DNA from: Cyanodermella asteris
Taxonomy: Eukaryota; Ascomycota; Lecanoromycetes; Ostropales; Stictidaceae
Assembly (NCBI GenBank): GCA_900618795.1
Contig: UYJD01000003.1
Span: 1,785,336-1,849,335 of the forward strand
Length of the DNA: 64,000 nt
Direction of reading: 5' to 3'
Position 1 is the first letter of the stretch. Each line of letters starts with the position of its first letter. Positions 1 through 64,000 of the stretch are shown piece after piece. The notes below the pieces were generated by a model. It was not told the DNA's origin. It ran no database searches and was given only the letters and a program-made list of their open reading frames with translations. A program made the translations under genes and the position numbers.

Positions 1-142
1 CGGTAACTCTCCGTGCGCGGACCGCGCAGCTCCAAGATCGTCTGGCCGCATCACGTGACTATCTAAATCAATTTCGGGAAGCCTGTCCAAATCTCGAGGA
101 AAGTTGTAGCTCAAGCTCCAGATCCTCAATCAAATCCACGCG

Positions 143-1462
143 ATGCGACCCGCCATAGCCAGCGCAGCCCGCGTAGGCAGCGCCATAGGCGAAGCTGCAA
201 TTCCGACCGGCCGGACCTTTGTGTGTCGCGAATGCATTGCACGAGGAGCCGGTGCGAGCACGCCAGCCAGCCAACGCCGCTTCTACGCCGACAAGAAGAC
301 GGGCTTGCCGGTCACTGAACGATTGAGGCGGAAGATCTGGGGAACGGACCAACCACCCGGAGCGAAAGATCCGTACGCGCAATCGCAATTCGCTCCTGAG
401 GCGAGAAAAGAGGTGGAGGTTCCAGCAGAGCAGGATGCGGATTTCGAGGAAGTCAGGGTCTACGACGGCGCGACACAAGAAGATGCGGTGGCGTTCGACC
501 CGGAATACGAACCTGCAGAGAATTGGGAGAATCTTCCTCGAATTGGAGGTGCGAAGGGCTGGTGGGAAAAGGTCTGGGACGAGGATAACCAGTTTCAACG
601 GTAAATTGTTGTGTATCAACTGCCTCGTACAGCTCGCTAACTTGACACTAGATGGGCAGCACCAACAGTGAGGAATCTTGAACCCAAGATCGCTGCAGAC
701 TACATCCACCAGGCTTTCGTTGAATTGACGGTACTGCAACAAGCAGGTCTGGACATCAATGACGCCTCCTTCCTTCCGACTGGACACACAATCAACTTCA
801 ATCAAGTCGGAATATCAGGCGGTACTGAAGATGGCCAGGCGGTCACTCTTACCTTCCCCGAGGAGACGTGGAGACAGGACATTATCGATGCCATCAGCGG
901 TGGCGAAGGTGAGGTCGAAGAGGTCGATCTCGACGCCGCTGCTCCTACGACTGACGAGGTTGAAGCAATTGCAGAGGCCCTCGCCGAGCCTGTCACAGAC
1001 AAGAAAAAGATACCACACACAACCGAAGTCTTCCCACTCACCAAATCCAGCAAGCCAAAAGTGACAGAAGAATCCGGGCATATCGACTTGGCAGAGAAGC
1101 GCGAATGGCGACACGTCAGAATACCAAACGCCGAATTCAAGTTTGCGCTAGCGAAGCGAATTACACAGCTCACCGGAACCCGGATACCGGACCGCGTCCT
1201 CGATAAGGCGAAGGAGCTGGGCGTGATCATGCAAGAGGGCTTCAAGTGGAAGAAGCCGGAGCAATTGGCCCGAGAGCTGCTCATAGAGAACAAGGACTTC
1301 AAGACCCACGGCCAGAAGTGGGCCATTGCACCGAATGTGACTGTGCACACGAAGCGAGTCACGTATGTTGATCGCGAGAAGAATGTCGGCAGATGGAAGA
1401 GTGTTAAGAAGGAGCTTGTGAAGCGAGAGCTACCTATTCCAAGACGGAAAGGGAAATACTGA
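143..1462 (+). CDS. MRPL50: Mitochondrial large-subunit ribosomal protein mL50
   Basis: Two exons, 143-600 and 652-1462, give 422 aa. The 51-nt intron has a GTAAAT donor, a GCTAAC branch site and a TAG acceptor, and the split Arg codon restores the frame. The N-terminus is basic and acid-poor up to an RRFYA stretch near residues 45-49, as expected for a matrix-targeting presequence. The mature part is charged, with a Trp-rich segment before the intron and a conserved middle (YIHQAFVELT) followed by the C-terminal half typical of fungal mL50 (Pfam Mrp-L50; yeast Mrpl13). The role is structural in the mitochondrial 54S subunit. The C-terminus ends in the basic run PIPRRKGKY, suitable for rRNA contact. 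A small CxxC (Cys28, Cys31) lies in the presequence. The family assignment comes from recalled similarity, not a search. Confidence 0.78.
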
Positions 1463-2011
1463 GGCTGGTCGATTGGAGACGGCCGGAAAATACATGTACA
1501 TTATTATGGTGTAAAACAATGCATTAAGGTTCGTGAATGGGCACCTACATGTATAGCGTGGAAGTGGCTCCGACCAACTATTAAGGAATGATCGTTTGTC
1601 GGATAGCCACGATAAGGCGAATTCGCAAAGTCTACAGGAGAAATGATCGCATCAGGCCGGGACAGCAGTTTCGTGTAGTCTTGTTTGAACGGGACACATA
1701 TTCCATGGTCAAGAAGACGAGGGCTGACAGTACATGCCGGCGGGCAATTGCGAGCAGTCGAGAAGCGCCATGATGCGGCCTGGTGGTGGGATTCAAAGCG
1801 TGGCTCGGATCGTGATTCAGGAAATGGCATCAACGAGTCCCTGACATCTGACGTAACTCGGATGCGCGCTCCTGACATGATGCACCTTTTCTTTCGCGTC
1901 TTTCGCCGCGGGGTTCTGCTATGCTATTTATTCTGCCACTTTGCATTTCACTCTCGACTAGACAAGCTACATCAGAATCCAATCAACCTCTACAACACCT
2001 TCAAACCACAC
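1463..2011. other. Intergenic region
   Basis: No supported gene. It should hold the mL50 3' UTR and the promoter of the next gene. Open frames here are short, lack family features and overlap on both strands. Confidence 0.5.
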
Positions 2012-2144
2012 GTGAGTTCCATTTCCGCGTCGTTTACGTAGAGAGACTGCTTCACTGAGGGACTTCCTCAATCACAATCAGTCTCTGCTATCAGTTGCCC
2101 ACATGATGTGAAAGGATTTCAAATAGCTAATGACTTGCTGCCAG
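2012..2144 (+). other. Probable 5' UTR intron of the small hydrophilic gene
   Basis: A GTGAGT donor at 2012, a GCTAAT branch site at about 2126 and a CCAG acceptor ending at 2144 enclose 133 nt with no open frame. The next ATG in a good context (ATCATCATG) is 41 nt after the acceptor. Leader introns of this kind are common in highly or stress-expressed fungal genes. Only RNA data would prove it. Confidence 0.5.
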
Positions 2145-2185
2145 TTCACTCAAACACTTCCCCATTACATCCAACCACAATCATC

Positions 2186-2416
2186 ATGTCTGCCGGATGT
2201 CAATCACCTCCCCCAGAGCACCAGACCAAGGCTCAGATCGGCGTGGAAAAGGATGCCGGCCAGGTCGGTGCCGCCAGCGAGGACTTCTCCAAGGACTCGA
2301 GCAACGAGACCAAGGACAGCGGTCTGTCCAGCAATCCAGAGGACTCTACCCACTCCACGCTGAAGGGCGCTGCGGACGCAAAAGTCGCCCGTGAAGGTCG
2401 CGGACCCGGAATTTGA
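2186..2416 (+). CDS. Small hydrophilic, probably disordered protein (76 aa)
   Basis: The start at 2186 is chosen for its ATG context just after the predicted leader intron. The same frame is open further upstream, but that part lies in the intron. The protein has no hydrophobic segment and no Cys beyond residue 5. It is rich in Ser, Asp, Glu, Lys and Gly, with a repeated Ser-Ser-Asn pattern, a SNPEDSTHS stretch in the middle and a C-terminal KVAREGRGPGI. This composition fits an intrinsically disordered, hydrophilin-like protein, and several short fungal proteins of similar composition are known. I cannot name the family. The coding call rests on the start context, the leader intron and the coherent composition. 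Confidence 0.5.
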   Translation: MSAGCQSPPPEHQTKAQIGVEKDAGQVGAASEDFSKDSSNETKDSGLSSNPEDSTHSTLKGAADAKVAREGRGPGI

Positions 2417-2782
2417 GGTACGTCCTTTGAAAATCCGCGAGCCTTCTTTGAGACGGCGCTGACCGATCTCTGCAGGAACATGACAACTCGTCTTCGGTTC
2501 GATATGGAGCTCCTGAGTCGACGGCTGAGAGCGCCGGCAGGCTCGCACACCTTCCTGTATGAATAGATATCTGCCGATGCCCATCGCGGCACCCGAGCAT
2601 TGAATGACCTGATATCCCACCACCCTCCACCATCTGTCCGGGTCATAGACACGTGGTGTATTTCCTGATCGTCAAGTAGTCGCTCGGCTCGCGTCGTAGG
2701 AGCTCCAAGGGCGCCTCACCGTCTGACTAGCGACTGTCCCGGATCGCCCATAGTCTCATCTCACGATCGAGTCTAGCCCAGT
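2417..2782. other. Intergenic region between convergent genes
   Basis: No supported gene. It lies between the 3' ends of the plus-strand small protein and the minus-strand membrane protein, so it should hold both 3' UTRs. Confidence 0.5.
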
Positions 2783-3361
2783 TCACCTTGCATCGCTCGA
2801 AACCGGTATATACTGCTCCCGTTCCCTAACCTTCTCCATCCACACATCCGCCCACGGCTTGACAACCGCCCAAACCAACAACCCCACCGTCGCGAAAATG
2901 AATATAAACACCACCGCCTCATCCTTGCTGCTGTCCCGCTGAAAACACTGCGCAGACACCTCCTGCCCCGGTGCATCCTTGCACTCGGGCAGATTCTGCT
3001 CCAGACAAAAGACCTTGTTGCAGTCCGCGCACGTCTTGCGGTGGTATTCGCCCTTCTCCGGCTCGTCCGCGGAGGAGGAGGAGGAGGAGGAGGAGGAGGA
3101 GGAATCGTCGCGGGAAAAGGCGAAGAGGAGGGAGGGAGGGCTGGCGTTTGAGGTGGCGGGCGCGTCGAGGGGGATGATTTTGTACTCGCCGCGACAGATG
3201 CATTTGCAGAAGGAGGTTGGTGCTGAGCGTGGGTTAGTGAGTGAGGCTGTAGGGAGAGGTGAGATCTTGGGATGAGGGAGAGCAAACTTACTGGCTGCCA
3301 GGGCTAGTGATGCGGTTAGTAGGAATAGCGCGCAGATGCGCGCGAATGCGGAGCTCAACAT
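2783..3361 (-). CDS. Secretory-pathway single-span membrane protein with Cys-rich lumenal domain
   Basis: Exons are 3361-3292 and 3222-2783. The 69-nt intron (GTAAGT donor, CACTAACCC branch, CAG acceptor) is a multiple of three and open, so a naive reading runs through it. Spliced length is 169 aa. Residues 1-23 form a clear signal peptide (LFLLTASLALA). A Cys-rich lumenal part follows (FCKCICRGEYKIIPL, then CADCNKVFCLE with CKDA). A membrane span (VVFIFIFATVGLLVWAVV) sits near the end with a short charged cytoplasmic tail. A run of about 11 Ser comes from a GGA/TCC microsatellite at about 3073-3103 and separates two Cys groups. This order resembles a conserved but uncharacterised ascomycete membrane protein that I recall without a name. 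Function unknown. Confidence 0.7.
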   Translation of the reverse strand: MLSSAFARICALFLLTASLALAASKFALPHPKISPLPTASLTNPRSAPTSFCKCICRGEYKIIPLDAPATSNASPPSLLFAFSRDDSSSSSSSSSSSADEPEKGEYHRKTCADCNKVFCLEQNLPECKDAPGQEVSAQCFQRDSSKDEAVVFIFIFATVGLLVWAVVKPWADVWMEKVREREQYIPVSSDAR

Positions 3362-3725
3362 GCTGGGTGAACGGTGCTGAGCTCGGTCTGGATTGTGAGA
3401 TGTGTTGGATCGTCGGACTCGAGATGCTTGAAGCTACGATGCTGGCTGAGGATGCCAAGGCCGACCTTGCGGCTCAATTCGGTCAGCATATACACATGTT
3501 CTCGATATGCTGCAGGCGAGTATTCACAATAAGAGCTGATTGTCATAATGCAATTGGGGCGAATCGATGTAATGCGATGATTGTGATATTGGAATTCTTT
3601 ATCTTCAATCTTCAATGGAAGAGAACTGTATATTACATGTGAATCGCCACCCAAATATACAACACGCTTCTCTTGAGCCCGCTCCACTGATGCAGCATGA
3701 AATGAAAATAATATATACATGATCC
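3362..3725. other. Intergenic region
   Basis: No supported gene. It should hold the promoter of the membrane-protein gene and the 3' UTR of the next minus-strand gene. Confidence 0.45.
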
Positions 3726-4734
3726 TCACTTCGAACCGAAGCCTAGCCACGAGGACCAAGATCGCACATCTGTCTTCACTTGGTTCACAGCTTGGTCGGC
3801 CAATTGGTCCAAGAGCCCGCCTGATGTCTGCCCATTTTGCCTCTGCTCTCGAATCGCCGTTGTGACCGCACCAGCCGCCGGTGCCTGCCCCTTTGATATA
3901 TTCTCTGCTGGCGGTGCTGCAAACGGCAATGAAGGATCTGGTACCGTCCGAGTCGCTCCGGCGCCGCTGTCCGTCCATCGCGATTCATCGGATTGCTCTT
4001 CAGTCTTGAGCTCGGAGAAACCGAGAAGGTTCTTGACCGACGACGTAACCGATCGGTTCTTCTTGTCCTCTTCCGCAGCAATCTTAGCTCTCTCCCGATT
4101 CAATAGTAATATCTGGTCGTCCGTTGCCCGCCCATCGATCTCGGCTTTCCCGGCCTCCACCAGCTTCTCCTGTAGTACTTTGAATTCGTTTTCCAGCCAT
4201 TCGCTCTTCTTTTTGTTGTTGTGTCGGTGCAAATCCGCAAACGAGTATGCGACGACGCCGGCGCAAAGTACTGCGTATACCAGTCAGTCCCTACCCCCCC
4301 AAGCTTCACTTTCCCAGCTCTGCAAACTCACCACTAACACCGACGATGCCTGCCACCGTCACCCGATGCGCCGCGTCCGCAATCGCCCGCCCCCTGACCA
4401 CAATTCGATCGAAAGTAGAAATCTCTGCTTCTCGCCTCGCCATGTGCGCAGCTCTTAACCTCGCAACCTTCTCCGCCGGCGTCTCACCCGGTGGCCCACC
4501 ACCACCACCATTTCCACCTTGCGAGCCGCCAGGCGAGCCGCCAGTGGAAGCTATAGGTTTCCGAGACGTCCTCGAGTACTTCGGACTCGATGTCGATGCC
4601 GAGGGTTGCGGTGCTGAAAGTCGTGCGGAGCTAGAGACGGGCTTACTGTAGGCGTGTGGTGAGGTTGCCGTGAATCGAGTCGCGTCCGCGGCTGATCGGG
4701 GCATGATGGACTGGGAGAGGAGACGCTTGCTCAT
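3726..4734 (-). CDS. Probable mitochondrial inner-membrane protein, one membrane span
   Basis: Exons are 4734-4332 and 4270-3726, joined over a 61-nt intron (GTGAGT donor, GACTGACTG branch region, GCAG acceptor). The intron falls exactly at the start of the membrane span. The product is 315 aa. The N-terminus is Ser/Arg/Ala-rich without acids (MSKRLLSQSIMPRS), as in a matrix presequence. A Gly/Pro-rich linker follows, then a conserved-looking block (ETPAEKVARLRAAHMARR). The single span at about residues 125-148 includes VAGIVGVSGVLCAGVVAYSF. The C-terminal part begins with a charged helix (RHNNKKKSEWLENEFKVLQ) with coiled-coil character. The layout resembles small respiratory-chain assembly factors, but I cannot name the family. 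Confidence 0.68.
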
Positions 4735-5159
4735 TTGGGAAAGGTGACGAGGGATTAGGTTGTGGGGGTGGGAGGCGGATTGGTGGTGGTTTGGGAAAGG
4801 GAGGTTGATGAGCTTTAGAAAGAAAATCGTTGGAATTGCTGGATTGCTGGCGCGCCAAGAAAGTCACGACCGCGGCCCGTGTTCGGGGAACTGAGCTTAA
4901 CGAGGTGCAAACACCGTCCTCCTCAGTGAGCCGTTATATTTCTGGAAAGGAATCACCCCTCAAATTTAAGAAGATCATTGATGCATGAGTTGTGTTCTCG
5001 GCTGGAACTATGCACGTCAGTATCGTTTTCAGGAAGTCTTGCTGCACGAGTCAGTACTCTATCAACCTAGACTCACGCTCGAACACCCTGGGATTACAGT
5101 CTTCAATGAACTAAGTGTAATTTCGACCAAGTTATCTTGCATTAAAGTGCATGACCAGC
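4735..5159. other. Intergenic region
   Basis: No supported gene. The part next to 4735 should be the promoter of the minus-strand mitochondrial gene. The rest is AT-richer than the genes and leads into the decayed glycosidase. Confidence 0.45.
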
Positions 5160-6170
5160 TCATGGCTGGATGGTCGTGGTCGCAGAACCCAACACCGAGT
5201 CACCTTGCCTAGAATACAGAAACCACTTCCCACGATGCTGGACCAGACCTTACGAGAAAATCACATTATCAATCTGCCCCTCCCACTCCAGACTACTCTT
5301 CGGCTGCAACAACGGCGTCTCCAACCTTGCAACCGGCGGCTCAATTGGTGCATTCGCTGGATTAATCAACATCTGCACTATCGAGTATTGGCCCGGCGTG
5401 TGCCCCCCGTAGCCCTCCCCACCCCATTATACATCTTCGGTTACTTGCCGTCTCTCGTCTTGACGGGTGGTCCCGCTGATTCCATCAGTGCCTGCTCCCG
5501 CATATTCAGGCCCGATGAAAAGGGTGCTTGATACCGCGTGTAATTTCAACTAAGTAGGTCAGTGGAATTAACCATGTAGAGGAAAGTATCGCCGAAACGC
5601 ATGTAATAAACGCCGTTCACGGGCTCATGGGATCGCACCAGACTTCTACCAACCGGAGCGGGGAATCGTCGGCGGGTAGGGTTTATCCCATTAGAAGACG
5701 AAGTCTGTTGCGTTGGGCAGGATTGGCCCTTGTCTAATCCAGGTTACGAGCTCGGGCGAGGTGGCCATGCAGAGGCGAGCTGCGGTGTTGTCGAAGCTGG
5801 GGTAGGTTATGTAGAAGGTTCCGTTCATGCGGATGACTCGGGAATCTTCGCAGCCGCCGGGTCGTCCGTAGAGTTCTGTTGGGCTGAGGATAGGTTGGTT
5901 GTAGCGGGTGAGGTTAGAGCCGTTGGTGGACCATGCTGGGCCGATGGAGGATGTTTTGGAAGCGTTTTGAGATCTGTAGAGTAGCCATATTCCCAGTTGT
6001 TGCTGTGATTTGGCGCTAAGATGGGGTTGTTCTCGTACTCCTCAAATCCAAGCAGGGGGAAGTAGGGAGTTTTGTAGTCTTCCTCGTTGTCGGTCGAGTC
6101 GGGATTGAGTTGTGGTACAGTGGTAGCAGCCTGGACGGGTGGGAAAGACTTTGTCGATGCAGATCGAGTA
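5160..6170 (-). pseudogene. Decayed GH130-like glycosidase/phosphorylase
   Basis: Minus-strand reading gives pieces of a glycoside hydrolase family 130 protein in the right order, spread over more than one frame. They are an N-terminal piece GFEEYENNPILAP with NNWE (about 6000-6060), then WSTNGSNLTRYNQPILSPTE and GGCEDSRVIRMNGTFYITY, followed by FDNTAARLCMATSPELVTW. Next come YYMRFGDTFLYMVNSTDLL, then GHTPGQYSIVQMLINPA, and finally a tail LVQHRGKWFLYSRQGDS ending near 5160. At least five in-frame stops and at least two frame changes interrupt it. Several stops fall where the family has Trp (TGG to TGA or TAA). GH130 enzymes act on beta-mannosides, often as phosphorylases. The upstream end is uncertain and could reach about 6300. 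The neighbour on the same strand is another secreted propeller-type protein. Confidence 0.68.
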
Positions 6171-6756
6171 CATCATTGAGTAGCAGCGATAGCCGCGAGA
6201 GCTGATAGGGTGGATAGTCACCGTATCGCTGACTTCATGACGACGTTGTACTCCCGAGGCTGAGCAAGAACTGGGAAGCACTCCACCTCCATCATCCAAG
6301 CCATTTGTAAACCTCAACACTGAATCCCGATAGCTCCTCGGCTCCCGTCATTGGGCCGATTTCAACAGGTTCTCCGTTTCAAGGCCACCTTGGGATAGTA
6401 AACAAGTGTTCAGAGAAAGTTTGGAAGCGGGAAATAGTTGCCGCTCGCGGTTCGACGTTGCGCCGCATTCAGATCAAAACATCTGCAGATTCCATGTGGA
6501 CTACCTTGACGGGTTCACAGATAACGCAGAAGAGAACGGCACCATACGAAGCACGAGCAGATATGAACTTGTCAACACATTTCATGAGGCAACACTTGTG
6601 CGGCCCATGATCCAGAGCCGTTGTGTACATAAAGTGAAATTTCACTTGCCTGCTAGCAGTTCAATATATACAACAAAGCTAGTAAACTTGGCTGGGGAGA
6701 AGTGAAGTCAAGACCATTTTCTCTTGAGTATATGTACAGACGTCTCTCTTGCCCTC
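6171..6756. other. Intergenic region
   Basis: No supported gene. It holds the 3' flank of the DUF4185-like gene and possibly the eroded 5' end of the GH130-like pseudogene. Confidence 0.4.
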
Positions 6757-7971
6757 TTACTCCCACTCAACGTGGATCAAGGGCGTCGAGTAATAGCTGA
6801 TTTTGTCATTACCAACATCGTTCTTCGTGTAAGTGATGTAAATCTCGTTCTTGCCGGACTGAACCAACGAAGGATGGGCCTGGCAAGAGTAAGCTCCCAA
6901 AGAGAAGTTGCCATTCTGCCCCTGATAGAAGCTCTTGGTTTGCGCCCAAGGACCTTGCGGAGCAGGCGCGGTAGTAATCACGAAATCGGCGGTAGGGTAC
7001 TTGCTGCTGCCGACCCAAACATACGACTGCCAGGCATCGGAATAGTAGTAGGTGCCCTGGCCACCAGCGCTCGAATTCGGAATCCCAATGCTGCTGCTTG
7101 AGGCCTTGGCAGAAGGCTTTGTCTTTGTCCACGCACCATCGACCCAGTATTGGTACTGCGACTGGTCCTCGACAGCAGTGACGGGGACCTTGGCCAGAGA
7201 AACGACACCAGTAGATGGCATGCCGTAAAGGTAGGCAGTGCCATCCTTCACGACGTTGCCGTAATTGCCGAAAGGAATCTCGCCCTCTCCCCAAAATGCG
7301 CCGTTAACGATGGCAACATTTGGCAAGATGTCAAGATGGGCGGGGTCTTGAGTGTTGGGGTTGTACGTGATCCTGTACAGGGTCGTTGGCGGGTCTGCAT
7401 CCACGGTCGAGAGATCTCCCTTGATGTGGGTTCTGCGGATCCAAGTGTACGAAGTGATGGTACCGTCCGAAGCAGTCTGAGCAACCATCGGAGGGCTATC
7501 AGGCCAGATCGCATAGCGGGTGCCGTCAGAGCAGGAACCGGCGGAGTTGCCATCGCAGTCTCCAGATACATAGGTGTAGAAAAGCTTGTCGTGGTTCGCG
7601 CCGTACATTCCTAGTTCGTTGCTCATAATTGCTGGGGTACCATCGCTGTTGAAGTTCGTCCAGCTAGCAGACGTGGTAAATAAGAAGCTGTCATCTACCG
7701 AGCCGTCGGATTTGAAGTGCTAAAGCTGTTAATATATGGTCGAATCGGGTGGTAGCTAATGTAGGCTCACTTGAGTGTCACGGCACGCCCAGAATGCCCT
7801 GTTACCGAACTTAACGGAGCCGCAGGAGTCGCGGTTCAAGGTCGGGTCAGTCACGGTACCCAGCACAGCCGGTGTACCTTTGACTGTGGGGTTGACAGCC
7901 CTTGCAGCATGTTTTGAAGGAGCGGCTGCGCTCAGCGCAAATGCCGCCGTGAAGAAGAACAAAATAGCCAT
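6757..7971 (-). CDS. Secreted DUF4185-like beta-propeller protein
   Basis: Exons are 7971-7771 and 7719-6757 around a 51-nt intron (GTGAGC donor, ATTAACAGC branch, TTTAG acceptor), giving 387 aa. Residues 1-17 form a signal peptide (MAILFFFTAAFALSAAA). The mature protein has the pattern of fungal DUF4185 proteins. It begins with LGTVTDPTLNRDSCGSVKF and an aromatic strand FWACRDT, has repeated short blades in the middle, and a late GPWAQTKSFYQG followed by QAHPSLVQ and IYITYTKND. Such domains are predicted five-bladed propellers related in fold to GH43/GH62/GH130 enzymes. No activity is established for the family as far as I know. It is a likely extracellular, carbohydrate-related protein, and it lies upstream of and on the same strand as the decayed GH130-like gene. 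Confidence 0.68.
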
Positions 7972-9018
7972 AGTTCAAATAAAAGAGTGATGGACGAAGG
8001 AATGTTTGGATAAACAGATTGACACAACGGGATGGAAGAGGAACACATGGCAACTTATCTAACCTAAGGACTCGATACTTCGGCTGTTCTGCTGTTTCGA
8101 CGGCAAAGCATGTGTGGTACGACAAGAGCTTCGAACTGTGCCAATGCGACGGAGGTTGGCATCAATTATGGAATCAACAGCGATCTTCGCCGTAACAGTC
8201 AATTCGCAGCCAATCCGGTTGGGGGAACATGTATGTACGTAAAATGCTGATTGAGCAATCTCGTGAGCGATTATGAGGCAGTGCAAGTCCTTGGTGAGAT
8301 GAGTGTTGCATCCGCTCTGCACACTGTTCCGCTTTTAGAACGCTTTCCGGCGACAGTGGACAATGAGGTGTTGGAATCAAAAGCAGTCGATGCCTGTGCT
8401 GGTTCGCAACTGAAGACATGCAAATTGATATCCACCATACTCGAGTTGCAAGAATTCCCGCCATCTTTGAAATGTGGGGGTGAACAGGGAGAGGCCGATT
8501 CAAAGGAGCAAGTGTTATCCCGAGCAGTCACGTGACGACACCAGCAATGAAGACACGGCGCACCTTTCCATGAACCATATTCACGACACGCCATGGCTAT
8601 TCGAGTAGCAGAACAGCGAACAGGGCAGAAGGCAAAATGGAGAGATGGGAAAGGCCCATTGAATTCACGGGCCAATGCCCATTGATCCCGAGTCTCCACC
8701 TCCAGAACCGACCCCCGCATTTTCCAACGGTTACGCATCTCTTTGCCTGACCTCAGCAGCGATCAGGCTGCATATCTGCCTTGCTTTTCCGTGCCGGTCG
8801 AATATGCTAGCGTATTGCTGCCGACAACGCTCACTGCCTTCCTGACCCGGCTTGGTACATGTGTGGGACAATCATCCCCCGTCAGCGTACAGTTGCGAGA
8901 ATCGAGGGGCCTGTTTGTCAAGCGTCTTTTTGTTCCGTCCTGCATGTTGACATTGCGCATGTAAAGATGATACAAGTCATCGTTGTCTTCGTCTTGGTCC
9001 GCTTTGGCTACACGCAAC
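7972..9018. other. Divergent promoter region of two secreted-protein genes
   Basis: About 1 kb separates the starts of the minus-strand DUF4185-like gene and the plus-strand carboxylesterase. Open frames here overlap on both strands and show no family features. I see no gene. Confidence 0.45.
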
Positions 9019-10809
9019 ATGGTGTCTCCCTACGTTCTTGTTGTTTTTCTATCCACGCTCGTCGCCTCACTGGCCAATGATGGAGCCCAATTGAGTTTTT
9101 CGAACAGCATCATCGACCTTGGGTATGCCAGGTATCAGGGTGCCATCAATGGTGCTGGTGTGAAGGAGTTCTTAGGAATGCGATATGCGGCTCCACCTGT
9201 AGGCAACCTGCGGTTCCGAGCTCCTGTCGAACCCGTCCCACTCAAGAGAGTACAAAATGCGACCTCATTTGGTCCCATATGCTTTGGCCCGGGCGGCTAC
9301 AATGCGAAATCAAGCGAAGATTGCCTGTTCGTCAACGTATTTGCACCTGCTAGTGCCACGTCACAGTCAAAGCTGCCTGTCTGGGTCTACATACAAGGAG
9401 GCGGATTCGCAGCCAACTCAAACGCAAACTACAATGGTGAGAAAATATCTTGAATTCCAACACGGAAATTGTTCGTGGCGGGAATGATGGCGTCGCAATG
9501 CGGTCTTGGTGACTAGGCAATAACCGAAATCTAGGCACGGATGTCATCCGCTGTTCCAATGATGGCATCATTCTCGTAAACTTCAACTACAGGGTCGGAT
9601 CACTGGGCTTCCTTGCAAGCGAAAATGTTCGAAGAGATGGTGACTTGAATGCTGGGCTTCTGGATCAGCGCAAAGCACTACATTGGGTGCAACGGTTCAT
9701 CTCGAAGGTAAGCAACTATCGCGTACCAAGGAAGCCGCTGACGGAAATAGTTCGGCGGTGATCCTAACCACGTTGTGATCCATGGTGCCTCGGCCGGAGC
9801 AGGCTCCATCGTCTATCAGATGGCGGCGTACGGAGGTCGTGAAGACCATCTCTTCATCGGCGGCATGAGCGAATCGCCATTCTTCCCGTACCACCCGCAA
9901 GTCTCTGAACTTGAATTTCAGTTCGACATCTTCGCCAATAACTTGAGCTGCACCAACAACAGCAGCATGGCCGTGATGCAATGCTTACGGTCGAAGTCTA
10001 CCGCAGAAATCGCGGGCTCCACAAACACACTTTCCTTTCCAGGTACGACAGGTCTCCCTGACTGGTATTGGCTCCCCGTAGTTGACGGCAGGTTCAGTCA
10101 AGACACGCTCTATAACCAACTAGAGCAAGGAAAGTTTGTGAAAGTGCCCGTGGTCGTCGGCAACGATCTGGACGAGGGCAACGGCTTCGCCGCAAATGCA
10201 GCCACAAGCGACGAGTTCCTGGCATTAATCAAGGACAACTATCCCAGATTAATGACCAGTGATCTGGCAGATATCAACAAGACATATCCTCTCATGCCGC
10301 CACTCCCAGCGCACAATGCCTGGTTCCCATCTGCAGCCCTCGCATATGGGGACACAACCTTTACCTGTCCAGGAAACCAGATTGCGGAGAGTGTTGCAAA
10401 ATACGTCGGCCCAGATAGATCCTACAACTACCTGTTCAACGTCTCGGACTTGGCCGCAACCGCCGCAAGCGGCAATGTCGTTGGTCATACAGCAGAGACG
10501 ATCCCCATCTTCGGTGTAGGACAGACCCCAAATGCTGCTGCGTGCCCGCCGGCTGCCTGCTCGTATGCAACGTACAATGCGCCGATTGTACCGATTGTGA
10601 TGGATTACTGGATCAGTTTCGTCAAACATCTCGATCCGAATGTTGAGAGAAATACGAAGGCGCCGTTTTGGGAGACGTGGGGCTCGGGGAGTGGGAAGCG
10701 TTTGCAGTTTATACTTGAACCGACTACGACGCATACCGAGGATGTGCCAAAGAATTTGTTGGTGAGATGTGATCTGTGGAGGCGGCTCGCAAGCAGGATT
10801 GAGCAATGA
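9019..10809 (+). CDS. Secreted type-B carboxylesterase / lipase (alpha/beta hydrolase)
   Basis: Three exons (9019-9436, 9535-9707, 9751-10809) give 549 aa. Both introns have good ends (GTGAGA/CTAG and GTAAGC/ATAG) and restore the frame. Residues 1-18 are a signal peptide. The family landmarks are all present. They are an N-terminal FLGMRYAAPPVGNLRFRAP, the EDCLFVNVFAP segment, an oxyanion-hole GGG (VYIQGGGF), and the nucleophile elbow HGASAGAG with Ser211 as nucleophile. Glu339 (DLDEGNG) is a candidate acid and His443 (GHTAETIPIFG) the catalytic His. The elbow reads G-A-S-A-G where cholinesterases have G-E-S-A-G. The protein probably hydrolyses extracellular esters; the substrate cannot be told. 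The start at 9019 is preferred over an in-frame upstream ATG because it begins the signal peptide. Confidence 0.85.
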
Positions 10810-11446
10810 AACTAGTTTCTGGAAGGACCTTGGTAGTCGGTGAATCTGATCCAACTGCCGATGCTAGCACCTTTACACTGTCGTACTCTCTGATTGTATC
10901 TGAATTTATTATGCGATTCACAAACGCGCATCAGCCATTGTCAAGGACTTGCGAGAAACTAAAGGCTTCGGCTTGGATCTTGCTCATTCGCCGCGCCAAG
11001 GCAAGCCCGTCTCGATCATCGTGTCAGTGAGCGCAGTTGAAGCCAGCTCAGGGAGTGAGTATCTCAAACTGATCACAGCGAATATGATGAGCTTCCCAGG
11101 CCGGTCATTACAAATAGGGTCAAGTCCGCTGATACCCGCACTTGGTGTCGATGGTGGTGCGGCTCGTGCGGACCTCAGATCTGGACCGATCACGTGATGT
11201 GTATTTGAGCTGCTTACTCGAGCCTTACCAATCACCACATGGCGGCACAGACAGAGCCTCTTCTAGCTTCAACGGTAGCCCGAACATAAGCATGTCATAA
11301 GCAATTGAAATCTCTTATCATATGCGTCTCATAACCGCTCTCTTCAGCATCAATCAAGAACATCAAACTCGCATTTTTTGTCATTCCAGCACTTACGAGG
11401 TCTTTCGAGTGCCTTTTCCCAGTGTATATCAACCAGCTCCTTTTCC
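10810..11446. other. Intergenic region
   Basis: No supported gene. It should hold the carboxylesterase 3' flank and the pirin promoter. The frame upstream of the pirin ATG is open from 11378 but lacks another ATG. Confidence 0.45.
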
Positions 11447-12541
11447 ATGAAGCTGGTTCTCTCCTCTCTCGCAGTCATACTCATAGCAATACTACTCTCA
11501 TCCGTCACCACGTTTTCCTCTACCGCAATCTCACTCCTCAAGCGAAGCTCAATCCTACAAAGCACCAAAGCAGAAACCCTATTCAGCCGCTTCCCCTTTA
11601 CAGCACCCGCCTTCTTTGCCACGAAACCAGCCTCCAACATGACCGTTCCACGTGGGATTCAAAAGGCTTTTCTCGCCCGCGAGCAAGCCGAGGGCGCCGG
11701 CGCCCGGGTCCGCCGTTCAATCGGCACACCCGAACTGAAGAACTTCTCCCCCTTCCTAATGCTCGACCACTTCCGCATCGAACCCGGTGCCGGCTTCCCG
11801 GACCACCCACACCGCGGGCAGGAAACCATCACATACCTCCTCGAAGGCGCCGTCGACCACGAAGACTTTGCCGGCCACGCCGGAAGCATCGAGGCGGGCG
11901 ACCTGCAATTCATGACCGCGGGGCGGGGCATCATGCACGCAGAGATGCCGTCGCAGAACCACAAAGTCAACGTCGGCATGCAGCTGTGGGTCGACCTGCC
12001 CGAAAAACTCAAGAAATGCGAGCCGCGATACCGCGACCTAAAGGGAACCGAGATCCCCACAATCAGCGTCGACGACGACAAAGTTGACATCAAGATCATT
12101 TCTGGGCAGAGCCATGGAACGGACAGTGTGCAGGAACTGGCTTACACGCCGGTGTGGATCTTTGACATTACGATTCGGCCTGGCGGGAAGGTCGCGCAGA
12201 CGCTTCCCGTGGGCTGGAACGCGTTCGCATACGTTCTCGAAGGCTCGGCGACGTTTGGAGCTGTTCAGAACACGACTGTGGTGCCGCAGTATCACAACTG
12301 TGTGTTTGAGCGCGAAGGTGACGAGGTCATCGCCAGCAACCCATCAGATGCCGAGGGCGCGACTCGTTTATTCCTGGTGGCGGGCCTGCCCCTGGATCAG
12401 AATGTCGTTCAGTACGGTCCGTTTGTGCTGAACACGAAAGAGGAGGTCTATCAGGCCATGTTTGACTACTCGAATCATGTGAATGGATTCGAGAGGGCTG
12501 CTAATTGGGAGAGCAAAATTGGTAAAAGCATGGTGCAGTGA
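11447..12541 (+). CDS. Pirin (bicupin, metal-binding)
   Basis: A single exon encodes 364 aa from the first ATG. From Met65 (position 11639) on it matches fungal pirins closely. The pirin metal ligands are His120 and His122 (PDHPHRGQETITYLLEG) plus His164 and Glu166 (GRGIMHAEMP). Counted from Met65 they are 56, 58, 100 and 102, close to the human pirin ligands. A second cupin half follows (WNAFAYVLEGSATFG) and the C-terminus ends GKSMVQ. The extra N-terminus has a hydrophobic stretch (LSSLAVILIAILLSS) and a basic region, so a membrane-anchored or mitochondrial form is possible if translation starts at 11447. Pirins act as nuclear cofactors or quercetinase-like dioxygenases; which applies here is unknown. 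Confidence 0.88.
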   Translation: MKLVLSSLAVILIAILLSSVTTFSSTAISLLKRSSILQSTKAETLFSRFPFTAPAFFATKPASNMTVPRGIQKAFLAREQAEGAGARVRRSIGTPELKNFSPFLMLDHFRIEPGAGFPDHPHRGQETITYLLEGAVDHEDFAGHAGSIEAGDLQFMTAGRGIMHAEMPSQNHKVNVGMQLWVDLPEKLKKCEPRYRDLKGTEIPTISVDDDKVDIKIISGQSHGTDSVQELAYTPVWIFDITIRPGGKVAQTLPVGWNAFAYVLEGSATFGAVQNTTVVPQYHNCVFEREGDEVIASNPSDAEGATRLFLVAGLPLDQNVVQYGPFVLNTKEEVYQAMFDYSNHVNGFERAANWESKIGKSMVQ

Positions 12542-13182
12542 TGGCCGAAAATCGGGAGACATTGAAAATGAAGTATAGTCAGTGAGCGGAATGAGATACC
12601 CTGTTTAGACTAGGCCAAACTCTTCGTGCTATCCCTAAATTGAAATGTAGTCTCGCCTTACGATGTAAGCTGAATATGGGCCAGCCTCGTATTGCTTTTG
12701 GGTCCCCACACCTTTCAGTTCTGCTCGCAAAAGGCATCCGAAAGCCACAAGCAGACAACATAAAAACCGAGCTTGCCACAGCAGCACATAGAATCTTTGC
12801 GATGCTACCGAACTCCCAGTGATGCTATTCCATCGAACATCTGTGGTTTGACTTCCGAAACTCCGGACATTGATCCACATGACGATTTCGATGCTGATGG
12901 TGTGGGTCAACGCGGGGTTGCGACCACAATCAACCATGATGCGAATGACGAAACAAGGGCAGAACAACCTGGTCTGCACAAATTCATGAGAAATGTCGAC
13001 AAGCGTGTATTATAAATAGTCCAAAGTCTCGATGATGGTTTTCGCGTCTCCACATTTGACCTTTTAAGCTTATATATAAACCACTCAGTTCCCTCAAACT
13101 TTCCACTACACTCTATACCCGAAACCTACTCACATTGTTTCATCGTTTCAATCTTCAAACACTCCACTTACATAACTCCACC
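12542..13182. other. Intergenic region with promoter of the HD-domain gene
   Basis: No supported gene. The distal half should be the promoter of the cyanamide-hydratase-like gene, with a TATA-like run near its end. Confidence 0.45.
13071..13078 (+). promoter_or_regulatory. TATA-box-like element
   Basis: The sequence TATATATA lies 112 bases before the ATG of the HD-domain gene, followed by a pyrimidine-rich leader. A clear TATA box suits an inducible gene. Confidence 0.45.
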
Positions 13183-13926
13183 ATGTTCAATACTGAACAG
13201 CAAGACGGCTGGACCGCCGTCCCCCGCTCCCTCGACAAGCTCATCGCCAGCCGTCCCAACCCGCAACCCCCCAAAGCCCTCAAGACAACCGACATCCCCA
13301 TCCCGGACACGCCGCTCGCAAGAGCCATAACCTCCTACGCCAGCGCAAACCTTCCCCCAGCAACCTTCAACCACAGCATGCGCGTCTTCCTCTTCGGCCA
13401 GGCAATCACCCACAACCACTTCCCCACCTGGTCCTACTCCGCCGAAACCTACCTCCTCGCCTGCCTCCTCCACGACATCGGCACCACTCCCGCCAACTTC
13501 CACCGCACACACCTGTCCTTCGAGTTCCAGGGCGGCATGATCGCCCACGAACTGCTTCTCGCCCGCGGCGCGTCGCAATCCCAGGCCGAGAGCGTCACGG
13601 AGACGATTATACGGCATCAGGATGTGGGCGAGACGGGGAACATGACGACGCTGACGGCGGTGATTCATTTCGCGACGCTTTTCGATAATACGGGGGGGAA
13701 TGCCGAATTAGTGCATCGCGAGACGATTGAGAGTGTGGTGCGTGCGTGGCCGAGGGAGAAGTGGACGGATTGTTTTGCCGAGACGGTCAGGAGGGAGACG
13801 GGGGGCAAGCCGTGGAGTCATACGACGAAGATTGAGGGGTTTGCGGAGATGGTGGAGGGTAACGAGTTGATGGAGCCGTATGAGTGGCCGAGAAGGGATG
13901 GAACATTTGAGACTGGTTCCAAGTGA
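13183..13926 (+). CDS. HD-domain protein of the cyanamide hydratase (DDI2/DDI3) type
   Basis: A single exon encodes 247 aa. The start ATG at 13183 has an ACC before it. The HD-domain metal ligands are visible: His64 (FNHSMRVFLFG), His97-Asp98 (LACLLHDIGTT), and a further His in FEFQGGMIAHELLL. This order and the short N-terminal extension match fungal cyanamide hydratases and yeast Ddi2/Ddi3. Those enzymes add water to cyanamide to give urea and use a zinc centre. In yeast the genes respond to alkylating agents. The substrate is inferred from the family only; related HD proteins can have other nitrile or isonitrile substrates. Codon third positions are very C-rich in the first half, then G-rich. 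Confidence 0.82.
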   Translation: MFNTEQQDGWTAVPRSLDKLIASRPNPQPPKALKTTDIPIPDTPLARAITSYASANLPPATFNHSMRVFLFGQAITHNHFPTWSYSAETYLLACLLHDIGTTPANFHRTHLSFEFQGGMIAHELLLARGASQSQAESVTETIIRHQDVGETGNMTTLTAVIHFATLFDNTGGNAELVHRETIESVVRAWPREKWTDCFAETVRRETGGKPWSHTTKIEGFAEMVEGNELMEPYEWPRRDGTFETGSK

Positions 13927-14795
13927 GCTGATGCAAAGGTTTCGTGACGGGCGTGTGTATTGGAAACGGCTGGTGAAGCAGTGAGGTCACGAGCCTCACA
14001 CGCTCGGCATTGGGTTGCAATCATTGGGATCTCAATCTTGAGATTTATAGCTGCTCGACGCTTGAGACAGTGTCCAAATGATCAGCATGAGACGTTGAAC
14101 AGCGGTTAAGCTCTGCTTGATCACGCACACTGAAAAGAGGATCGGCGTGCAAGAGGGAAAATCTCCGGCTGGATCGAACCGGCTGCCTCGCAAAGATTGC
14201 GACTTTGCAAAAAGAATCTCAATCGGAATCGATGCTAATATTACAACTGCATCCGCACCCGAGTTGCCCAGTTTCCCACTCAGCCACTTGGCCTAAGAGC
14301 CTGATCGCCCCGATTGATGAAATGAGAGGCGAGTAGTCCCGAACATATACATCTGTGCTGTCAACACGAATTGAAGAGGTCGAACGCATCGCATCTTCAG
14401 AAGGAGCAAAGGTTGAAAAGAAGACAATCGTGGTCCGTGGCGGCCCTGTACCAGACTTCTGTGTCTTTTCGGGTTTGAGTCTGATGGCGCAGTCGCCGTT
14501 GAGAGCAGACTGATTGAAGGTTTGTTCCCTCAAAACTCAATATATGCCTTTGTATCAAGTAAGGACCCACGTAAGAATAAATTTACCGATACGGAAGCCT
14601 GGCAGGGTCCATGCATCGTTGTGGCTACAAATTTGTGCACAGTGATACAACTATAAGTTTGAAATCATAGGTCCACGTTCGCGGGTACTAGCACCAGAGG
14701 GTTACAAGACGACATATCTAGTGGTCGAAATTGCCTTCATGTTGCGAGGCAAGTCACATTGAATGCACCGAGGAGGTCATCGTCAAGCAGACGTG
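13927..14795. other. Intergenic region
   Basis: No supported gene. It lies between the 3' ends of the HD-domain gene and the minus-strand thioesterase. A tRNA-like segment near 14175-14215 was examined and rejected. Confidence 0.45.
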
Positions 14796-15365
14796 CTATA
14801 TTTTAGCTCCCGCTTCCTGCTTGCGCAACTTCATTAGAGCGCCTCCCTCGCAATAGACAGTCCCCTGCCCGTCTTCAATCCTACTTTCTATCCTCAGACT
14901 CCGCCCATCAACTTCCGTTGCGAACGTCCTGCACAAGACAACACCGGGAATCGAAATGCTCTTCCAGAACTTCTGCCATGACTCCGCCGTGAATACAGCG
15001 GGCTTCGACATCATGCTAGCGCACATGCCCATGGCCTGGTCCATTATCGCATCCGAGACACCGCCATGAAGGTAGCCCTTGTGTCCGCCGAGGCCATCAC
15101 CTAGGGAGAGAAGGAGGATGAGGGCTGGCGACGCGTGCCCGGGTTTGGTCTCGGTGGTGGACAAGGCGGTCCAGGCGCGAATAGTCTTTGATGTCTTGAA
15201 AGTTTCGTTAAACAGGGTGTTGGTGACGATCTTGTCGTACGGTGGTGGTGGTATTCGGCCCGCCTTTTCTAGGCGTTTCAAGTTTGGAGCTTCGAAGAGA
15301 GCTTGGCACCAAGGGATGTCAAAGTCGGAAAGAATTTCTTCGTCCATGGCTCCGTGTGAATTCAT
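14796..15365 (-). CDS. Hot-dog fold thioesterase (PaaI/THEM4-like)
   Basis: A single exon encodes 189 aa from the ATG at 15365. The middle carries the hot-dog motif GYLHGGVSDAIMDQAMG with His100 followed by two Gly, as in the PaaI/4HBT-type fungal proteins where this loop leads into the central helix. A long N-terminal helix region precedes it (PWCQALFEAPNLKRLE), usual for fungal members. The C-terminal strands (VLCRTFATEVDGRSLRIES) close the sheet. The likely reaction is hydrolysis of an acyl-CoA or acyl-carrier thioester; the chain is unknown. It is followed 203 bases away by the JmjC-type gene, whose 3' end faces its start on the same strand. Confidence 0.72.
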   Translation of the reverse strand: MNSHGAMDEEILSDFDIPWCQALFEAPNLKRLEKAGRIPPPPYDKIVTNTLFNETFKTSKTIRAWTALSTTETKPGHASPALILLLSLGDGLGGHKGYLHGGVSDAIMDQAMGMCASMMSKPAVFTAESWQKFWKSISIPGVVLCRTFATEVDGRSLRIESRIEDGQGTVYCEGGALMKLRKQEAGAKI

Positions 15366-15568
15366 AACAGACAGGCTGAGGAGAATGGTTCGAGCGATGT
15401 CGGTAGTCGGAATTACTGAATAATCAGCTCAGCTGAGGCCTCAGCTGCATGACGCGACCGCACTTGAGGCCCGCGCCGAGGTACACCAACCCACAACAGG
15501 GGTGTGGATCAGACGTACATATTCGAGTAGCCAACCTGATAGCGATAGATGTAGTATTCAGATATCGC

Positions 15569-16507
15569 TCAACGGAACCACCAGTTCACGGACATGTTGA
15601 TGCCTTGACCTATACCTCTCACAGCATGCCACCAGCCCTTAGGAATGAACAGTGCATCTCCGGGTTCCAAGCAAGCTTCTTGACCACCATGTTCATCGCC
15701 CTGTCCATCCCAGACAGCCTCCTCGAGTAGTCTCTTCTCATCTCCCTTCATCATCTCCTCGCCTCTGATCCGCTCATCTGCCCCGAACCCAGCACCATCT
15801 TTGCCCGCGCGTAGCTTTGCGTACAGTCGACTGCCGTGGTCCGGTGATATCAACCTGATGACTTTCTGTCCAGCTACCTGAGCAAACCAATTCGGATTCG
15901 GGTCTCGATGTAGAGGTGTGCTCGTCGGTGGCAAACCGAGCCAAAGCGAAGAATCATAGACATCACCATTGCCGGCTTCCTTTACGAGCCTCGGGGTGGC
16001 AAATGGGGCTGCTAGTCCGGAAGTGAGTCGTGAGAGTGAGCACTGCGCGACATAGATCCGAGGTGCATCTCTGGCCGTGCTTTGCGGATTCTCAATGGCA
16101 TCTAGGAACAGGGCAAGCGGCACTGCGTCGGCGCGATGAAACATGTCGGTACCTGGTACAGTCATCTCCATTGGCAGGAAAAGTGACTCGCCATACCTTC
16201 GCAATTTCGTGATATCCAGGGATGTAGGTCCAACCTCGCCATTGAACCAGGTCCCTCGTGCATCTATATCAGCGCTTCCACGGGGAAGGCGAGCTGGTCG
16301 CTCGGGTTGGTAGGCATGTGAGCGAAATTGTGCGAGATCCGACGAAGGCAAGTCGTCAATAGGCCTCCAGGTCGATGCCTGCCGGCGGTTGAAAATCACA
16401 TGCGCAGCCTTGAGCATCCGGCAACGGACCGAGTACTGCTGTATTCTGAGTAGATCGCATGGTATGTGTCGTAGACGCGACTGCGCGAAGCTGGTAAGGC
16501 GACACAT
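15569..16507 (-). CDS. JmjC/cupin-type Fe(II)/2-oxoglutarate oxygenase
   Basis: A single exon encodes 312 aa. The facial triad of a cupin_8/JmjC enzyme is visible: His200-x-Asp202 in STPLHRDPNPNW and the distal His294 in PKGWWHAVRG. A Trp-Phe pair and a Lys (AGQKVIRL) follow the first two ligands, as in this fold. The C-terminus ends SVNWWFR, which is the usual closing strand. The N-terminus (MCRLTSFAQSRLRHIPCDL) is basic and could direct import into mitochondria. A charged insert (GEEMMKGDEKRLLEEAVW) lies between the ligands. The family includes protein hydroxylases and histone demethylases; the substrate here is not inferable. Confidence 0.8.
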   Translation of the reverse strand: MCRLTSFAQSRLRHIPCDLLRIQQYSVRCRMLKAAHVIFNRRQASTWRPIDDLPSSDLAQFRSHAYQPERPARLPRGSADIDARGTWFNGEVGPTSLDITKLRRYGESLFLPMEMTVPGTDMFHRADAVPLALFLDAIENPQSTARDAPRIYVAQCSLSRLTSGLAAPFATPRLVKEAGNGDVYDSSLWLGLPPTSTPLHRDPNPNWFAQVAGQKVIRLISPDHGSRLYAKLRAGKDGAGFGADERIRGEEMMKGDEKRLLEEAVWDGQGDEHGGQEACLEPGDALFIPKGWWHAVRGIGQGINMSVNWWFR

Positions 16508-17494
16508 GATAGACAGAAAGCAAGATCACATTAGGGAGTCATATCTCAGTTTGGTCAATAAGAAAAAGAAAATCGAAACACTCTTCCATTGACCAAGTCC
16601 AAAGTCTGTTCGCTGAATGACATCGAGGAGGGAGCAGCTCTCTATTCAGGAATATCGAACGGCTACAATGGTAAGATTCCTTCACTGGCACGGACCAGCC
16701 GGCTCCACAACCTTATTTTGACCTCGCTTCATGAGAGGCAGCCACCCTTTTCCCACCAACTTTTCCACCAGCTTTTCAACTTCAACAGCAAACGACTTGG
16801 GGACGGTCGTGATGGATCAGCCCAATCTCTCGACATGCAGAGCTTCCGCAGGACGTTCGATCGCATTCTGAGCACACAGCTAGGTCAGATTTGACGTTTT
16901 CGACCGACCGACCTCCCACAGCCCGCGAATGAATTTGGTGTTCTCGGATCAGCAGCATATTCGTGGTCGACGAGCCCCAGGACCGCACGTAAGATCATGT
17001 GCATTTCAACGGGGGAGATTGCCGCAATGACCTATGGACGTGGCCTGCACACAGAGTGAAAATCAGACTTCCAAGAGAGAGGGCGACATTGTTGCCACTG
17101 ACTGGGAGCATGCGTTGTCAACGCGACCTTGCTTGCCACCGTGAGCATGTCTGACCTAGAACATCGACCGACAGAGGGAGAAGATGGTGTTGACATACGC
17201 ACATCGACTGTACGCCAAACCGAAAATGTGTTATTGCCCTGGATAATGCTGGGAGAACTGGCTTTTGTTCGAGTTTCCAGCTTCGGAAATGCACAGTGGT
17301 TGTTTGATTCATTCTTAGCTGATGCGTTCGAAGTCTCGGTCGCCAAATCCTAATTTGGTCTGATCCAGGGTGTCTTCGGATACCTTGGGCATCTCCGAAG
17401 ACCTTTCACTACCGATGAACAGAGGCCGCCAACATGCTTCGGACCACTGCCGAGATTGGGCTGAACGGTGCTCATGGCTGGCGCCATACCTCCA
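16508..17494. other. Intergenic region at the edge of the accessory block
   Basis: No supported gene. Short frames overlap on both strands. It marks the change from well-recognised metabolic genes to the array of finger proteins. Confidence 0.45.
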
Positions 17495-18302
17495 CTATCT
17501 CAGGAAAGGCCATGAAAGCCTCCGTGTCAATTCCGGCTGGTACCAGGATCTCTGCAGGAGGAACTGGCGGATGACGGACTCACGGACAACAGCCTCCCAG
17601 GTAAGGCCCGCTTGGTATTCCCCGACCGGCAGGGAATCCAACGATCGGTCGATCGCCACGCCAGCATTGAACTGGTCCCACGACAAGGCGACGTTGGCCT
17701 GCCGGTCCGCGACCCTCTTCTTCAGCTTCACCCGCTTCTCGACTCGGGCCGCTTTCTCCGCCTGGATTGCAGCAACAGACACCCCCGCACGAGCTGCCTT
17801 GTCCTGGATGATTTGTGCCTGCGAAAGGCGGATGTACGCCCTTGACGGGCCGAACGCAAAGGTTGACAACGTTGGATGGGCTTTCCAGGCGTCTCCGACC
17901 ACCCGTACGTCGTTGGCATGCCTGCGCCGCGCGTGTCGCCGGACGCCGTCGCGTCGACAGAAGGAAGCGTTGCAATCAGCGCATGGGCATCGAAAGATGT
18001 CGGCGCCAATGCCCTGTTGCTTTATCTGGTTGATGTCGCAGACTGTTGTTAAAAGATCAGCGTTGAGCCTTCGTTCACCGGAATTAGCTGGAAGACTTAC
18101 TGCGGACATCATCGTCCAAAATTCCGTCCTCACCAACCACCTTGTACTTGATGTTGATTCCTGCGAGACCACCCTTGACCTTTGCAGCACCTTTGATGTA
18201 CTTCAGGTTTCCAGCTGACATCAAATGGATCTTTGTGTCCACGTATTTGCCATTGCTGTCGGACTCCTTCGCACGGATTGTGGTAGCAACTCCACGCGGC
18301 AT
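17495..18302 (-). CDS. GIG-finger family protein A (single C2H2 finger)
   Basis: Exons are 18302-18101 and 18042-17495 around a 58-nt phase-1 intron (GTAAGT donor, TTTTAACAACAG end), giving 249 aa. Residues 19-26 (KYVDTKIH) and the beta-rich stretch INIKYKVV match copies B and C. The intron splits the Ile68 codon. Then come CDINQIKQQGIGADIFRC and a C2H2 finger with Cys86, Cys91, His104 and His109 (C-X4-C-X12-H-X4-H). A post-finger motif (AHPTLSTFAFGPSRAY) matches B. The C-terminal half is a basic/Ala-rich helix region. The N-terminal NLS exon seen in B and C is absent. Probably nuclear; one C2H2 finger could bind DNA, RNA or protein. I do not recognise a named family. Confidence 0.62.
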
Positions 18303-19506
18303 TATTGCGGTTTCAGTTCCTGATAAAGAGACTTTGGCTGATTGAGCTTGAGGGAAGTCGAAACTGCGTGCAGCCCGATAACAAATCAATTCGAGAAAGG
18401 TGGCCTTGAGTTGTTGGTGTGATGTGCAGGAGTGAGCTCGACTCAAATCTCGTGGATCGAAACCGAATTGCAACCTGAAGTCTGCAAACTAGGAAAGATG
18501 AACCGGATGCCAATCCAGAAGATCAAATGGAAGCCTATCGAGGTCGATGCAAGGCAAGTATTGAGCTTGATTGTGCGTTGGTGTTAGCCAATGTATCAAG
18601 GTACTCAGACTGATGCAGTGTGTGTATGGACAAGTTGAGCTTCCAGGTCGGTGCGAAAGAAGTACACTGCTTCGCTTGGGATCTACGGGGAAGCAAAAAG
18701 CCCTACTCCGCTACTCAGTCACCACAGCGAGATAAGCGCGCACCGTCCCTCAATTCACAAACTCGAGCACGGTTCACCTCTCTTCACACGAGCGGGCCGG
18801 CCTCATGCCCTCCGCCGCAAGGTACCCTACCACGCGCGATGGCATGAGACGCTCACCGCAGAAGCAGCAATGCATGCTGAAGAACCCCCTTAATGGGACG
18901 ACGCTTCAGCCGTGCCGTTCAATTGGATCTTATGCCCTCATATATCTGAAATCGCCAATTGGCTCATATTTAGACGCGCACCGCTCTATTTACAGAACTC
19001 CGGGGGAGCACCCCATCCAACATGCTGGCAATTGCAAGATTCCCTGAAATCAAAACCAGGTGGGAGTTTCGCAGCCGGGGTTGTTACAATGGCACAATAT
19101 GCTGCCAATCACAGCCTGTTTGACTACAAGCACGAATGCTGCTAGCTTGCAGCAGCTTGATGGCTATACTTGCTGTCAAATATTGTTGGCTACAACGAAG
19201 CACGCCACCTGATCATTGTACATGCTTCCGAACCACCTGGCTACGTCGCTTTGATACTGGCTGGAAAAGAACGAAACATCTTTGATTTTGGTTGCCTCAT
19301 TTTGGGCTAGCTATTTAATTCTGCTACACGCCAGCCAGGGCGAAGCGTCGCTCACATCGAGCTCTCAACTTTTGAGGTAAATGAGAAAATATCCAAAACG
19401 CTGACAACGAGAGCCCCCAAAATCTTCCTCGGAAACTTACAACCGCCGCACGTCAGACGGAATGTTCCATCCCAAGAGCAGCGCTGAAACGATCTCAGAC
19501 GAACAA
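18303..19506. other. Intergenic region
   Basis: No supported gene. It should include the promoter of copy A. No NLS exon like those of copies B and C was found upstream of copy A. The stretch is AT-richer near 18950-19400. Confidence 0.45.
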
Positions 19507-19558
19507 GTCTGGACGACGAGTCTGGACGACGAGTCTGGACGACGAGTCTGGACGAACA
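19507..19558. repeat. 13-bp tandem repeat, four units
   Basis: The unit GTCTGGACGACGA occurs three times in perfect tandem, followed by a fourth unit that diverges at its end. It lies just beyond the inverted duplication at the 3' end of copy B. Confidence 0.9.
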
Positions 19559-19573
19559 ACCACCCGGTCTTCG

Positions 19574-19817
19574 GCCATCCGAGCCACACAGGTCTCAACT
19601 TCAACGACCACCGACAAAGATTGTCAGGAGAAGAAAGTGCCGACGAAGAAGCCCCTTCAGGTCTTCTTCTTCTGTGGCAGCAGCTTACCGCCATTGGCTT
19701 CCTTCTCCTTGGCGATCACCTCCTTGGACCGACGCTTGTAATTTCGCGAAGGTCCATAGGAGTAGAACGACATTGTCGGATGGTCGTTGAAGTTGAGGCC
19801 TGTGTGGCCCGGGTGGC
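19574..19817. repeat. Inverted duplication of the post-finger exon segment of copy B
   Basis: The left arm 19574-19617 and the reverse complement of the right arm 19773-19817 agree at 41 of 44 aligned bases, with one single-base gap. The right arm is part of the coding sequence of copy B (residues HTGLNFNDHP, just after the finger). The left arm is a non-coding copy in opposite orientation beyond the stop codon. The two arms are 155 bases apart, and the end of the copy B coding region lies between them. A transcript of copy B with a long 3' UTR could fold on itself here. Confidence 0.85.
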
Positions 19818-20762
19818 TATTTTGGAAGTGCCGGTCCACTGTGCTGCGCCGGACGAAGGCGCCATCACACTCCAGTACAGGGCACCGGAACACGTCTGCC
19901 CCGATGCCCTGCATGTTGATCTCGTCGATCCAGCAGGTGTGAAGCTGCTGGTCGACGGTTCCATCATTCTCCTTGATGTTGTAGGAGATTTTGATGTGGG
20001 AGTGCTTGGCGCCCTCATTCTCGTCGTCGTCTTCCGCCAAGGGCTTGATGTTGCCCAGCCGCCGGCGTTCCACGACGTGCACCTTTGTATCGGTGTAATT
20101 GCCGGCGGCGTCCCTGGTCTTTGGGCGCGTTTGGATGTGGGCCGCCCGGCCCACCTTCTGTTTCTTGGGCTGCTCTGTCTCGATATTAGCTTTGAGCTGC
20201 GCTTTTATTGGGGAACAAACATACCGGCGGCAACCTCTTCCTCAGCCTTTCTTTTCGTCCCCGCCACGGAACCGGCAACGAAAGTGCTTGGGCTGGCCGG
20301 GGCTGGACCGAAAGTGGCAGCGGGAGGCGGACTGGCAGTGGTGGCGGGAGTGAAGGTGGGAGTGAAGGAGGCAGTGGTGATGTTGTGGTGGTAGTAGGTG
20401 GGTGTTGAGGAGGCTGACTCCTCGGCGGCGATCTCCTCGGAGAATCTTGCAAACAGCGCATCAAGGCGCTCGTCGTCGTCGTGGGCGGGCGGGCTGGACG
20501 GTGCCGGCTCCACCTCTCCAGCGAAGATCCCCGTCGGGATCAAATATGTTTCGGGCCTGGGTCCAAAGATTGCGTCGCCGGGCAGCTGCATGGCGGGTGC
20601 TGGCTGCGGCTGGTACCAATGGATTGGTACGCCCAGCTGGGCGTGCTCGACCCATTGGACGGGCTGCTCGACCTCCAAAGCATACAGATCCATGGGATCC
20701 CACTGCAGCTTGGACATGCCAGCGTCGGCGTTGTAAGTGTGCATGGTGGATGTGGAGTTCAT
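19657..20762 (-). CDS. GIG-finger family protein B (NLS plus single C2H2 finger)
   Basis: Exons are 20762-20225 and 20174-19657 around a 50-nt phase-1 intron (GTATGT donor, GACAG acceptor), giving 351 aa. Residues 1-165 are Pro/Ala/Thr-rich and acidic (DDDERLDALFARFSEE), like an activation domain. An NLS-type KRKAEEE sits at the first exon end. The second exon opens with KKQKVGRAAHIQTRPK, then DAAGNYTDTKVHVVE (about 201-215), the strand region IKISYNIK, and INMQGIGADVFRC. The finger is Cys277, Cys282, His295, His300. NDHPTMSFYSYGPSRNY follows. The intron found before the GIG motif in copies A, C, D and E is absent here, so it was probably lost. Intact frame; likely nuclear. Its 3' end is involved in an inverted duplication. 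Confidence 0.65.
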
Positions 20763-22005
20763 GTTGGGATGAGGCGAACTGAGGCAAGGTGTTCAACTGA
20801 CGTGAGAGATGAGTGGCTAATTGAAGCTTGATGCGACAATTGGCAATGAAGATTCTTGGAAGTATGAAGATTGAGTGTTTGAAGAGCTTTGGTGAGAGTT
20901 TGTTCTGCTTTCAGTTGTGTTGATGAAGAGTTGGAGGGCTTCAAGGACGGGAGTTCAGAAGAAAAGTGAGGACATCAGCACAGCTTCCCGCGCCGCGCGG
21001 TCCAAATTTTCTGCTGCCGTGGACACTGACTCACTCGACGCGAGAGGCTGGGCCTTTGTTTGAGCATGAGTACTGCTGCCTTCACTATTTTGCTCTGCCA
21101 GCCGGGGCATGACGCCGTTTCTATTGACAGATGTTACGAAACCGCGAGACCTCGAGAAATGCGGCCCATCACTGGCCCCCTGTCGGCTGTCCTCATTTAT
21201 AAATGTAGGGAGAGGGCCTAATGCATTTGATCACTCCCTACCAGGCATGCTCAGGGTACCCTTTCGAAGACTCGATTCTGGAAAAGGGGTATTACGGTTC
21301 ACAGCAACCTTCGTTCGAGCATACACGAGATGATTGACCGCAATTTACACAATCAGAACGTTGAATTTGGAGTTACGAAATGATTGAGACGCCTATCGAC
21401 TGAATTCTATCGAGCCAATGCAATTGGGCTTTGAATACTACCAAAAGTGCAGCTATCGAGATATCTCAGCTGCTGCACTCTTATGACGCGGAGCATTCCG
21501 AGAGCTCACCATCAGTCAAAGGTACTGGATGCTGGCTCTCAGATAAAATGCTACGCTGCGGCAAAACCAACTGTTCAGACGTCAAGTCCTCAAATTTTGG
21601 GCGACATGGAACGAGGGCAGCATCGTCTGAAGTCGAGCTCGTCCAATCGGCGACATGAAGTTATCGGCAGCGATACAGGCTGCTGCGCCGTAGCAAGTAG
21701 GTTATTTTTCGTCTTGCTGATTGCCCTGACCACTGTTCGATATTCACGCCTCGATTCTTTGCGAGCTCACTCCTCGTTCTGCACCCCGGTCCTCAGTCAC
21801 AGAAGCTTCATCTTTCTCCATTTGAGCCCCACGTCTGATTGTTCCAATAGCTTGCGTTCACCACGATCTGACCTGTCTCCGGCATAGTAACACAAAGCCG
21901 GTGCCCGGCCCACCCAGGCCCACCTCTTGTGGATCATTGCCATGAATATCGGAATCTGAACTCGCCGGATCAGGGCGAGGAAGGTATCAATACATGCAGA
22001 GGCCG
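20763..22005. other. Intergenic region
   Basis: No supported gene. The start of this stretch should be the promoter of copy B. The remainder has only short overlapping frames. Confidence 0.45.
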
Positions 22006-23382
22006 CTACTGCTGCGGTGTAGCGGGAACATTGCCAGCCGTCTGGTTACTTGCTCTGAGTTTGGTTTTATTTTGCCGCCTTTTTCCTTTGCGGCCTCGCT
22101 TCTCCTTCTCCACCAGCTCCAGCTCTGGGTCGAGGTCTTCAGGAGCCTCAGACTTGACCTTGCGTTTTGGGTAGTTCGGGTTTTTTGCGCCGTAGCCGTC
22201 AAAGAAACGACAGGTTGGATGATCTGTCCAACCCAGTCCCTCAGCCTCGGGCGTACCAGCATGTATGCTCAGGAAGTGACGTTCCACCGTGTGCCGGCGA
22301 ACCAGCGCGACATTACAGCTTGGAACAGGACATCGAAAGATGTCTGACCCAATTCCCTACATCTTGACTTGGTTGATGTCACAGACTGTCCTCGAGTTAG
22401 CCTCCGCGGTTTCTGAATGCTCACACGACGTTTGACTTACAATGCAGGTCTGCGCCAACGACACCAGCGTCATTCTTGATCAGGTAGCTGATTGACACCG
22501 GTGAAGATGTGACGTATCTCAGTGGAAGAATGTTCTCCAGATTCTTTGCCTTGACAATATGAATCTTGGTGTCCTGGTAGCCCCCAGCGGCGTCATGTTC
22601 TTTTGGCCGGATGTGTCTGGCATCTGTACCCCTTTTCCGTCTCTTTGGCGACGCTCGAAGAATTGTGGGTTCTTCAAGGGTTGTTAGTACTTGAAGTGAT
22701 GCTCAGGGAATTAGGACAGAAGGACATACCAGTATCAAGCTCATCATCGGCCTTGCGTTTGATGCTGGCGGCATTTTGGCCCTTTGCTTCGAATACGTCG
22801 AAGCTCGCCTCTGGTAGCTCCAGGTCTTCCGTTGAGGGGCTTGGCACCGAATCGCGCTGCCTCCAAAAACCTCCGGCTTCGTCCCAACCCGGCGTCAGTC
22901 ATGGCAGGAAATTATCGTTCCAGGCATTGACATCGAGATCGACCGAAGGCACAACCGGATCCAAATCGTGGTGTGGGGCTTGTCCGAACATCACCGGATT
23001 GGGCGATAAATCATTCCCCAGCTCACCATCCCCCGCCATGACGATTTGGTACTCATAACCCAATGGCAATGAGTGACTACGGGGTGGAGCTTGTGGAAGC
23101 AGATCATTCGTGTGCAATGCTGTCGCAGTGTTAAACGCTGACCGGCGTGCGTTGTTGTTATTATCAGTTGGTTGCCCTGATGAAGCAGGCCAGAATTCAA
23201 ACTTTCCATGATCATCAGCAGTTGTCCTTGCAATGCTTCGGAAAGATGCTTACTGGTGCGTCCAAAAGCTCTCCAATGTCATCACCCCACCGGGGTTCTG
23301 CGTCGAAGCCGATGCCGCTCGATATTTCCGCCAGGATTCTATCCACCTCAACACTCATAATAGGGGAGCCGTTGTACGTCAT
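22006..23382 (-). pseudogene. GIG-finger family copy C, interrupted by two stop codons
   Basis: Four exons can be read: 23382-23254, 23201-22730, 22671-22441 and 22385-22006. The introns have good ends and branch sites (for example TACTAACAACC), and together the exons keep one frame of 404 codons. Two in-frame stops occur: TGA at 22901-22899 and TAG at 22359-22357. The TAG falls just before the GIG motif, at the position where copy A has CAG and copy B has CAG. The parts are an acidic N-terminus, SIKRKADDE, KRRKRGTDARHIRPK, DAAGGYQDTKIHIV, VSISYLIK, GIGSDIFRC with a C-X4-C-X12-H-X4-H finger, and GWTDHPTCRFF. The C-terminus is Lys/Arg-rich. Both stops fit single C-to-T changes on the coding strand. 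It may still be transcribed. Confidence 0.65.
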
Positions 23383-24881
23383 GCTTGTGTTTCGACGTAT
23401 GCTCCGAAAAGGTAAAGAATCGTTGAGACAACTGTGAAGAAATGCAATGAGGATTGAAGGTGGTTCACAGAGTTTCAGGGGAATTCGTGCGATTGCAGAA
23501 TTCTCGAATTACCGATGGCGCAGGAAAATATTTTGCACAGCTAACGACGTTGTGAATTATTCAGTCTGTCTCAATTGAATTCACGTCACGGTTTGCACGC
23601 GATCCTGAGTCAGTGATTGGCGAGGCCACCTTCTGTGAAGACACATCCGCTCATGCCCGCGGTCTTCACCAATGCTCGCGCGGCCAAGGCAGCGGAACAC
23701 ATCGCCGACCACATTGGAGAGCACTGCAGTCAGTTCGAGGGCTGCCCTCTTTTTGATGAGGCAGGCAACGTGCCGGAGGTCGTTCGAAGCCGGAGATCAG
23801 AACATTCAAAAGGCAATTGGCGTGGACGAGCGAGCTCGTCGCCAGACTGGGAGGCTTGCTGAAGTCGACTTAGTTGAGGCTAGAGTAGCCGCACTCTGGG
23901 TCAACGATGCGGCAGCCAAGGGCTACGATGATAAAAGGGCGCCGGCAAAGGCGTGGCCGAAGACGATGTACTGAGCTCATAATTATACGTAGACTAATCC
24001 TTCTCAACGTATGCCGCAAGAACACACCACGCAAGCAATGCCGGAGATCTCTGGACAAGAGGCTGCGAAACGAACAGACAGCTGAGCCAAAGTAGACCAG
24101 TGCTCCCTTATAAGTGCTTGGGAGCCGCTTTCGTTGTCTGGCGTATCGACCAACACGTTGACGGCAGCTTGTCATCCAACATGGCGTGCCAGCTCAGGCC
24201 ATCGTTATAGATGTAGGCACAGATTGCGCAATCACGCTATGCATAAAGCGGCGATGATGCCTAATAAGTGCCATCAACCAAGCTTAGATGCTCAATGGGA
24301 GCCCCTTTTGAGCTCGCGGTGACTAATGCAAGCACCAACTCGACGTCTTTGTGCCGCAGCCATGAACTGGGCCATATCTGATTGCGTCCACGCGTGCTTG
24401 CTTCTCGCAAGTCTTTTGGCCGCGAGTGCTGCAAGACTTGGGCAACAATATTAAGGTGATGGGCATCTCCTCTTCCACATCAGTAATCATGTCAATTGCA
24501 TTGCGGCACTTGCCACGTTTCACTGCTAAAGCTTGCGCAGCACCAACAAATGGCAAAGTCATTGATAAAAGTGCTGTGAACTGGCATAATTGAATTCAAT
24601 TCACCGCTGGTAAGTGACGACAGCTCAGCAAAAGGTGGAAGCCCATGTAAACAAAGCCACTATTCCTCAATATTTTTATGAGAAACTATTCGGATGTTGA
24701 GTTTTTAGACTCGTTGCCGCACCACATCGGATCATCCATTCCATCCCATCAGCATCCTCCACCGAAACTCCTTGGAGCGTGATCGTCAACACATTGCCAC
24801 AGTATTTCATAACACAACCTCGAATCGTCGGTCAATAATATCAAGACGGAAGTCAGAGTCACCGAGATTAATGATCAACTA
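23383..24881. other. Intergenic region with a possible gene relict
   Basis: Apart from the relict listed at 23653-23974, I see no gene. The stretch separates copy C from a plus-strand orphan and is AT-richer between 24250 and 24880. Confidence 0.4.
23653..23974 (+). pseudogene. Possible relict of a small unknown gene
   Basis: Two adjoining frames carry coherent, charged protein-like sequence: first AKAAEHIADHIGEHC and FEGCPLFDEAGNVPEVV, then, after a frame change near 23785, GDQNIQKAIGVDERARRQ and LVEARVAALWVNDAAAKGY up to the stop at 23974. The second half has helix-forming composition. A one-base shift or an unseen short intron could explain the change. I do not recognise the protein and coding status is doubtful. 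Confidence 0.28.
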
Positions 24882-25427
24882 ATGGGCAACGCCGTACTGC
24901 CAGTCCCCGAGAAGCGGACCAAGAAGAGGTCTCTGGAAGCAGCATTTGGTAAAGACACGCCCGGGACAGCAGCCGAGAAAACTGAGCAAGGACCACACCG
25001 GAGTGGTCGTCCCCGCAAGTCACGGCTTTCTGACCAGAGCCCAAGTGAAGACATTCCCAAACCTGTCTTCAAGCCATCGCCAGACTACATCCGTCTGATG
25101 TCTGCGATCCGGCTCCATAACAACACCGTCTCCAGCTTCGAGGAGCCGGAGGAAGGTCCCTGGATCGGTATGGAGGTCTACCTGCCAGACTCAAAAGAGA
25201 ATTCAAAGAAGAAAACACCAAGAAACAAAGAGCCCAACTTCTGGGAGAGGATGGTCAGACAATGGGGTTACGAGGAGCCTCCAGAACTCAAGGCAGAGGA
25301 TGACTGTGAAGTGCCTGCGACAGAGCCAGGCATGTCAAGAGGGGGACAACTCTTGGCTGAGGCAACCATGTCCAACTTTTCGGCACAAACAAGAGCAGCA
25401 ATCGCGATCGTGAGGAGGAAGAGGTGA
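24882..25427 (+). CDS. Orphan protein with AT-hook-like motif
   Basis: The frame from the ATG at 24882 gives 181 aa. It is hydrophilic, with an AT-hook-like core HRSGRPRKSRLSD near residues 39-51 and basic clusters at the N-terminus (EKRTKKRS). A segment SPDYIRLMSAIRLHNN and a Trp-rich piece (NFWERMVRQWGYEEPPE) follow. The true 3' end is uncertain. A neighbouring frame from about 25388 continues with acidic, protein-like sequence (NRDREEEEVKDPEALLPFG, ending at 25501). An intron near 25310-25390 could join the two, but no strong donor is visible. I do not recognise the family; an AT-hook suggests minor-groove DNA binding. Confidence 0.45.
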   Translation: MGNAVLPVPEKRTKKRSLEAAFGKDTPGTAAEKTEQGPHRSGRPRKSRLSDQSPSEDIPKPVFKPSPDYIRLMSAIRLHNNTVSSFEEPEEGPWIGMEVYLPDSKENSKKKTPRNKEPNFWERMVRQWGYEEPPELKAEDDCEVPATEPGMSRGGQLLAEATMSNFSAQTRAAIAIVRRKR

Positions 25428-25830
25428 AGGATCCTGAAGCGTTGCTACCTTTCGGCAAGATCCCGCAAGAAGCGACCCATGCTGAGCTGGTCGTTGTATA
25501 AATTAGAAGCACAATTGGAACAGCGCGCCGACAGGTGTACAAGTGGATCGCCAGTGATCTTGGTGTCTAAATTATCAAACAAAATGGTCGCTCTTTTGCG
25601 CGGTGACTCTTTGACTCCGTCTAACATACATGCAAAGAAAACTAAACAGAATCAAACTTGAAGTTGTCGTCGAGTAGAGAACACACGACCGTAAGACTCG
25701 CCATTTGTGCCTTTAGTCTGTAACGCGAATATGCTCCCATCATCATGATGGTGTAACGCGGGCACGGGTTGGTTGACTATGTAGGCGACCAATGAAGGTC
25801 GGCGTCAAGTCTGAAGGTGTTGCTTGTAGG

Positions 25831-26149
25831 NNNNNNNNNNNNNNNNNNNNNNNNNNNNNNNNNNNNNNNNNNNNNNNNNNNNNNNNNNNNNNNNNNNNNN
25901 NNNNNNNNNNNNNNNNNNNNNNNNNNNNNNNNNNNNNNNNNNNNNNNNNNNNNNNNNNNNNNNNNNNNNNNNNNNNNNNNNNNNNNNNNNNNNNNNNNNN
26001 NNNNNNNNNNNNNNNNNNNNNNNNNNNNNNNNNNNNNNNNNNNNNNNNNNNNNNNNNNNNNNNNNNNNNNNNNNNNNNNNNNNNNNNNNNNNNNNNNNNN
26101 NNNNNNNNNNNNNNNNNNNNNNNNNNNNNNNNNNNNNNNNNNNNNNNNN
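25831..26149. other. Assembly gap (319 N)
   Basis: An unbroken run of N marks unsequenced or scaffolded DNA inside a gene-free stretch, so anything it holds is unknown. Confidence 0.99.
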
Positions 26150-26818
26150 CCCTGACGTCTGATCGGTCTTTCCTTTGTCCGTGACAGATGGCTGCTCTAG
26201 TCATTTGCTTCTTTGTTACGCGAACCGTAAAATTCATAGCAAACGCACAACGGGGAAACGCTCATTTTGCGAAGCTGCACACTTCGGTGCATCGATCATA
26301 TGGAGCGCAAGCATGCCGCCTGTATAGCAAAGCACTGGTTCGATGCTGAAGGTCAGATTGATGTTGGGCTGACCAATCCGAAGTTGCCAGAATCACATGA
26401 CCAGGACCAAAGCTCTCGTATACAGGAACCAAGAGGCACGTTTATGCTTCTATAATACAGCATGCACCCCGACGAGGGCACGCAAAGGCTCACATGTACT
26501 TGATCTTTATTGACTGATATTATTGTTTTGGCTTCATTCTGCCCATGCGCATGCTGCCTGCGGTATCGAGCCATGCCAATAACCGACCTCTCTGCCAGCA
26601 CGATGTGAACATTTTAGAATCTCGACCTATGCCAAAACGGCCCAACACACGTTTCCAACCAGGCCCGTTGCTATTACCAATCCGGTAATGTTCAATGCAG
26701 GTTCACAATCATGGCCAATCATCTCCACCTTTACCAACTATCCAGACGCAAGTGCATCTACCAACAACACTGAACGGCACCAGAACGCACTGGAACCCAT
26801 CGTGAATACCCACCTCAA
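26150..26818. other. Intergenic region after the gap
   Basis: No supported gene. Together with 25502-25830 it forms the spacer between the plus-strand orphan and copy D and should hold the 3' UTR of copy D. Confidence 0.4.
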
Positions 26819-28450
26819 TCACTGCAATTGAAACGGTCTTTGATCAGCTCCAAACAAGAAGTTATCAAGCTCCTTCAGCTCCTTTTCACTGAATAAGTCA
26901 TCGATATCGGACAACTGCGACATGTCTTCTGCTGTGAAAGCGATTGAGGCGTCTTGTGCCTCAAAGATGTGAGTCTGCTGCATCTGCTCGTGGTGCTCGT
27001 GCGGCCCATTATGCTGATACTGCCCATCATATTGGGACTGATTGTTCTGAGGAATCTGCTCATCGTGCTCGAAATGTGAATTGTGCTGACATTGTTGGTG
27101 CAGATGCATTTTTCCGTTTTGCTGGTACTGCCTGTCATGCCAAGACTGTTTGCTCTGCTGCTGCTCATTCTGCTCGAGAAATCTGCGTTTCTGGTACTGC
27201 TCGAGCAGATACAGTTGTTCATTTTGCTGGTACAGATTGATCATCTCAATATCCGGTCCATCGTTTTGAAGATCCCGGACAGGGCTCGGATATGCGTGGA
27301 ACGACAGGTTGGCCGGCTCTTGGAGCTCCAACTGGCTTCGTACCACGAGCGCTGGCTGCTGCCTTGGATATTTAGCCCGTGCCATGTGGACATGACGACT
27401 AGACGCACCAAGCAAGCCATCGGGCTCACTAGATCGCCCCAGCGGGTAACGCCTCCCCATGTCGAGGTTGCTGGAGATCTGAGTGAGCCTTGCGAACTCG
27501 TTTTGGAAAGTCGGCGGGTTTTGCACGCGTGTGTCCTGTCTGTCGATCTCGTTCAACCCGATAGGGTTGACGAAAACACCGTCGCAACCCACATCAGCAC
27601 ATTCACGGTTCTGATGACCATGAAATTGGTTCGAAGCATACGTGGGGGCCTCGTGGGCGAACCAAGTCTGCAAGGGGGTTGATTCCCTTATTGGAAGGCG
27701 CAAGAATGGTTGTGTCCTTGCGGCAAAGAGAAGGCCGGGATCGATCGCTGACGACGCAGTGTCATCCAGCCAGTCTTGGGCCTGTGGTCGAGGAGGCTGG
27801 AGAACCTGCCGCGGGAGGAAACCGCCAAATTGGTGTGGATTGTAAATCGCCCTTTTCATGGATCTGGCCGCCTCGGTCTCGGTTGAGCGATGAGACTTCG
27901 ACGCTTCAGGAAGAGATTCAGGTTGCTTGTGGGAAGGAAGAACTGAGCCAACCACTCCCTTTCGTGGATGGAAGCGGTCGCGTCTGGCTGCTATGGCTGC
28001 ATAGATGGCTTCACGAACCTCGCGTGGTCTATTATCATGTCCAACACAAGTGACATCGTCGTGCCACCTTGCTCCGGGGTGCGGTTTCTTATTCTCGTGC
28101 ATCCGGTGCCAGTGGGCTTCGATCGTTCGTGGAGCGGTTCCCTCGTACGAACAGTATCCACACCTGAACACGCGTTGTCCGATGCCTCTCGAGTTGATCC
28201 GACCGATATCGATATCTCCATTGGTCAGCGTTGTGGCACACAGAGGGGAGCACTACTCACCATGGTACTTCACAGGATCGCTGTCTATGACCTTGAGTCG
28301 AATCATGAACCCAGTCTTTCGTGCCCATCGACTAGTTTCTGGCTTGACACCTAGTTCAAAGTCGTCCCAGGTCACAGAGTACTGAGGGATGTCATGTATT
28401 GTGCCCTCTGCTTTCGCAGTATGCCCACGATCTCGCTCCGATGTCGACAT
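26819..28450 (-). CDS. GIG-finger family protein D (finger plus Q/H-rich acidic tail)
   Basis: Exons are 28450-28261 and 28215-26819 around a 45-nt phase-1 intron (GTGAGT donor, CGCTGACCAAT branch, GAG acceptor), giving 528 aa. The N-terminal exon ends with the strand region FMIRLKVIDSDPVKYH. Then INSRGIGQRVFRC leads into a finger with Cys82, Cys85, His98 and His103 (C-X2-C-X12-H-X4-H), followed by GARWHDDVTC. Residues after about 180 are low in structure. A Gln/His/Asn-rich tract (about 390-490) ends in an acidic, aromatic tail (LSDIDDLFSEKELKELDNF) that looks like an activation domain. This layout suggests a transcription factor. The intron position and phase equal those of copies A, C and E. 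No named homologue is recognised. Confidence 0.62.
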
Positions 28451-29214
28451 TTTGTACGAAGAAGTTGCAAGGTCTCAGAAGAGATAGGTGTTGTTCTGAT
28501 TTCAGAGCAGGCCGGATGTGTTCCTTGGGAAGTAACAGACTGCTCCGAAGAGCAGAGGTCGAGTGCGCCTTTGAGAGGGGAGAAAGCCTGGCCAACCCAG
28601 TGTAAGGCAAGGTGCGCTTGACATTCACCAGGTCGGTTGTTCTTATGCCTTCACTTATGTGAACGTGTCGGGCTCCCGGTCAGCAAAAGCCAAGCTACAT
28701 ATCGCTTCATCTACCCGCTCAAGGCGAATCGCGCCCAAGCCGATTCGGCCAAAGGCTTTGCTGGCAGCATTGCTGCCCTTGCAGCTATTGATCGCTTGCA
28801 TGGCCTGCCCCCGTCATCGGTCAATTTGATGAAAAACGATAACATATGGGGCTGTTTATAGATCAGGCTCATGTAAGATACAGGCCTGTGAAGCGAACAC
28901 GCTCCTCGTATGCGCAAATTGAGGAAAACCGAGGCTACTCATTACAGATCATGAGGCCGTCGGCGATGCATCGGCGCCAGCACAACCTCCGAGCGTCAGG
29001 TCCAGATGCCCGAACACGGCGTCCTGCAGACATTTCTACATGTGGCTTACTCCCAAGCGCGTCATCCACAGTCATCACGAAGCAAACATGTCTGGACATG
29101 GAAGAAGCACTTTTCATGTCTATCTTTACTTGTTTCGGCACAAACTCCTTCGGCTTTCGCTCAACATTCTTTGTTCGGGCCACCTGGCCGCCAACGCCTC
29201 GAAACAGCACACCA
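28451..29214. other. Intergenic region
   Basis: No supported gene. It should include the promoter of copy D. A short minus-strand frame (28935-29210) has no start context or family features. Confidence 0.4.
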
Positions 29215-29802
29215 TCACTTTGTGGGTTGATCCGCTTTGAATTTGTCTTCCCTCTTGTACTTGGTGTGTTCGCTGATATCGTATTGCGGCGGCGGCGGCG
29301 GCACCAAGCCTTGAACGAATGCGGGATCTGCGAGTTTGGCAGCTATTGCCTCCTCTTGCTCAGATTCTGTCATGCGGTCCAGATTGGGAAGAACCGATGG
29401 ACTTCTGGACTGCTCCCTCGTTGTTGTGCTGCCGGTTCCAGCTGGATTTGGTGTGGGCGACTTGTTGACTGCAGTACGGATTTCTCGAAGCAATCTGATG
29501 TGTTCATCTGCTGTTCCCGTCACCTTGATCACCCCGCTTCCAGGTTCCGTCTCTTCAGCACCTGCCATTTCCGCTCCCGTGAAATATCGAGCACGCTTGA
29601 CCGTTCCTGACGAGTTATAAGAAAAGTCAGATTCAAGGCCATCTGCAGCCTCTGCGTCGGAATCTCGAGGCTGCTGTCCAGGGTCTTCGGTATTTGTGAC
29701 GCGATTTGGAGCATCAGGTGAGTCCTCAAGGCGCGTGTTCGACGTACTCGACTTAAAGAGGCTACGTCTGGTGCGATCGGCGGCTTTGTTGTTCTTATTC
29801 AT
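29215..29802 (-). CDS. Orphan hydrophilic protein (195 aa)
   Basis: The first true ATG is at 29802 (MNKNNKAADRTRRS). The protein is Ser/Glu/Asp-rich with no membrane span or Cys. It contains TADEHIRLLREIRTAV (about residues 106-121), a helix ESEQEEAIAAKLADPAFV, a short Pro run (from a GGC microsatellite at about 29288-29302) and a charged end. The IRLL/IR segment faintly resembles YIRLMSAIR in the orphan at 24882-25427. It is probably disordered. No family is recognised; coding support is the long frame and biased composition. Confidence 0.45.
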   Translation of the reverse strand: MNKNNKAADRTRRSLFKSSTSNTRLEDSPDAPNRVTNTEDPGQQPRDSDAEAADGLESDFSYNSSGTVKRARYFTGAEMAGAEETEPGSGVIKVTGTADEHIRLLREIRTAVNKSPTPNPAGTGSTTTREQSRSPSVLPNLDRMTESEQEEAIAAKLADPAFVQGLVPPPPPQYDISEHTKYKREDKFKADQPTK

Positions 29803-30698
29803 GCCTGGCAACTGTCTGTAGACAAGGCCGGAAAGGGATGGACGCGATGCTCTTACGGATGCTAACTTCGGCTGCGATATGACCGCTGCACAAGAGCCAA
29901 AACGGCCAGGAACAGGAACTTTGGCGACGTATTTATGGCAATGTCCGCAAGTTTGAAGGCGATTGCTTCACTGTTCAACGCTTGCTTTGTGCCAGTGGTA
30001 TTCCCGCAATAGCTCACGCTGAACAGCACTCTACGGAGTTTGACGGAAATTGCTGTACACGATTTCGTCGAGCATGACTTGGACTATTCCTTTCTAAGTA
30101 ACCCTGCAGTTTGGAGAACATGGAATGGCAAGACTACAAGCACAGCTGCTTGCTCAAGCAGTGTTCCAAATTTGTCGGCAAGTTTGGAAATAGACGTTGG
30201 TGAGGTTACATACATAGCAACTTGCGCACGAGTTGGATGTCCGATGACCTGGCGCTTCATTGGTCTCGAAGATCCGAGCATGCGGCGGTGTCTGCGCATT
30301 TGCGTATTCGATGAAAGGCTTTACGTACGCCCTATTGACTTATCCTGCAAGCTGTCGCAGCAAGTACATTCACGGATACAGGACTCAACAACGCTGAGCT
30401 ATGCTCCTCTATAGGCAGACAGCCACTCAAGAAAGTTTGACAGTTTTGATGCGCCTGATAACTGTTCGTTGACGGATTCTCTCAAAGAATATGATAAGTT
30501 TACCTTGGACCGGCTTCATAACCTTCAAAAGGCGAAGCCAAATTCAAAATCATGCATTCCTCAAGTCATCAAATCATGGGAACTTGCTCTCAGATCCATG
30601 TAGTAACATTTACCCTCCCTTCCCAGCCAATGCTAGAAATCTATCGCCTGGGCAAACAAAAACCCGCAGCCTGACCTAAACCAACACCGGGGTCACTT
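29803..30698. other. Intergenic region
   Basis: No supported gene. Frames are short, and the stretch is AT-richer than the genes around it. Confidence 0.4.
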
Positions 30699-31088
30699 TC
30701 ATTGAATCCCAACGCGAACGCTCTCCACGTAGGTGTCGGCTTGAGCTGAACTTACTGATAAAGCCGGTGCGCAACTCCTGCGCCGCAAAGTCTCGATACC
30801 AATGCCCTCAACGTGGATCTGGTAGACGTTGTGCTATTGTGAATTATTTGGCGATTGAATACCAGGTGAGTACCGACGATGAAATATCGCTTGTGGAATG
30901 ATCAGGAGGCATCAGTTTGCCTGAAGGCGCTCTCTAGTACCGCCCTATCACCGGAATAAGCTCGGAGTGCGCCTTTGTTGTCACGTCGTGGATCTCAATG
31001 CTCCACTGACCTGTGAGAATGGCCCAAATGTCCTTGGTGCCAATGTGCTCCCTTGTCGTCAACACAATCGTTGCGATTCGCGCTTTTA
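30699..31088 (-). pseudogene. Possible diverged GIG-finger relict F
   Basis: Minus-strand reading gives WSIEIHDVTTKAHSE, comparable to the strand regions of the other copies, ending near a GTGATA donor at 30951. A candidate acceptor (AATAG) at 30834 is followed by HNVYQIHVEGIGIETLRRR, which aligns with CDINQIKQQGIGADIFRC of copy A. The first finger Cys is replaced and no His pair follows before the stop at 30699. No ATG is seen upstream. It may be a remnant of a sixth copy; similarity is short and uncertain. Confidence 0.32.
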
Positions 31089-32671
31089 TGCAGCCCTACG
31101 TTCGAGCTCAGCTGGATCGGTTGTGCAGGGTGATTCGCCTTTCCAGCAGCAGTCGCTACCGCCAGCTCATGGGACGCTGCAAGACGTGTGCGGAAACGCC
31201 AAGTGTCCACCAGCATTCATTCATGTCTTGAACGTAGCATTGTCCTTGGCATGGTCCTTCTAGCGTCCCAATGCTCTGTAAGAGCGAGCACTTGACCAAG
31301 AGATCGTACGCCGAGCACATTGAGAGCAACCACGCTATCTAGCACCGTGCGGCTGATCGTATCGTTCCGTGCAACTCTCTGCTGCGATGCTTCCCGTAGC
31401 ATTCGCATGTGTTCTGCGAGGCTCATACCGCGGAGGACGGACTCCCTGAACGATGCGCTGGCTGAACACTGAGAGCAGTAGTGATGCTCTCCATCATCTT
31501 ACTATAAGTCCGCAATACTGAGCTTCATTTTGGCCTGGCACATTGAAAATTCTGACTCTGAGGTGTGTTTACTGCTGATACAGGATCTGTTGGAGCGATG
31601 GCGGCGTGGGCCTGTTCTCATAAATACGTATCTCACGAGAGCGTCTTGTTCCCGCAATGGAACACCATTCTACCCATGAACGAACGCCATGATTGGTACT
31701 AAACCTGACATGGGTGATTCGAGGATCTGAGCAGCGTCAAGCGAGACTCAATCACCTGAGTCAATTTCAAAGGAAGAAAAACTTGGACTTTCACGGATTG
31801 TGGCAAGAGAGATCACAAAATTGGATGAAGCATATCAGGCACACGCAGTGGTATCGAGTCTCAGTGCAAAGCGAAAAAGGAAAACGACTGCTGCCAATGC
31901 TGCTACTTTGTGATGGCCATTGCGTGGAAATGAACTGTTCACTGGGATTGATGAGCCACACAAATGTAATTGCAGGGAGGAGTTAAACAATTACGAGGAA
32001 TCGAGCCTTCAACCGAGATGGCGGACCATGGTTTTACAGAGTATTCATGCCCTTTCCCACCCAAAATGTGAATCTTTGCCGGTTGCTCTGAGATATCGCG
32101 TGTCAGAAATCGAGCTGCTGCTCAATCTCGAAGTCCGGTCCAGGATTCGAAGAGGTGTGGAGCGAAATTGTTGGCAAGCTATGAGGAAAGGCAGGCCGAT
32201 ATAGTGTACCGAGCTGTGAGATGGCTGAATCAGTGTTGTGACATTGCCAACTCGTCCGCGAAGTAACAGGCATGGGACGTTGGAATTACAGGGTATCGCT
32301 ACGGAATTTGGAAACGTGTTTGAATTTCGTGTGGCTTTGAGCCGTTCTAGACTGACATGATATGTTTGGTATACGTTGAGTCGTTGTAGCTTGATGGCAT
32401 GACGTGCTGATTGATTGTTATACGTGAGAAGAGGAGCTCCTACATCGACACTTAAATTGCTTTCGTTTTCGTTTCTTTTCTTTTGTTTGGTGGTCTGAGG
32501 AAGCGGGGTCTGTTTTCTTCTGGCGAGGCTGTCTTTGAATTTTGGTGTGAATACTTTTCGATGCTCAGAAAAGAGACGCGCAAAGGAGCGCGACATGAAG
32601 TCATGGCGGCGAGGCTGGAGGAAGGGCTACCCTGTCTGACCTAGATTTTGTAGAATGTCGTACTACCAAGA
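31089..32671. other. Intergenic region
   Basis: No supported gene. A 183-aa minus-strand frame ending at 32045 and a 69-aa frame at 31217-31426 lack clear features and were not called. Confidence 0.4.
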
Positions 32672-34825
32672 TTAGAAGTCCCAACGATCATTGTGGTCAC
32701 GGGGAAAGTGGCTATCGTAGAAGCCTTGCCAGTCAAGTGACATGTTGGCGTCGATAGTAGGTAAGTCAAAGTCATTGTTGAGAGCGGCATTGCCGACAAC
32801 AGAGGGACCGTCGGTGGCGAGGTTTAGATGGCGAGGCGAGTTACTGCTAGTCGCCGTTGCTTGTTCGACTCTCGGATCGACCTCGAAAGGAGCGTCGAAA
32901 TTTGCTGGAATGTCGAAATCGAACGGGAGATCCTGCGAGTCCTCGCCGTGTTCAATATCCAAAAGGTCAAGTCGCGAGTCCTTGAGAGCCTCATCCAGCT
33001 GATCCTCGAAACTCTTCGGTTTCTTGGAGACCGTACCATCTTCGCCATCTTCGTCTGGGCGAGCCTTCCGTTTACCCAGGCGCGCCTCTGGGATATTGAA
33101 CTCTGGAGTGAAAGTGGGAATCGCTGAAGTTGAAGGTTCTATCGGGTTTGAAGGCGAGAATGTCGTTTGTGCGGCTTGCAGTGGAGATGGTGGTGCTTGT
33201 GCTGACGTGGACTGTTGATAGAGGGGCGCATCGAACATTGGCAAAATAGTTGCATCGACTGCGTCTTCTTCCTGGTCGACCCGTTCGGCGAAATCCTGAG
33301 TCGTAGAACTGTCGGGATTGTCGAGCTCGTCGAAGACCGAAGCCTCATCGACGGTCTGCACTGTCTCGAAAGAGCTGATGCTCTCGCGAAAGTCGTCCTT
33401 AGCAAAGAGAAATGCTCCCATTTGAGGTGGGATATAGTTCAAGGGGCGTGGCGAGAGCCAACCACCAAGCCTGATCGTCCACCACTGGTGGTCTTTATCC
33501 TGAACTTCACAAATGCCTTTGCAGGCTCTCTCCAAAACACCGCTCTGGTACAAGAATGCACACTTTGCAAGGACCTCGCTCATCAGCTGGTTTTCAGAGA
33601 TGACATTGCCCATCGGTAGAACGCGGCCAGCTGTGTTGTAGCGCACGAGTCCGTGCTGCGAAGCTTCATCAAATATCCGCATAGATTCCGCAGGCTCTAT
33701 AAACTGGATCGCCTGGAACCTTTTCCGAGGATCGAGCAAGTCGTTCATCTGGTGGTAGCGTTCATGGTCTCCAAAATTTGGGCCATTGAACACGTAATGC
33801 GCCATCTCGTCAGGTCTCGCCCCATGCATAGACACAAATCGCGGCCTTTTGGCGGCCGGAAGGTTGCGTCGCCAGAACTCATGGTGTCGAAGCCACGCTT
33901 CAGGTCGGAAACTTGCCGAGTAGCGTTGGGTGATTGGGCCTGAAGAGGAAGAGAATCAGGGCTTGTAGGGGAGCTTGCAGTGGGACCAGCATTGAGAACA
34001 GGAGGAGCCACAACAATCGAAGCAGCAACGTAACCGGAAGTAGAGCCAAACCCAGCGGGTGCATGATGGGCCTGGGCGGGAGCCCGGACAGCGGGGAGAG
34101 AAGTACTGGGCGCTGCAGCTTGAGTCACAACTCCTGAGGCTGCAACTTGCGCAGCTGCGGGATTCTCTTGAAGGCGTGTTGTCTCTGTCCCTCTGTAGGT
34201 ACTCTCAAAGCCCTGACGAGGATAGTCCCAAAGACTGTCTACGTGCAGATGCGTGTGACCATCCGCATCCTCGCAATACATGCTGGCATGATTGCACTTG
34301 CCGTTCGATCTGTTGGCACAGTGCTGCTGTTTGAAATGTCGGCACAACGTGAAACTTCTCGTGTACCGATTTGAGCAGTCCCGGCATTTAAAAATCCTGA
34401 TGCCGAGACCCTTACTAGGTATCCGGTTGCTGTCGATCACTGGGGATACTGTTAGAACTTGTGCTCTCGAAATGATAATAAGACGAGTGCTTACAATGAG
34501 AGCTTGCTTGTCCCTTGACACGTAAACGCACCATTCGGCTGGATGGCACTCTTGACCCTGCGCCGGTGATTGGAAGCAGATCCGACCGTGCTGCGGCAGA
34601 AACCTCCCAAATATGGCTCGAATCAAGTGAAACGTGCACATGATCTGTGCAGTCCTGTCGACAGTGCGTTCCAATGTCACTTCTACAATCATCACAGTTT
34701 GTGCGATTGTGTACCCCCCGGTTGGTACTCGATGGGGGAACTGCAAGTGGTGTTGTTGACGTTGCAATTGGGCCATTTCCGGTGGTGGCCGAAATTGCAT
34801 TTAAAGTTATCGCGTGAGAACTCAT
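32672..34825 (-). CDS. GIG-finger family protein E (finger plus long novel C-terminus)
   Basis: The proposed exons are 34825-34495, 34439-34035 and 33939-32672, giving 667 aa. The first intron (55 nt, GTAAGC donor, TTCTAACAG branch region, CCCCAG acceptor) is phase 1 at the family position. The strand region RMVRLRVKG precedes it. After it come IDSNRIPSKGLGIRIFKC and a finger with Cys129, Cys132, His145 and His150. The second intron (95 nt) has a strong pyrimidine-CAG end but a weak GTTACG donor, so it is less certain. The third exon encodes a globular-looking part (AWLRHHEFWRRNLPAAKRPR, MGNVISENQLMSEVLAKCAF), then an acidic disordered tail with KRKARPDED. Alternatively the locus has a one-base shift or holds two genes. 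No known domain is seen beyond the finger. Confidence 0.55.
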
Positions 34826-37823
34826 GCTATTAAGTTATGTCAGTACTTTATCGCTCTTTAAACCGATGGCTCTGTATCATTCGAGGACGAGATTGCAAAC
34901 CTCATCCAACCAAAGTCGTGAAAGCTGCATATTAACTTACTTTGCTATTGTGTTGAATAATTTCCTTGGGGCAATAGGTATGTGAGTAAAGTGCAGTCTG
35001 CCGAGCAGATAAAGTCGACAAAGTGCGAATGCTTGTGGTCGGTGATGGTAAAGAAAAGAAAGAGAGACAGCCTCAAGACCTTCAGTGACAGAAAAAATAG
35101 TTACGCCAGTGGGCAGCAGCACACGAAACACTCGCCTCGCCGGTCTCATTCACATCACGAGCAAAGCTCGAGCCAAGCGCAAGCCAGCTCTGTGAGCAAT
35201 TGAGTACTCATACTTAGTGAAGACATGTCAAGCCGTCCCGTCACTTCACATCCGGAGCCAATCACATTCCGTGTGCGGCGTTTGGAACCGCACGTCACGG
35301 CTCCTCCCCGTCGATCTGCCGGACGCGAGCTGGGGGCGGAGCCACGCTAGTTGCTGAGAGTTGTGCAGGAGTCATGCTCTGAGCTGAAGTGAAGGGTGTC
35401 GGGCCAATTGGAGAGCTCGAGCTACTCCATGGAGGGATCCCCAGCCACCTCGAGACGGGCGAGGGAGTATTCTGGAAGCCCTGGGGAGATCAGGTGATCA
35501 GGCGAGGGATCTGAGCTGTTGCTTGGTGAGCGCCTCATGATGCCCGGTCGATGGCGGCGGCGTCGCTCCTTGGCAGTGCGGAGGATTGTTGCTCTACACC
35601 GTGTCAACGGACGGTCATGCAACACTTAGTGCTTCCAACATCGATATCAACGGCGACCGCGACAGAGCAAGATATCAGCACAGATGCAGATCGGAGGGGA
35701 CAAACAGACAGGATCTTTGCCCCGCATACAAAGCTTGAGAATTTAATTCGATCAGGCCCTTGACGTGCCCCGTCCAACTGCAACGAGGTCATTAAAGACC
35801 TCTTGGCAGAACATAACGGCAAGTGCCAAACGCATCTTGTCGCATTCATGTCAGGTTCTGCATACGCAAACACGCAAAGTCGAAGACAGAAGAAAATGTA
35901 AGAGCTTCCGAGCAGAGCTTGAGGAAAAGGGGTGTGCGCGCCATGACAAAATTGCCGGCAGCAGCACCAAGGGTCTCATATATATAGGGGAACAGAGCCG
36001 CAATATAGGGCTTGCAAACGCGTTTGCGGTGCATTTGTTTTCCACAGGTACGTGATCATTGCTGTCCATTTGAGCTTGCAATTGGATGACAACAAGAAAG
36101 CAAGACAGCTTTTGCTGATACCGGCCAAACGTGTTTTTGGACATGTTCAGACGAGCAGCAATGTTGTCTCGTCACGCTGCATCCCAACACTCATCCGAAT
36201 AATCGTGCTGGAAGCGATTGACGCACGTCCGACAATGATTGGATTCCATGCATGCATACACGCATACATCGATTGTGTAGATACCTGTCCGCTTCCCATG
36301 GATGATCTGGTGGACCGCTGGTTCGGTTTCTAGGCAAGCTGTCAGATATTTGCTTCTTTCTCAGACTCGCATCAATACGTGTCTGCTTTCACTGATGGTG
36401 CCATGGTCGGCCGTTTTGGTTCCTACAAGCTATCAATTCTCAGCTGTAAGGTTTGCACTTTTTTCAAAGACTTTCATCAATGCCTTTCGGTATCAACTGG
36501 ATATCTGGGATCTCACAGATTGTACCCAGGCTAGTCTGGCATTGCGCGCACGGTTACGGTTCGATCTCTGACCTCTGCGAAGTCCAGCGGAGCAACAGAC
36601 ATACTAGGAGAGTATTGAAAGCGTTAATTATCCATCGACGTCTGGTGAAGCTGCTCCTGGCTGTTAACCTTTGTCTGGCGCTGGCGGTAGTCAGGATGCG
36701 CGATGCGAGCGCAGTGCCTCGAGTCCAACCTCGATCAGACGTCACTTGGGCAGCACATTTCTCACCGAAGAGTGCGAGGTGGCTCAGATACTATCGACCT
36801 GTTGTTGAGTCCTGTCCCGTCCGAAAGGAATTCTCTGCTGGTGTCCAGTGACTTTTACTGGAAAAGCGCACGCAATCGACCTCCGGCCGCCACTGAGACT
36901 CACGCGTTCAGCGAACTCATCCGGGGGAGTGCTAGGTGCTGCAATTGCCTCAGAAACCCCCGATTCTAGGGCCTGTGGTGAAGTTTTTGCTTTCTGGAGA
37001 GCTCGACTACCGGGGGGTGAAGCCACGGCGGACATGGCCTCCAAGAAGAGAGCATTTCGCGAGAAAAGAAACGTCACAAAGAGCTATAACCAAAAGGTAG
37101 GATCGAACCTGCTATGACTACCAGTCTCACGGTACAAGCCCGTCAGTAGGCCGTGTTCGGCCTCTTTTGCATCGTCAATGCGTCGCATGACTGAACTAGG
37201 AGCCTACGACACGTCGTTCGAGTCTTGAAATATGCACGTGATTTGCGGCTCCAGTGGCCCACAGAGGAACGATTAGCCAATCAGAGGCGTGTACGACTAT
37301 ATTGCTTGGCATGTGAACCATGTCCGATATATCCCACGATAGGGATTGGCAATACTGAACCCAATTGGGCTCAGAGGAGATTTTATGAGCATTCATGAAA
37401 TCAATTTTGCGCCAAGTTTGAACGTCCAAAGAATGCAGGTTTCGAAAGCGAGGGCCCTGACACCTTGATCAAGGTTCTCATGATGTCTCACAGTTGCAGG
37501 GCTGGACTTCGCGGGTGCATACAGACAGATTTGCAGCGATGCCTGCAATCGATGGTGCTATTCTACACATGAATCCGTCGTTGCCCTGGTCACTCTGCCA
37601 AATGTTGGTGTGTCTAGGAAGGTTTCCACGTTTCGAAATGATTCCAGCTTTCGAACCCTTGGAAAAGGGTGTGGCTTCAAAACTTTGCATTACAGTATTA
37701 GGAGTATCTGTAACTTTGAAAACAGTCCCTATACGCTCCACAAATGCATGCCATGCTCTCGTATTCCAACCGTCATTGCCATGTACGCGTGCAACCTCAC
37801 TCTCTGCACTGACCTCATCGGTT
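34826..37823. other. Long gene-free stretch (3 kb)
   Basis: I see no gene with start context, splice sites and coherent composition on either strand. Many short frames overlap. A tRNA-like T-arm near 37090-37115 was rejected. No transposase, reverse transcriptase or terminal repeat was recognised. Confidence 0.4.
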
Positions 37824-39269
37824 CTAATTCAACTTGACGTAGTTTCCTGTATAAGCTGTCAGCAAGTGTATCGAGATGATCTCACGGCCAAGACCTACCT
37901 GGGAACTGGCCCTCTCGCCCCTTGACCTTGCCTGTCCACCACTCGTTTTCCGAGTTGCCCTTGACCGTTACTTCAATGACGTCTCCAACGCTAAAACTCA
38001 AATCGCCGTCTGCTTGTGCTTCATAGTCATACAATGCTGTAGCTGTTGGAGTGCCAGAATGCGACGCACGCAATGCGCTGGGCTTGGGCTTCGGAGGTGG
38101 AGGAGCAGCACCCTTCGCCTTCGCTGCTGCGGCAAGACTGCTGCCAGTGCTGTTTGCTCTCCCCAAGGAACTTGCGAATCCCGGTGGCGCAAGGCTGGGC
38201 GATTTCTCTGGGGGCAGTTTCGTATCTGCTACACTTGGATGTGAGCTGTAGGGAGGTGGCGGTGCTTCATCGCTAGGCTCGTCGGGGTCTATTCGAGGCG
38301 ACCCCTCGGTTCTGTACTTGTTCACGCCGTACTTCGAGCCACCGGCAGGCCCAGCTTGTCCGGTGACTTTACTCTTCGCGCCTGTAGTCTTATACCTGCA
38401 TATTGAAAGCGCTTCCACCCGTTCCTGGATGTCACCGCGCTTCTTCCCAAAAGCCGCCTCGACGTCCAAGCTCAGGTCAAAGTATCCGATATCCATATTC
38501 TGCATCCTCTCGTGCAGCGTGTAAAAGACGTTGAGTTGCATGTAGTAAAAGCTTTGGAAAAGAGGCTGTATAAACTCGCGCTCCAGCTTAAAAAGGCGTG
38601 GCAACTCGTTCTTGAGCAGGTCGTTGAAGTAATCAAAATCTTGTGTCGCCTGTTCCACATTTGCTTCCGCCTTGTAGATTTCCTTTTCGTCTTTGAGCGA
38701 CTTGTCTTTCTTGTCCTGCAACTTCTTCAGGGTGGCCCTGTGCCGATCGTAGTCGAGTTGCTTGTGGTCACGCTTGACCGTGACCTTGCGTACGGCCTTG
38801 ATCACCGCAATCATTTCGTCTGCCGGGGCAATAACACGCTGCTCGATCATCTCCAGCTCCGGGGCGATTGTCTCCTTTAGTTCCTGCACGACCTGCTCAT
38901 ATTGCTCACAAGCTTCTATGCCCGCGTCATTGCCTTCTGCAACAAAAGAGTCTGGGTCCGAGACTCGTCCCGATATGGGCTTGTAGATCTCCTTGATGGC
39001 GCGGGCGTATTCGATCTGGTGGTCGAGCATTCCATTGATTGCGTTGAAGTATTTCCTAGATTCGTCATGCAATTTCTTGGTTTCCTGTTCCAGCTCTTGA
39101 AAGCGGCGCTCGGCATCAATGTAGACGGCGTCCTTGGTAATCTCGCCCATGTTGAACCTCTGCTTTATGGATTGCGGTGCCTGGAGGGAATGATGAGCAA
39201 CGCGCTGGTGGGCGGTCTGGGGCGAAAACCTACCCTGACAAGGGACTTGCCCACGCCTTTCAAACTCAT
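37824..39269 (-). CDS. RVS167: Amphiphysin-like BAR and SH3 protein Rvs167
   Basis: Three exons (39269-39234, 39180-37899, 37846-37824) give 446 aa. The tiny first exon encodes MSLKGVGKSLVR and joins in phase 0 to APQSIKQRFNMGE. The tiny last exon supplies GNYVKLN, the conserved SH3 end. Introns are 53 and 52 nt with GTAGGT donors and CAG acceptors. The BAR domain spans about residues 15-250, including the hallmark DAERRFQELEQETKKLHDES. A Pro-rich linker follows (APPPPYSS, APPPPKPKP), then an SH3 domain from about 388 (ATALYDYEAQADGDLSFSVG with WW). In yeast, Rvs167 pairs with Rvs161 to shape endocytic necks and links to actin. The fit to fungal orthologues is close in order and length. Confidence 0.93.
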
Positions 39270-40439
39270 CTTGACGGCGTTTCTAGGGATTCGCGGATGA
39301 ACGATGCTGTGGACTGGTATGTTGCGACAAAGGAAAGAGAGGCGTCTGAGGTATATAGGGTCGTCTGCCTATGATGTGGCTGTGTCGAGAGGGCGGAAGG
39401 CGGATCGACAAAACCCAAGCGGAGTAACGTAGACCTCGCTTGGCGACGCACGCCGATGATGGGCCTTCAGACACAGAGACGATCTTTGAGTGCGACAATC
39501 ATGAAGCAAGGGGCCTTACAGTCGATACGAGGGTTCTAGTCAGAGGAGCAGGCTTGATCTACGAGCCGTGATCGTGTGCTGGAAGCGTCCCCTCGTGCTG
39601 CGATTCAGCTCAGCCCGCGCTGGAGCAATTGACGTCATCCTGCATTTCCTCACCACCCGCACCGCATCCAGGAGCACCGAGTCCCGGAAATAGGTATCTT
39701 TTCACCCCAGAAAGTCTTTGAGAGTACTTCGTCTCTTCCTTCGTAAGGCGAATTCTTGTTTACTTCCCAAGGTTCGAATGCATGTGAAAAGGCTGCATCT
39801 CAGCAAGTTGGAAGCCTTGTCGGCTGTCTACCATTATCGTTGACTTTGCTCAATCATTGTTTGGCAGTAGTAGTTCTCAAACCCTTGAACCTACCCGGCT
39901 CTCGCAAGCTTGGACCATTGGCGTGTCCCCTATATCTCCTGTCAGGGACCAGAGGACAGGGACATCTGACAGCAGATACACTCCCAAGCTGTTACATCTC
40001 TGCTGTCGCCGCAGTCTTGGCCCACCAGGAGGCTCAACTCACACGTCATCGTAAGATTGACTTGGATCTCACCTTCTCTATGTTTCCCTTCTTATACGTT
40101 TGCACACCCCTGTCCATGCTTCCTTCCCCCCATTGTACCCTGGGACCACCATCGTACATGGCAGTACCGATCTAGAGGCACTGCAAGAACCGCGGTTACC
40201 TCGATAGGTGACCAATTTCTCGTCCAGTACAAACAGAACAAAGAAGCTTCCACCGCTACCCCTCGACGGAGATGATGAAAGCAATATATAAGTCTACATA
40301 TTCTGGTGGGAGACTTGCGGTTCGCGCCGTCGGAGCTAGAAGCAGAAGTTGTCTGATCTTCACATCCTAAATTGATACCACTGTCTGACCGCAACTCGGA
40401 CCTTCGACGAACTCACTATTCGTCGTTATCGGACCGAGC
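39270..40439. other. Intergenic region upstream of Rvs167
   Basis: No supported gene. It should include the promoter of the minus-strand Rvs167 gene. Other frames are short. Confidence 0.45.
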
Positions 40440-40658
40440 ATGTGTCACCGCAGGGGTGTGTACCTCAATTGCAAACAGGATACAAAGAAACACACCATCG
40501 ACTGGTGCGCCGCGCCAAAGCGAAATATGGTCGGAGTCTGGAAACTCTGCGGTCGGCCCTCGGACACCCTCCATGATCGTGAGAAGTGCATGGCGGAGAT
40601 GATACAGGAAGGACAAAAAGACAATGACACAGATCCTTGCCCCGACTGTCCCAAGTAA
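40440..40658 (+). CDS. Small Cys-rich protein (72 aa)
   Basis: The frame from the ATG at 40440 encodes 72 aa with seven Cys (residues 2, 11, 23, 37, 49, 67, 70) and ends in DPCPDCPK. It begins MCHRRGVYLNC, a pattern I associate with short Cys-rich fungal proteins that start Met-Cys and lack a signal peptide. No hydrophobic segment is present. It could be an intracellular metal or redox protein. The family is not named and the call rests on Cys spacing. Confidence 0.38.
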   Translation: MCHRRGVYLNCKQDTKKHTIDWCAAPKRNMVGVWKLCGRPSDTLHDREKCMAEMIQEGQKDNDTDPCPDCPK

Positions 40659-41162
40659 ACGACAATCCCACAAATGGTTTTGGGTAACGGACGACGAGCA
40701 CCATCGACGCGCCAACATCGAGGACAAGATCGTGACTGGTTGGGGACAGCGGACAGGCATGCATGGACAAGAGATGGACACGGCAAGCTGATGCACGAGG
40801 ACTCTGCAGCAGCCGGGGCGAACGCTACTCACCCCCGCTGAACCACACTGCCAAGCATCTGCAGCTGCGGCTCGTCTTGTTTAGTACGAGCACTCAATGA
40901 AGATACCACAAAGTCTTGGTGACAGTGCATGAGAGTCATGCCGTGGAAAACCTGAGCTTATGGTAGTTACCTAGCTGGCTAATACATAACAGATCTTGGG
41001 GTCTCAAGTATCATCAAGATCCAAAACGTTCCGCTACGCCTCTGCCTGATCACAGCATTTGGGCGCTCATGAGACCATTTCCATTCCTCTTCAGTTTGAG
41101 GGCATTGATGACCTTGGGCCAGGGCTTGTGCTTCCTTTCATCATTCTTCCACGCATCACCTA
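40659..41162. other. Intergenic region between convergent genes
   Basis: No supported gene. It lies between the 3' ends of the plus-strand Cys-rich gene and the minus-strand coiled-coil gene. Confidence 0.4.
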
Positions 41163-41667
41163 TCAACCCCACAGGCTATCTTCACACTCATCATCCTCCC
41201 GCTCCTCATCCTCCTTCTCCTGCTGCTCCTGCTGCCTCCGCGCCTCCTCAGCTTCAGCCCGCGCCTTCAAAACAGCCGCATAATTGGCCCGATCAATCCT
41301 CTCCCTCTCCGCCACACCTCGCCTGACCACCAATCGCGCCACCTTCTTGTCAAGCGACGGCGATCTATACAAGTTCGCGGTCATTTCATCCAGCTTGGCC
41401 TTGAGATCCTGCATTTTGTTCGAGAAATTGTCGAGTTCTTGGGGAAAGTCTGATTGCTCCAGGACTTTCTTCGCGGAATTGTCCGGTTCTCGAGGGAAGA
41501 TTGGATTCGCTGGGCGTGTTGCCGCCCATGTTATGTCGGTGTGGCCTTTGAAGCCACGGTATCGCATCATGTACCGCTCGGAGGGCGTGTAGTCAGACAT
41601 TTTCCTGCAGCTGTGTCAGGGAAGGACGGGTAAGAAGGGACTTTGACACTCACTTGAAGGCAGCCAT
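41163..41667 (-). CDS. Small charged coiled-coil protein (145-153 aa)
   Basis: The second exon 41610-41163 encodes most of the protein. A 43-nt intron (GTGAGT donor, CCTGACACAG end) joins a 14-nt first exon (41667-41654) in frame, giving MAAFNCRK before MSDYTPSERYMMRYRGF. Translation could instead start at the ATG at 41600. The N-terminal part contains GFKGHTDITWAATRPANPIF. The middle is amphipathic (FSNKMQDLKAKLDEMTANLY), and the C-terminus is a Glu/Gln/Arg helix (ARAEAEEARRQQEQQEKEDE) ending in DSLWG. A TATATA run lies at about 41811, upstream on this strand. It looks like a conserved small fungal protein, but I cannot name it. Confidence 0.6.
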
Positions 41668-42387
41668 GGTTGATACGGATTCTTGGAGTCGGAGGTGGCT
41701 TGTGAAGGGTTGGCTGCGCCTTGTTGTACTTGCCGCTCTTGCTCCTGGTGAAGTTGCGTCGGATGGTTGGAGTTGGTCGAAGAAACAGATGCGCTACACA
41801 GGTGCACCTATATAAGAGAGCTTGCATGCAGCCCATTTTGGAATCAAGCTGGAAGTTTGGGGTTTACGCGGAAGCTGAGCTTTGAACGGTGCGATGTTTT
41901 GCTACCAATGGTCGAGTATGGCGGTTAGACAAAATTTATTTTCGGGAACAAGGAACGCGAGCTTTAGACCACATGATATTGCACCCACATCCATGGTCGA
42001 ATGTCGATGTCAGGGCACGAGAATCCGAGCAAGCGCATCGCGTAAGGATCAAAATGATCGGTAGCAGGGCACTTTGCAGTAGTGCCATCGCCGGACGGGT
42101 TGTACGTGTGCCAACATTACTTGCATATCGAATGTCGCAAGTTTCAATGCATCAGCTAGTGCCGTCACTCAGACGTTCAAATCATCCGATGTTTCCAGAA
42201 GGAAACCTTACACGAAATGAACTAACACAAGAGTCAATGCATGTTTCAATGGCACTGGATTAGGGACACTCACGCTATTAAATATACTCTCATCTAGCTA
42301 TGCGGAGACCGGTCTAGTTGCCGCGAAAGTAAGTATTGACCTCTGTGAGCAAAGTTATGTGAACGAAAGGCTCTCACGTAGGCCAGT
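41668..42387. other. Intergenic region
   Basis: No supported gene. It holds the promoter of the coiled-coil gene and the 3' flank of the large orphan. Confidence 0.4.
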
Positions 42388-45024
42388 CTACCACTCTGGC
42401 TCCATAGCATCCGTGCTATCCGGCCCATTGGCAGCAGCAGGTTCACTGAGGAAGGAGGGCGCACCGTTGGGAACTTCAGTAGCTCCGTCGGTTGTCTGCT
42501 CGTCGTCAGAGCCAAGACTCTCCCATTGACTACCCCAGTCGAACTCGGTATCCATAACATCCTCACTAACCGGCCCACTGACAGCAACAGGTTCACTGAG
42601 TAAGGAGGCCGCGGCATCGGTATCTGCGTATTCTTCGCCAGATGTCTGCTCGTCGTCAGAGCTACTGTTCTGCGAGTCACTGTCCCAGTTGGACTCCAAG
42701 CTAACTTCACTTTCCGGTTCCTTGTTCCATAAATCGACATCAAGGCTCTCTACAAGCCTCAACTCCAGGAGTTCATTCTCATTTTCTTCCTTGAGGATGG
42801 GTACCATCCAATCTGCCGGAAGAAGGCGTGGACCTACCTCGCCGTTTGCACCCTTGCCAATTCGAATGAAGACAACGTTAGCTTCGATTTCGCATCTCCG
42901 GTTTTGGGTATTGAACCTCGTTGGCTGGTCGTAACTTGCTGGTCAGAAAATGAGCGGCAATGGATTCGGAGCTTTGGGGTGGACCTTCCTTACGGGAAAG
43001 GCCTGGATCAGTGGAGCCACTGCTGGAAATGCCATCAAAGCCGACATGACATCAAAATTGGGATCCACCCTACACTGGCGGATCAGCTGATGCCAACGCC
43101 CGGGCTCAATAACTTCATTTGGTGTCGTCTCACAATCGGGACCGAGGTCAAAGTTGTAATACGGAATCGAGTTCTCTGACATGATTGCTTCAAAATCGTC
43201 CAGCCTTGCCACAAATTCTGACACGCATACGTAAAAGTTTCTGATGAGCTCTCCGGTGTAGCGTGACCCCTGTCCACCGCGTATCCAGGCCTCCAGCTCG
43301 AACAGACCTTCGATTTCTCCGCTTATTCGTCCTATCAGGCTGGAAGTGTGACCCACGGACGTGCAGCATCCATGACACAGTTCCCTCGCTCTCTTGCTGG
43401 AATTATGCAGCATTTGCACGGTTGCCTCAACAGATTGGAAGCGTTCACCGAGTCTCGGACACCACACGACTGTGGTATACGAGGGCGTTAGCTGTCCGAG
43501 ACGTCTGCGCTGTCTGGAACTGATAGTGTTGCGCGCCAGACGCATGTCGACCTTGCAGCGATTGATTGCATGCCGTTGCTGTGCCACCTTCGCTCGACAA
43601 TCGACCAAATATCCGAGGCTGGCTGGAGATGTTTTGGGATCGATGTTGTCAATGTAAGCGCGGGATGTTGCCATCAAACGACGCATTTTTTGGGCAATTT
43701 CCAATCCGCCCTTGGCATAACGCAAGCCATCAGCCAGGTTTTGATGAAGTACGGTCAGGTCACCGTTCGTGATCTCTTGGTGTTCTTTTGCAAAGGACGA
43801 CATCGGATATAGCCCGTCCAGTATGTCTTGGTTGATGTAGAACATTTCCGAATCTAACTGCCGCAAGTTGCTCGCCTGGCTTTCAAGTACGGCATCTTTG
43901 GAAGGGCCGCTCCATCGTCCCAAGGACAAAGCCTCCTCCACAAGAGATGCGTTGTGGAGTTGTTGGTCGAAAGCCGACAAGTCGATCATCCCAATAATGG
44001 CTTTCACCCTGCGGCGCTGCCTTGCGAGATCATCTATGAGCGGAAGCGGTGGATCTGGGCCCCGGTTGGCGCGGAATGATGTGTCCAGTGCGGATATTTC
44101 TGTGTCGGCACAAATTGTAAGGAAGAGAGGAACTGGCGGCGAGTCGTCATCATCCATCCTGAGACCCGGGTCGGTACGGCTGTAGGCTGGAACAGGCCCA
44201 TAACAAAATGGACAATCGGTACGTGACTTGCACACGCAGCTCTTGACGTGAAGCTTTCGTGGAACCACATGGATGCTTCGAATAGCCAATGCCAGTGACT
44301 GCTTGAGCGTATCCTTTTGTAGGTCCAAGTGCTTTGAGGTTTGAAGCACGCTGATCAGATTGTCCAAATCCAGATCATCACCATAGGAGACTCCCAAAGG
44401 CCGGATCTCGATTCTTCTAACGACTGTATCAGGACCCCAACAGAAGCCGCCAGCGTCAGGGTTCTTGACAGTGCTTTGAATCCATGCGGTCAACTCATAG
44501 ATAACGCCTTTGAACATGTGGGAACTAGGCAGCCCGGGCACCCTGAATTTGCATGATGCTTCAAGCACCGCGTTTTTTGCGGCTTGTTCCTCGCTATGAA
44601 ATAGAAATGGAACCGTGATGTCGCAGCTGTCCCGGACCATTGGAAAGATACCGCCCCGGTCGAAATTTAGTCTCAGGGAAAGTACAGCGTCGTGATTATG
44701 CTCAATTTTTTCGAAACCTTCTTCGGGGTCCAGATCATGTGCGAGCTCCCTAATATAGCGGACTGTGTAGGGATTTGGGCTCCCAGACGGACCGCCCCAT
44801 TGCGTCAGCTTCCCTTTGAACGATTTGTCACGTACAAGACCATCTATCAGATCTCTGAAAGGGACGCGCCAAAGCTGTAGCGCACGACCGCCAGGGCAGG
44901 GCAGTCTCTCCTCGGGCACCTCCTGCATGAACGTCTTTGGTGCACGATATCTGCTGTTCCGGAATTCTTGACCATAATACATGTTTGACAGGACGGAGTG
45001 TCGTTTGATTATTTGACCTTCCAT
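42388..45024 (-). CDS. Large orphan protein (855 aa) with acidic repeat tail
   Basis: Exons are 45024-42994 and 42924-42388. The 69-nt intron (GTAAGG donor, TTCTGACC branch, GACCAG acceptor, phase 0) is a multiple of three and contains the in-frame TGA that would otherwise end the protein after 693 aa. The N-terminal 250 residues look globular (LPCPGGRALQLWRVPFRDL, LSLRLNFDRGGIFPMVRD). A Cys cluster CVCKSRTDCPFCYG lies near residue 275. The middle is helical, with many charged heptad-like stretches, and a second Cys group (CHGCC) follows. The C-terminal exon is acidic and carries two related repeats, each with SDDEQT and a SEPxAxxGPxS element. I recognise no family. Confidence 0.6.
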
Positions 45025-45636
45025 AGCTGAGCTTGCTTACCGACCGGCGGTGGTAAATATGACTGTGACTTCGGGCTTTTGTTGAACGTTGGTGTCTTAT
45101 TGAAGCGATGTGTATAACAAGGTGTGTGCGTATGCAGCGTAGAAGCGATGCACAAGATGTGGTAACGAGTGATGGTGCCGTGTCTTATGCTTTGAGAGGC
45201 GAAGTCATGCTTTGATAGGCGAAGACACTGTTCGTGTTGTTATGAATAGCCATGTCAAGCATTCAGTCCAGTCTCGAGTTCGCCTGTCGGTCCTTCTGTC
45301 GAGCTCGCAGTGTGCAGGTCCAATGGCATTGTATATGCCTCGACTCTCTGCGATTATGCGTATTGTTAGCTGTAGGAGCAAATAGCTCTAATTCATCACA
45401 GCTCAGCTGGTAGAGGCCAGTGATGGAGAACAAAGCCATACTTCGAGAACAAATGCCGAACAACCAGCATTGACGTGACAAAGCCGCCACATAGCTCCAT
45501 CACGGTGCAAACGTGAACAAAGGGAAACACAACACTTCATCGCACAGACCTCGATGCCATCAATATGTCCCTTGGTAGTGGACAGTGATTCTCGGAACTC
45601 AATTTCCCAATTTCAGAACAGAACGAAGGTATTAGC
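45025..45636. other. Intergenic region, divergent promoter
   Basis: It separates divergent starts of two orphans and shows no gene. A short imperfect direct repeat (ATGCTTTGAKAGGCGAAG, twice) lies near 45187-45225. A D-arm-like piece near 45405 is not part of a tRNA. Confidence 0.4.
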
Positions 45637-46686
45637 ATGGCTCCAGCTCAACCTAACCACAAAGCCAGTCCGGTACTGGCAATGATACGCACATCAAGTA
45701 CGATTCCACGATTCAAATCCTCATCGCGATCTGCAAGGCTGCGCCGCTCTGCGCCGGTAGTGAAACGTCGTGTTTCGACAACAGCCTCACAAGTCGAACT
45801 TTCTGATGTCCAACCAAGGCTGTTCTCATCTTTGAACGAAGCGCAAGCAGCAGGAGTAAATTACAGCTGGATGCATTCATCGATACAGTATGGAACACCA
45901 GTCACATGGTCATCTGACCGGGAGGATCGACAGGAAAAGTTCGAAAACAACAAGAGGCTCCAATTTGATGAGAACACGATGAGCGTTGACCGCCGCGTGA
46001 AACTTCCCAAAAGCCCATGGGCCAAGATCATCAGCAGAAATGTCGTCGGGCCAAGTCACTGCCATGAGACAAGGTCATATCGACGCGTGACTGAGTCAAT
46101 GGAGACCGACAATGACGACGGGACCGGCAAACCCTTTCTTTCTGTCGAGGAAGCTCTGAACCCACACGGCAACAAGCGCCTGCCGACCAGGCTCTTCGCA
46201 GATTTCGTGTCAGGTTATGATCGCCGGCAAGCACGCCAGCAGGACCAGAACTCATCGAACGCCTGGTCAGATCTGGTGTCGAAAGACACTGCTGATGAGT
46301 TGATAGACAAGTGGAAGCAAGGTTGGTCACTGTCCGCCCTGACATTCTTCGCAGAAACCAGGTCCAGTGGGCACATGCACCACGATCCTGGCCGCGAAAT
46401 GGAAATGGTGAGGAATTTCATACAGGCGCACGCCATTCCACAGTTCGATGGTGTCCGCGAAGGAGATGGTAAGAGATGGAGAATTCGAACAGCTGAAGAC
46501 GCCAGAGCGGCGATACTAAATCAAGCGGTCTCTTTACTAAGCATCGCAGACGCCATCCGAACTCCTTGTGAAAGGGCTTCACGGTTGCCGCCGGGCGCGG
46601 TGGCCAGGAAAAGGCTCATACGGTACAAATTATGCCAGGATGTGGGACAATTCGGTTCTCGAAGAATCAATAGTGTGACTGTTTGA
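45637..46686 (+). CDS. Orphan protein (349 aa)
   Basis: A single exon starts from an ATG with AGC before it. The N-terminal 55 residues are basic and Ser-rich (FKSSSRSARLRRSAPVVKRR), a possible mitochondrial or nuclear signal. The rest is hydrophilic with scattered Trp and no membrane span: FLSVEEALNPHGNKRLPTR, then WSDLVSKDTADELIDKWKQG, then an Arg/Lys-rich C-terminus. No motif is recognised. Support comes from the long uninterrupted frame without a longer antisense frame and from coherent composition. It lies beside other orphans, divergent from the 855-aa gene. Confidence 0.5.
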   Translation: MAPAQPNHKASPVLAMIRTSSTIPRFKSSSRSARLRRSAPVVKRRVSTTASQVELSDVQPRLFSSLNEAQAAGVNYSWMHSSIQYGTPVTWSSDREDRQEKFENNKRLQFDENTMSVDRRVKLPKSPWAKIISRNVVGPSHCHETRSYRRVTESMETDNDDGTGKPFLSVEEALNPHGNKRLPTRLFADFVSGYDRRQARQQDQNSSNAWSDLVSKDTADELIDKWKQGWSLSALTFFAETRSSGHMHHDPGREMEMVRNFIQAHAIPQFDGVREGDGKRWRIRTAEDARAAILNQAVSLLSIADAIRTPCERASRLPPGAVARKRLIRYKLCQDVGQFGSRRINSVTV

Positions 46687-46789
46687 GAGCATTCGAGACA
46701 ACAGTAACTAGAATATATCCTGCCACATGACTGTAATCGATTGAAGTTAGCTGTCATCCACCCGTCTTGCTCACCTGTCTGTTGTCTCG

Positions 46790-47032
46790 ATGGCCTTCAG
46801 TATCTCGTATGAATGCCAGATGGCCAAGTTCACGTGTCAGCAAAGGGCAGTGATCTGCTGGAAGAACTGTCCCAGCAGATTGGACATGAAGTGCACTCCA
46901 AGTTGTTGTGGCCCAAAAGGTGTGTCTGACGCAAGAGATTCGTGTGCTGGCATTTGTGTCGTCCGAGTCGAGTCACGTGGTGGCGCGACTGGCATCACCA
47001 ATTCCTTCGATTTCATCACAACTTTAGAGTGA
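46790..47032 (+). CDS. Possible small Cys-rich protein (80 aa)
   Basis: The frame has nine Cys in its first 56 residues (for example CWKNCPS and PSCCGPKG) and begins MAFSISYECQ. There is no signal peptide. It lies in a short gap between an orphan and the flavin monooxygenase. Cys density is suggestive, but no family is recognised and chance cannot be excluded. Confidence 0.25.
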   Translation: MAFSISYECQMAKFTCQQRAVICWKNCPSRLDMKCTPSCCGPKGVSDARDSCAGICVVRVESRGGATGITNSFDFITTLE

Positions 47033-47096
47033 ATCATCGTTCGCTAGACGAGTGCAAATTTGGTATCCATGAAAAGATTCAACGGCGAGGTTCACT

Positions 47097-48599
47097 ATGA
47101 ATGGTCTCAAGAGCCCGTCTACCATCCGACGTGTCGCCGTGATCGGAGCTGGTCCCATCGGCATATCAACGGCGAAACACCTAGTTGGGGAGCAACATTT
47201 CGACAAAATCGATGTATTTGAGCAACAATCTTCATTCGGTGGAGCGTGGATATGGGCCCAGCCGCAGGAGGACGATGTTGTTCCCATTCCCCAGACTCGG
47301 CCCCTGGGTGCGCTCGACCAAGTGCACGTCAAATCCGATGGTGCGACAGATATCAAGCCCCCTTTTGTCATGACACCCATGTACGATCATCTAGAGACAA
47401 ACATACCTCACACTCTAATGACCTTCTCGGACAAGAGTTCTCCGGAGAACGTGCCGCTATTCCCTTCCAGGCAACGCGTTCTCGAGTATATTGAGGAGTA
47501 CGGCGCAGATATCAAGCATCTCGTGCATTTCAGTACGCAGGTCACGGGCCTTGAGCTACGGTCCGGACACGGACACGCGGATTCATGGAGCTTGACCTCC
47601 AAAGATGTGGTCTCTGGCCAGTCTTCGACCGCCGACTATGACGCTGTTGCCCTTGCCAATGGCCATTTCGCGCTGCCGAGTTTACCGGACGTCAAGGGCC
47701 TGAGCGCATGGCAATTAGCCTATCCAGGTTCCATCATGCATGCAAAGTGGTTCCGCGATGCTGCACAGTTTACTGGTAAAAAGGTTGTTATTATTGGAAA
47801 CGCTTCTTCTGGGGTCGATATCGGTTCACAGATTTCCACAGTTTGCAAGAAACCAATCATCATGTCCGCTCGTTCTGAACCACTTTTCAAGCTTCCGGAT
47901 TGGGCTGAGCACAAGGAGCTGCCGAATGTAGTAGAATACATAGACCCTCGAGACGGCAATCGCGCTGTGAGGTTTGATGACGGGAGTGTCGAGCATGACG
48001 TTGATGTCGTACTATACTGCACGGGATACTTCTTCAACTTCCCGTTCCTGGACGACCCAATACAGAGTCAAATCACAAGCACAGGATATATGGTCCACGG
48101 GACGTATAAGCACCTGTTCTGGCGTCCTCATCCCACGCTTACATTCATGGGCATGCCAAATAAGGTCCTACCAATGCCCTTAGGAGAGGCCCAAGCAGCG
48201 GTTGTTGCGCGAGTTTGGAGCGGCAGACTCACGCTTCCCTCAAGCACAGAAATGAACCTATGGGAGTTGGAACGCTGGAGGACCCAAGCTGATCTTCTCA
48301 AGGCTCGTGGGAAGGAGATTAATACTGTTACGCTTGAGAAAGCGTTCCATTCGATGGGGTACCCGCAGGATCTGGATTACCACAACCATCTAGTGGAATG
48401 GGCATCCGAGGCAATAGAAGGCCCTGGAAGACACTTGCCTCATTTGTGGAACGAACGAGAGTATTGGTTGCGAAGCGAAATGGCCGCTGTCAAGAAGGCT
48501 TTCGCCAATTTACGAGACGGGAAGCAGAATATCAAGACCCTGAAGCAGCTTGGCTTTGACTATGAAAAGCACAAAGCCGTGCAAGCAGAGAAAGCATAA
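47097..48599 (+). CDS. Flavin-containing monooxygenase (FMO-like)
   Basis: A single exon encodes 500 aa. The FAD Rossmann motif is Gly17-x-Gly19-x-x-Gly22 (RRVAVIGAGPIG). The FMO signature appears as YPGSIMHAKWF (residues 209-219, with His215 in the F/Y-x-G-x-x-x-H position). The second Rossmann motif for NADPH is VVIIGNASSGVDI (Gly234, Gly239), where the usual second Gly is Ala. DVVLYCTGYFFNFPFL is the conserved C-terminal ATG/CTG-Y element. Such enzymes put one oxygen atom onto soft N or S centres; fungal relatives include thiol-oxidising FMO1 types. The substrate is unknown. It lies next to eL13 and is not obviously clustered with other metabolic genes. Confidence 0.88.
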   Translation: MNGLKSPSTIRRVAVIGAGPIGISTAKHLVGEQHFDKIDVFEQQSSFGGAWIWAQPQEDDVVPIPQTRPLGALDQVHVKSDGATDIKPPFVMTPMYDHLETNIPHTLMTFSDKSSPENVPLFPSRQRVLEYIEEYGADIKHLVHFSTQVTGLELRSGHGHADSWSLTSKDVVSGQSSTADYDAVALANGHFALPSLPDVKGLSAWQLAYPGSIMHAKWFRDAAQFTGKKVVIIGNASSGVDIGSQISTVCKKPIIMSARSEPLFKLPDWAEHKELPNVVEYIDPRDGNRAVRFDDGSVEHDVDVVLYCTGYFFNFPFLDDPIQSQITSTGYMVHGTYKHLFWRPHPTLTFMGMPNKVLPMPLGEAQAAVVARVWSGRLTLPSSTEMNLWELERWRTQADLLKARGKEINTVTLEKAFHSMGYPQDLDYHNHLVEWASEAIEGPGRHLPHLWNEREYWLRSEMAAVKKAFANLRDGKQNIKTLKQLGFDYEKHKAVQAEKA

Positions 48600-49096
48600 A
48601 GAAATTCGCAAACAAGGAGTACCAAGCTACCGAGATCATGCTGCCAGTCACACTTGCCAGTGATCAACGAAGCACTCATGTAAAATGCGATCATCTAGTC
48701 TCGGGTGTTGAAATGCAGATGGATGGACAGTTTGACATCGAGATTTGTTCCCTCAATCTTCTCCGTTTGAGACGAACTGTGACGGTACGTTCAGATTCAA
48801 GAAACCAATTTTCGAACTTTCGCGCGTACAATATATGGTCGCATAGCACCGTGAGTGGCCAAAATGGCAACACAAGACGAACAGTCGGCCAGATGCCAAG
48901 ACCTCTGGTGAGAAATTCCTGGATGAGTGCAGCTTGGTTGGCCAGCCGAAAGCGGACTAGCGCGCAGGGCAAGCCCACACAGCTGGCGTGCGCTCGCGAA
49001 TTTCCGCCCGCGATACTAGCAGGACGTCAATTCGAGCGGTGGTCATCCCGCAAATCTTTCACATCGACAACTCCTGCTTAGGTACCCGCTGTCAAG
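48600..49096. other. Promoter region of eL13
   Basis: No supported gene. The first part is the FMO 3' flank. The ribosomal-protein promoter and leader lie directly before 49097. Confidence 0.5.
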
Positions 49097-50003
49097 ATGG
49101 TCAGTATCTTCTATCGTGCAACCATTATCGCTTCGAGGCGATGGACGTTGCAATCTTCGATCTCGTGCTAATGCGCAGCAGACTATCAGGTACAACCAGC
49201 AGCTTCCGCACAACCGTACGTTCAAGAGCAGGAACAAGGCAGCATTCGGGCATGGACTAAGACTTGTATAGATTTCCGAAAGGATTGGCAGCGTCGGGTC
49301 AGGACACACTTCGACCAGGTACGATGGATTGATACGCTCATGGCATGGGTTCGAAACGGAGGTTCAAAAGGCTAACACACGAATAGCCCGGCAAGAAGCA
49401 GCGTCGTCGCAATGCTCGTGTTGCAAAGGCCGCAAAGGTCGCTCCTCGTCCGGTGGACAAGTTGCGCCCTGCTGTTCGTTGCCCGACCATCAAGTACAAC
49501 ATGAAGCTGCGTGCTGGTCGTGGTTTCTCGCTCGCCGAGCTGAAGGTGCGTCGAAGGACTGGTCTCATGTTGGAGACCGCAATCTAATGATTCTTAAGGC
49601 TGCCGGTATCCCCCGCAAGTACGCTCAGACAGTCGGCATCAGCGTTGACGGCCGCCGCACCAACCTTTCCGAGGAATCTCTGGCCATCAACGTCCAGCGC
49701 CTCAAGGAGTACATCAGCCGCCTTGTGGTCTTCCCCCGACGCGCCGGCAAGGTCAAGAAGGGCGACTCGGGCAAGGCCGACACCAAGGCTGTCGTCGAGG
49801 GCAAGCGCACCGAGAAGTCCAAGCTTGGCTTCCCCATTGTCAACAAGAACATCCTCAACGCCGTGTCCGAAGTTTCCACCAGCAGTCTGCCCAAGGGCAC
49901 CGAGAACGCATACAGAACCCTCCGTGAGCAGAGAGCCGAGCAGCGCTACGCAGGTGCCAAGGAGAAGAGGGCAAAGGCCAAGGCCGAGAAGGAGGACAAG
50001 TAG
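49097..50003 (+). CDS. RPL13: 60S ribosomal protein eL13
   Basis: Five exons (49097-49099, 49182-49215, 49272-49318, 49387-49545, 49599-50003) give 215 aa. The first exon is the ATG alone, spliced to [18 protein letters not shown], a placement typical of fungal ribosomal protein genes. All joins keep frame, though the first donor is GTCAGT rather than GTA/GTG. The core matches eL13: [17 protein letters not shown], then [31 protein letters not shown], and [20 protein letters not shown]. The C-terminus is Lys/Ala-rich and basic. Codon use is strongly biased to C-ending codons, as in highly expressed genes. It is structural in the large cytosolic subunit. Confidence 0.95.
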
Positions 50004-52203
50004 ACGGTACATAACACGGCTTCATGATGGGTTGTTACGGTGTTTAAGCGATTTTGCCGGAAATGGCAGGCGGACCACGACCATGATTTGCTATTGTACG
50101 GCTAGGAATATCGTGGAAAATCGGATTTTTTCGAACTTCATTTTGCGGTTCTCATGCATTGGCTCTTGATTCATGATGGTCTGTGTTGGATTGGGGATTA
50201 GGGATCTTCCAAGCTGGCTGAGTCAAAGTTCAAGCCATCCAGCTCAGTTGAGATGCTCTGTTGGGCTCGCTTTCCTTTAGCGTCGATGCTCTCCTCGCCA
50301 GATCTGCATCCCCGAGCCATACTCTTTGATATGGTGTGAAGGTAGGTGTTTGCCAAAGGTGAACGACCCGAAGAGAAACGCCGTTTCGGCACTTTCTCTT
50401 CGGGTCGTTCTGTATTCAAAGCATGTGATCAACCCCATTTGCCCGCGAGAGAGTCACAACTGATGTGAAAGTTGTCAGCACCGGATTGATGTACGAACAA
50501 TGAGCTCCCGGTGGCAAACCTAGCTCCAGCTCGAGGAAGAAAATGCTGGTTTCTAATGACTCGCTAATCGGATATGTAGAAATCAGCCCAAACAGTTCGA
50601 ATCATGCTTGCAAAAAAAGCACACCAGACTGACGGCGTCGGTACCCCAGATTGATCATGTGCAAGCGTTAGACAAGTCACGAAGATCTCCTTTTCTCAGA
50701 ATCTTGTACTCGCCAGCTCATAATAGCTTGCAAAGCATCCTCGGTTTCCTCAAATCGATATCACAACTATCCTCAACAAGCTCAACATCACAAGTAGCAT
50801 TCGAGTCCTTTCAATTAAAATTCAATGCCGAAAAAAGAAAAGGCAGGAAATTCACGGGTCTCATTGCGAGGACTGCACTCCTTCTTAAGACACCAGGAAG
50901 CAATCGTAATTGTGACAATGCCAAATCTGAGAACTGTATGAAGCAGAGACTCGTTCATCTTCACCAAACGCAGGTAAATGTATACCCATGCGTGGTGAAA
51001 TCTAGCTGCTGATGCTGGACACTTACGAGCGGCGTGGCGCCTGCGCTACCGTACATGGACATGCTTCCGGTTCTAGATGCCAGCCTCCAGACCGTCGTTT
51101 CCGGCTAAATGCAGCAGATCAACTCGAGCTAAAATGCCCTGCTGGGCGTTACTTTGGCCGTGATAAGGCCCTGAGGACAACCGCCGTTCCGCACTTTCTG
51201 GGACCCTATGACGAAGTGTCTGAGACTTCCAGAAGATCTCCATACGTCGACATGGCAACCTCAATTATCATCGGCACAGCTTGATATTTGTTATGCTTCG
51301 AATAATCAAGGCTCCATCACCTACAGCCAGATCACGAGTGGGGGAGAATCATGGCTCAGCACGAGCAGTGGTGACGCAGCAGACAGCACGGATCCAAGGC
51401 AAGGGATGTGAAGTGCAGCTCTTGCAGCGGCTTGTACGAGTATCATGCTGGGTCAACCACAGCATGAGCTGAAGGAGTCTTGGTGCCCAAGTTATTACCA
51501 GTGGTTACGGCTGCTCAGTACCTATACGTCCGAGGAAGATGGCCCCCACATGAGTTAGGAGCCTTCTGCCTCGTCCGGTGTCCGCAATGACATCTCATCA
51601 ATTGAGTCGAGTGGTTGTCAAATTTGACATAAGTCGTCCATACCTCGTGACCCGAATCCCAGCGGTCTTTAAACTGAAACGGACACATGTGGTATGGTAA
51701 ACGGCATCCAAGGATGTTCAACAGCACAGATGAAGCACTTGGGTCACAGGGTCCAGAAGGTCGAATCGGCTAGAGTACGAGCTTGTCGTCGGGCAAGTCC
51801 GCCATTGGCGGCTGCGGATGTCAAGTGAGCAGGCCAAGCATCGCAAGCGGCGGGCGACAGCCGAGATCAGTTTACTTGACATAGCAGAGCGGCCCCGGCG
51901 GCGTTTCGGTGAGCTGCTAACTCGTGCTAGGGCCGAACAATAGAGTGCGTGAACACTGGGGAAGGAGAACTCAGATCTCACAGGGCCAACCACCAACCGC
52001 CGAGGTTGTCGATCAACTGCTAAAGTGCATCGAACCTCCCTGCACCCCACTCGATTAAACATCACTAACCGACTAATTCTAGCCCATCGTGCCGGCGGAG
52101 GCGTCGACTCGGTATCCAAGCAAAGCCAACAGACTTGCGACCTCTTCTTCGCTCGTACCACTCACCCGCCCTGGGCCGAACAAAGCCGCCGATACCTACA
52201 TAT
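50004..52203. other. Long gene-free stretch containing a hairpin
   Basis: Apart from the perfect inverted repeat at 50361-50410 I see no supported gene in 2.2 kb. A 73-aa minus-strand frame across the hairpin (50198-50419) is probably fortuitous. Confidence 0.4.
50361..50410. repeat. Perfect 18-bp inverted repeat with structured loop
   Basis: The arms GAACGACCCGAAGAGAAA and its exact reverse complement enclose 14 bases that can pair again (GCCG-TTT-CGGC). The whole 50 bases fold into one strong hairpin on either strand. It lies about 360 bases beyond the eL13 stop. Origin could be a palindromic insertion, a small-RNA precursor or a processing element. Confidence 0.9.
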
Positions 52204-52228
52204 NNNNNNNNNNNNNNNNNNNNNNNNN
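52204..52228. other. Short assembly gap (25 N)
   Basis: A run of 25 N lies in the upstream region of the small Q-rich gene, so its promoter or a 5' exon may be incomplete. Confidence 0.99.
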
Positions 52229-52532
52229 GTCGCCTATTGCTGCAAGCCTCGGTCTTCTGCCGCTCGTTCTGCATGCTTGCATCTACATCATCTCTCGCCT
52301 CTTTGTGCAGCCTGTGCAGCCTTTGAGCTACTCAAAGCTCACCCCGGCGGCGCAGATCCCGCTTCCTCCGCTCAAGTCATCACTCGTTGGATTCCGAAAG
52401 ACTCCGCTGGCTGGCTGTTGTTGCGCATCACATTCTTCTCCTATACCGGCAATAACCACTTCTCATTCCGCTTAGTGCTTTTGCCCGGCTCCATTACCTT
52501 TTTTCCGCAGCTTCAAAGATTGTCTCCCGGCT

Positions 52533-52835
52533 ATGATAATGTCCACGAACAATCTCGCCGCCTCGACGGCGTCCATTGCACCCTTGCCCTCGCCATCAGC
52601 CACAAAATCACAACAACTCCAGTTTCCTGCGGCCAGGTCACAAGCCGAACAGGCACATAAGCAGCAGCAGCAGCAACAGGTACATCAACAGCAGCCGGCT
52701 CAGACCGCGCCGCCAGCACCCGCAAGCGCGAACACGGCAGACCCTTACCTGAAGGATTTCAACTTGGTAGCCGAAGCCGCCAAGCGAGCTCAGATGGCGG
52801 TGGTCATGAGAGATCTAAATGACATTACCTTGTGA
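52533..52835 (+). CDS. Small Gln-rich protein with conserved-looking C-terminus (100 aa)
   Basis: The frame starts MIMSTNNLAAS; Met1 and Met3 are both possible starts. Residues 5-75 are Ser/Pro/Ala/Gln-rich, with a Gln run from a CAG microsatellite (about 52660-52680). The C-terminal 29 residues (YLKDFNLVAEAAKRAQ, then AVVMRDLNDITL) form an amphipathic helix that looks like the functional part. A long CT-rich leader precedes the ATG. I recall similar small ascomycete proteins ending in this helix but no name. Confidence 0.5.
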   Translation: MIMSTNNLAASTASIAPLPSPSATKSQQLQFPAARSQAEQAHKQQQQQQVHQQQPAQTAPPAPASANTADPYLKDFNLVAEAAKRAQMAVVMRDLNDITL

Positions 52836-53647
52836 GATGCCGAGGTTCACGATTCTGGAAGATAAGCGGATTTCAAAAGGCGATAAGCGACCACTAAACA
52901 AGCTCCAAAGTCTTCGCCCGGTCGACCGATGCTTATTGATGCGATGGAAGACTCTATTTGGAACAGCACAATCGCTGGGAGCTGCCCAAAGCGGCAAAAA
53001 GTCCACGTCCGAACTCGCCGGACATCTCCACCACCACCACCACTAACAATCTTGGAAGTTTTCTGATTGACTCCGACTTTCGGCGCTCTGATGCGAAGGC
53101 TGGTTTGGAGCACAATATTACGCACTGGAGCATATGATGGCGTTACGGATCAACGGCGTTCAGGATGGTTAAGATCCAAGATACCCAGATCAATGGTACT
53201 ATTTGTTTCGGTTCATACCTCAAGACATTTACTGCAGCATTATCGGGATTGCGGGATAATGTCTTTGCACTGGTCGGAATGCAATGTGGGGGAACCACGG
53301 CTGTGGACTCATAAGCTCACGCGCTCGTGATGGCCGGAATATGCAGATTCATGTGGAGGCTCCTGGCTACATGAGCAAACGGAACCGCGTAAGCAAGATC
53401 CAATAAACACGAGTATTACATTCACAAACAAAACCATCATTGTAAACGTATTCGTAAACTTGACCAGATCCATTCGTGCGCCTTTGTGCATGACATTTCC
53501 TGGCACCTTGAAACATACGCGGAGTCTTGCCCGACGCTAGATCTCAAACTCAAAAAAATATGCATCACAAAGTCTGCACGGGATCTCTGCAGAGTACCGC
53601 AGAGCAACCCCACCAATGCACCATCTGCGTGTGCGCCAAGTTCCGAC
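52836..53647. other. Intergenic region
   Basis: No supported gene. It holds the 3' flank of the Gln-rich gene and the promoter of the Utp21 gene. The frame before the Utp21 ATG is open to 53486, so a longer N-terminus is formally possible. Confidence 0.45.
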
Positions 53648-56600
53648 ATGCCTGCTGCTATAGTTCGCAGTGATGATGGCCCAGTGACCAAAAGGCAGAA
53701 AGTCACAGCCGCCGGCCCGCCAAAGGCAGCTCAAGGGTCTCGAATCTTTGCGCCGTACCGAGTAAGTAGCTAATTCTCACATTCTACGACTCGGGAAGCT
53801 CACAATCTCTCCACAGACAGTCGGCCTGGTATCGCCTACAGCTGTACCGTTCACGTTAGTTCCCTTGGGCAAAACTACTTTTCAGATCACCACCTCCACC
53901 AGCCGCAACCTCCATACCTACGATTTGCGCCGCGGCTTGCAGCTCGTCTTCATCACCCGTCCTCAAACTCCGTCTCAGATCACAGCGACACATGCTTGGA
54001 AAGACCTGGTTTTCGCCGCCTTCGGTACCGGCGCCAGGAAAGATCAAGGCGTATGGGTATACAAAAGAGGACGCAAGGTGGGCGAGCTTCAGCAGCCGAG
54101 CGCTCAGACACCCTCACCAATTACGCAGCTTCACATCTTCGGCTCCTGGCTGGTTGGTGTGTCTTCAGAATGGATTCATGTCTGGAAGACTGGGACGTGG
54201 GAACACTACGCCTCCTTGAATGTGTCGAGCGGAATCGGAGCAGCTGGGGCGAAGGTCAGATTTTCTGGGCCGATTTGCAGCGTGCCCACGCTCTTGAACA
54301 AGATACTGGTTGGAAAGAGTTATGGGAGCGTTGATATATGGAACGTCAACACGGGCAGGCTTGTCTACACTATTGTGCCGAAAACTGCACAGACCGGCGA
54401 GGTTACCGCTCTTGCCCCGGCACCGGCATTGGGGTTGGTTGGCATCGCGCGGGCTGACAACAGCCTTATCATTCATGACATTTACCGCGACACTACTGTC
54501 CTCAGACTCAAGTCGTCGACTCGAGTGTCGAGCATCAGTTTCAGAACCGACGGTCAGGGCGCCGGTCAGGAAGGTCAGCAAGATGGTGTCATGGTCACGG
54601 CTGGTGAGGATAGTGGCGATGTGACAATCTGGGATCTCAACGACGGCGGTCGTGTTATGGGTGTCCTCCGCAACGCGCACAATCCACCCTCAGGATCAGG
54701 CTCTGTCAGCGGTGGGATAAGCAAAGTGGACTTTCTTTCCGGTCAGGGCGTATTGGTATCAACCGGACGAGACAACTCCCTCAAGACTTGGATATTTGAT
54801 GAAAGCCCATTCTCGGCGGTACCTCGAATTTTGCACAGTCGGAGCGGACATGCGGCGCCAGTCACGAGCCTTCAGTTCCTCCCCGCGGAGTCGGACGGTG
54901 CAGATGCAATTGGCAAGTGGCTTCTCAGCGCGGGTCGTGATCGAAGTCTGTGGGGATGGAGCTTGCGAAAGGATGGTCAAAGCACAGAAATCAGCCAAGG
55001 AAACATCCGCAAGAAAGCTAAGAAACTTGGCTTCAATGGCAAAAATCTCGACATGGATACAAGCTCAGTACTGGAAGACCTCAAAGCACCGGAAATCACC
55101 TGCATGGCTTCGAATTTGAACCGCGATGGTGGGATGGGGGCATCAACTGGTGGAGGTGCGGTCTGGGCCAATGTCACGACGAAACAAGTCGATCCTCATG
55201 CTCCCGTCACTGGCTGGGAAAGCATGGTAACGGGGCATAAGGGTGACAAGTACGCTCGAACTTGGTTTTGGGGACGCAAAAAGGCAGGCCGATGGGCGTT
55301 TGAGACCAGCGACGGCACGGAAGTCAGAAGTGTTGCAATGAGCCCATGCGGTACTTTCGCCTTTGTTGGTTCAGCAGGCGGGTCCATCGACATGTACAAT
55401 TTGCAGTCAGGGCATCATCGACGGAGGTTTCCAGCTCCCTTGACGCCGGCTCAGGCTAAGCAGATCAAGCTCAGGGAAGCACAAAGAGCTGAAGGCATTG
55501 ACGTTCCAGCGACATCGGCAGCCGAATCCAAATTAGGGCGAGGCAAGCACACCAGAGATGTCACTGGAATCGTTGTTGACAACATGAACCGGACGGTGAT
55601 CAGCTGCGGCCTGGATGGGAAGATCAAATTCTGGGACTTCATGACTGGTGTGCTGGAGCATGAAATCGACTGGGACCCCATGACTTCGATAACAGGAAGC
55701 AAATTTCACCGCTCAAGTGAGCTTCTCGCCCTGACTTGTGACGATCTCTCGATACGAGTAATCGATATCGAGACCCGAAAATTGGTCAGAGAATTCTGGG
55801 GATGCGTCGGTCAAATCAAGGACTTTACGTTCTCCAACGACGGCCGATGGATCGTTGCGGCATCAATGGACTCGATGCTCCGAGTTTGGGACTTACCTAC
55901 CGGACACCTGATCGACGTGGTGAGGCTGGACAGCGTCTGTACCGCCCTCTCCTTCTCGCCGACCGGCGAATTCCTAGCAACAGCGCACGCCGAAAGCATC
56001 GGCGTCAGCATCTGGTCGAACCGCGCACTCTTCAAACACATCTCCACCCGCCAGGTCCAAGACACTGAGACAGCTCGAATCATGCTTCCCACCGACTCGG
56101 GCGAAGGCGCCCAATCCCTCCTCGCCGCAGCCTTCGAAGACGACGACACACCCGAGGAAGATCCCACCGCCGGCACATCCTCCCTCGTCGACCAACTCAG
56201 CTCCGACATGACCACACTGTCTCTCGTCCCACGCTCCCGCTGGCAGACGCTCCTGCACATCGACCTGATTGCAGCGCGAAACAAACCCATCGAGCCGCCC
56301 AAAGCTCCGGAGAAAGCACCCTTCTTCCTCCCGTCTCTCGAGAAACCCAAGACCGCTCCTAAACCGGATGCGTCGACGGAGGCGGAGACTTCCGCACTAG
56401 CCATCACGGCATCCGAACGCTCCCGCATCACCGCCCTCCAAAAACACAGCTCCCAAAGACCATTTGCGACCCTCTTAGCTGCCGCCGCGACCGGCGACCA
56501 CGAGCCATTCATCGCCCACGTGAAATCCCTCCCTCCGTCCGCCGCCGACATAGAAATCCGCAGCTTACGACCCGACTCTGAGGACGAATCGGTAGACGAG

Positions 56601-56840
56601 TTGGCGGCGTTTGTACGTGCACTAGCGGAGCGGCTGAGGCAGAAGAGGGATTACGAGGTCGTGCAGGCTTGGATGGCAGTGTTTTTGAGGATTCACGGCG
56701 GGCAGGCGGTGGGGACGGTGGAGAGGAGGCGGGAATTGGAGGAGTGGAAGGCTGTACATGAGGAGGAACAACGACGGATCGGGGGGTTGGTTGGGTATTG
56801 TGGGGGGGTTGTGCAGTTTTTGAGGAGTGCGAGAGCGTAA
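53648..56840 (+). CDS. UTP21: U3 snoRNP / SSU processome protein Utp21 (WDR36)
   Basis: Exons 53648-53761 and 53817-56840, with a 55-nt intron (GTAAGT donor, CCACAG acceptor, phase 0), give 1045 aa. The N-terminus has a basic stretch (TKRQKV) before the opening RIFAPYRTVGLVSPTAVPF, which is the usual Utp21 start. Many WD repeats follow (for example VDIWNVNTGRLVYTI, VTIWDLNDGGRVMGV, IKFWDFMTGVLEHEIDW, LRVWDLPTGHLIDVV), as in the tandem propellers of this protein. From about residue 800 the Utp21 C-terminal domain follows (SRWQTLLHIDLIAARNKP, then PFFLPSLEKPK and a helical end). It belongs to the UTP-B module that binds early pre-rRNA in the nucleolus. Length and order fit orthologues well. Confidence 0.93.
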
Positions 56841-58847
56841 CTTGGAACTGAATACGATTCCGTACCAGATTTGCAGTACGCATTATGAGTTGCGATGTGT
56901 GCCGATGAAAACAATCATAATGAACATACTCAATGTGAATTCATTCATCGTCCATGCCAATGAGTACTGCGTTGCACAAAACTTGAGGATGCTAAACATT
57001 TCATGGCACGTGTCAGGGACGAATGTGATGTGTGCTGCGAGCATCTCACCGTGACTAAAGACGGAGTGATAGAGAGAGACAAAGTTCAGGGGAAGTCAAT
57101 AATCTGAATAAAAGCTTAGATATGAACGAGCGAACTATCGACATTTTTCTTTGCAAGCGATCGCAGATGGCAAGCAAGCGAGGTTAGAGCAGGAGTGGCC
57201 AGGTACCTGATTACAGGCAAGTGGCAAGCCTTTTTGCACATGATCGGTGATCTGAACAAAATCAGATGTCAGCCGTTTCACGCGCCAGAGCTCACGACGG
57301 CTAACCATGCAAAAAAGTCGACGTCACGTTATCGGTTAGGGCGAAAATGATCGTTGATTATTGTTAGCGCCGTGGTGGCTAGATCTGATCTGGAGATGGG
57401 ATCGAGCAGATGAATTTGACGAATCGTGTTTACGACGACCGAATGATAATCTCTTGTTCAGGTCAAGCTCAAGTCGACAAATCCGGTTTTTGAGATGAGT
57501 AGCCATCTGGTGGCTTGCAATGGCGCTGACGGTCGACTTGTCTCGTTTCGTTAATTCCCAGAAGCCCTCCCTGGCCTCCTCTGTGTTTCCATACACCATC
57601 ACACAAGTTCCAAATCTTCATCGATGTGAGAATACAACATTAATGGTATCGACCTGCGGACCATGCGCTCGCCGGGGTGTAAGCTCGGAGAAAGGGGCGG
57701 CCCGGGACTCGACGTAGTTTAATAGGAGGCGGCCTCGGCGGCTCCGGCGGCCAGGAGTCGATCAGGGATCCCAGGGCTCGTGCGGACGGACAGGAGACAC
57801 AGACAGCGGAGAGGTCGCTCAGGAGGCCCTGAACCGGGGCCCAACTGTGCAGATTAGTACCTAGAGGTACCTATCTACCGGCGGAGCACGACAGGAGATG
57901 CCACTTTCCGAGGAAACACGCACGAACAACAGCAAGATCCTATACACACACGGATCGATGTGTTCGATCTCGAGGGAGGAACAGCGTGAGACCCTGCAGA
58001 CGTTTGAGCGTTGGATGCGTACCGGCCCTTGTATACGTACACTGCAGCACGCACGTACATACGGTGCAGAGGTAATTGCGATGTGAGACAAGCGCCCGGA
58101 AAAAGGAGGGACTGGATTTTTGGTCTTTGGGTTTGTTGGCTTTGGAGGCTTTGATTGGGTCGTGGCGGTTGCCGAAGCAGCGCGGGCCGCCGCTAGAGCA
58201 ACCGGTCAGACGCGTTTAGGGGACAATCTACGGGGGCGGCTTAGAGAGTCTGACCCCTGTACACAGCGATTGCGACTCTACACACCGCAGCGAGGCGGCG
58301 GCATCAAAACACGCCAGTGCACGTGTGCGTGATAATATTCGATGCGCAGCTTGGGAGAGGCGCCTCCAAGCAAGCTGTATACGTGTGCAGCCAGGCCATC
58401 AATCTAGCCAGAACTTGTCAGATCATCGGTAGATCTGCATGTATTTTGACACCTACCTGAACTAGGGAGACGACTCTTCTGTGCTGCCGCGTTGAGGTGA
58501 GCCAGTGCCGGCTGCTCCCACCATCTCACATCCCGTACTCTCAATCCCTGTCTGCATTCTAAGTACTCCTGTGAACTCGCTCACCCACAAGACGCCGGCT
58601 CCCTCTGCTCGAGCCTGCATCAGCATCTGCATCGACAACACCCACACCCGACCCACACGTTCATTGCCTTTCCATTGCACCGCTTCCACCATATCCTCCA
58701 CACTACTGCCCTCTGCACGCGCGAAAAGAATGGGACTCGGCCCGCCGCCAAACACGCCCTTTTGAGCGACCTACACCACGCTGCAGCTCCACCACCACAC
58801 CTCGATCGCTGCCCGGCAACGAAATGCCGCCTGCTCGCCTTTGAACA
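56841..58847. other. Long upstream region of the DYRK kinase
   Basis: No supported gene in 2 kb. The part from about 57650 is GC-richer, and 58480-58847 is C-rich on the plus strand, as in a long leader of a regulatory gene. It also holds the Utp21 3' flank. Confidence 0.45.
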
Positions 58848-61800
58848 ATGGCAAACCCGCGCTACCCCATGCCGGCCGGGCCAGAAGGAGGGCGAGACTG
58901 GAACAATCACGAAGGTGCGTGCTTCCCCAGCTGAACCTGAAGAAATACAGGATGCTCCGTATAATTCTACGCAATCCCGCCCGCACGCCCGCTTGCCACC
59001 GTCCACGCCTCCTGCATGCAGGAAAGCATGTAATCTTACTGACGCCGGCTGACCGTGTCTCACAGCTCGAGCTCCCTCGCTCAAACCCTCGACCGTCGAT
59101 TCGGACAACGGTTCGAGCTCAGACGCCCGCCAGAGCATCGACGACCCGTCCAGAAAACATGCTCCCAATCCTAACCGTCGTCAATCTGTCCGTCCTGCCA
59201 AACAGCCACAGGGTGCAAGACCTCTGACTCGATCGCCCTCGAAACTGCCCACCAGCGGCGCCATGAGGGAATCTACGAGGATTGCCTCGGGCAGCAGCGT
59301 CAGGGGGCCGCCTGTACCGCGATCGAGGCAGAGCAGCTACAATCTCGGCAATCAGGGCTTCGATTTCGCAACCGGTCCGGCAGGTGCTCGTACATCTGTC
59401 CAGTCGCAAGACAACGTCTCCTTCCTCCCGGCCGTCAATTTCGATGACCTACACAATAGCATTACACTGGGGGAACCCAGCCTGGACGCGGCCACGAAGA
59501 CAAAGAGAGGGCTAATGCAGGCCCCTAGCTTGAGCAACCTGCGAGAAGAGAGACAGCCCATGCGTGGGAGACAGAGCATGATGCCCACGACGAGTGCAGA
59601 ACAGGGGGTTCCGAGGAGTGGCTCGTTCATGAGACAGAATAATACACGCATGAACGACGGGGCCGGCCCAACACATCCGCCAGGGACTACGGTTCCCATG
59701 GGTCCTCCAGCTGCACAAGCAACAGCAGCAAGATCGAACCGAAGACAGAGCCATTTTCCAACGTCAGTCTCGACGACAGCCATTTCTAAACCTCCCCGGA
59801 AATCGATTGGCCCGGGCATCCTTACTCAGAGTGCGTCTAGCTATGCATTTCTGCAAGACGAACCGCAACTCAACGAACATCGACAGTCGACCTACAGGAG
59901 ACGCCAGTCCAAGCACGAGTCGAGTGGCTCGACAGATGTTGGAAACATGCAGAATGGCATGCAAAATAGAGCAGCAAAGGCCAGGTCACAGTACGCCATG
60001 GCCGGACAGGATCCGGACATGCTCACTATGCCGAATGATAACGTGAGCAACCCATGGTCGACATCGCATTCCCCTGGAAGAGAAGGAACACAAGAAGCTG
60101 GCACACCCGGGTCTGGAAGACGAATGTCCATCAATCCCGCAGCGGCAGGAGTCGGTGGGCTCGGTGCTAGGACCATTAGTCCGACCGATGTGAAGAGGAT
60201 GAAGCGGTTGTCGATGATGCAGAGTTCTGCCAGGAGCTCGCCTCCGATGACCGCTTCTGATGCTCCTCCTCCGTTTCCGGTCCAATACCAGGAATCGCCG
60301 CCCACAAGCGCAGGACGACGGAAGAGCGGTTCTCTGCCCTCATCTAGTCGCAACACCCCCGATGCCGCACGAAGATCGCGACACGGCAGCGTTTCGAATC
60401 AAATCTGGCAGAATATGCCTGGTTCTGGGCGTGCTGAGTCGCTTACATCTGACCCGAAGTCGCCGACATTGAAAGCAAGGCCAGATGGGCCTGAGAATGG
60501 AATTGTTCCTCCAGTTCCAGCGATTCCCAAGGCGTACGAATCGCCAAAGAACGAACAAGACATTTTATTTACAACAGCCAGCCACAAGTCTATGGTTCTT
60601 CAGCAGGAGGTGGAAAGCGAACAGAGTCAGTCTCCTGCGGAGTACGTTTCAGCTAGGTCTAGTAAAGCTAGCTATCGTGAACCGACGAGGGTGGCGGACA
60701 CGCCCAATTCCATTCGAGGATACGCGGAGGGTTTACAGCAAGCTATGAAGAATGGAGCGGATACAGCCCCTGGCAGAAGGAAGCGTGATCCTCCCAGGCT
60801 TCCGCCTCTGAATCTCCTACCTCTGAGCACGCCTACAGCGGAGAAGATTGCAGGTATGCAGAACCGAGCGTCGGTCGCCGCTTCAGGAACTGTGACTCCG
60901 CCGAGGAAACTCACAAAAACACCCACGACTCCGATGACAGCTTCGAAAGCTGCTTTTCCCTCGAGTTACCACCAACAAGACGCAACCGCGCCCATGCCAA
61001 TTTCGGCTAGAAGTAATACTTCGCAGTTCGTCAACGCAGGTGAATACGCATCATTCAGGCCGCCTAGTAGTGCCGCCTCAAGCATCAAGGGGAATGACAA
61101 GGAAAAAGGAAGGCATTCACCTTTCGTATCTTCGTCACTGCCGAAATCGAATAGTGAATTTGGCATGTTACGTGGAAAGCCAAGCATCGACAGGAGCATC
61201 AGCACAGTCAGCTCCGACATGAAGTCTTCGAGGCTTGCTGGTCCTCGCGCGCAACCATCGGGAAGCCACCTACGAAGGCAATCTGCGGTTCAGGGAGCCG
61301 CAACAGACACTGAAGCATCGAATTCGTCTTTCGGCAGCAATATCAGACGAAAACTGAGCTTGACGCGTCGACGAAGTTCTTCAAAAGTCGAAGATCAGCC
61401 ACCTCGACCACCGGCTCATTCCAGCATGCCACCACCCAAGTTGCCCGCGTCTGCGACCACCGGTAACCTTGCTGCAGCAGCGCAGGGACCGAAGACAAAT
61501 TTCTTGGTATCGAGACGAAAGTCATCATACCCCGAAGGATTTGCGAGGGGTGGTCAAAACGGTGACGCCAGTGGTCAGGAGCCACCTGTGCGGAAATCAT
61601 TCGAATACAGGACGTTGGACCCCAAGGCCCGAAGTAGTGTCAGTAGCATGTCGGAACGATTCACTCAGGCGAACGGCCATGGCCAAGGCAGGAATCCCAG
61701 GCCCGCCATTGACACAAAACTCGATCGCGACGATCTCGTTGCCGAGCAGGAAATGGCAAAATTGGCTTTGCGGCGCAAGAAGACAGAGATTGAGGCGAGA

Positions 61801-63383
61801 GAACTTGACGCTTTACGGCAGCGTGCCGTACCTGTGGATCGCATCTCGCCAACGACTGCGCTCCGTACTCAGCAGCTGAACGTGTTTGAACGTGGTGAAA
61901 TTGTCGACTACGACAGCATCTACTTTACAGGCACATCGACCGCCGAGAAGCTTGTGGGCAACCTGGAATCCGATACCGCCAATTTTGGATACGACGACGA
62001 GCGCGGAGACTACAATATCGTACTTGGGGACCATCTCGCTTATCGGTATGAGGTTGTGGATGTTCTCGGCAAAGGTAGTTTCGGTCAGGTCGTGCGATGT
62101 GTCGATCACAGAACTGGTGGTCTGGTCGCGGTCAAGATCATCCGGAACAAGAAGCGCTTCCACCAGCAGGCTCTGGTGGAGGTCAACATTCTGCAGAAGC
62201 TGAAAGAATGGGTAAGCTTGTCTTTCGTAACTGATCACCATATGCTGACAATGTTTAGGACCCCGAAGGAACCCATAGCATGGTCAGCTTTACGCAGAGC
62301 TTCTATTTCCGCGGTCATCTGTGCATCTCAACGGAGCTTCTCGGCATGAATCTGTACGAGTTCATCAAAATCCACGATTTCCGTGGCTTCTCACTCAAGC
62401 TTATCCGGCGCTTCGCGAAGCAGATGATCAACTCGCTCGTCCTGCTCAAAGGCAAAAAGGTCATTCACTGCGATCTGAAACCCGAGAACGTTCTTCTCGC
62501 ACATCCGGCGCACTCGGAGATCAAAGTGATCGATTTCGGTTCTAGCTGTATGGAGAACGAGAAGGTGTACACCTACATTCAGTCTCGATTCTACCGTTCG
62601 CCCGAAGTCATCCTGGGAATGAACTACGGCATGCCAATCGACATGTGGTCGCTTGGCTGCATCTTGGCTGAGCTGCTGACTGGTTTCCCGCTCTTCCCTG
62701 GTGAAAACGAACAAGAGCAACTTGCTTGCATTATGGAAGTATTTGGGCCTCCGGATAAGCACCTTATCGAGAAGTCTACGCGTCGCAAGCTCTTCTTCGA
62801 CTCTCTTGGAAAGCCGCGATCGGTAGTCAGCAGCAAAGGCAAGAGGAGAAGGCCGAGTTCGAAAACTTTACAGTCAGCTATTCGCTGCGATGATGATGCA
62901 TTCCTCGATTTCCTGACAAGGTGCTTGAGATGGGATCCCGAGCGACGACTGAAGCCGGATGAAGCCGCCCAGCATGAATTCATTACAGGCATCAAAGTCC
63001 AGGCTGCACCAAAGACGATCAGAAGCATCACCCAACCGCACCTGGTCAACGCCTCACCAGTCAAACGACTAAGTTCAACCTCCACTCGACCACTCCCAAA
63101 CGTACCCGACCCTGCTCCTGGCGCTGCGCGTCAAAGTCTGGCAGGACGCGTCCGGGACATCAGCCCAGCAAAAGCCGCAGTCCCAAAAAGACACAGTACC
63201 GTCGGCGGAGGTCTCGGCGGCATCAACCCGGCAGTGAAGCGACAGACAAACAACGGCCAACCTGCTCCCGGCAGTGGCCTCCCACGACTCGGCATGGCCC
63301 GGCAGGTCAGCGGCAAGCAAGAGATGGCCAGTGCGGCCGCAGCGGCGGCCACGGCGGTGAGTGTTGGAAACCAGAGGGCTTAG
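58848..63383 (+). CDS. DYRK-family protein kinase, Pom1-like
   Basis: Exons 58848-58914, 59066-62211 and 62259-63383 give 1445 aa. The 151-nt first intron is phase 1 and links MANPRYPMPAGPEGGRDW to a long Ser/Pro/Arg-rich region. The 47-nt second intron splits the kinase domain (KEW/DPEGTH). About 1000 N-terminal residues look disordered, with many SP/TP and RRxS sites. The kinase domain runs from about 1015: Gly loop LGKGSFGQV, Lys1046 (VAVKII), catalytic HCDLKPEN with Asp1143, DFG with Asp1163, and the DYRK activation loop Tyr1175-Thr-Tyr1177 (YTYIQSRFYRSPE). A basic, Ala-rich C-tail follows. In fission yeast, Pom1 forms polar gradients that set division site and timing. The gene is assigned by family features; orthology to Pom1 rather than another DYRK is likely, not proven. 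Confidence 0.9.
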
Positions 63384-64000
63384 GCAGCTGCAAAGCGGGA
63401 AGAGCGGTTTACTGATACGTATGACAGAGGAAGAAGTAAGAGAGCATGCTTGGAAGGGAGACGATGTCGTGAGAGGGATGTAAGCGAACGGTGTCGTTTG
63501 GACTTTTTGGCCAAGAGGACTTTTTCTCAGTAGACGGCGAGCCGAAACATTTTTTTGGTGGGAAGAACAGGTGAAAGTGAGCGGAGACGTATTGTGTGAA
63601 ACGAGAGGATTCAAAACAGGTGGGAGAGGAACAGCGCATCATTTGTCCATACTATACCCCATCGCTCTCATGACTCAAGGGCGAAGAGATCCTTGTTGAA
63701 TTTCTGCATTCCGTTTGGCGTTCAGGCGACGAGAACCGGGGCAAGGTTGTCTTTTGGTACGGCGTGGTGTGGTGTGGTGTGTCAAAGAATTCCAGTCAAG
63801 GGGCTCTGGATGGCGGACGAGCGGGGGAATGAGATCCAAAGATTGATGGAAATGAAGGAATGCGCGAGAGAAACAAAACCACACCACAACCACAAAAACG
63901 AATGAAAACAATACTTCCCCAGGAATTGCCCATATCAGAAGCCCCATGTACGGCCGACGGAGACGATGAACGAGAATCAGAATTTTTGAAAAAAGTGTGT
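63384..64000. other. 3' flank of the DYRK kinase
   Basis: No gene is seen. It should hold the 3' UTR. A short GTGGT microsatellite lies near 63758-63780. Confidence 0.5.

What the first reader, a model, noticed from the sequence alone, without database searches (positions are those of the whole stretch)
17495..34825. Same-strand array of five paralogous single-finger proteins (GIG-finger family)
Copies A (17495-18302), B (19657-20762), C (22006-23382), D (26819-28450) and E (32672-34825) all lie on the minus strand. Each has a beta-rich segment, then I-N-x-(2-4)-G-(I/L)-G-x-x-(I/V)-F-(R/K)-C, then one finger C-X2/4-C-X12-H-X4-H. A, B and C also share a DTK(I/V)H element and an (A/D)HPT element, while sequence outside this core is unrelated between most copies. 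I know no named family with this pattern, so it may be an undescribed, locally expanded group of nuclear regulators or of genome-conflict proteins.
Basis: partly seen in the sequence, partly recalled or inferred. Interest (0 to 1): 0.82.

Follow-up and report, generated by a model that had tools for sequence, protein, structure and literature searches.

The report
Five related fungal zinc-finger genes
A stretch of fungal chromosome carries five old, distantly related copies of a small single-zinc-finger gene, probably for DNA-binding regulators, of which one looks dead; they fit no named family that could be searched, but the finger itself is of an ordinary type.

Summary
The motif G-[IL]-G-x2-[IV]-F-[RK]-C joined to C-x2/4-C-x12-H-x4-H occurs exactly five times in six frames of the window, all on the minus strand at the stated places, and never in 100 dinucleotide shuffles. 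Copy B lacks it.

Corrections: copy C has two in-frame stop codons, one inside the core, and is probably a pseudogene. Copy E needs an unproven second intron, or has a frameshift, to join its C-terminal frame. The upstream 'beta' segment is clearly shared by A, B and C only. The exact 'I-N-x(2-4)' spelling fits only B and D. Synonymous sites are near or at saturation, so this is an old array, not a recent burst.

No family model reaches threshold for the copies; the weak matches are mostly generic C2H2 fingers. The best reading is single-finger DNA-binding nuclear regulators with a lineage-specific N-terminal module. No fungal genome collection was on hand, so distribution and novelty are untested.

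The parts
17495..18302 (-). Copy A: two exons (18101-18302, 17495-18042), open frame of 249 residues; begins directly at the upstream segment; finger C-x4-C-x12-H-x4-H
   Evidence: (spliced frame open)
19657..20762 (-). Copy B: two exons (20225-20762, 19657-20174), open frame of 351 residues; the whole core lies in exon 2; lacks the core intron
22006..23382 (-). Copy C: four exons (23254-23382, 22730-23201, 22441-22671, 22006-22385), frame of 404 codons with the final stop, holding two earlier in-frame stops; probable pseudogene
22357..22359 (-). In-frame TAG of copy C, directly before G-I-G, where A and B have a sense codon
22899..22901 (-). In-frame TGA of copy C, in exon 2; no convincing intron covers it
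26819..28450 (-). Copy D: two exons (28261-28450, 26819-28215), open frame of 528 residues; finger C-x2-C-x12-H-x4-H; Gln-rich C-terminal part (seen in the sequence)
33748..34825 (-). Copy E, core frame: exon 1 34495-34825, exon 2 from 34439; finger C-x2-C-x12-H-x4-H; frame ends about 33748
32672..33955 (-). C-terminal frame of copy E, in another reading frame; joined by an unproven intron (best candidate 33940-34034) or separated by a frameshift
18043..18100 (-). Core intron of A (58 nt), 29 exonic nt before G-I-G
22386..22440 (-). Core intron of C (55 nt), 29 exonic nt before G-I-G
28216..28260 (-). Core intron of D (45 nt), 29 exonic nt before G-I-G
34440..34494 (-). Core intron of E (55 nt), 29 exonic nt before G-L-G
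20175..20224 (-). Intron of B (50 nt) upstream of the core, ten codons and one base after the start of KRKAEEE; C has one at the same distance after KRKADDE
   Evidence: distance counted by eye
22672..22729 (-). Intron of C (58 nt) matching the upstream intron of B

Best explanation
Five paralogous fungal genes for nuclear proteins with one classical C2H2-type finger set directly behind a family-specific segment of about 70 residues. The proposed mechanism is that the finger inserts its helix into DNA as a single module, helped by the upstream segment and, in A-D, by positively charged sequence after the finger. The dissimilar N- or C-terminal tails would then recruit partners or set regulatory output, so the copies share a DNA-contact module and differ in effector tail. 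Shown by computation: paralogy, finger spacing, open frames of A, B and D, stops of C. Modelled from consensus sites, not from RNA: the introns. Inferred: zinc and DNA binding, nuclear location, regulatory role. C is probably a decayed copy.
For: Five of five cores keep C2H2 spacing, and the first finger-core hydrophobic position is filled in four of five (G in D). By the usual numbering of the recognition helix (recalled, not from a call), positions -1 and 6 are both Arg in A, B, C and E, 4 of 5, with Ala at both in D; as I recall the recognition code, that suits a G-contacting finger. Net charge of up to 70 residues after the finger is +9, +7, +5, +5 in A, B, C, D, but -3 in E; no control set was scored. 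Basic, NLS-like stretches by a simple pattern lie in B, C and the C-terminal frame of E. The modelled intron 29 nt before the G-[IL]-G codons is shared by A, C, D, E. Left-out D and E score 28.7 and 22.6 bits against the A-B-C profile; the best of 2000 shuffles is 9.3 and 11.8. dN/dS is 0.25 (A-B) and 0.23 (A-C), the two pairs of ten where it is defined.
Against: No Pfam model reaches its curated cut-off for any copy, not even generic zf-C2H2 (A: 17.0 bits against 25.2). Unrelated C2H2 proteins in the PDB score up to 29.8 bits in all against the five-copy profile (18.3 for the better stretch of that hit), so the finger alone does not prove kinship of D and E. C2H2 fingers are also used for protein or RNA contacts (recalled). 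The NLS-like pattern is absent from A, D and the core frame of E, and present in 2 of 7 control proteins. The search for acidic, hydrophobic activation-like stretches did not separate these proteins from controls: shuffles of 500 that reach the observed score were A 88, B 104, C N-terminus 66, D 59, E core frame 6, E C-terminal frame 28, against 6 to 360 in the 7 controls. dS is close to saturation, so the dN/dS values are soft.
Confidence: 0.55

Rival explanations
1. The finger plus upstream segment is a protein-protein or RNA contact module, and the proteins are adaptors rather than DNA-binding factors.
For: Only one match to the finger pattern per protein; no DNA-binding family reaches threshold; the core model gives no significant fold match, though the model is poor.
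Against: Arg at both outer helix positions in 4 of 5 copies and positive charge after the finger in 4 of 5 fit DNA contact better.
Confidence: 0.25
2. Genome-conflict or selfish-element proteins, for example remnants of mobile-element genes that keep a DNA-targeting finger.
For: One broken copy, very divergent tails, a sub-threshold match of A to Transpos_assoc (E 0.24).
Against: No inverted repeats of 40 bases or more in 14-40 kb; no transposase family at threshold in the 30 sequences scanned, which cover 24 of the 83 ORFs of 140 codons or more besides the copies themselves; ordinary housekeeping genes on both sides. No 1-kb block of 64 shows a RIP signature (limits recalled), which is neutral.
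Confidence: 0.1
3. Copy C is not dead: its two stops are changed in the mRNA during fruiting by A-to-I editing, as in ascomycete genes with corrected premature stops.
For: Apart from the two stops the frame with three GT-AG introns is intact; such correction is described for filamentous ascomycetes (PMC7306014, passages seen).
Against: The passages of that review name Sordariomycetes and Pezizomycetes; the class of this fungus is unknown. Two stops in a diverged paralogue are more simply decay or sequence error.
Confidence: 0.07
4. D and E are not paralogues of A-C but independent C2H2 genes that share a finger by common type.
For: Upstream-segment similarity to A-C alone is weak or absent: 59 of 2000 (D) and 1156 of 2000 (E) shuffles reach it, and 6 of 7 pairwise tests are reached by 36 or more of 1000 shuffles; unrelated fingers score as high against the profile. 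The E intron is not forced by the frame.
Against: Exact core-intron position in A, C, D, E as modelled, the G-[IL]-G-x2-[IV]-F-[RK]-C lead-in in all five and in none of 100 shuffles, same strand and neighbourhood.
Confidence: 0.08

Closest known systems
Classical C2H2 zinc finger (Pfam PF00096, PF13894, PF13909)
   Same: C-x2/4-C-x12-H-x4-H spacing in five of five; sub-threshold matches to C2H2 models in A, B and D
   Different: One finger only by pattern, no curated cut-off reached, fixed G-[IL]-G lead-in instead of the usual linker between fingers (the usual linker is recalled)
Single-finger DNA binders of the Drosophila GAGA-factor kind (properties recalled; the structure 1yui appeared as an insignificant fold match, E 3.8)
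   Same: One finger; positive charge after it in four of five copies
   Different: No sequence match among those shown; DNA binding untested
Fungal dual-type factors such as C2H2 plus Zn-cluster or homeodomain (PMC5415576, passages seen)
   Same: A C2H2 finger joined to another part in one fungal protein; C2H2 is one of the families that grow with proteome size in fungi
   Different: The partner segment here gives no Zn-cluster or homeodomain match in Pfam

Membership tests
C2H2 zinc-finger proteins | C-x2-4-C-x12-H-x3-5-H spacing | tested here: met
   5 of 5 copies; the finger of C lies after an in-frame stop
C2H2 zinc-finger proteins | Score above the curated Pfam cut-off | tested here: not met
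   PF00096 17.0 bits against 25.2 for A; PF13909 20.7 against 27 for D; no zf-C2H2 match in the C pieces or E. I therefore call it C2H2-like by motif, not a Pfam member
C2H2 zinc-finger proteins | Binds zinc | not testable with these tools
   needs protein
Single-finger DNA binder (GAGA-like) | Exactly one finger with basic flanks | tested here: inconclusive
   One match to the finger pattern per protein in 5 of 5, but E has a further Cys/His cluster upstream; positive charge after the finger in 4 of 5, negative in E
Single-finger DNA binder (GAGA-like) | Sequence-specific DNA binding | not testable with these tools
   needs an assay
Transposon-encoded or domesticated transposase protein | Transposase domain or terminal repeats | tested here: not met
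   No such Pfam match at threshold among 30 sequences given (24 of 83 ORFs of 140 codons or more, plus the copies, D and E in part); no inverted repeat of 40 bases or more in 14-40 kb. Shorter terminal repeats were not sought
A paralogous family of its own | Shared intron position and profile similarity | tested here: met
   29 nt to G-[IL]-G in A, C, D, E as modelled; left-out profile scores. Upstream segment of D and E only marginal

The most novel reading that the evidence does not exclude
The upstream segment, the G-[IL]-G joint and the finger form one composite nucleic-acid-binding domain not yet described, carried by an old lineage-specific fungal family whose members swap effector tails and stay clustered.
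Probability: 0.2. Interest if true: 0.55.

Novelty: new variant of a known kind. Interest (0 to 1): 0.35.

Why it matters
If the composite domain is real it would add a fungal regulator family with a fixed, possibly DNA-binding module and freely changing tails, and an old tandem array in which to watch decay of single copies. If it is only a C2H2 gene group with fast-changing ends, it is ordinary fungal gene-family turnover.

Tried and rejected
Relatives elsewhere: B core and the five-copy alignment against IMG/VR viral contigs (5 and 2 stretches matched a pattern, none confirmed) and B core against prokaryote genomes (55 stretches matched, none confirmed). These collections are of viruses and prokaryotes, so the negatives say little about fungi. 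The whole-genome search was not possible.

Fold: two AlphaFold jobs on the B core with window-only exon fragments gave mean pLDDT 57.8 and 57.5, pTM 0.33 and 0.42. Fold searches with the second model gave no match with E at or below 0.001 in PDB or viral models (136 and 167 matches at E 10, the best 50 shown). I draw nothing from the top rows.

RIP as cause of the stops in C: not supported, no 1-kb block of 64 meets the usual index limits (limits recalled). Activation-domain test: did not separate these proteins from controls. A weak match between the N-terminal part of B and the C-terminal frame of E (blastp E 0.018) looks low-complexity and was left. Rfam and tRNA scans of the window: nothing (the tRNA scan used the bacterial code setting). 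My first model of C used a wrong acceptor for its first intron, mended.

Literature: seven searches of the open-access library for such a finger family and one for editing. No listed title or abstract start described a family of this kind; one search listed a paper on FfmA, a C2H2 factor of Aspergillus (PMC10542180), which I did not read. Passages of PMC7614390 gave only a reference to the GAGA structure. This is not proof that nothing is in print.

Full report
Setting. The window reads as fungal chromosome. Pfam matches on ORFs include a ribosomal L50 (39S) type, carboxylesterase, pirin, HD, thioesterase and Cupin_8 genes on one side of the array, and BAR-SH3, FMO, ribosomal L13e, Utp21 and kinase genes on the other (24 of the 83 ORFs of 140 codons or more listed were scanned besides the copies). 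The nearest solved Utp21 is the 1049-residue chain 5oql_O at 1272.5 bits, against 504.9 for the next. I recall this as a filamentous ascomycete protein; the table names no organism. The class of the fungus is not settled. No whole genome is held.

Is it there? Yes. In six frames the pattern G-[IL]-G-x2-[IV]-F-[RK]-C followed by C-x2/4-C-x12-H-x4-H is found five times, at the five places named, all on the minus strand. In 100 dinucleotide shuffles the joined pattern never appears and the bare finger spacing 29 times in all. A profile of A, B and C finds D at 28.7 and E at 22.6 bits, above the best of 2000 shuffles of each (9.3 and 11.8). This is not by itself proof of kinship, since unrelated C2H2 proteins in the PDB reach 29.8 bits against the five-copy profile.

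The intron settles it better. Splice sites were chosen by eye and the frames checked by script; the seven introns are 45-58 bases long. In A, C, D and E the last intron before the finger ends exactly 29 exonic bases before the first base of the G-[IL]-G codons, hence in one phase. B has no intron there. B and C share a second intron further upstream, at the same distance after KRKAEEE or KRKADDE. One shared position could be chance; four of four that have an intron, on top of the motif, is hard to explain except by descent. Two cautions: the sites are modelled, not read from RNA, and the E intron is not forced by the frame, since its second exon is open through it, so E rests on its consensus sites and the match in position.

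What is wrong or missing in the finding. With a 52-base first intron the frame of C runs 404 codons to the stated stop, that stop included. It holds a TGA at 22899-22901 and a TAG at 22357-22359. The best of 14 introns that could remove the TGA scores -0.3, against 5.7 to 11.6 for the seven introns of the models. C is therefore probably a pseudogene, or the assembly is wrong there. Yet the A-C comparison gives dN/dS of 0.23 over 134 codons, so decay would be recent. In E the core frame and the C-terminal frame differ; 15 joining introns are possible and the best scores 1.7. The upstream segment is plainly shared by A, B and C. For D and E it is marginal: 59 and 1156 of 2000 shuffles reach the score against A-C alone, 6 and 9 of 2000 when the other distant copy is in the profile, and of seven pairwise tests only D-A (3 of 1000) is clear, D-E is weak (36 of 1000), and the other five are no better than chance.

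Age. Of the ten pairs, eight have saturated synonymous sites and two have dS above 2.5. The copies are old neighbours, not a recent local burst.

Known families. Pfam at lax thresholds gives matches below cut-off only, mostly generic C2H2, and NCBIfam one match in 1 of 5 members, a transporter model at E 0.012. In the PDB sequence search with the five-copy profile, the best stretches of all 60 matches shown, of 160, lie within profile positions 74-120, the finger and its edges. Fold models are too poor to interpret.

How it probably works. The finger has Arg at helix positions -1 and 6 in A, B, C and E, and positive charge follows it in A-D. That suggests one DNA triplet contact with G at both ends, steadied by flanking charge, with the upstream segment as a partner module. 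This is inference from the helix numbering and recognition code as I recall them; no binding was tested. A test for activation-like tails did not stand out from controls, so the tail function is open. D, with Ala at both helix positions and Gly at the first finger-core position, may have lost or changed specificity.

Verdict. A real, old, small family in one array; the reading as regulators is plausible, conflict proteins unsupported. Whether the family is known elsewhere could not be tested with the collections on hand.

Noticed in passing
window 24813-25424 (+): ORF of 204 residues inside the array with no Pfam match at E 1 or better, with an AT-hook-like GRPRK stretch (likeness recalled).
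   Followed up: no
window 29218-29967 (-): ORF of 250 residues between copies D and E with no Pfam match at E 1 or better.
   Followed up: no
window 42946-45036 (-) and 45589-46683 (+): Large ORFs of 697 and 365 residues with no Pfam match at E 0.01.
   Followed up: no
window 25831-26149 and 52204-52228: Runs of N, the first inside the array, so a gene or piece could be missing there.
   Followed up: no
window 19506-19555: 13-base tandem repeat of 3.8 copies just downstream of copy B.
   Followed up: no
window 20118-20444 and 33011-33292 (-): B (N-terminal part) and E (C-terminal frame) both have a TFTP stretch followed by KRKA; weak blastp match, E 0.018.
   Followed up: partly
window 34628-34696 (-): Exon 1 of copy E holds a Cys/His cluster (C-x2-C, H-C-x3-C, H-x-H) that could be a second metal site; it is outside the finger pattern (sequence).
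   Followed up: no
window 27569-27601 (-): Copy D has a short stretch like the start of the B finger but without the His pair nearby, perhaps a decayed second finger; blastp E 3.6 over 11 residues, not significant.
   Followed up: no
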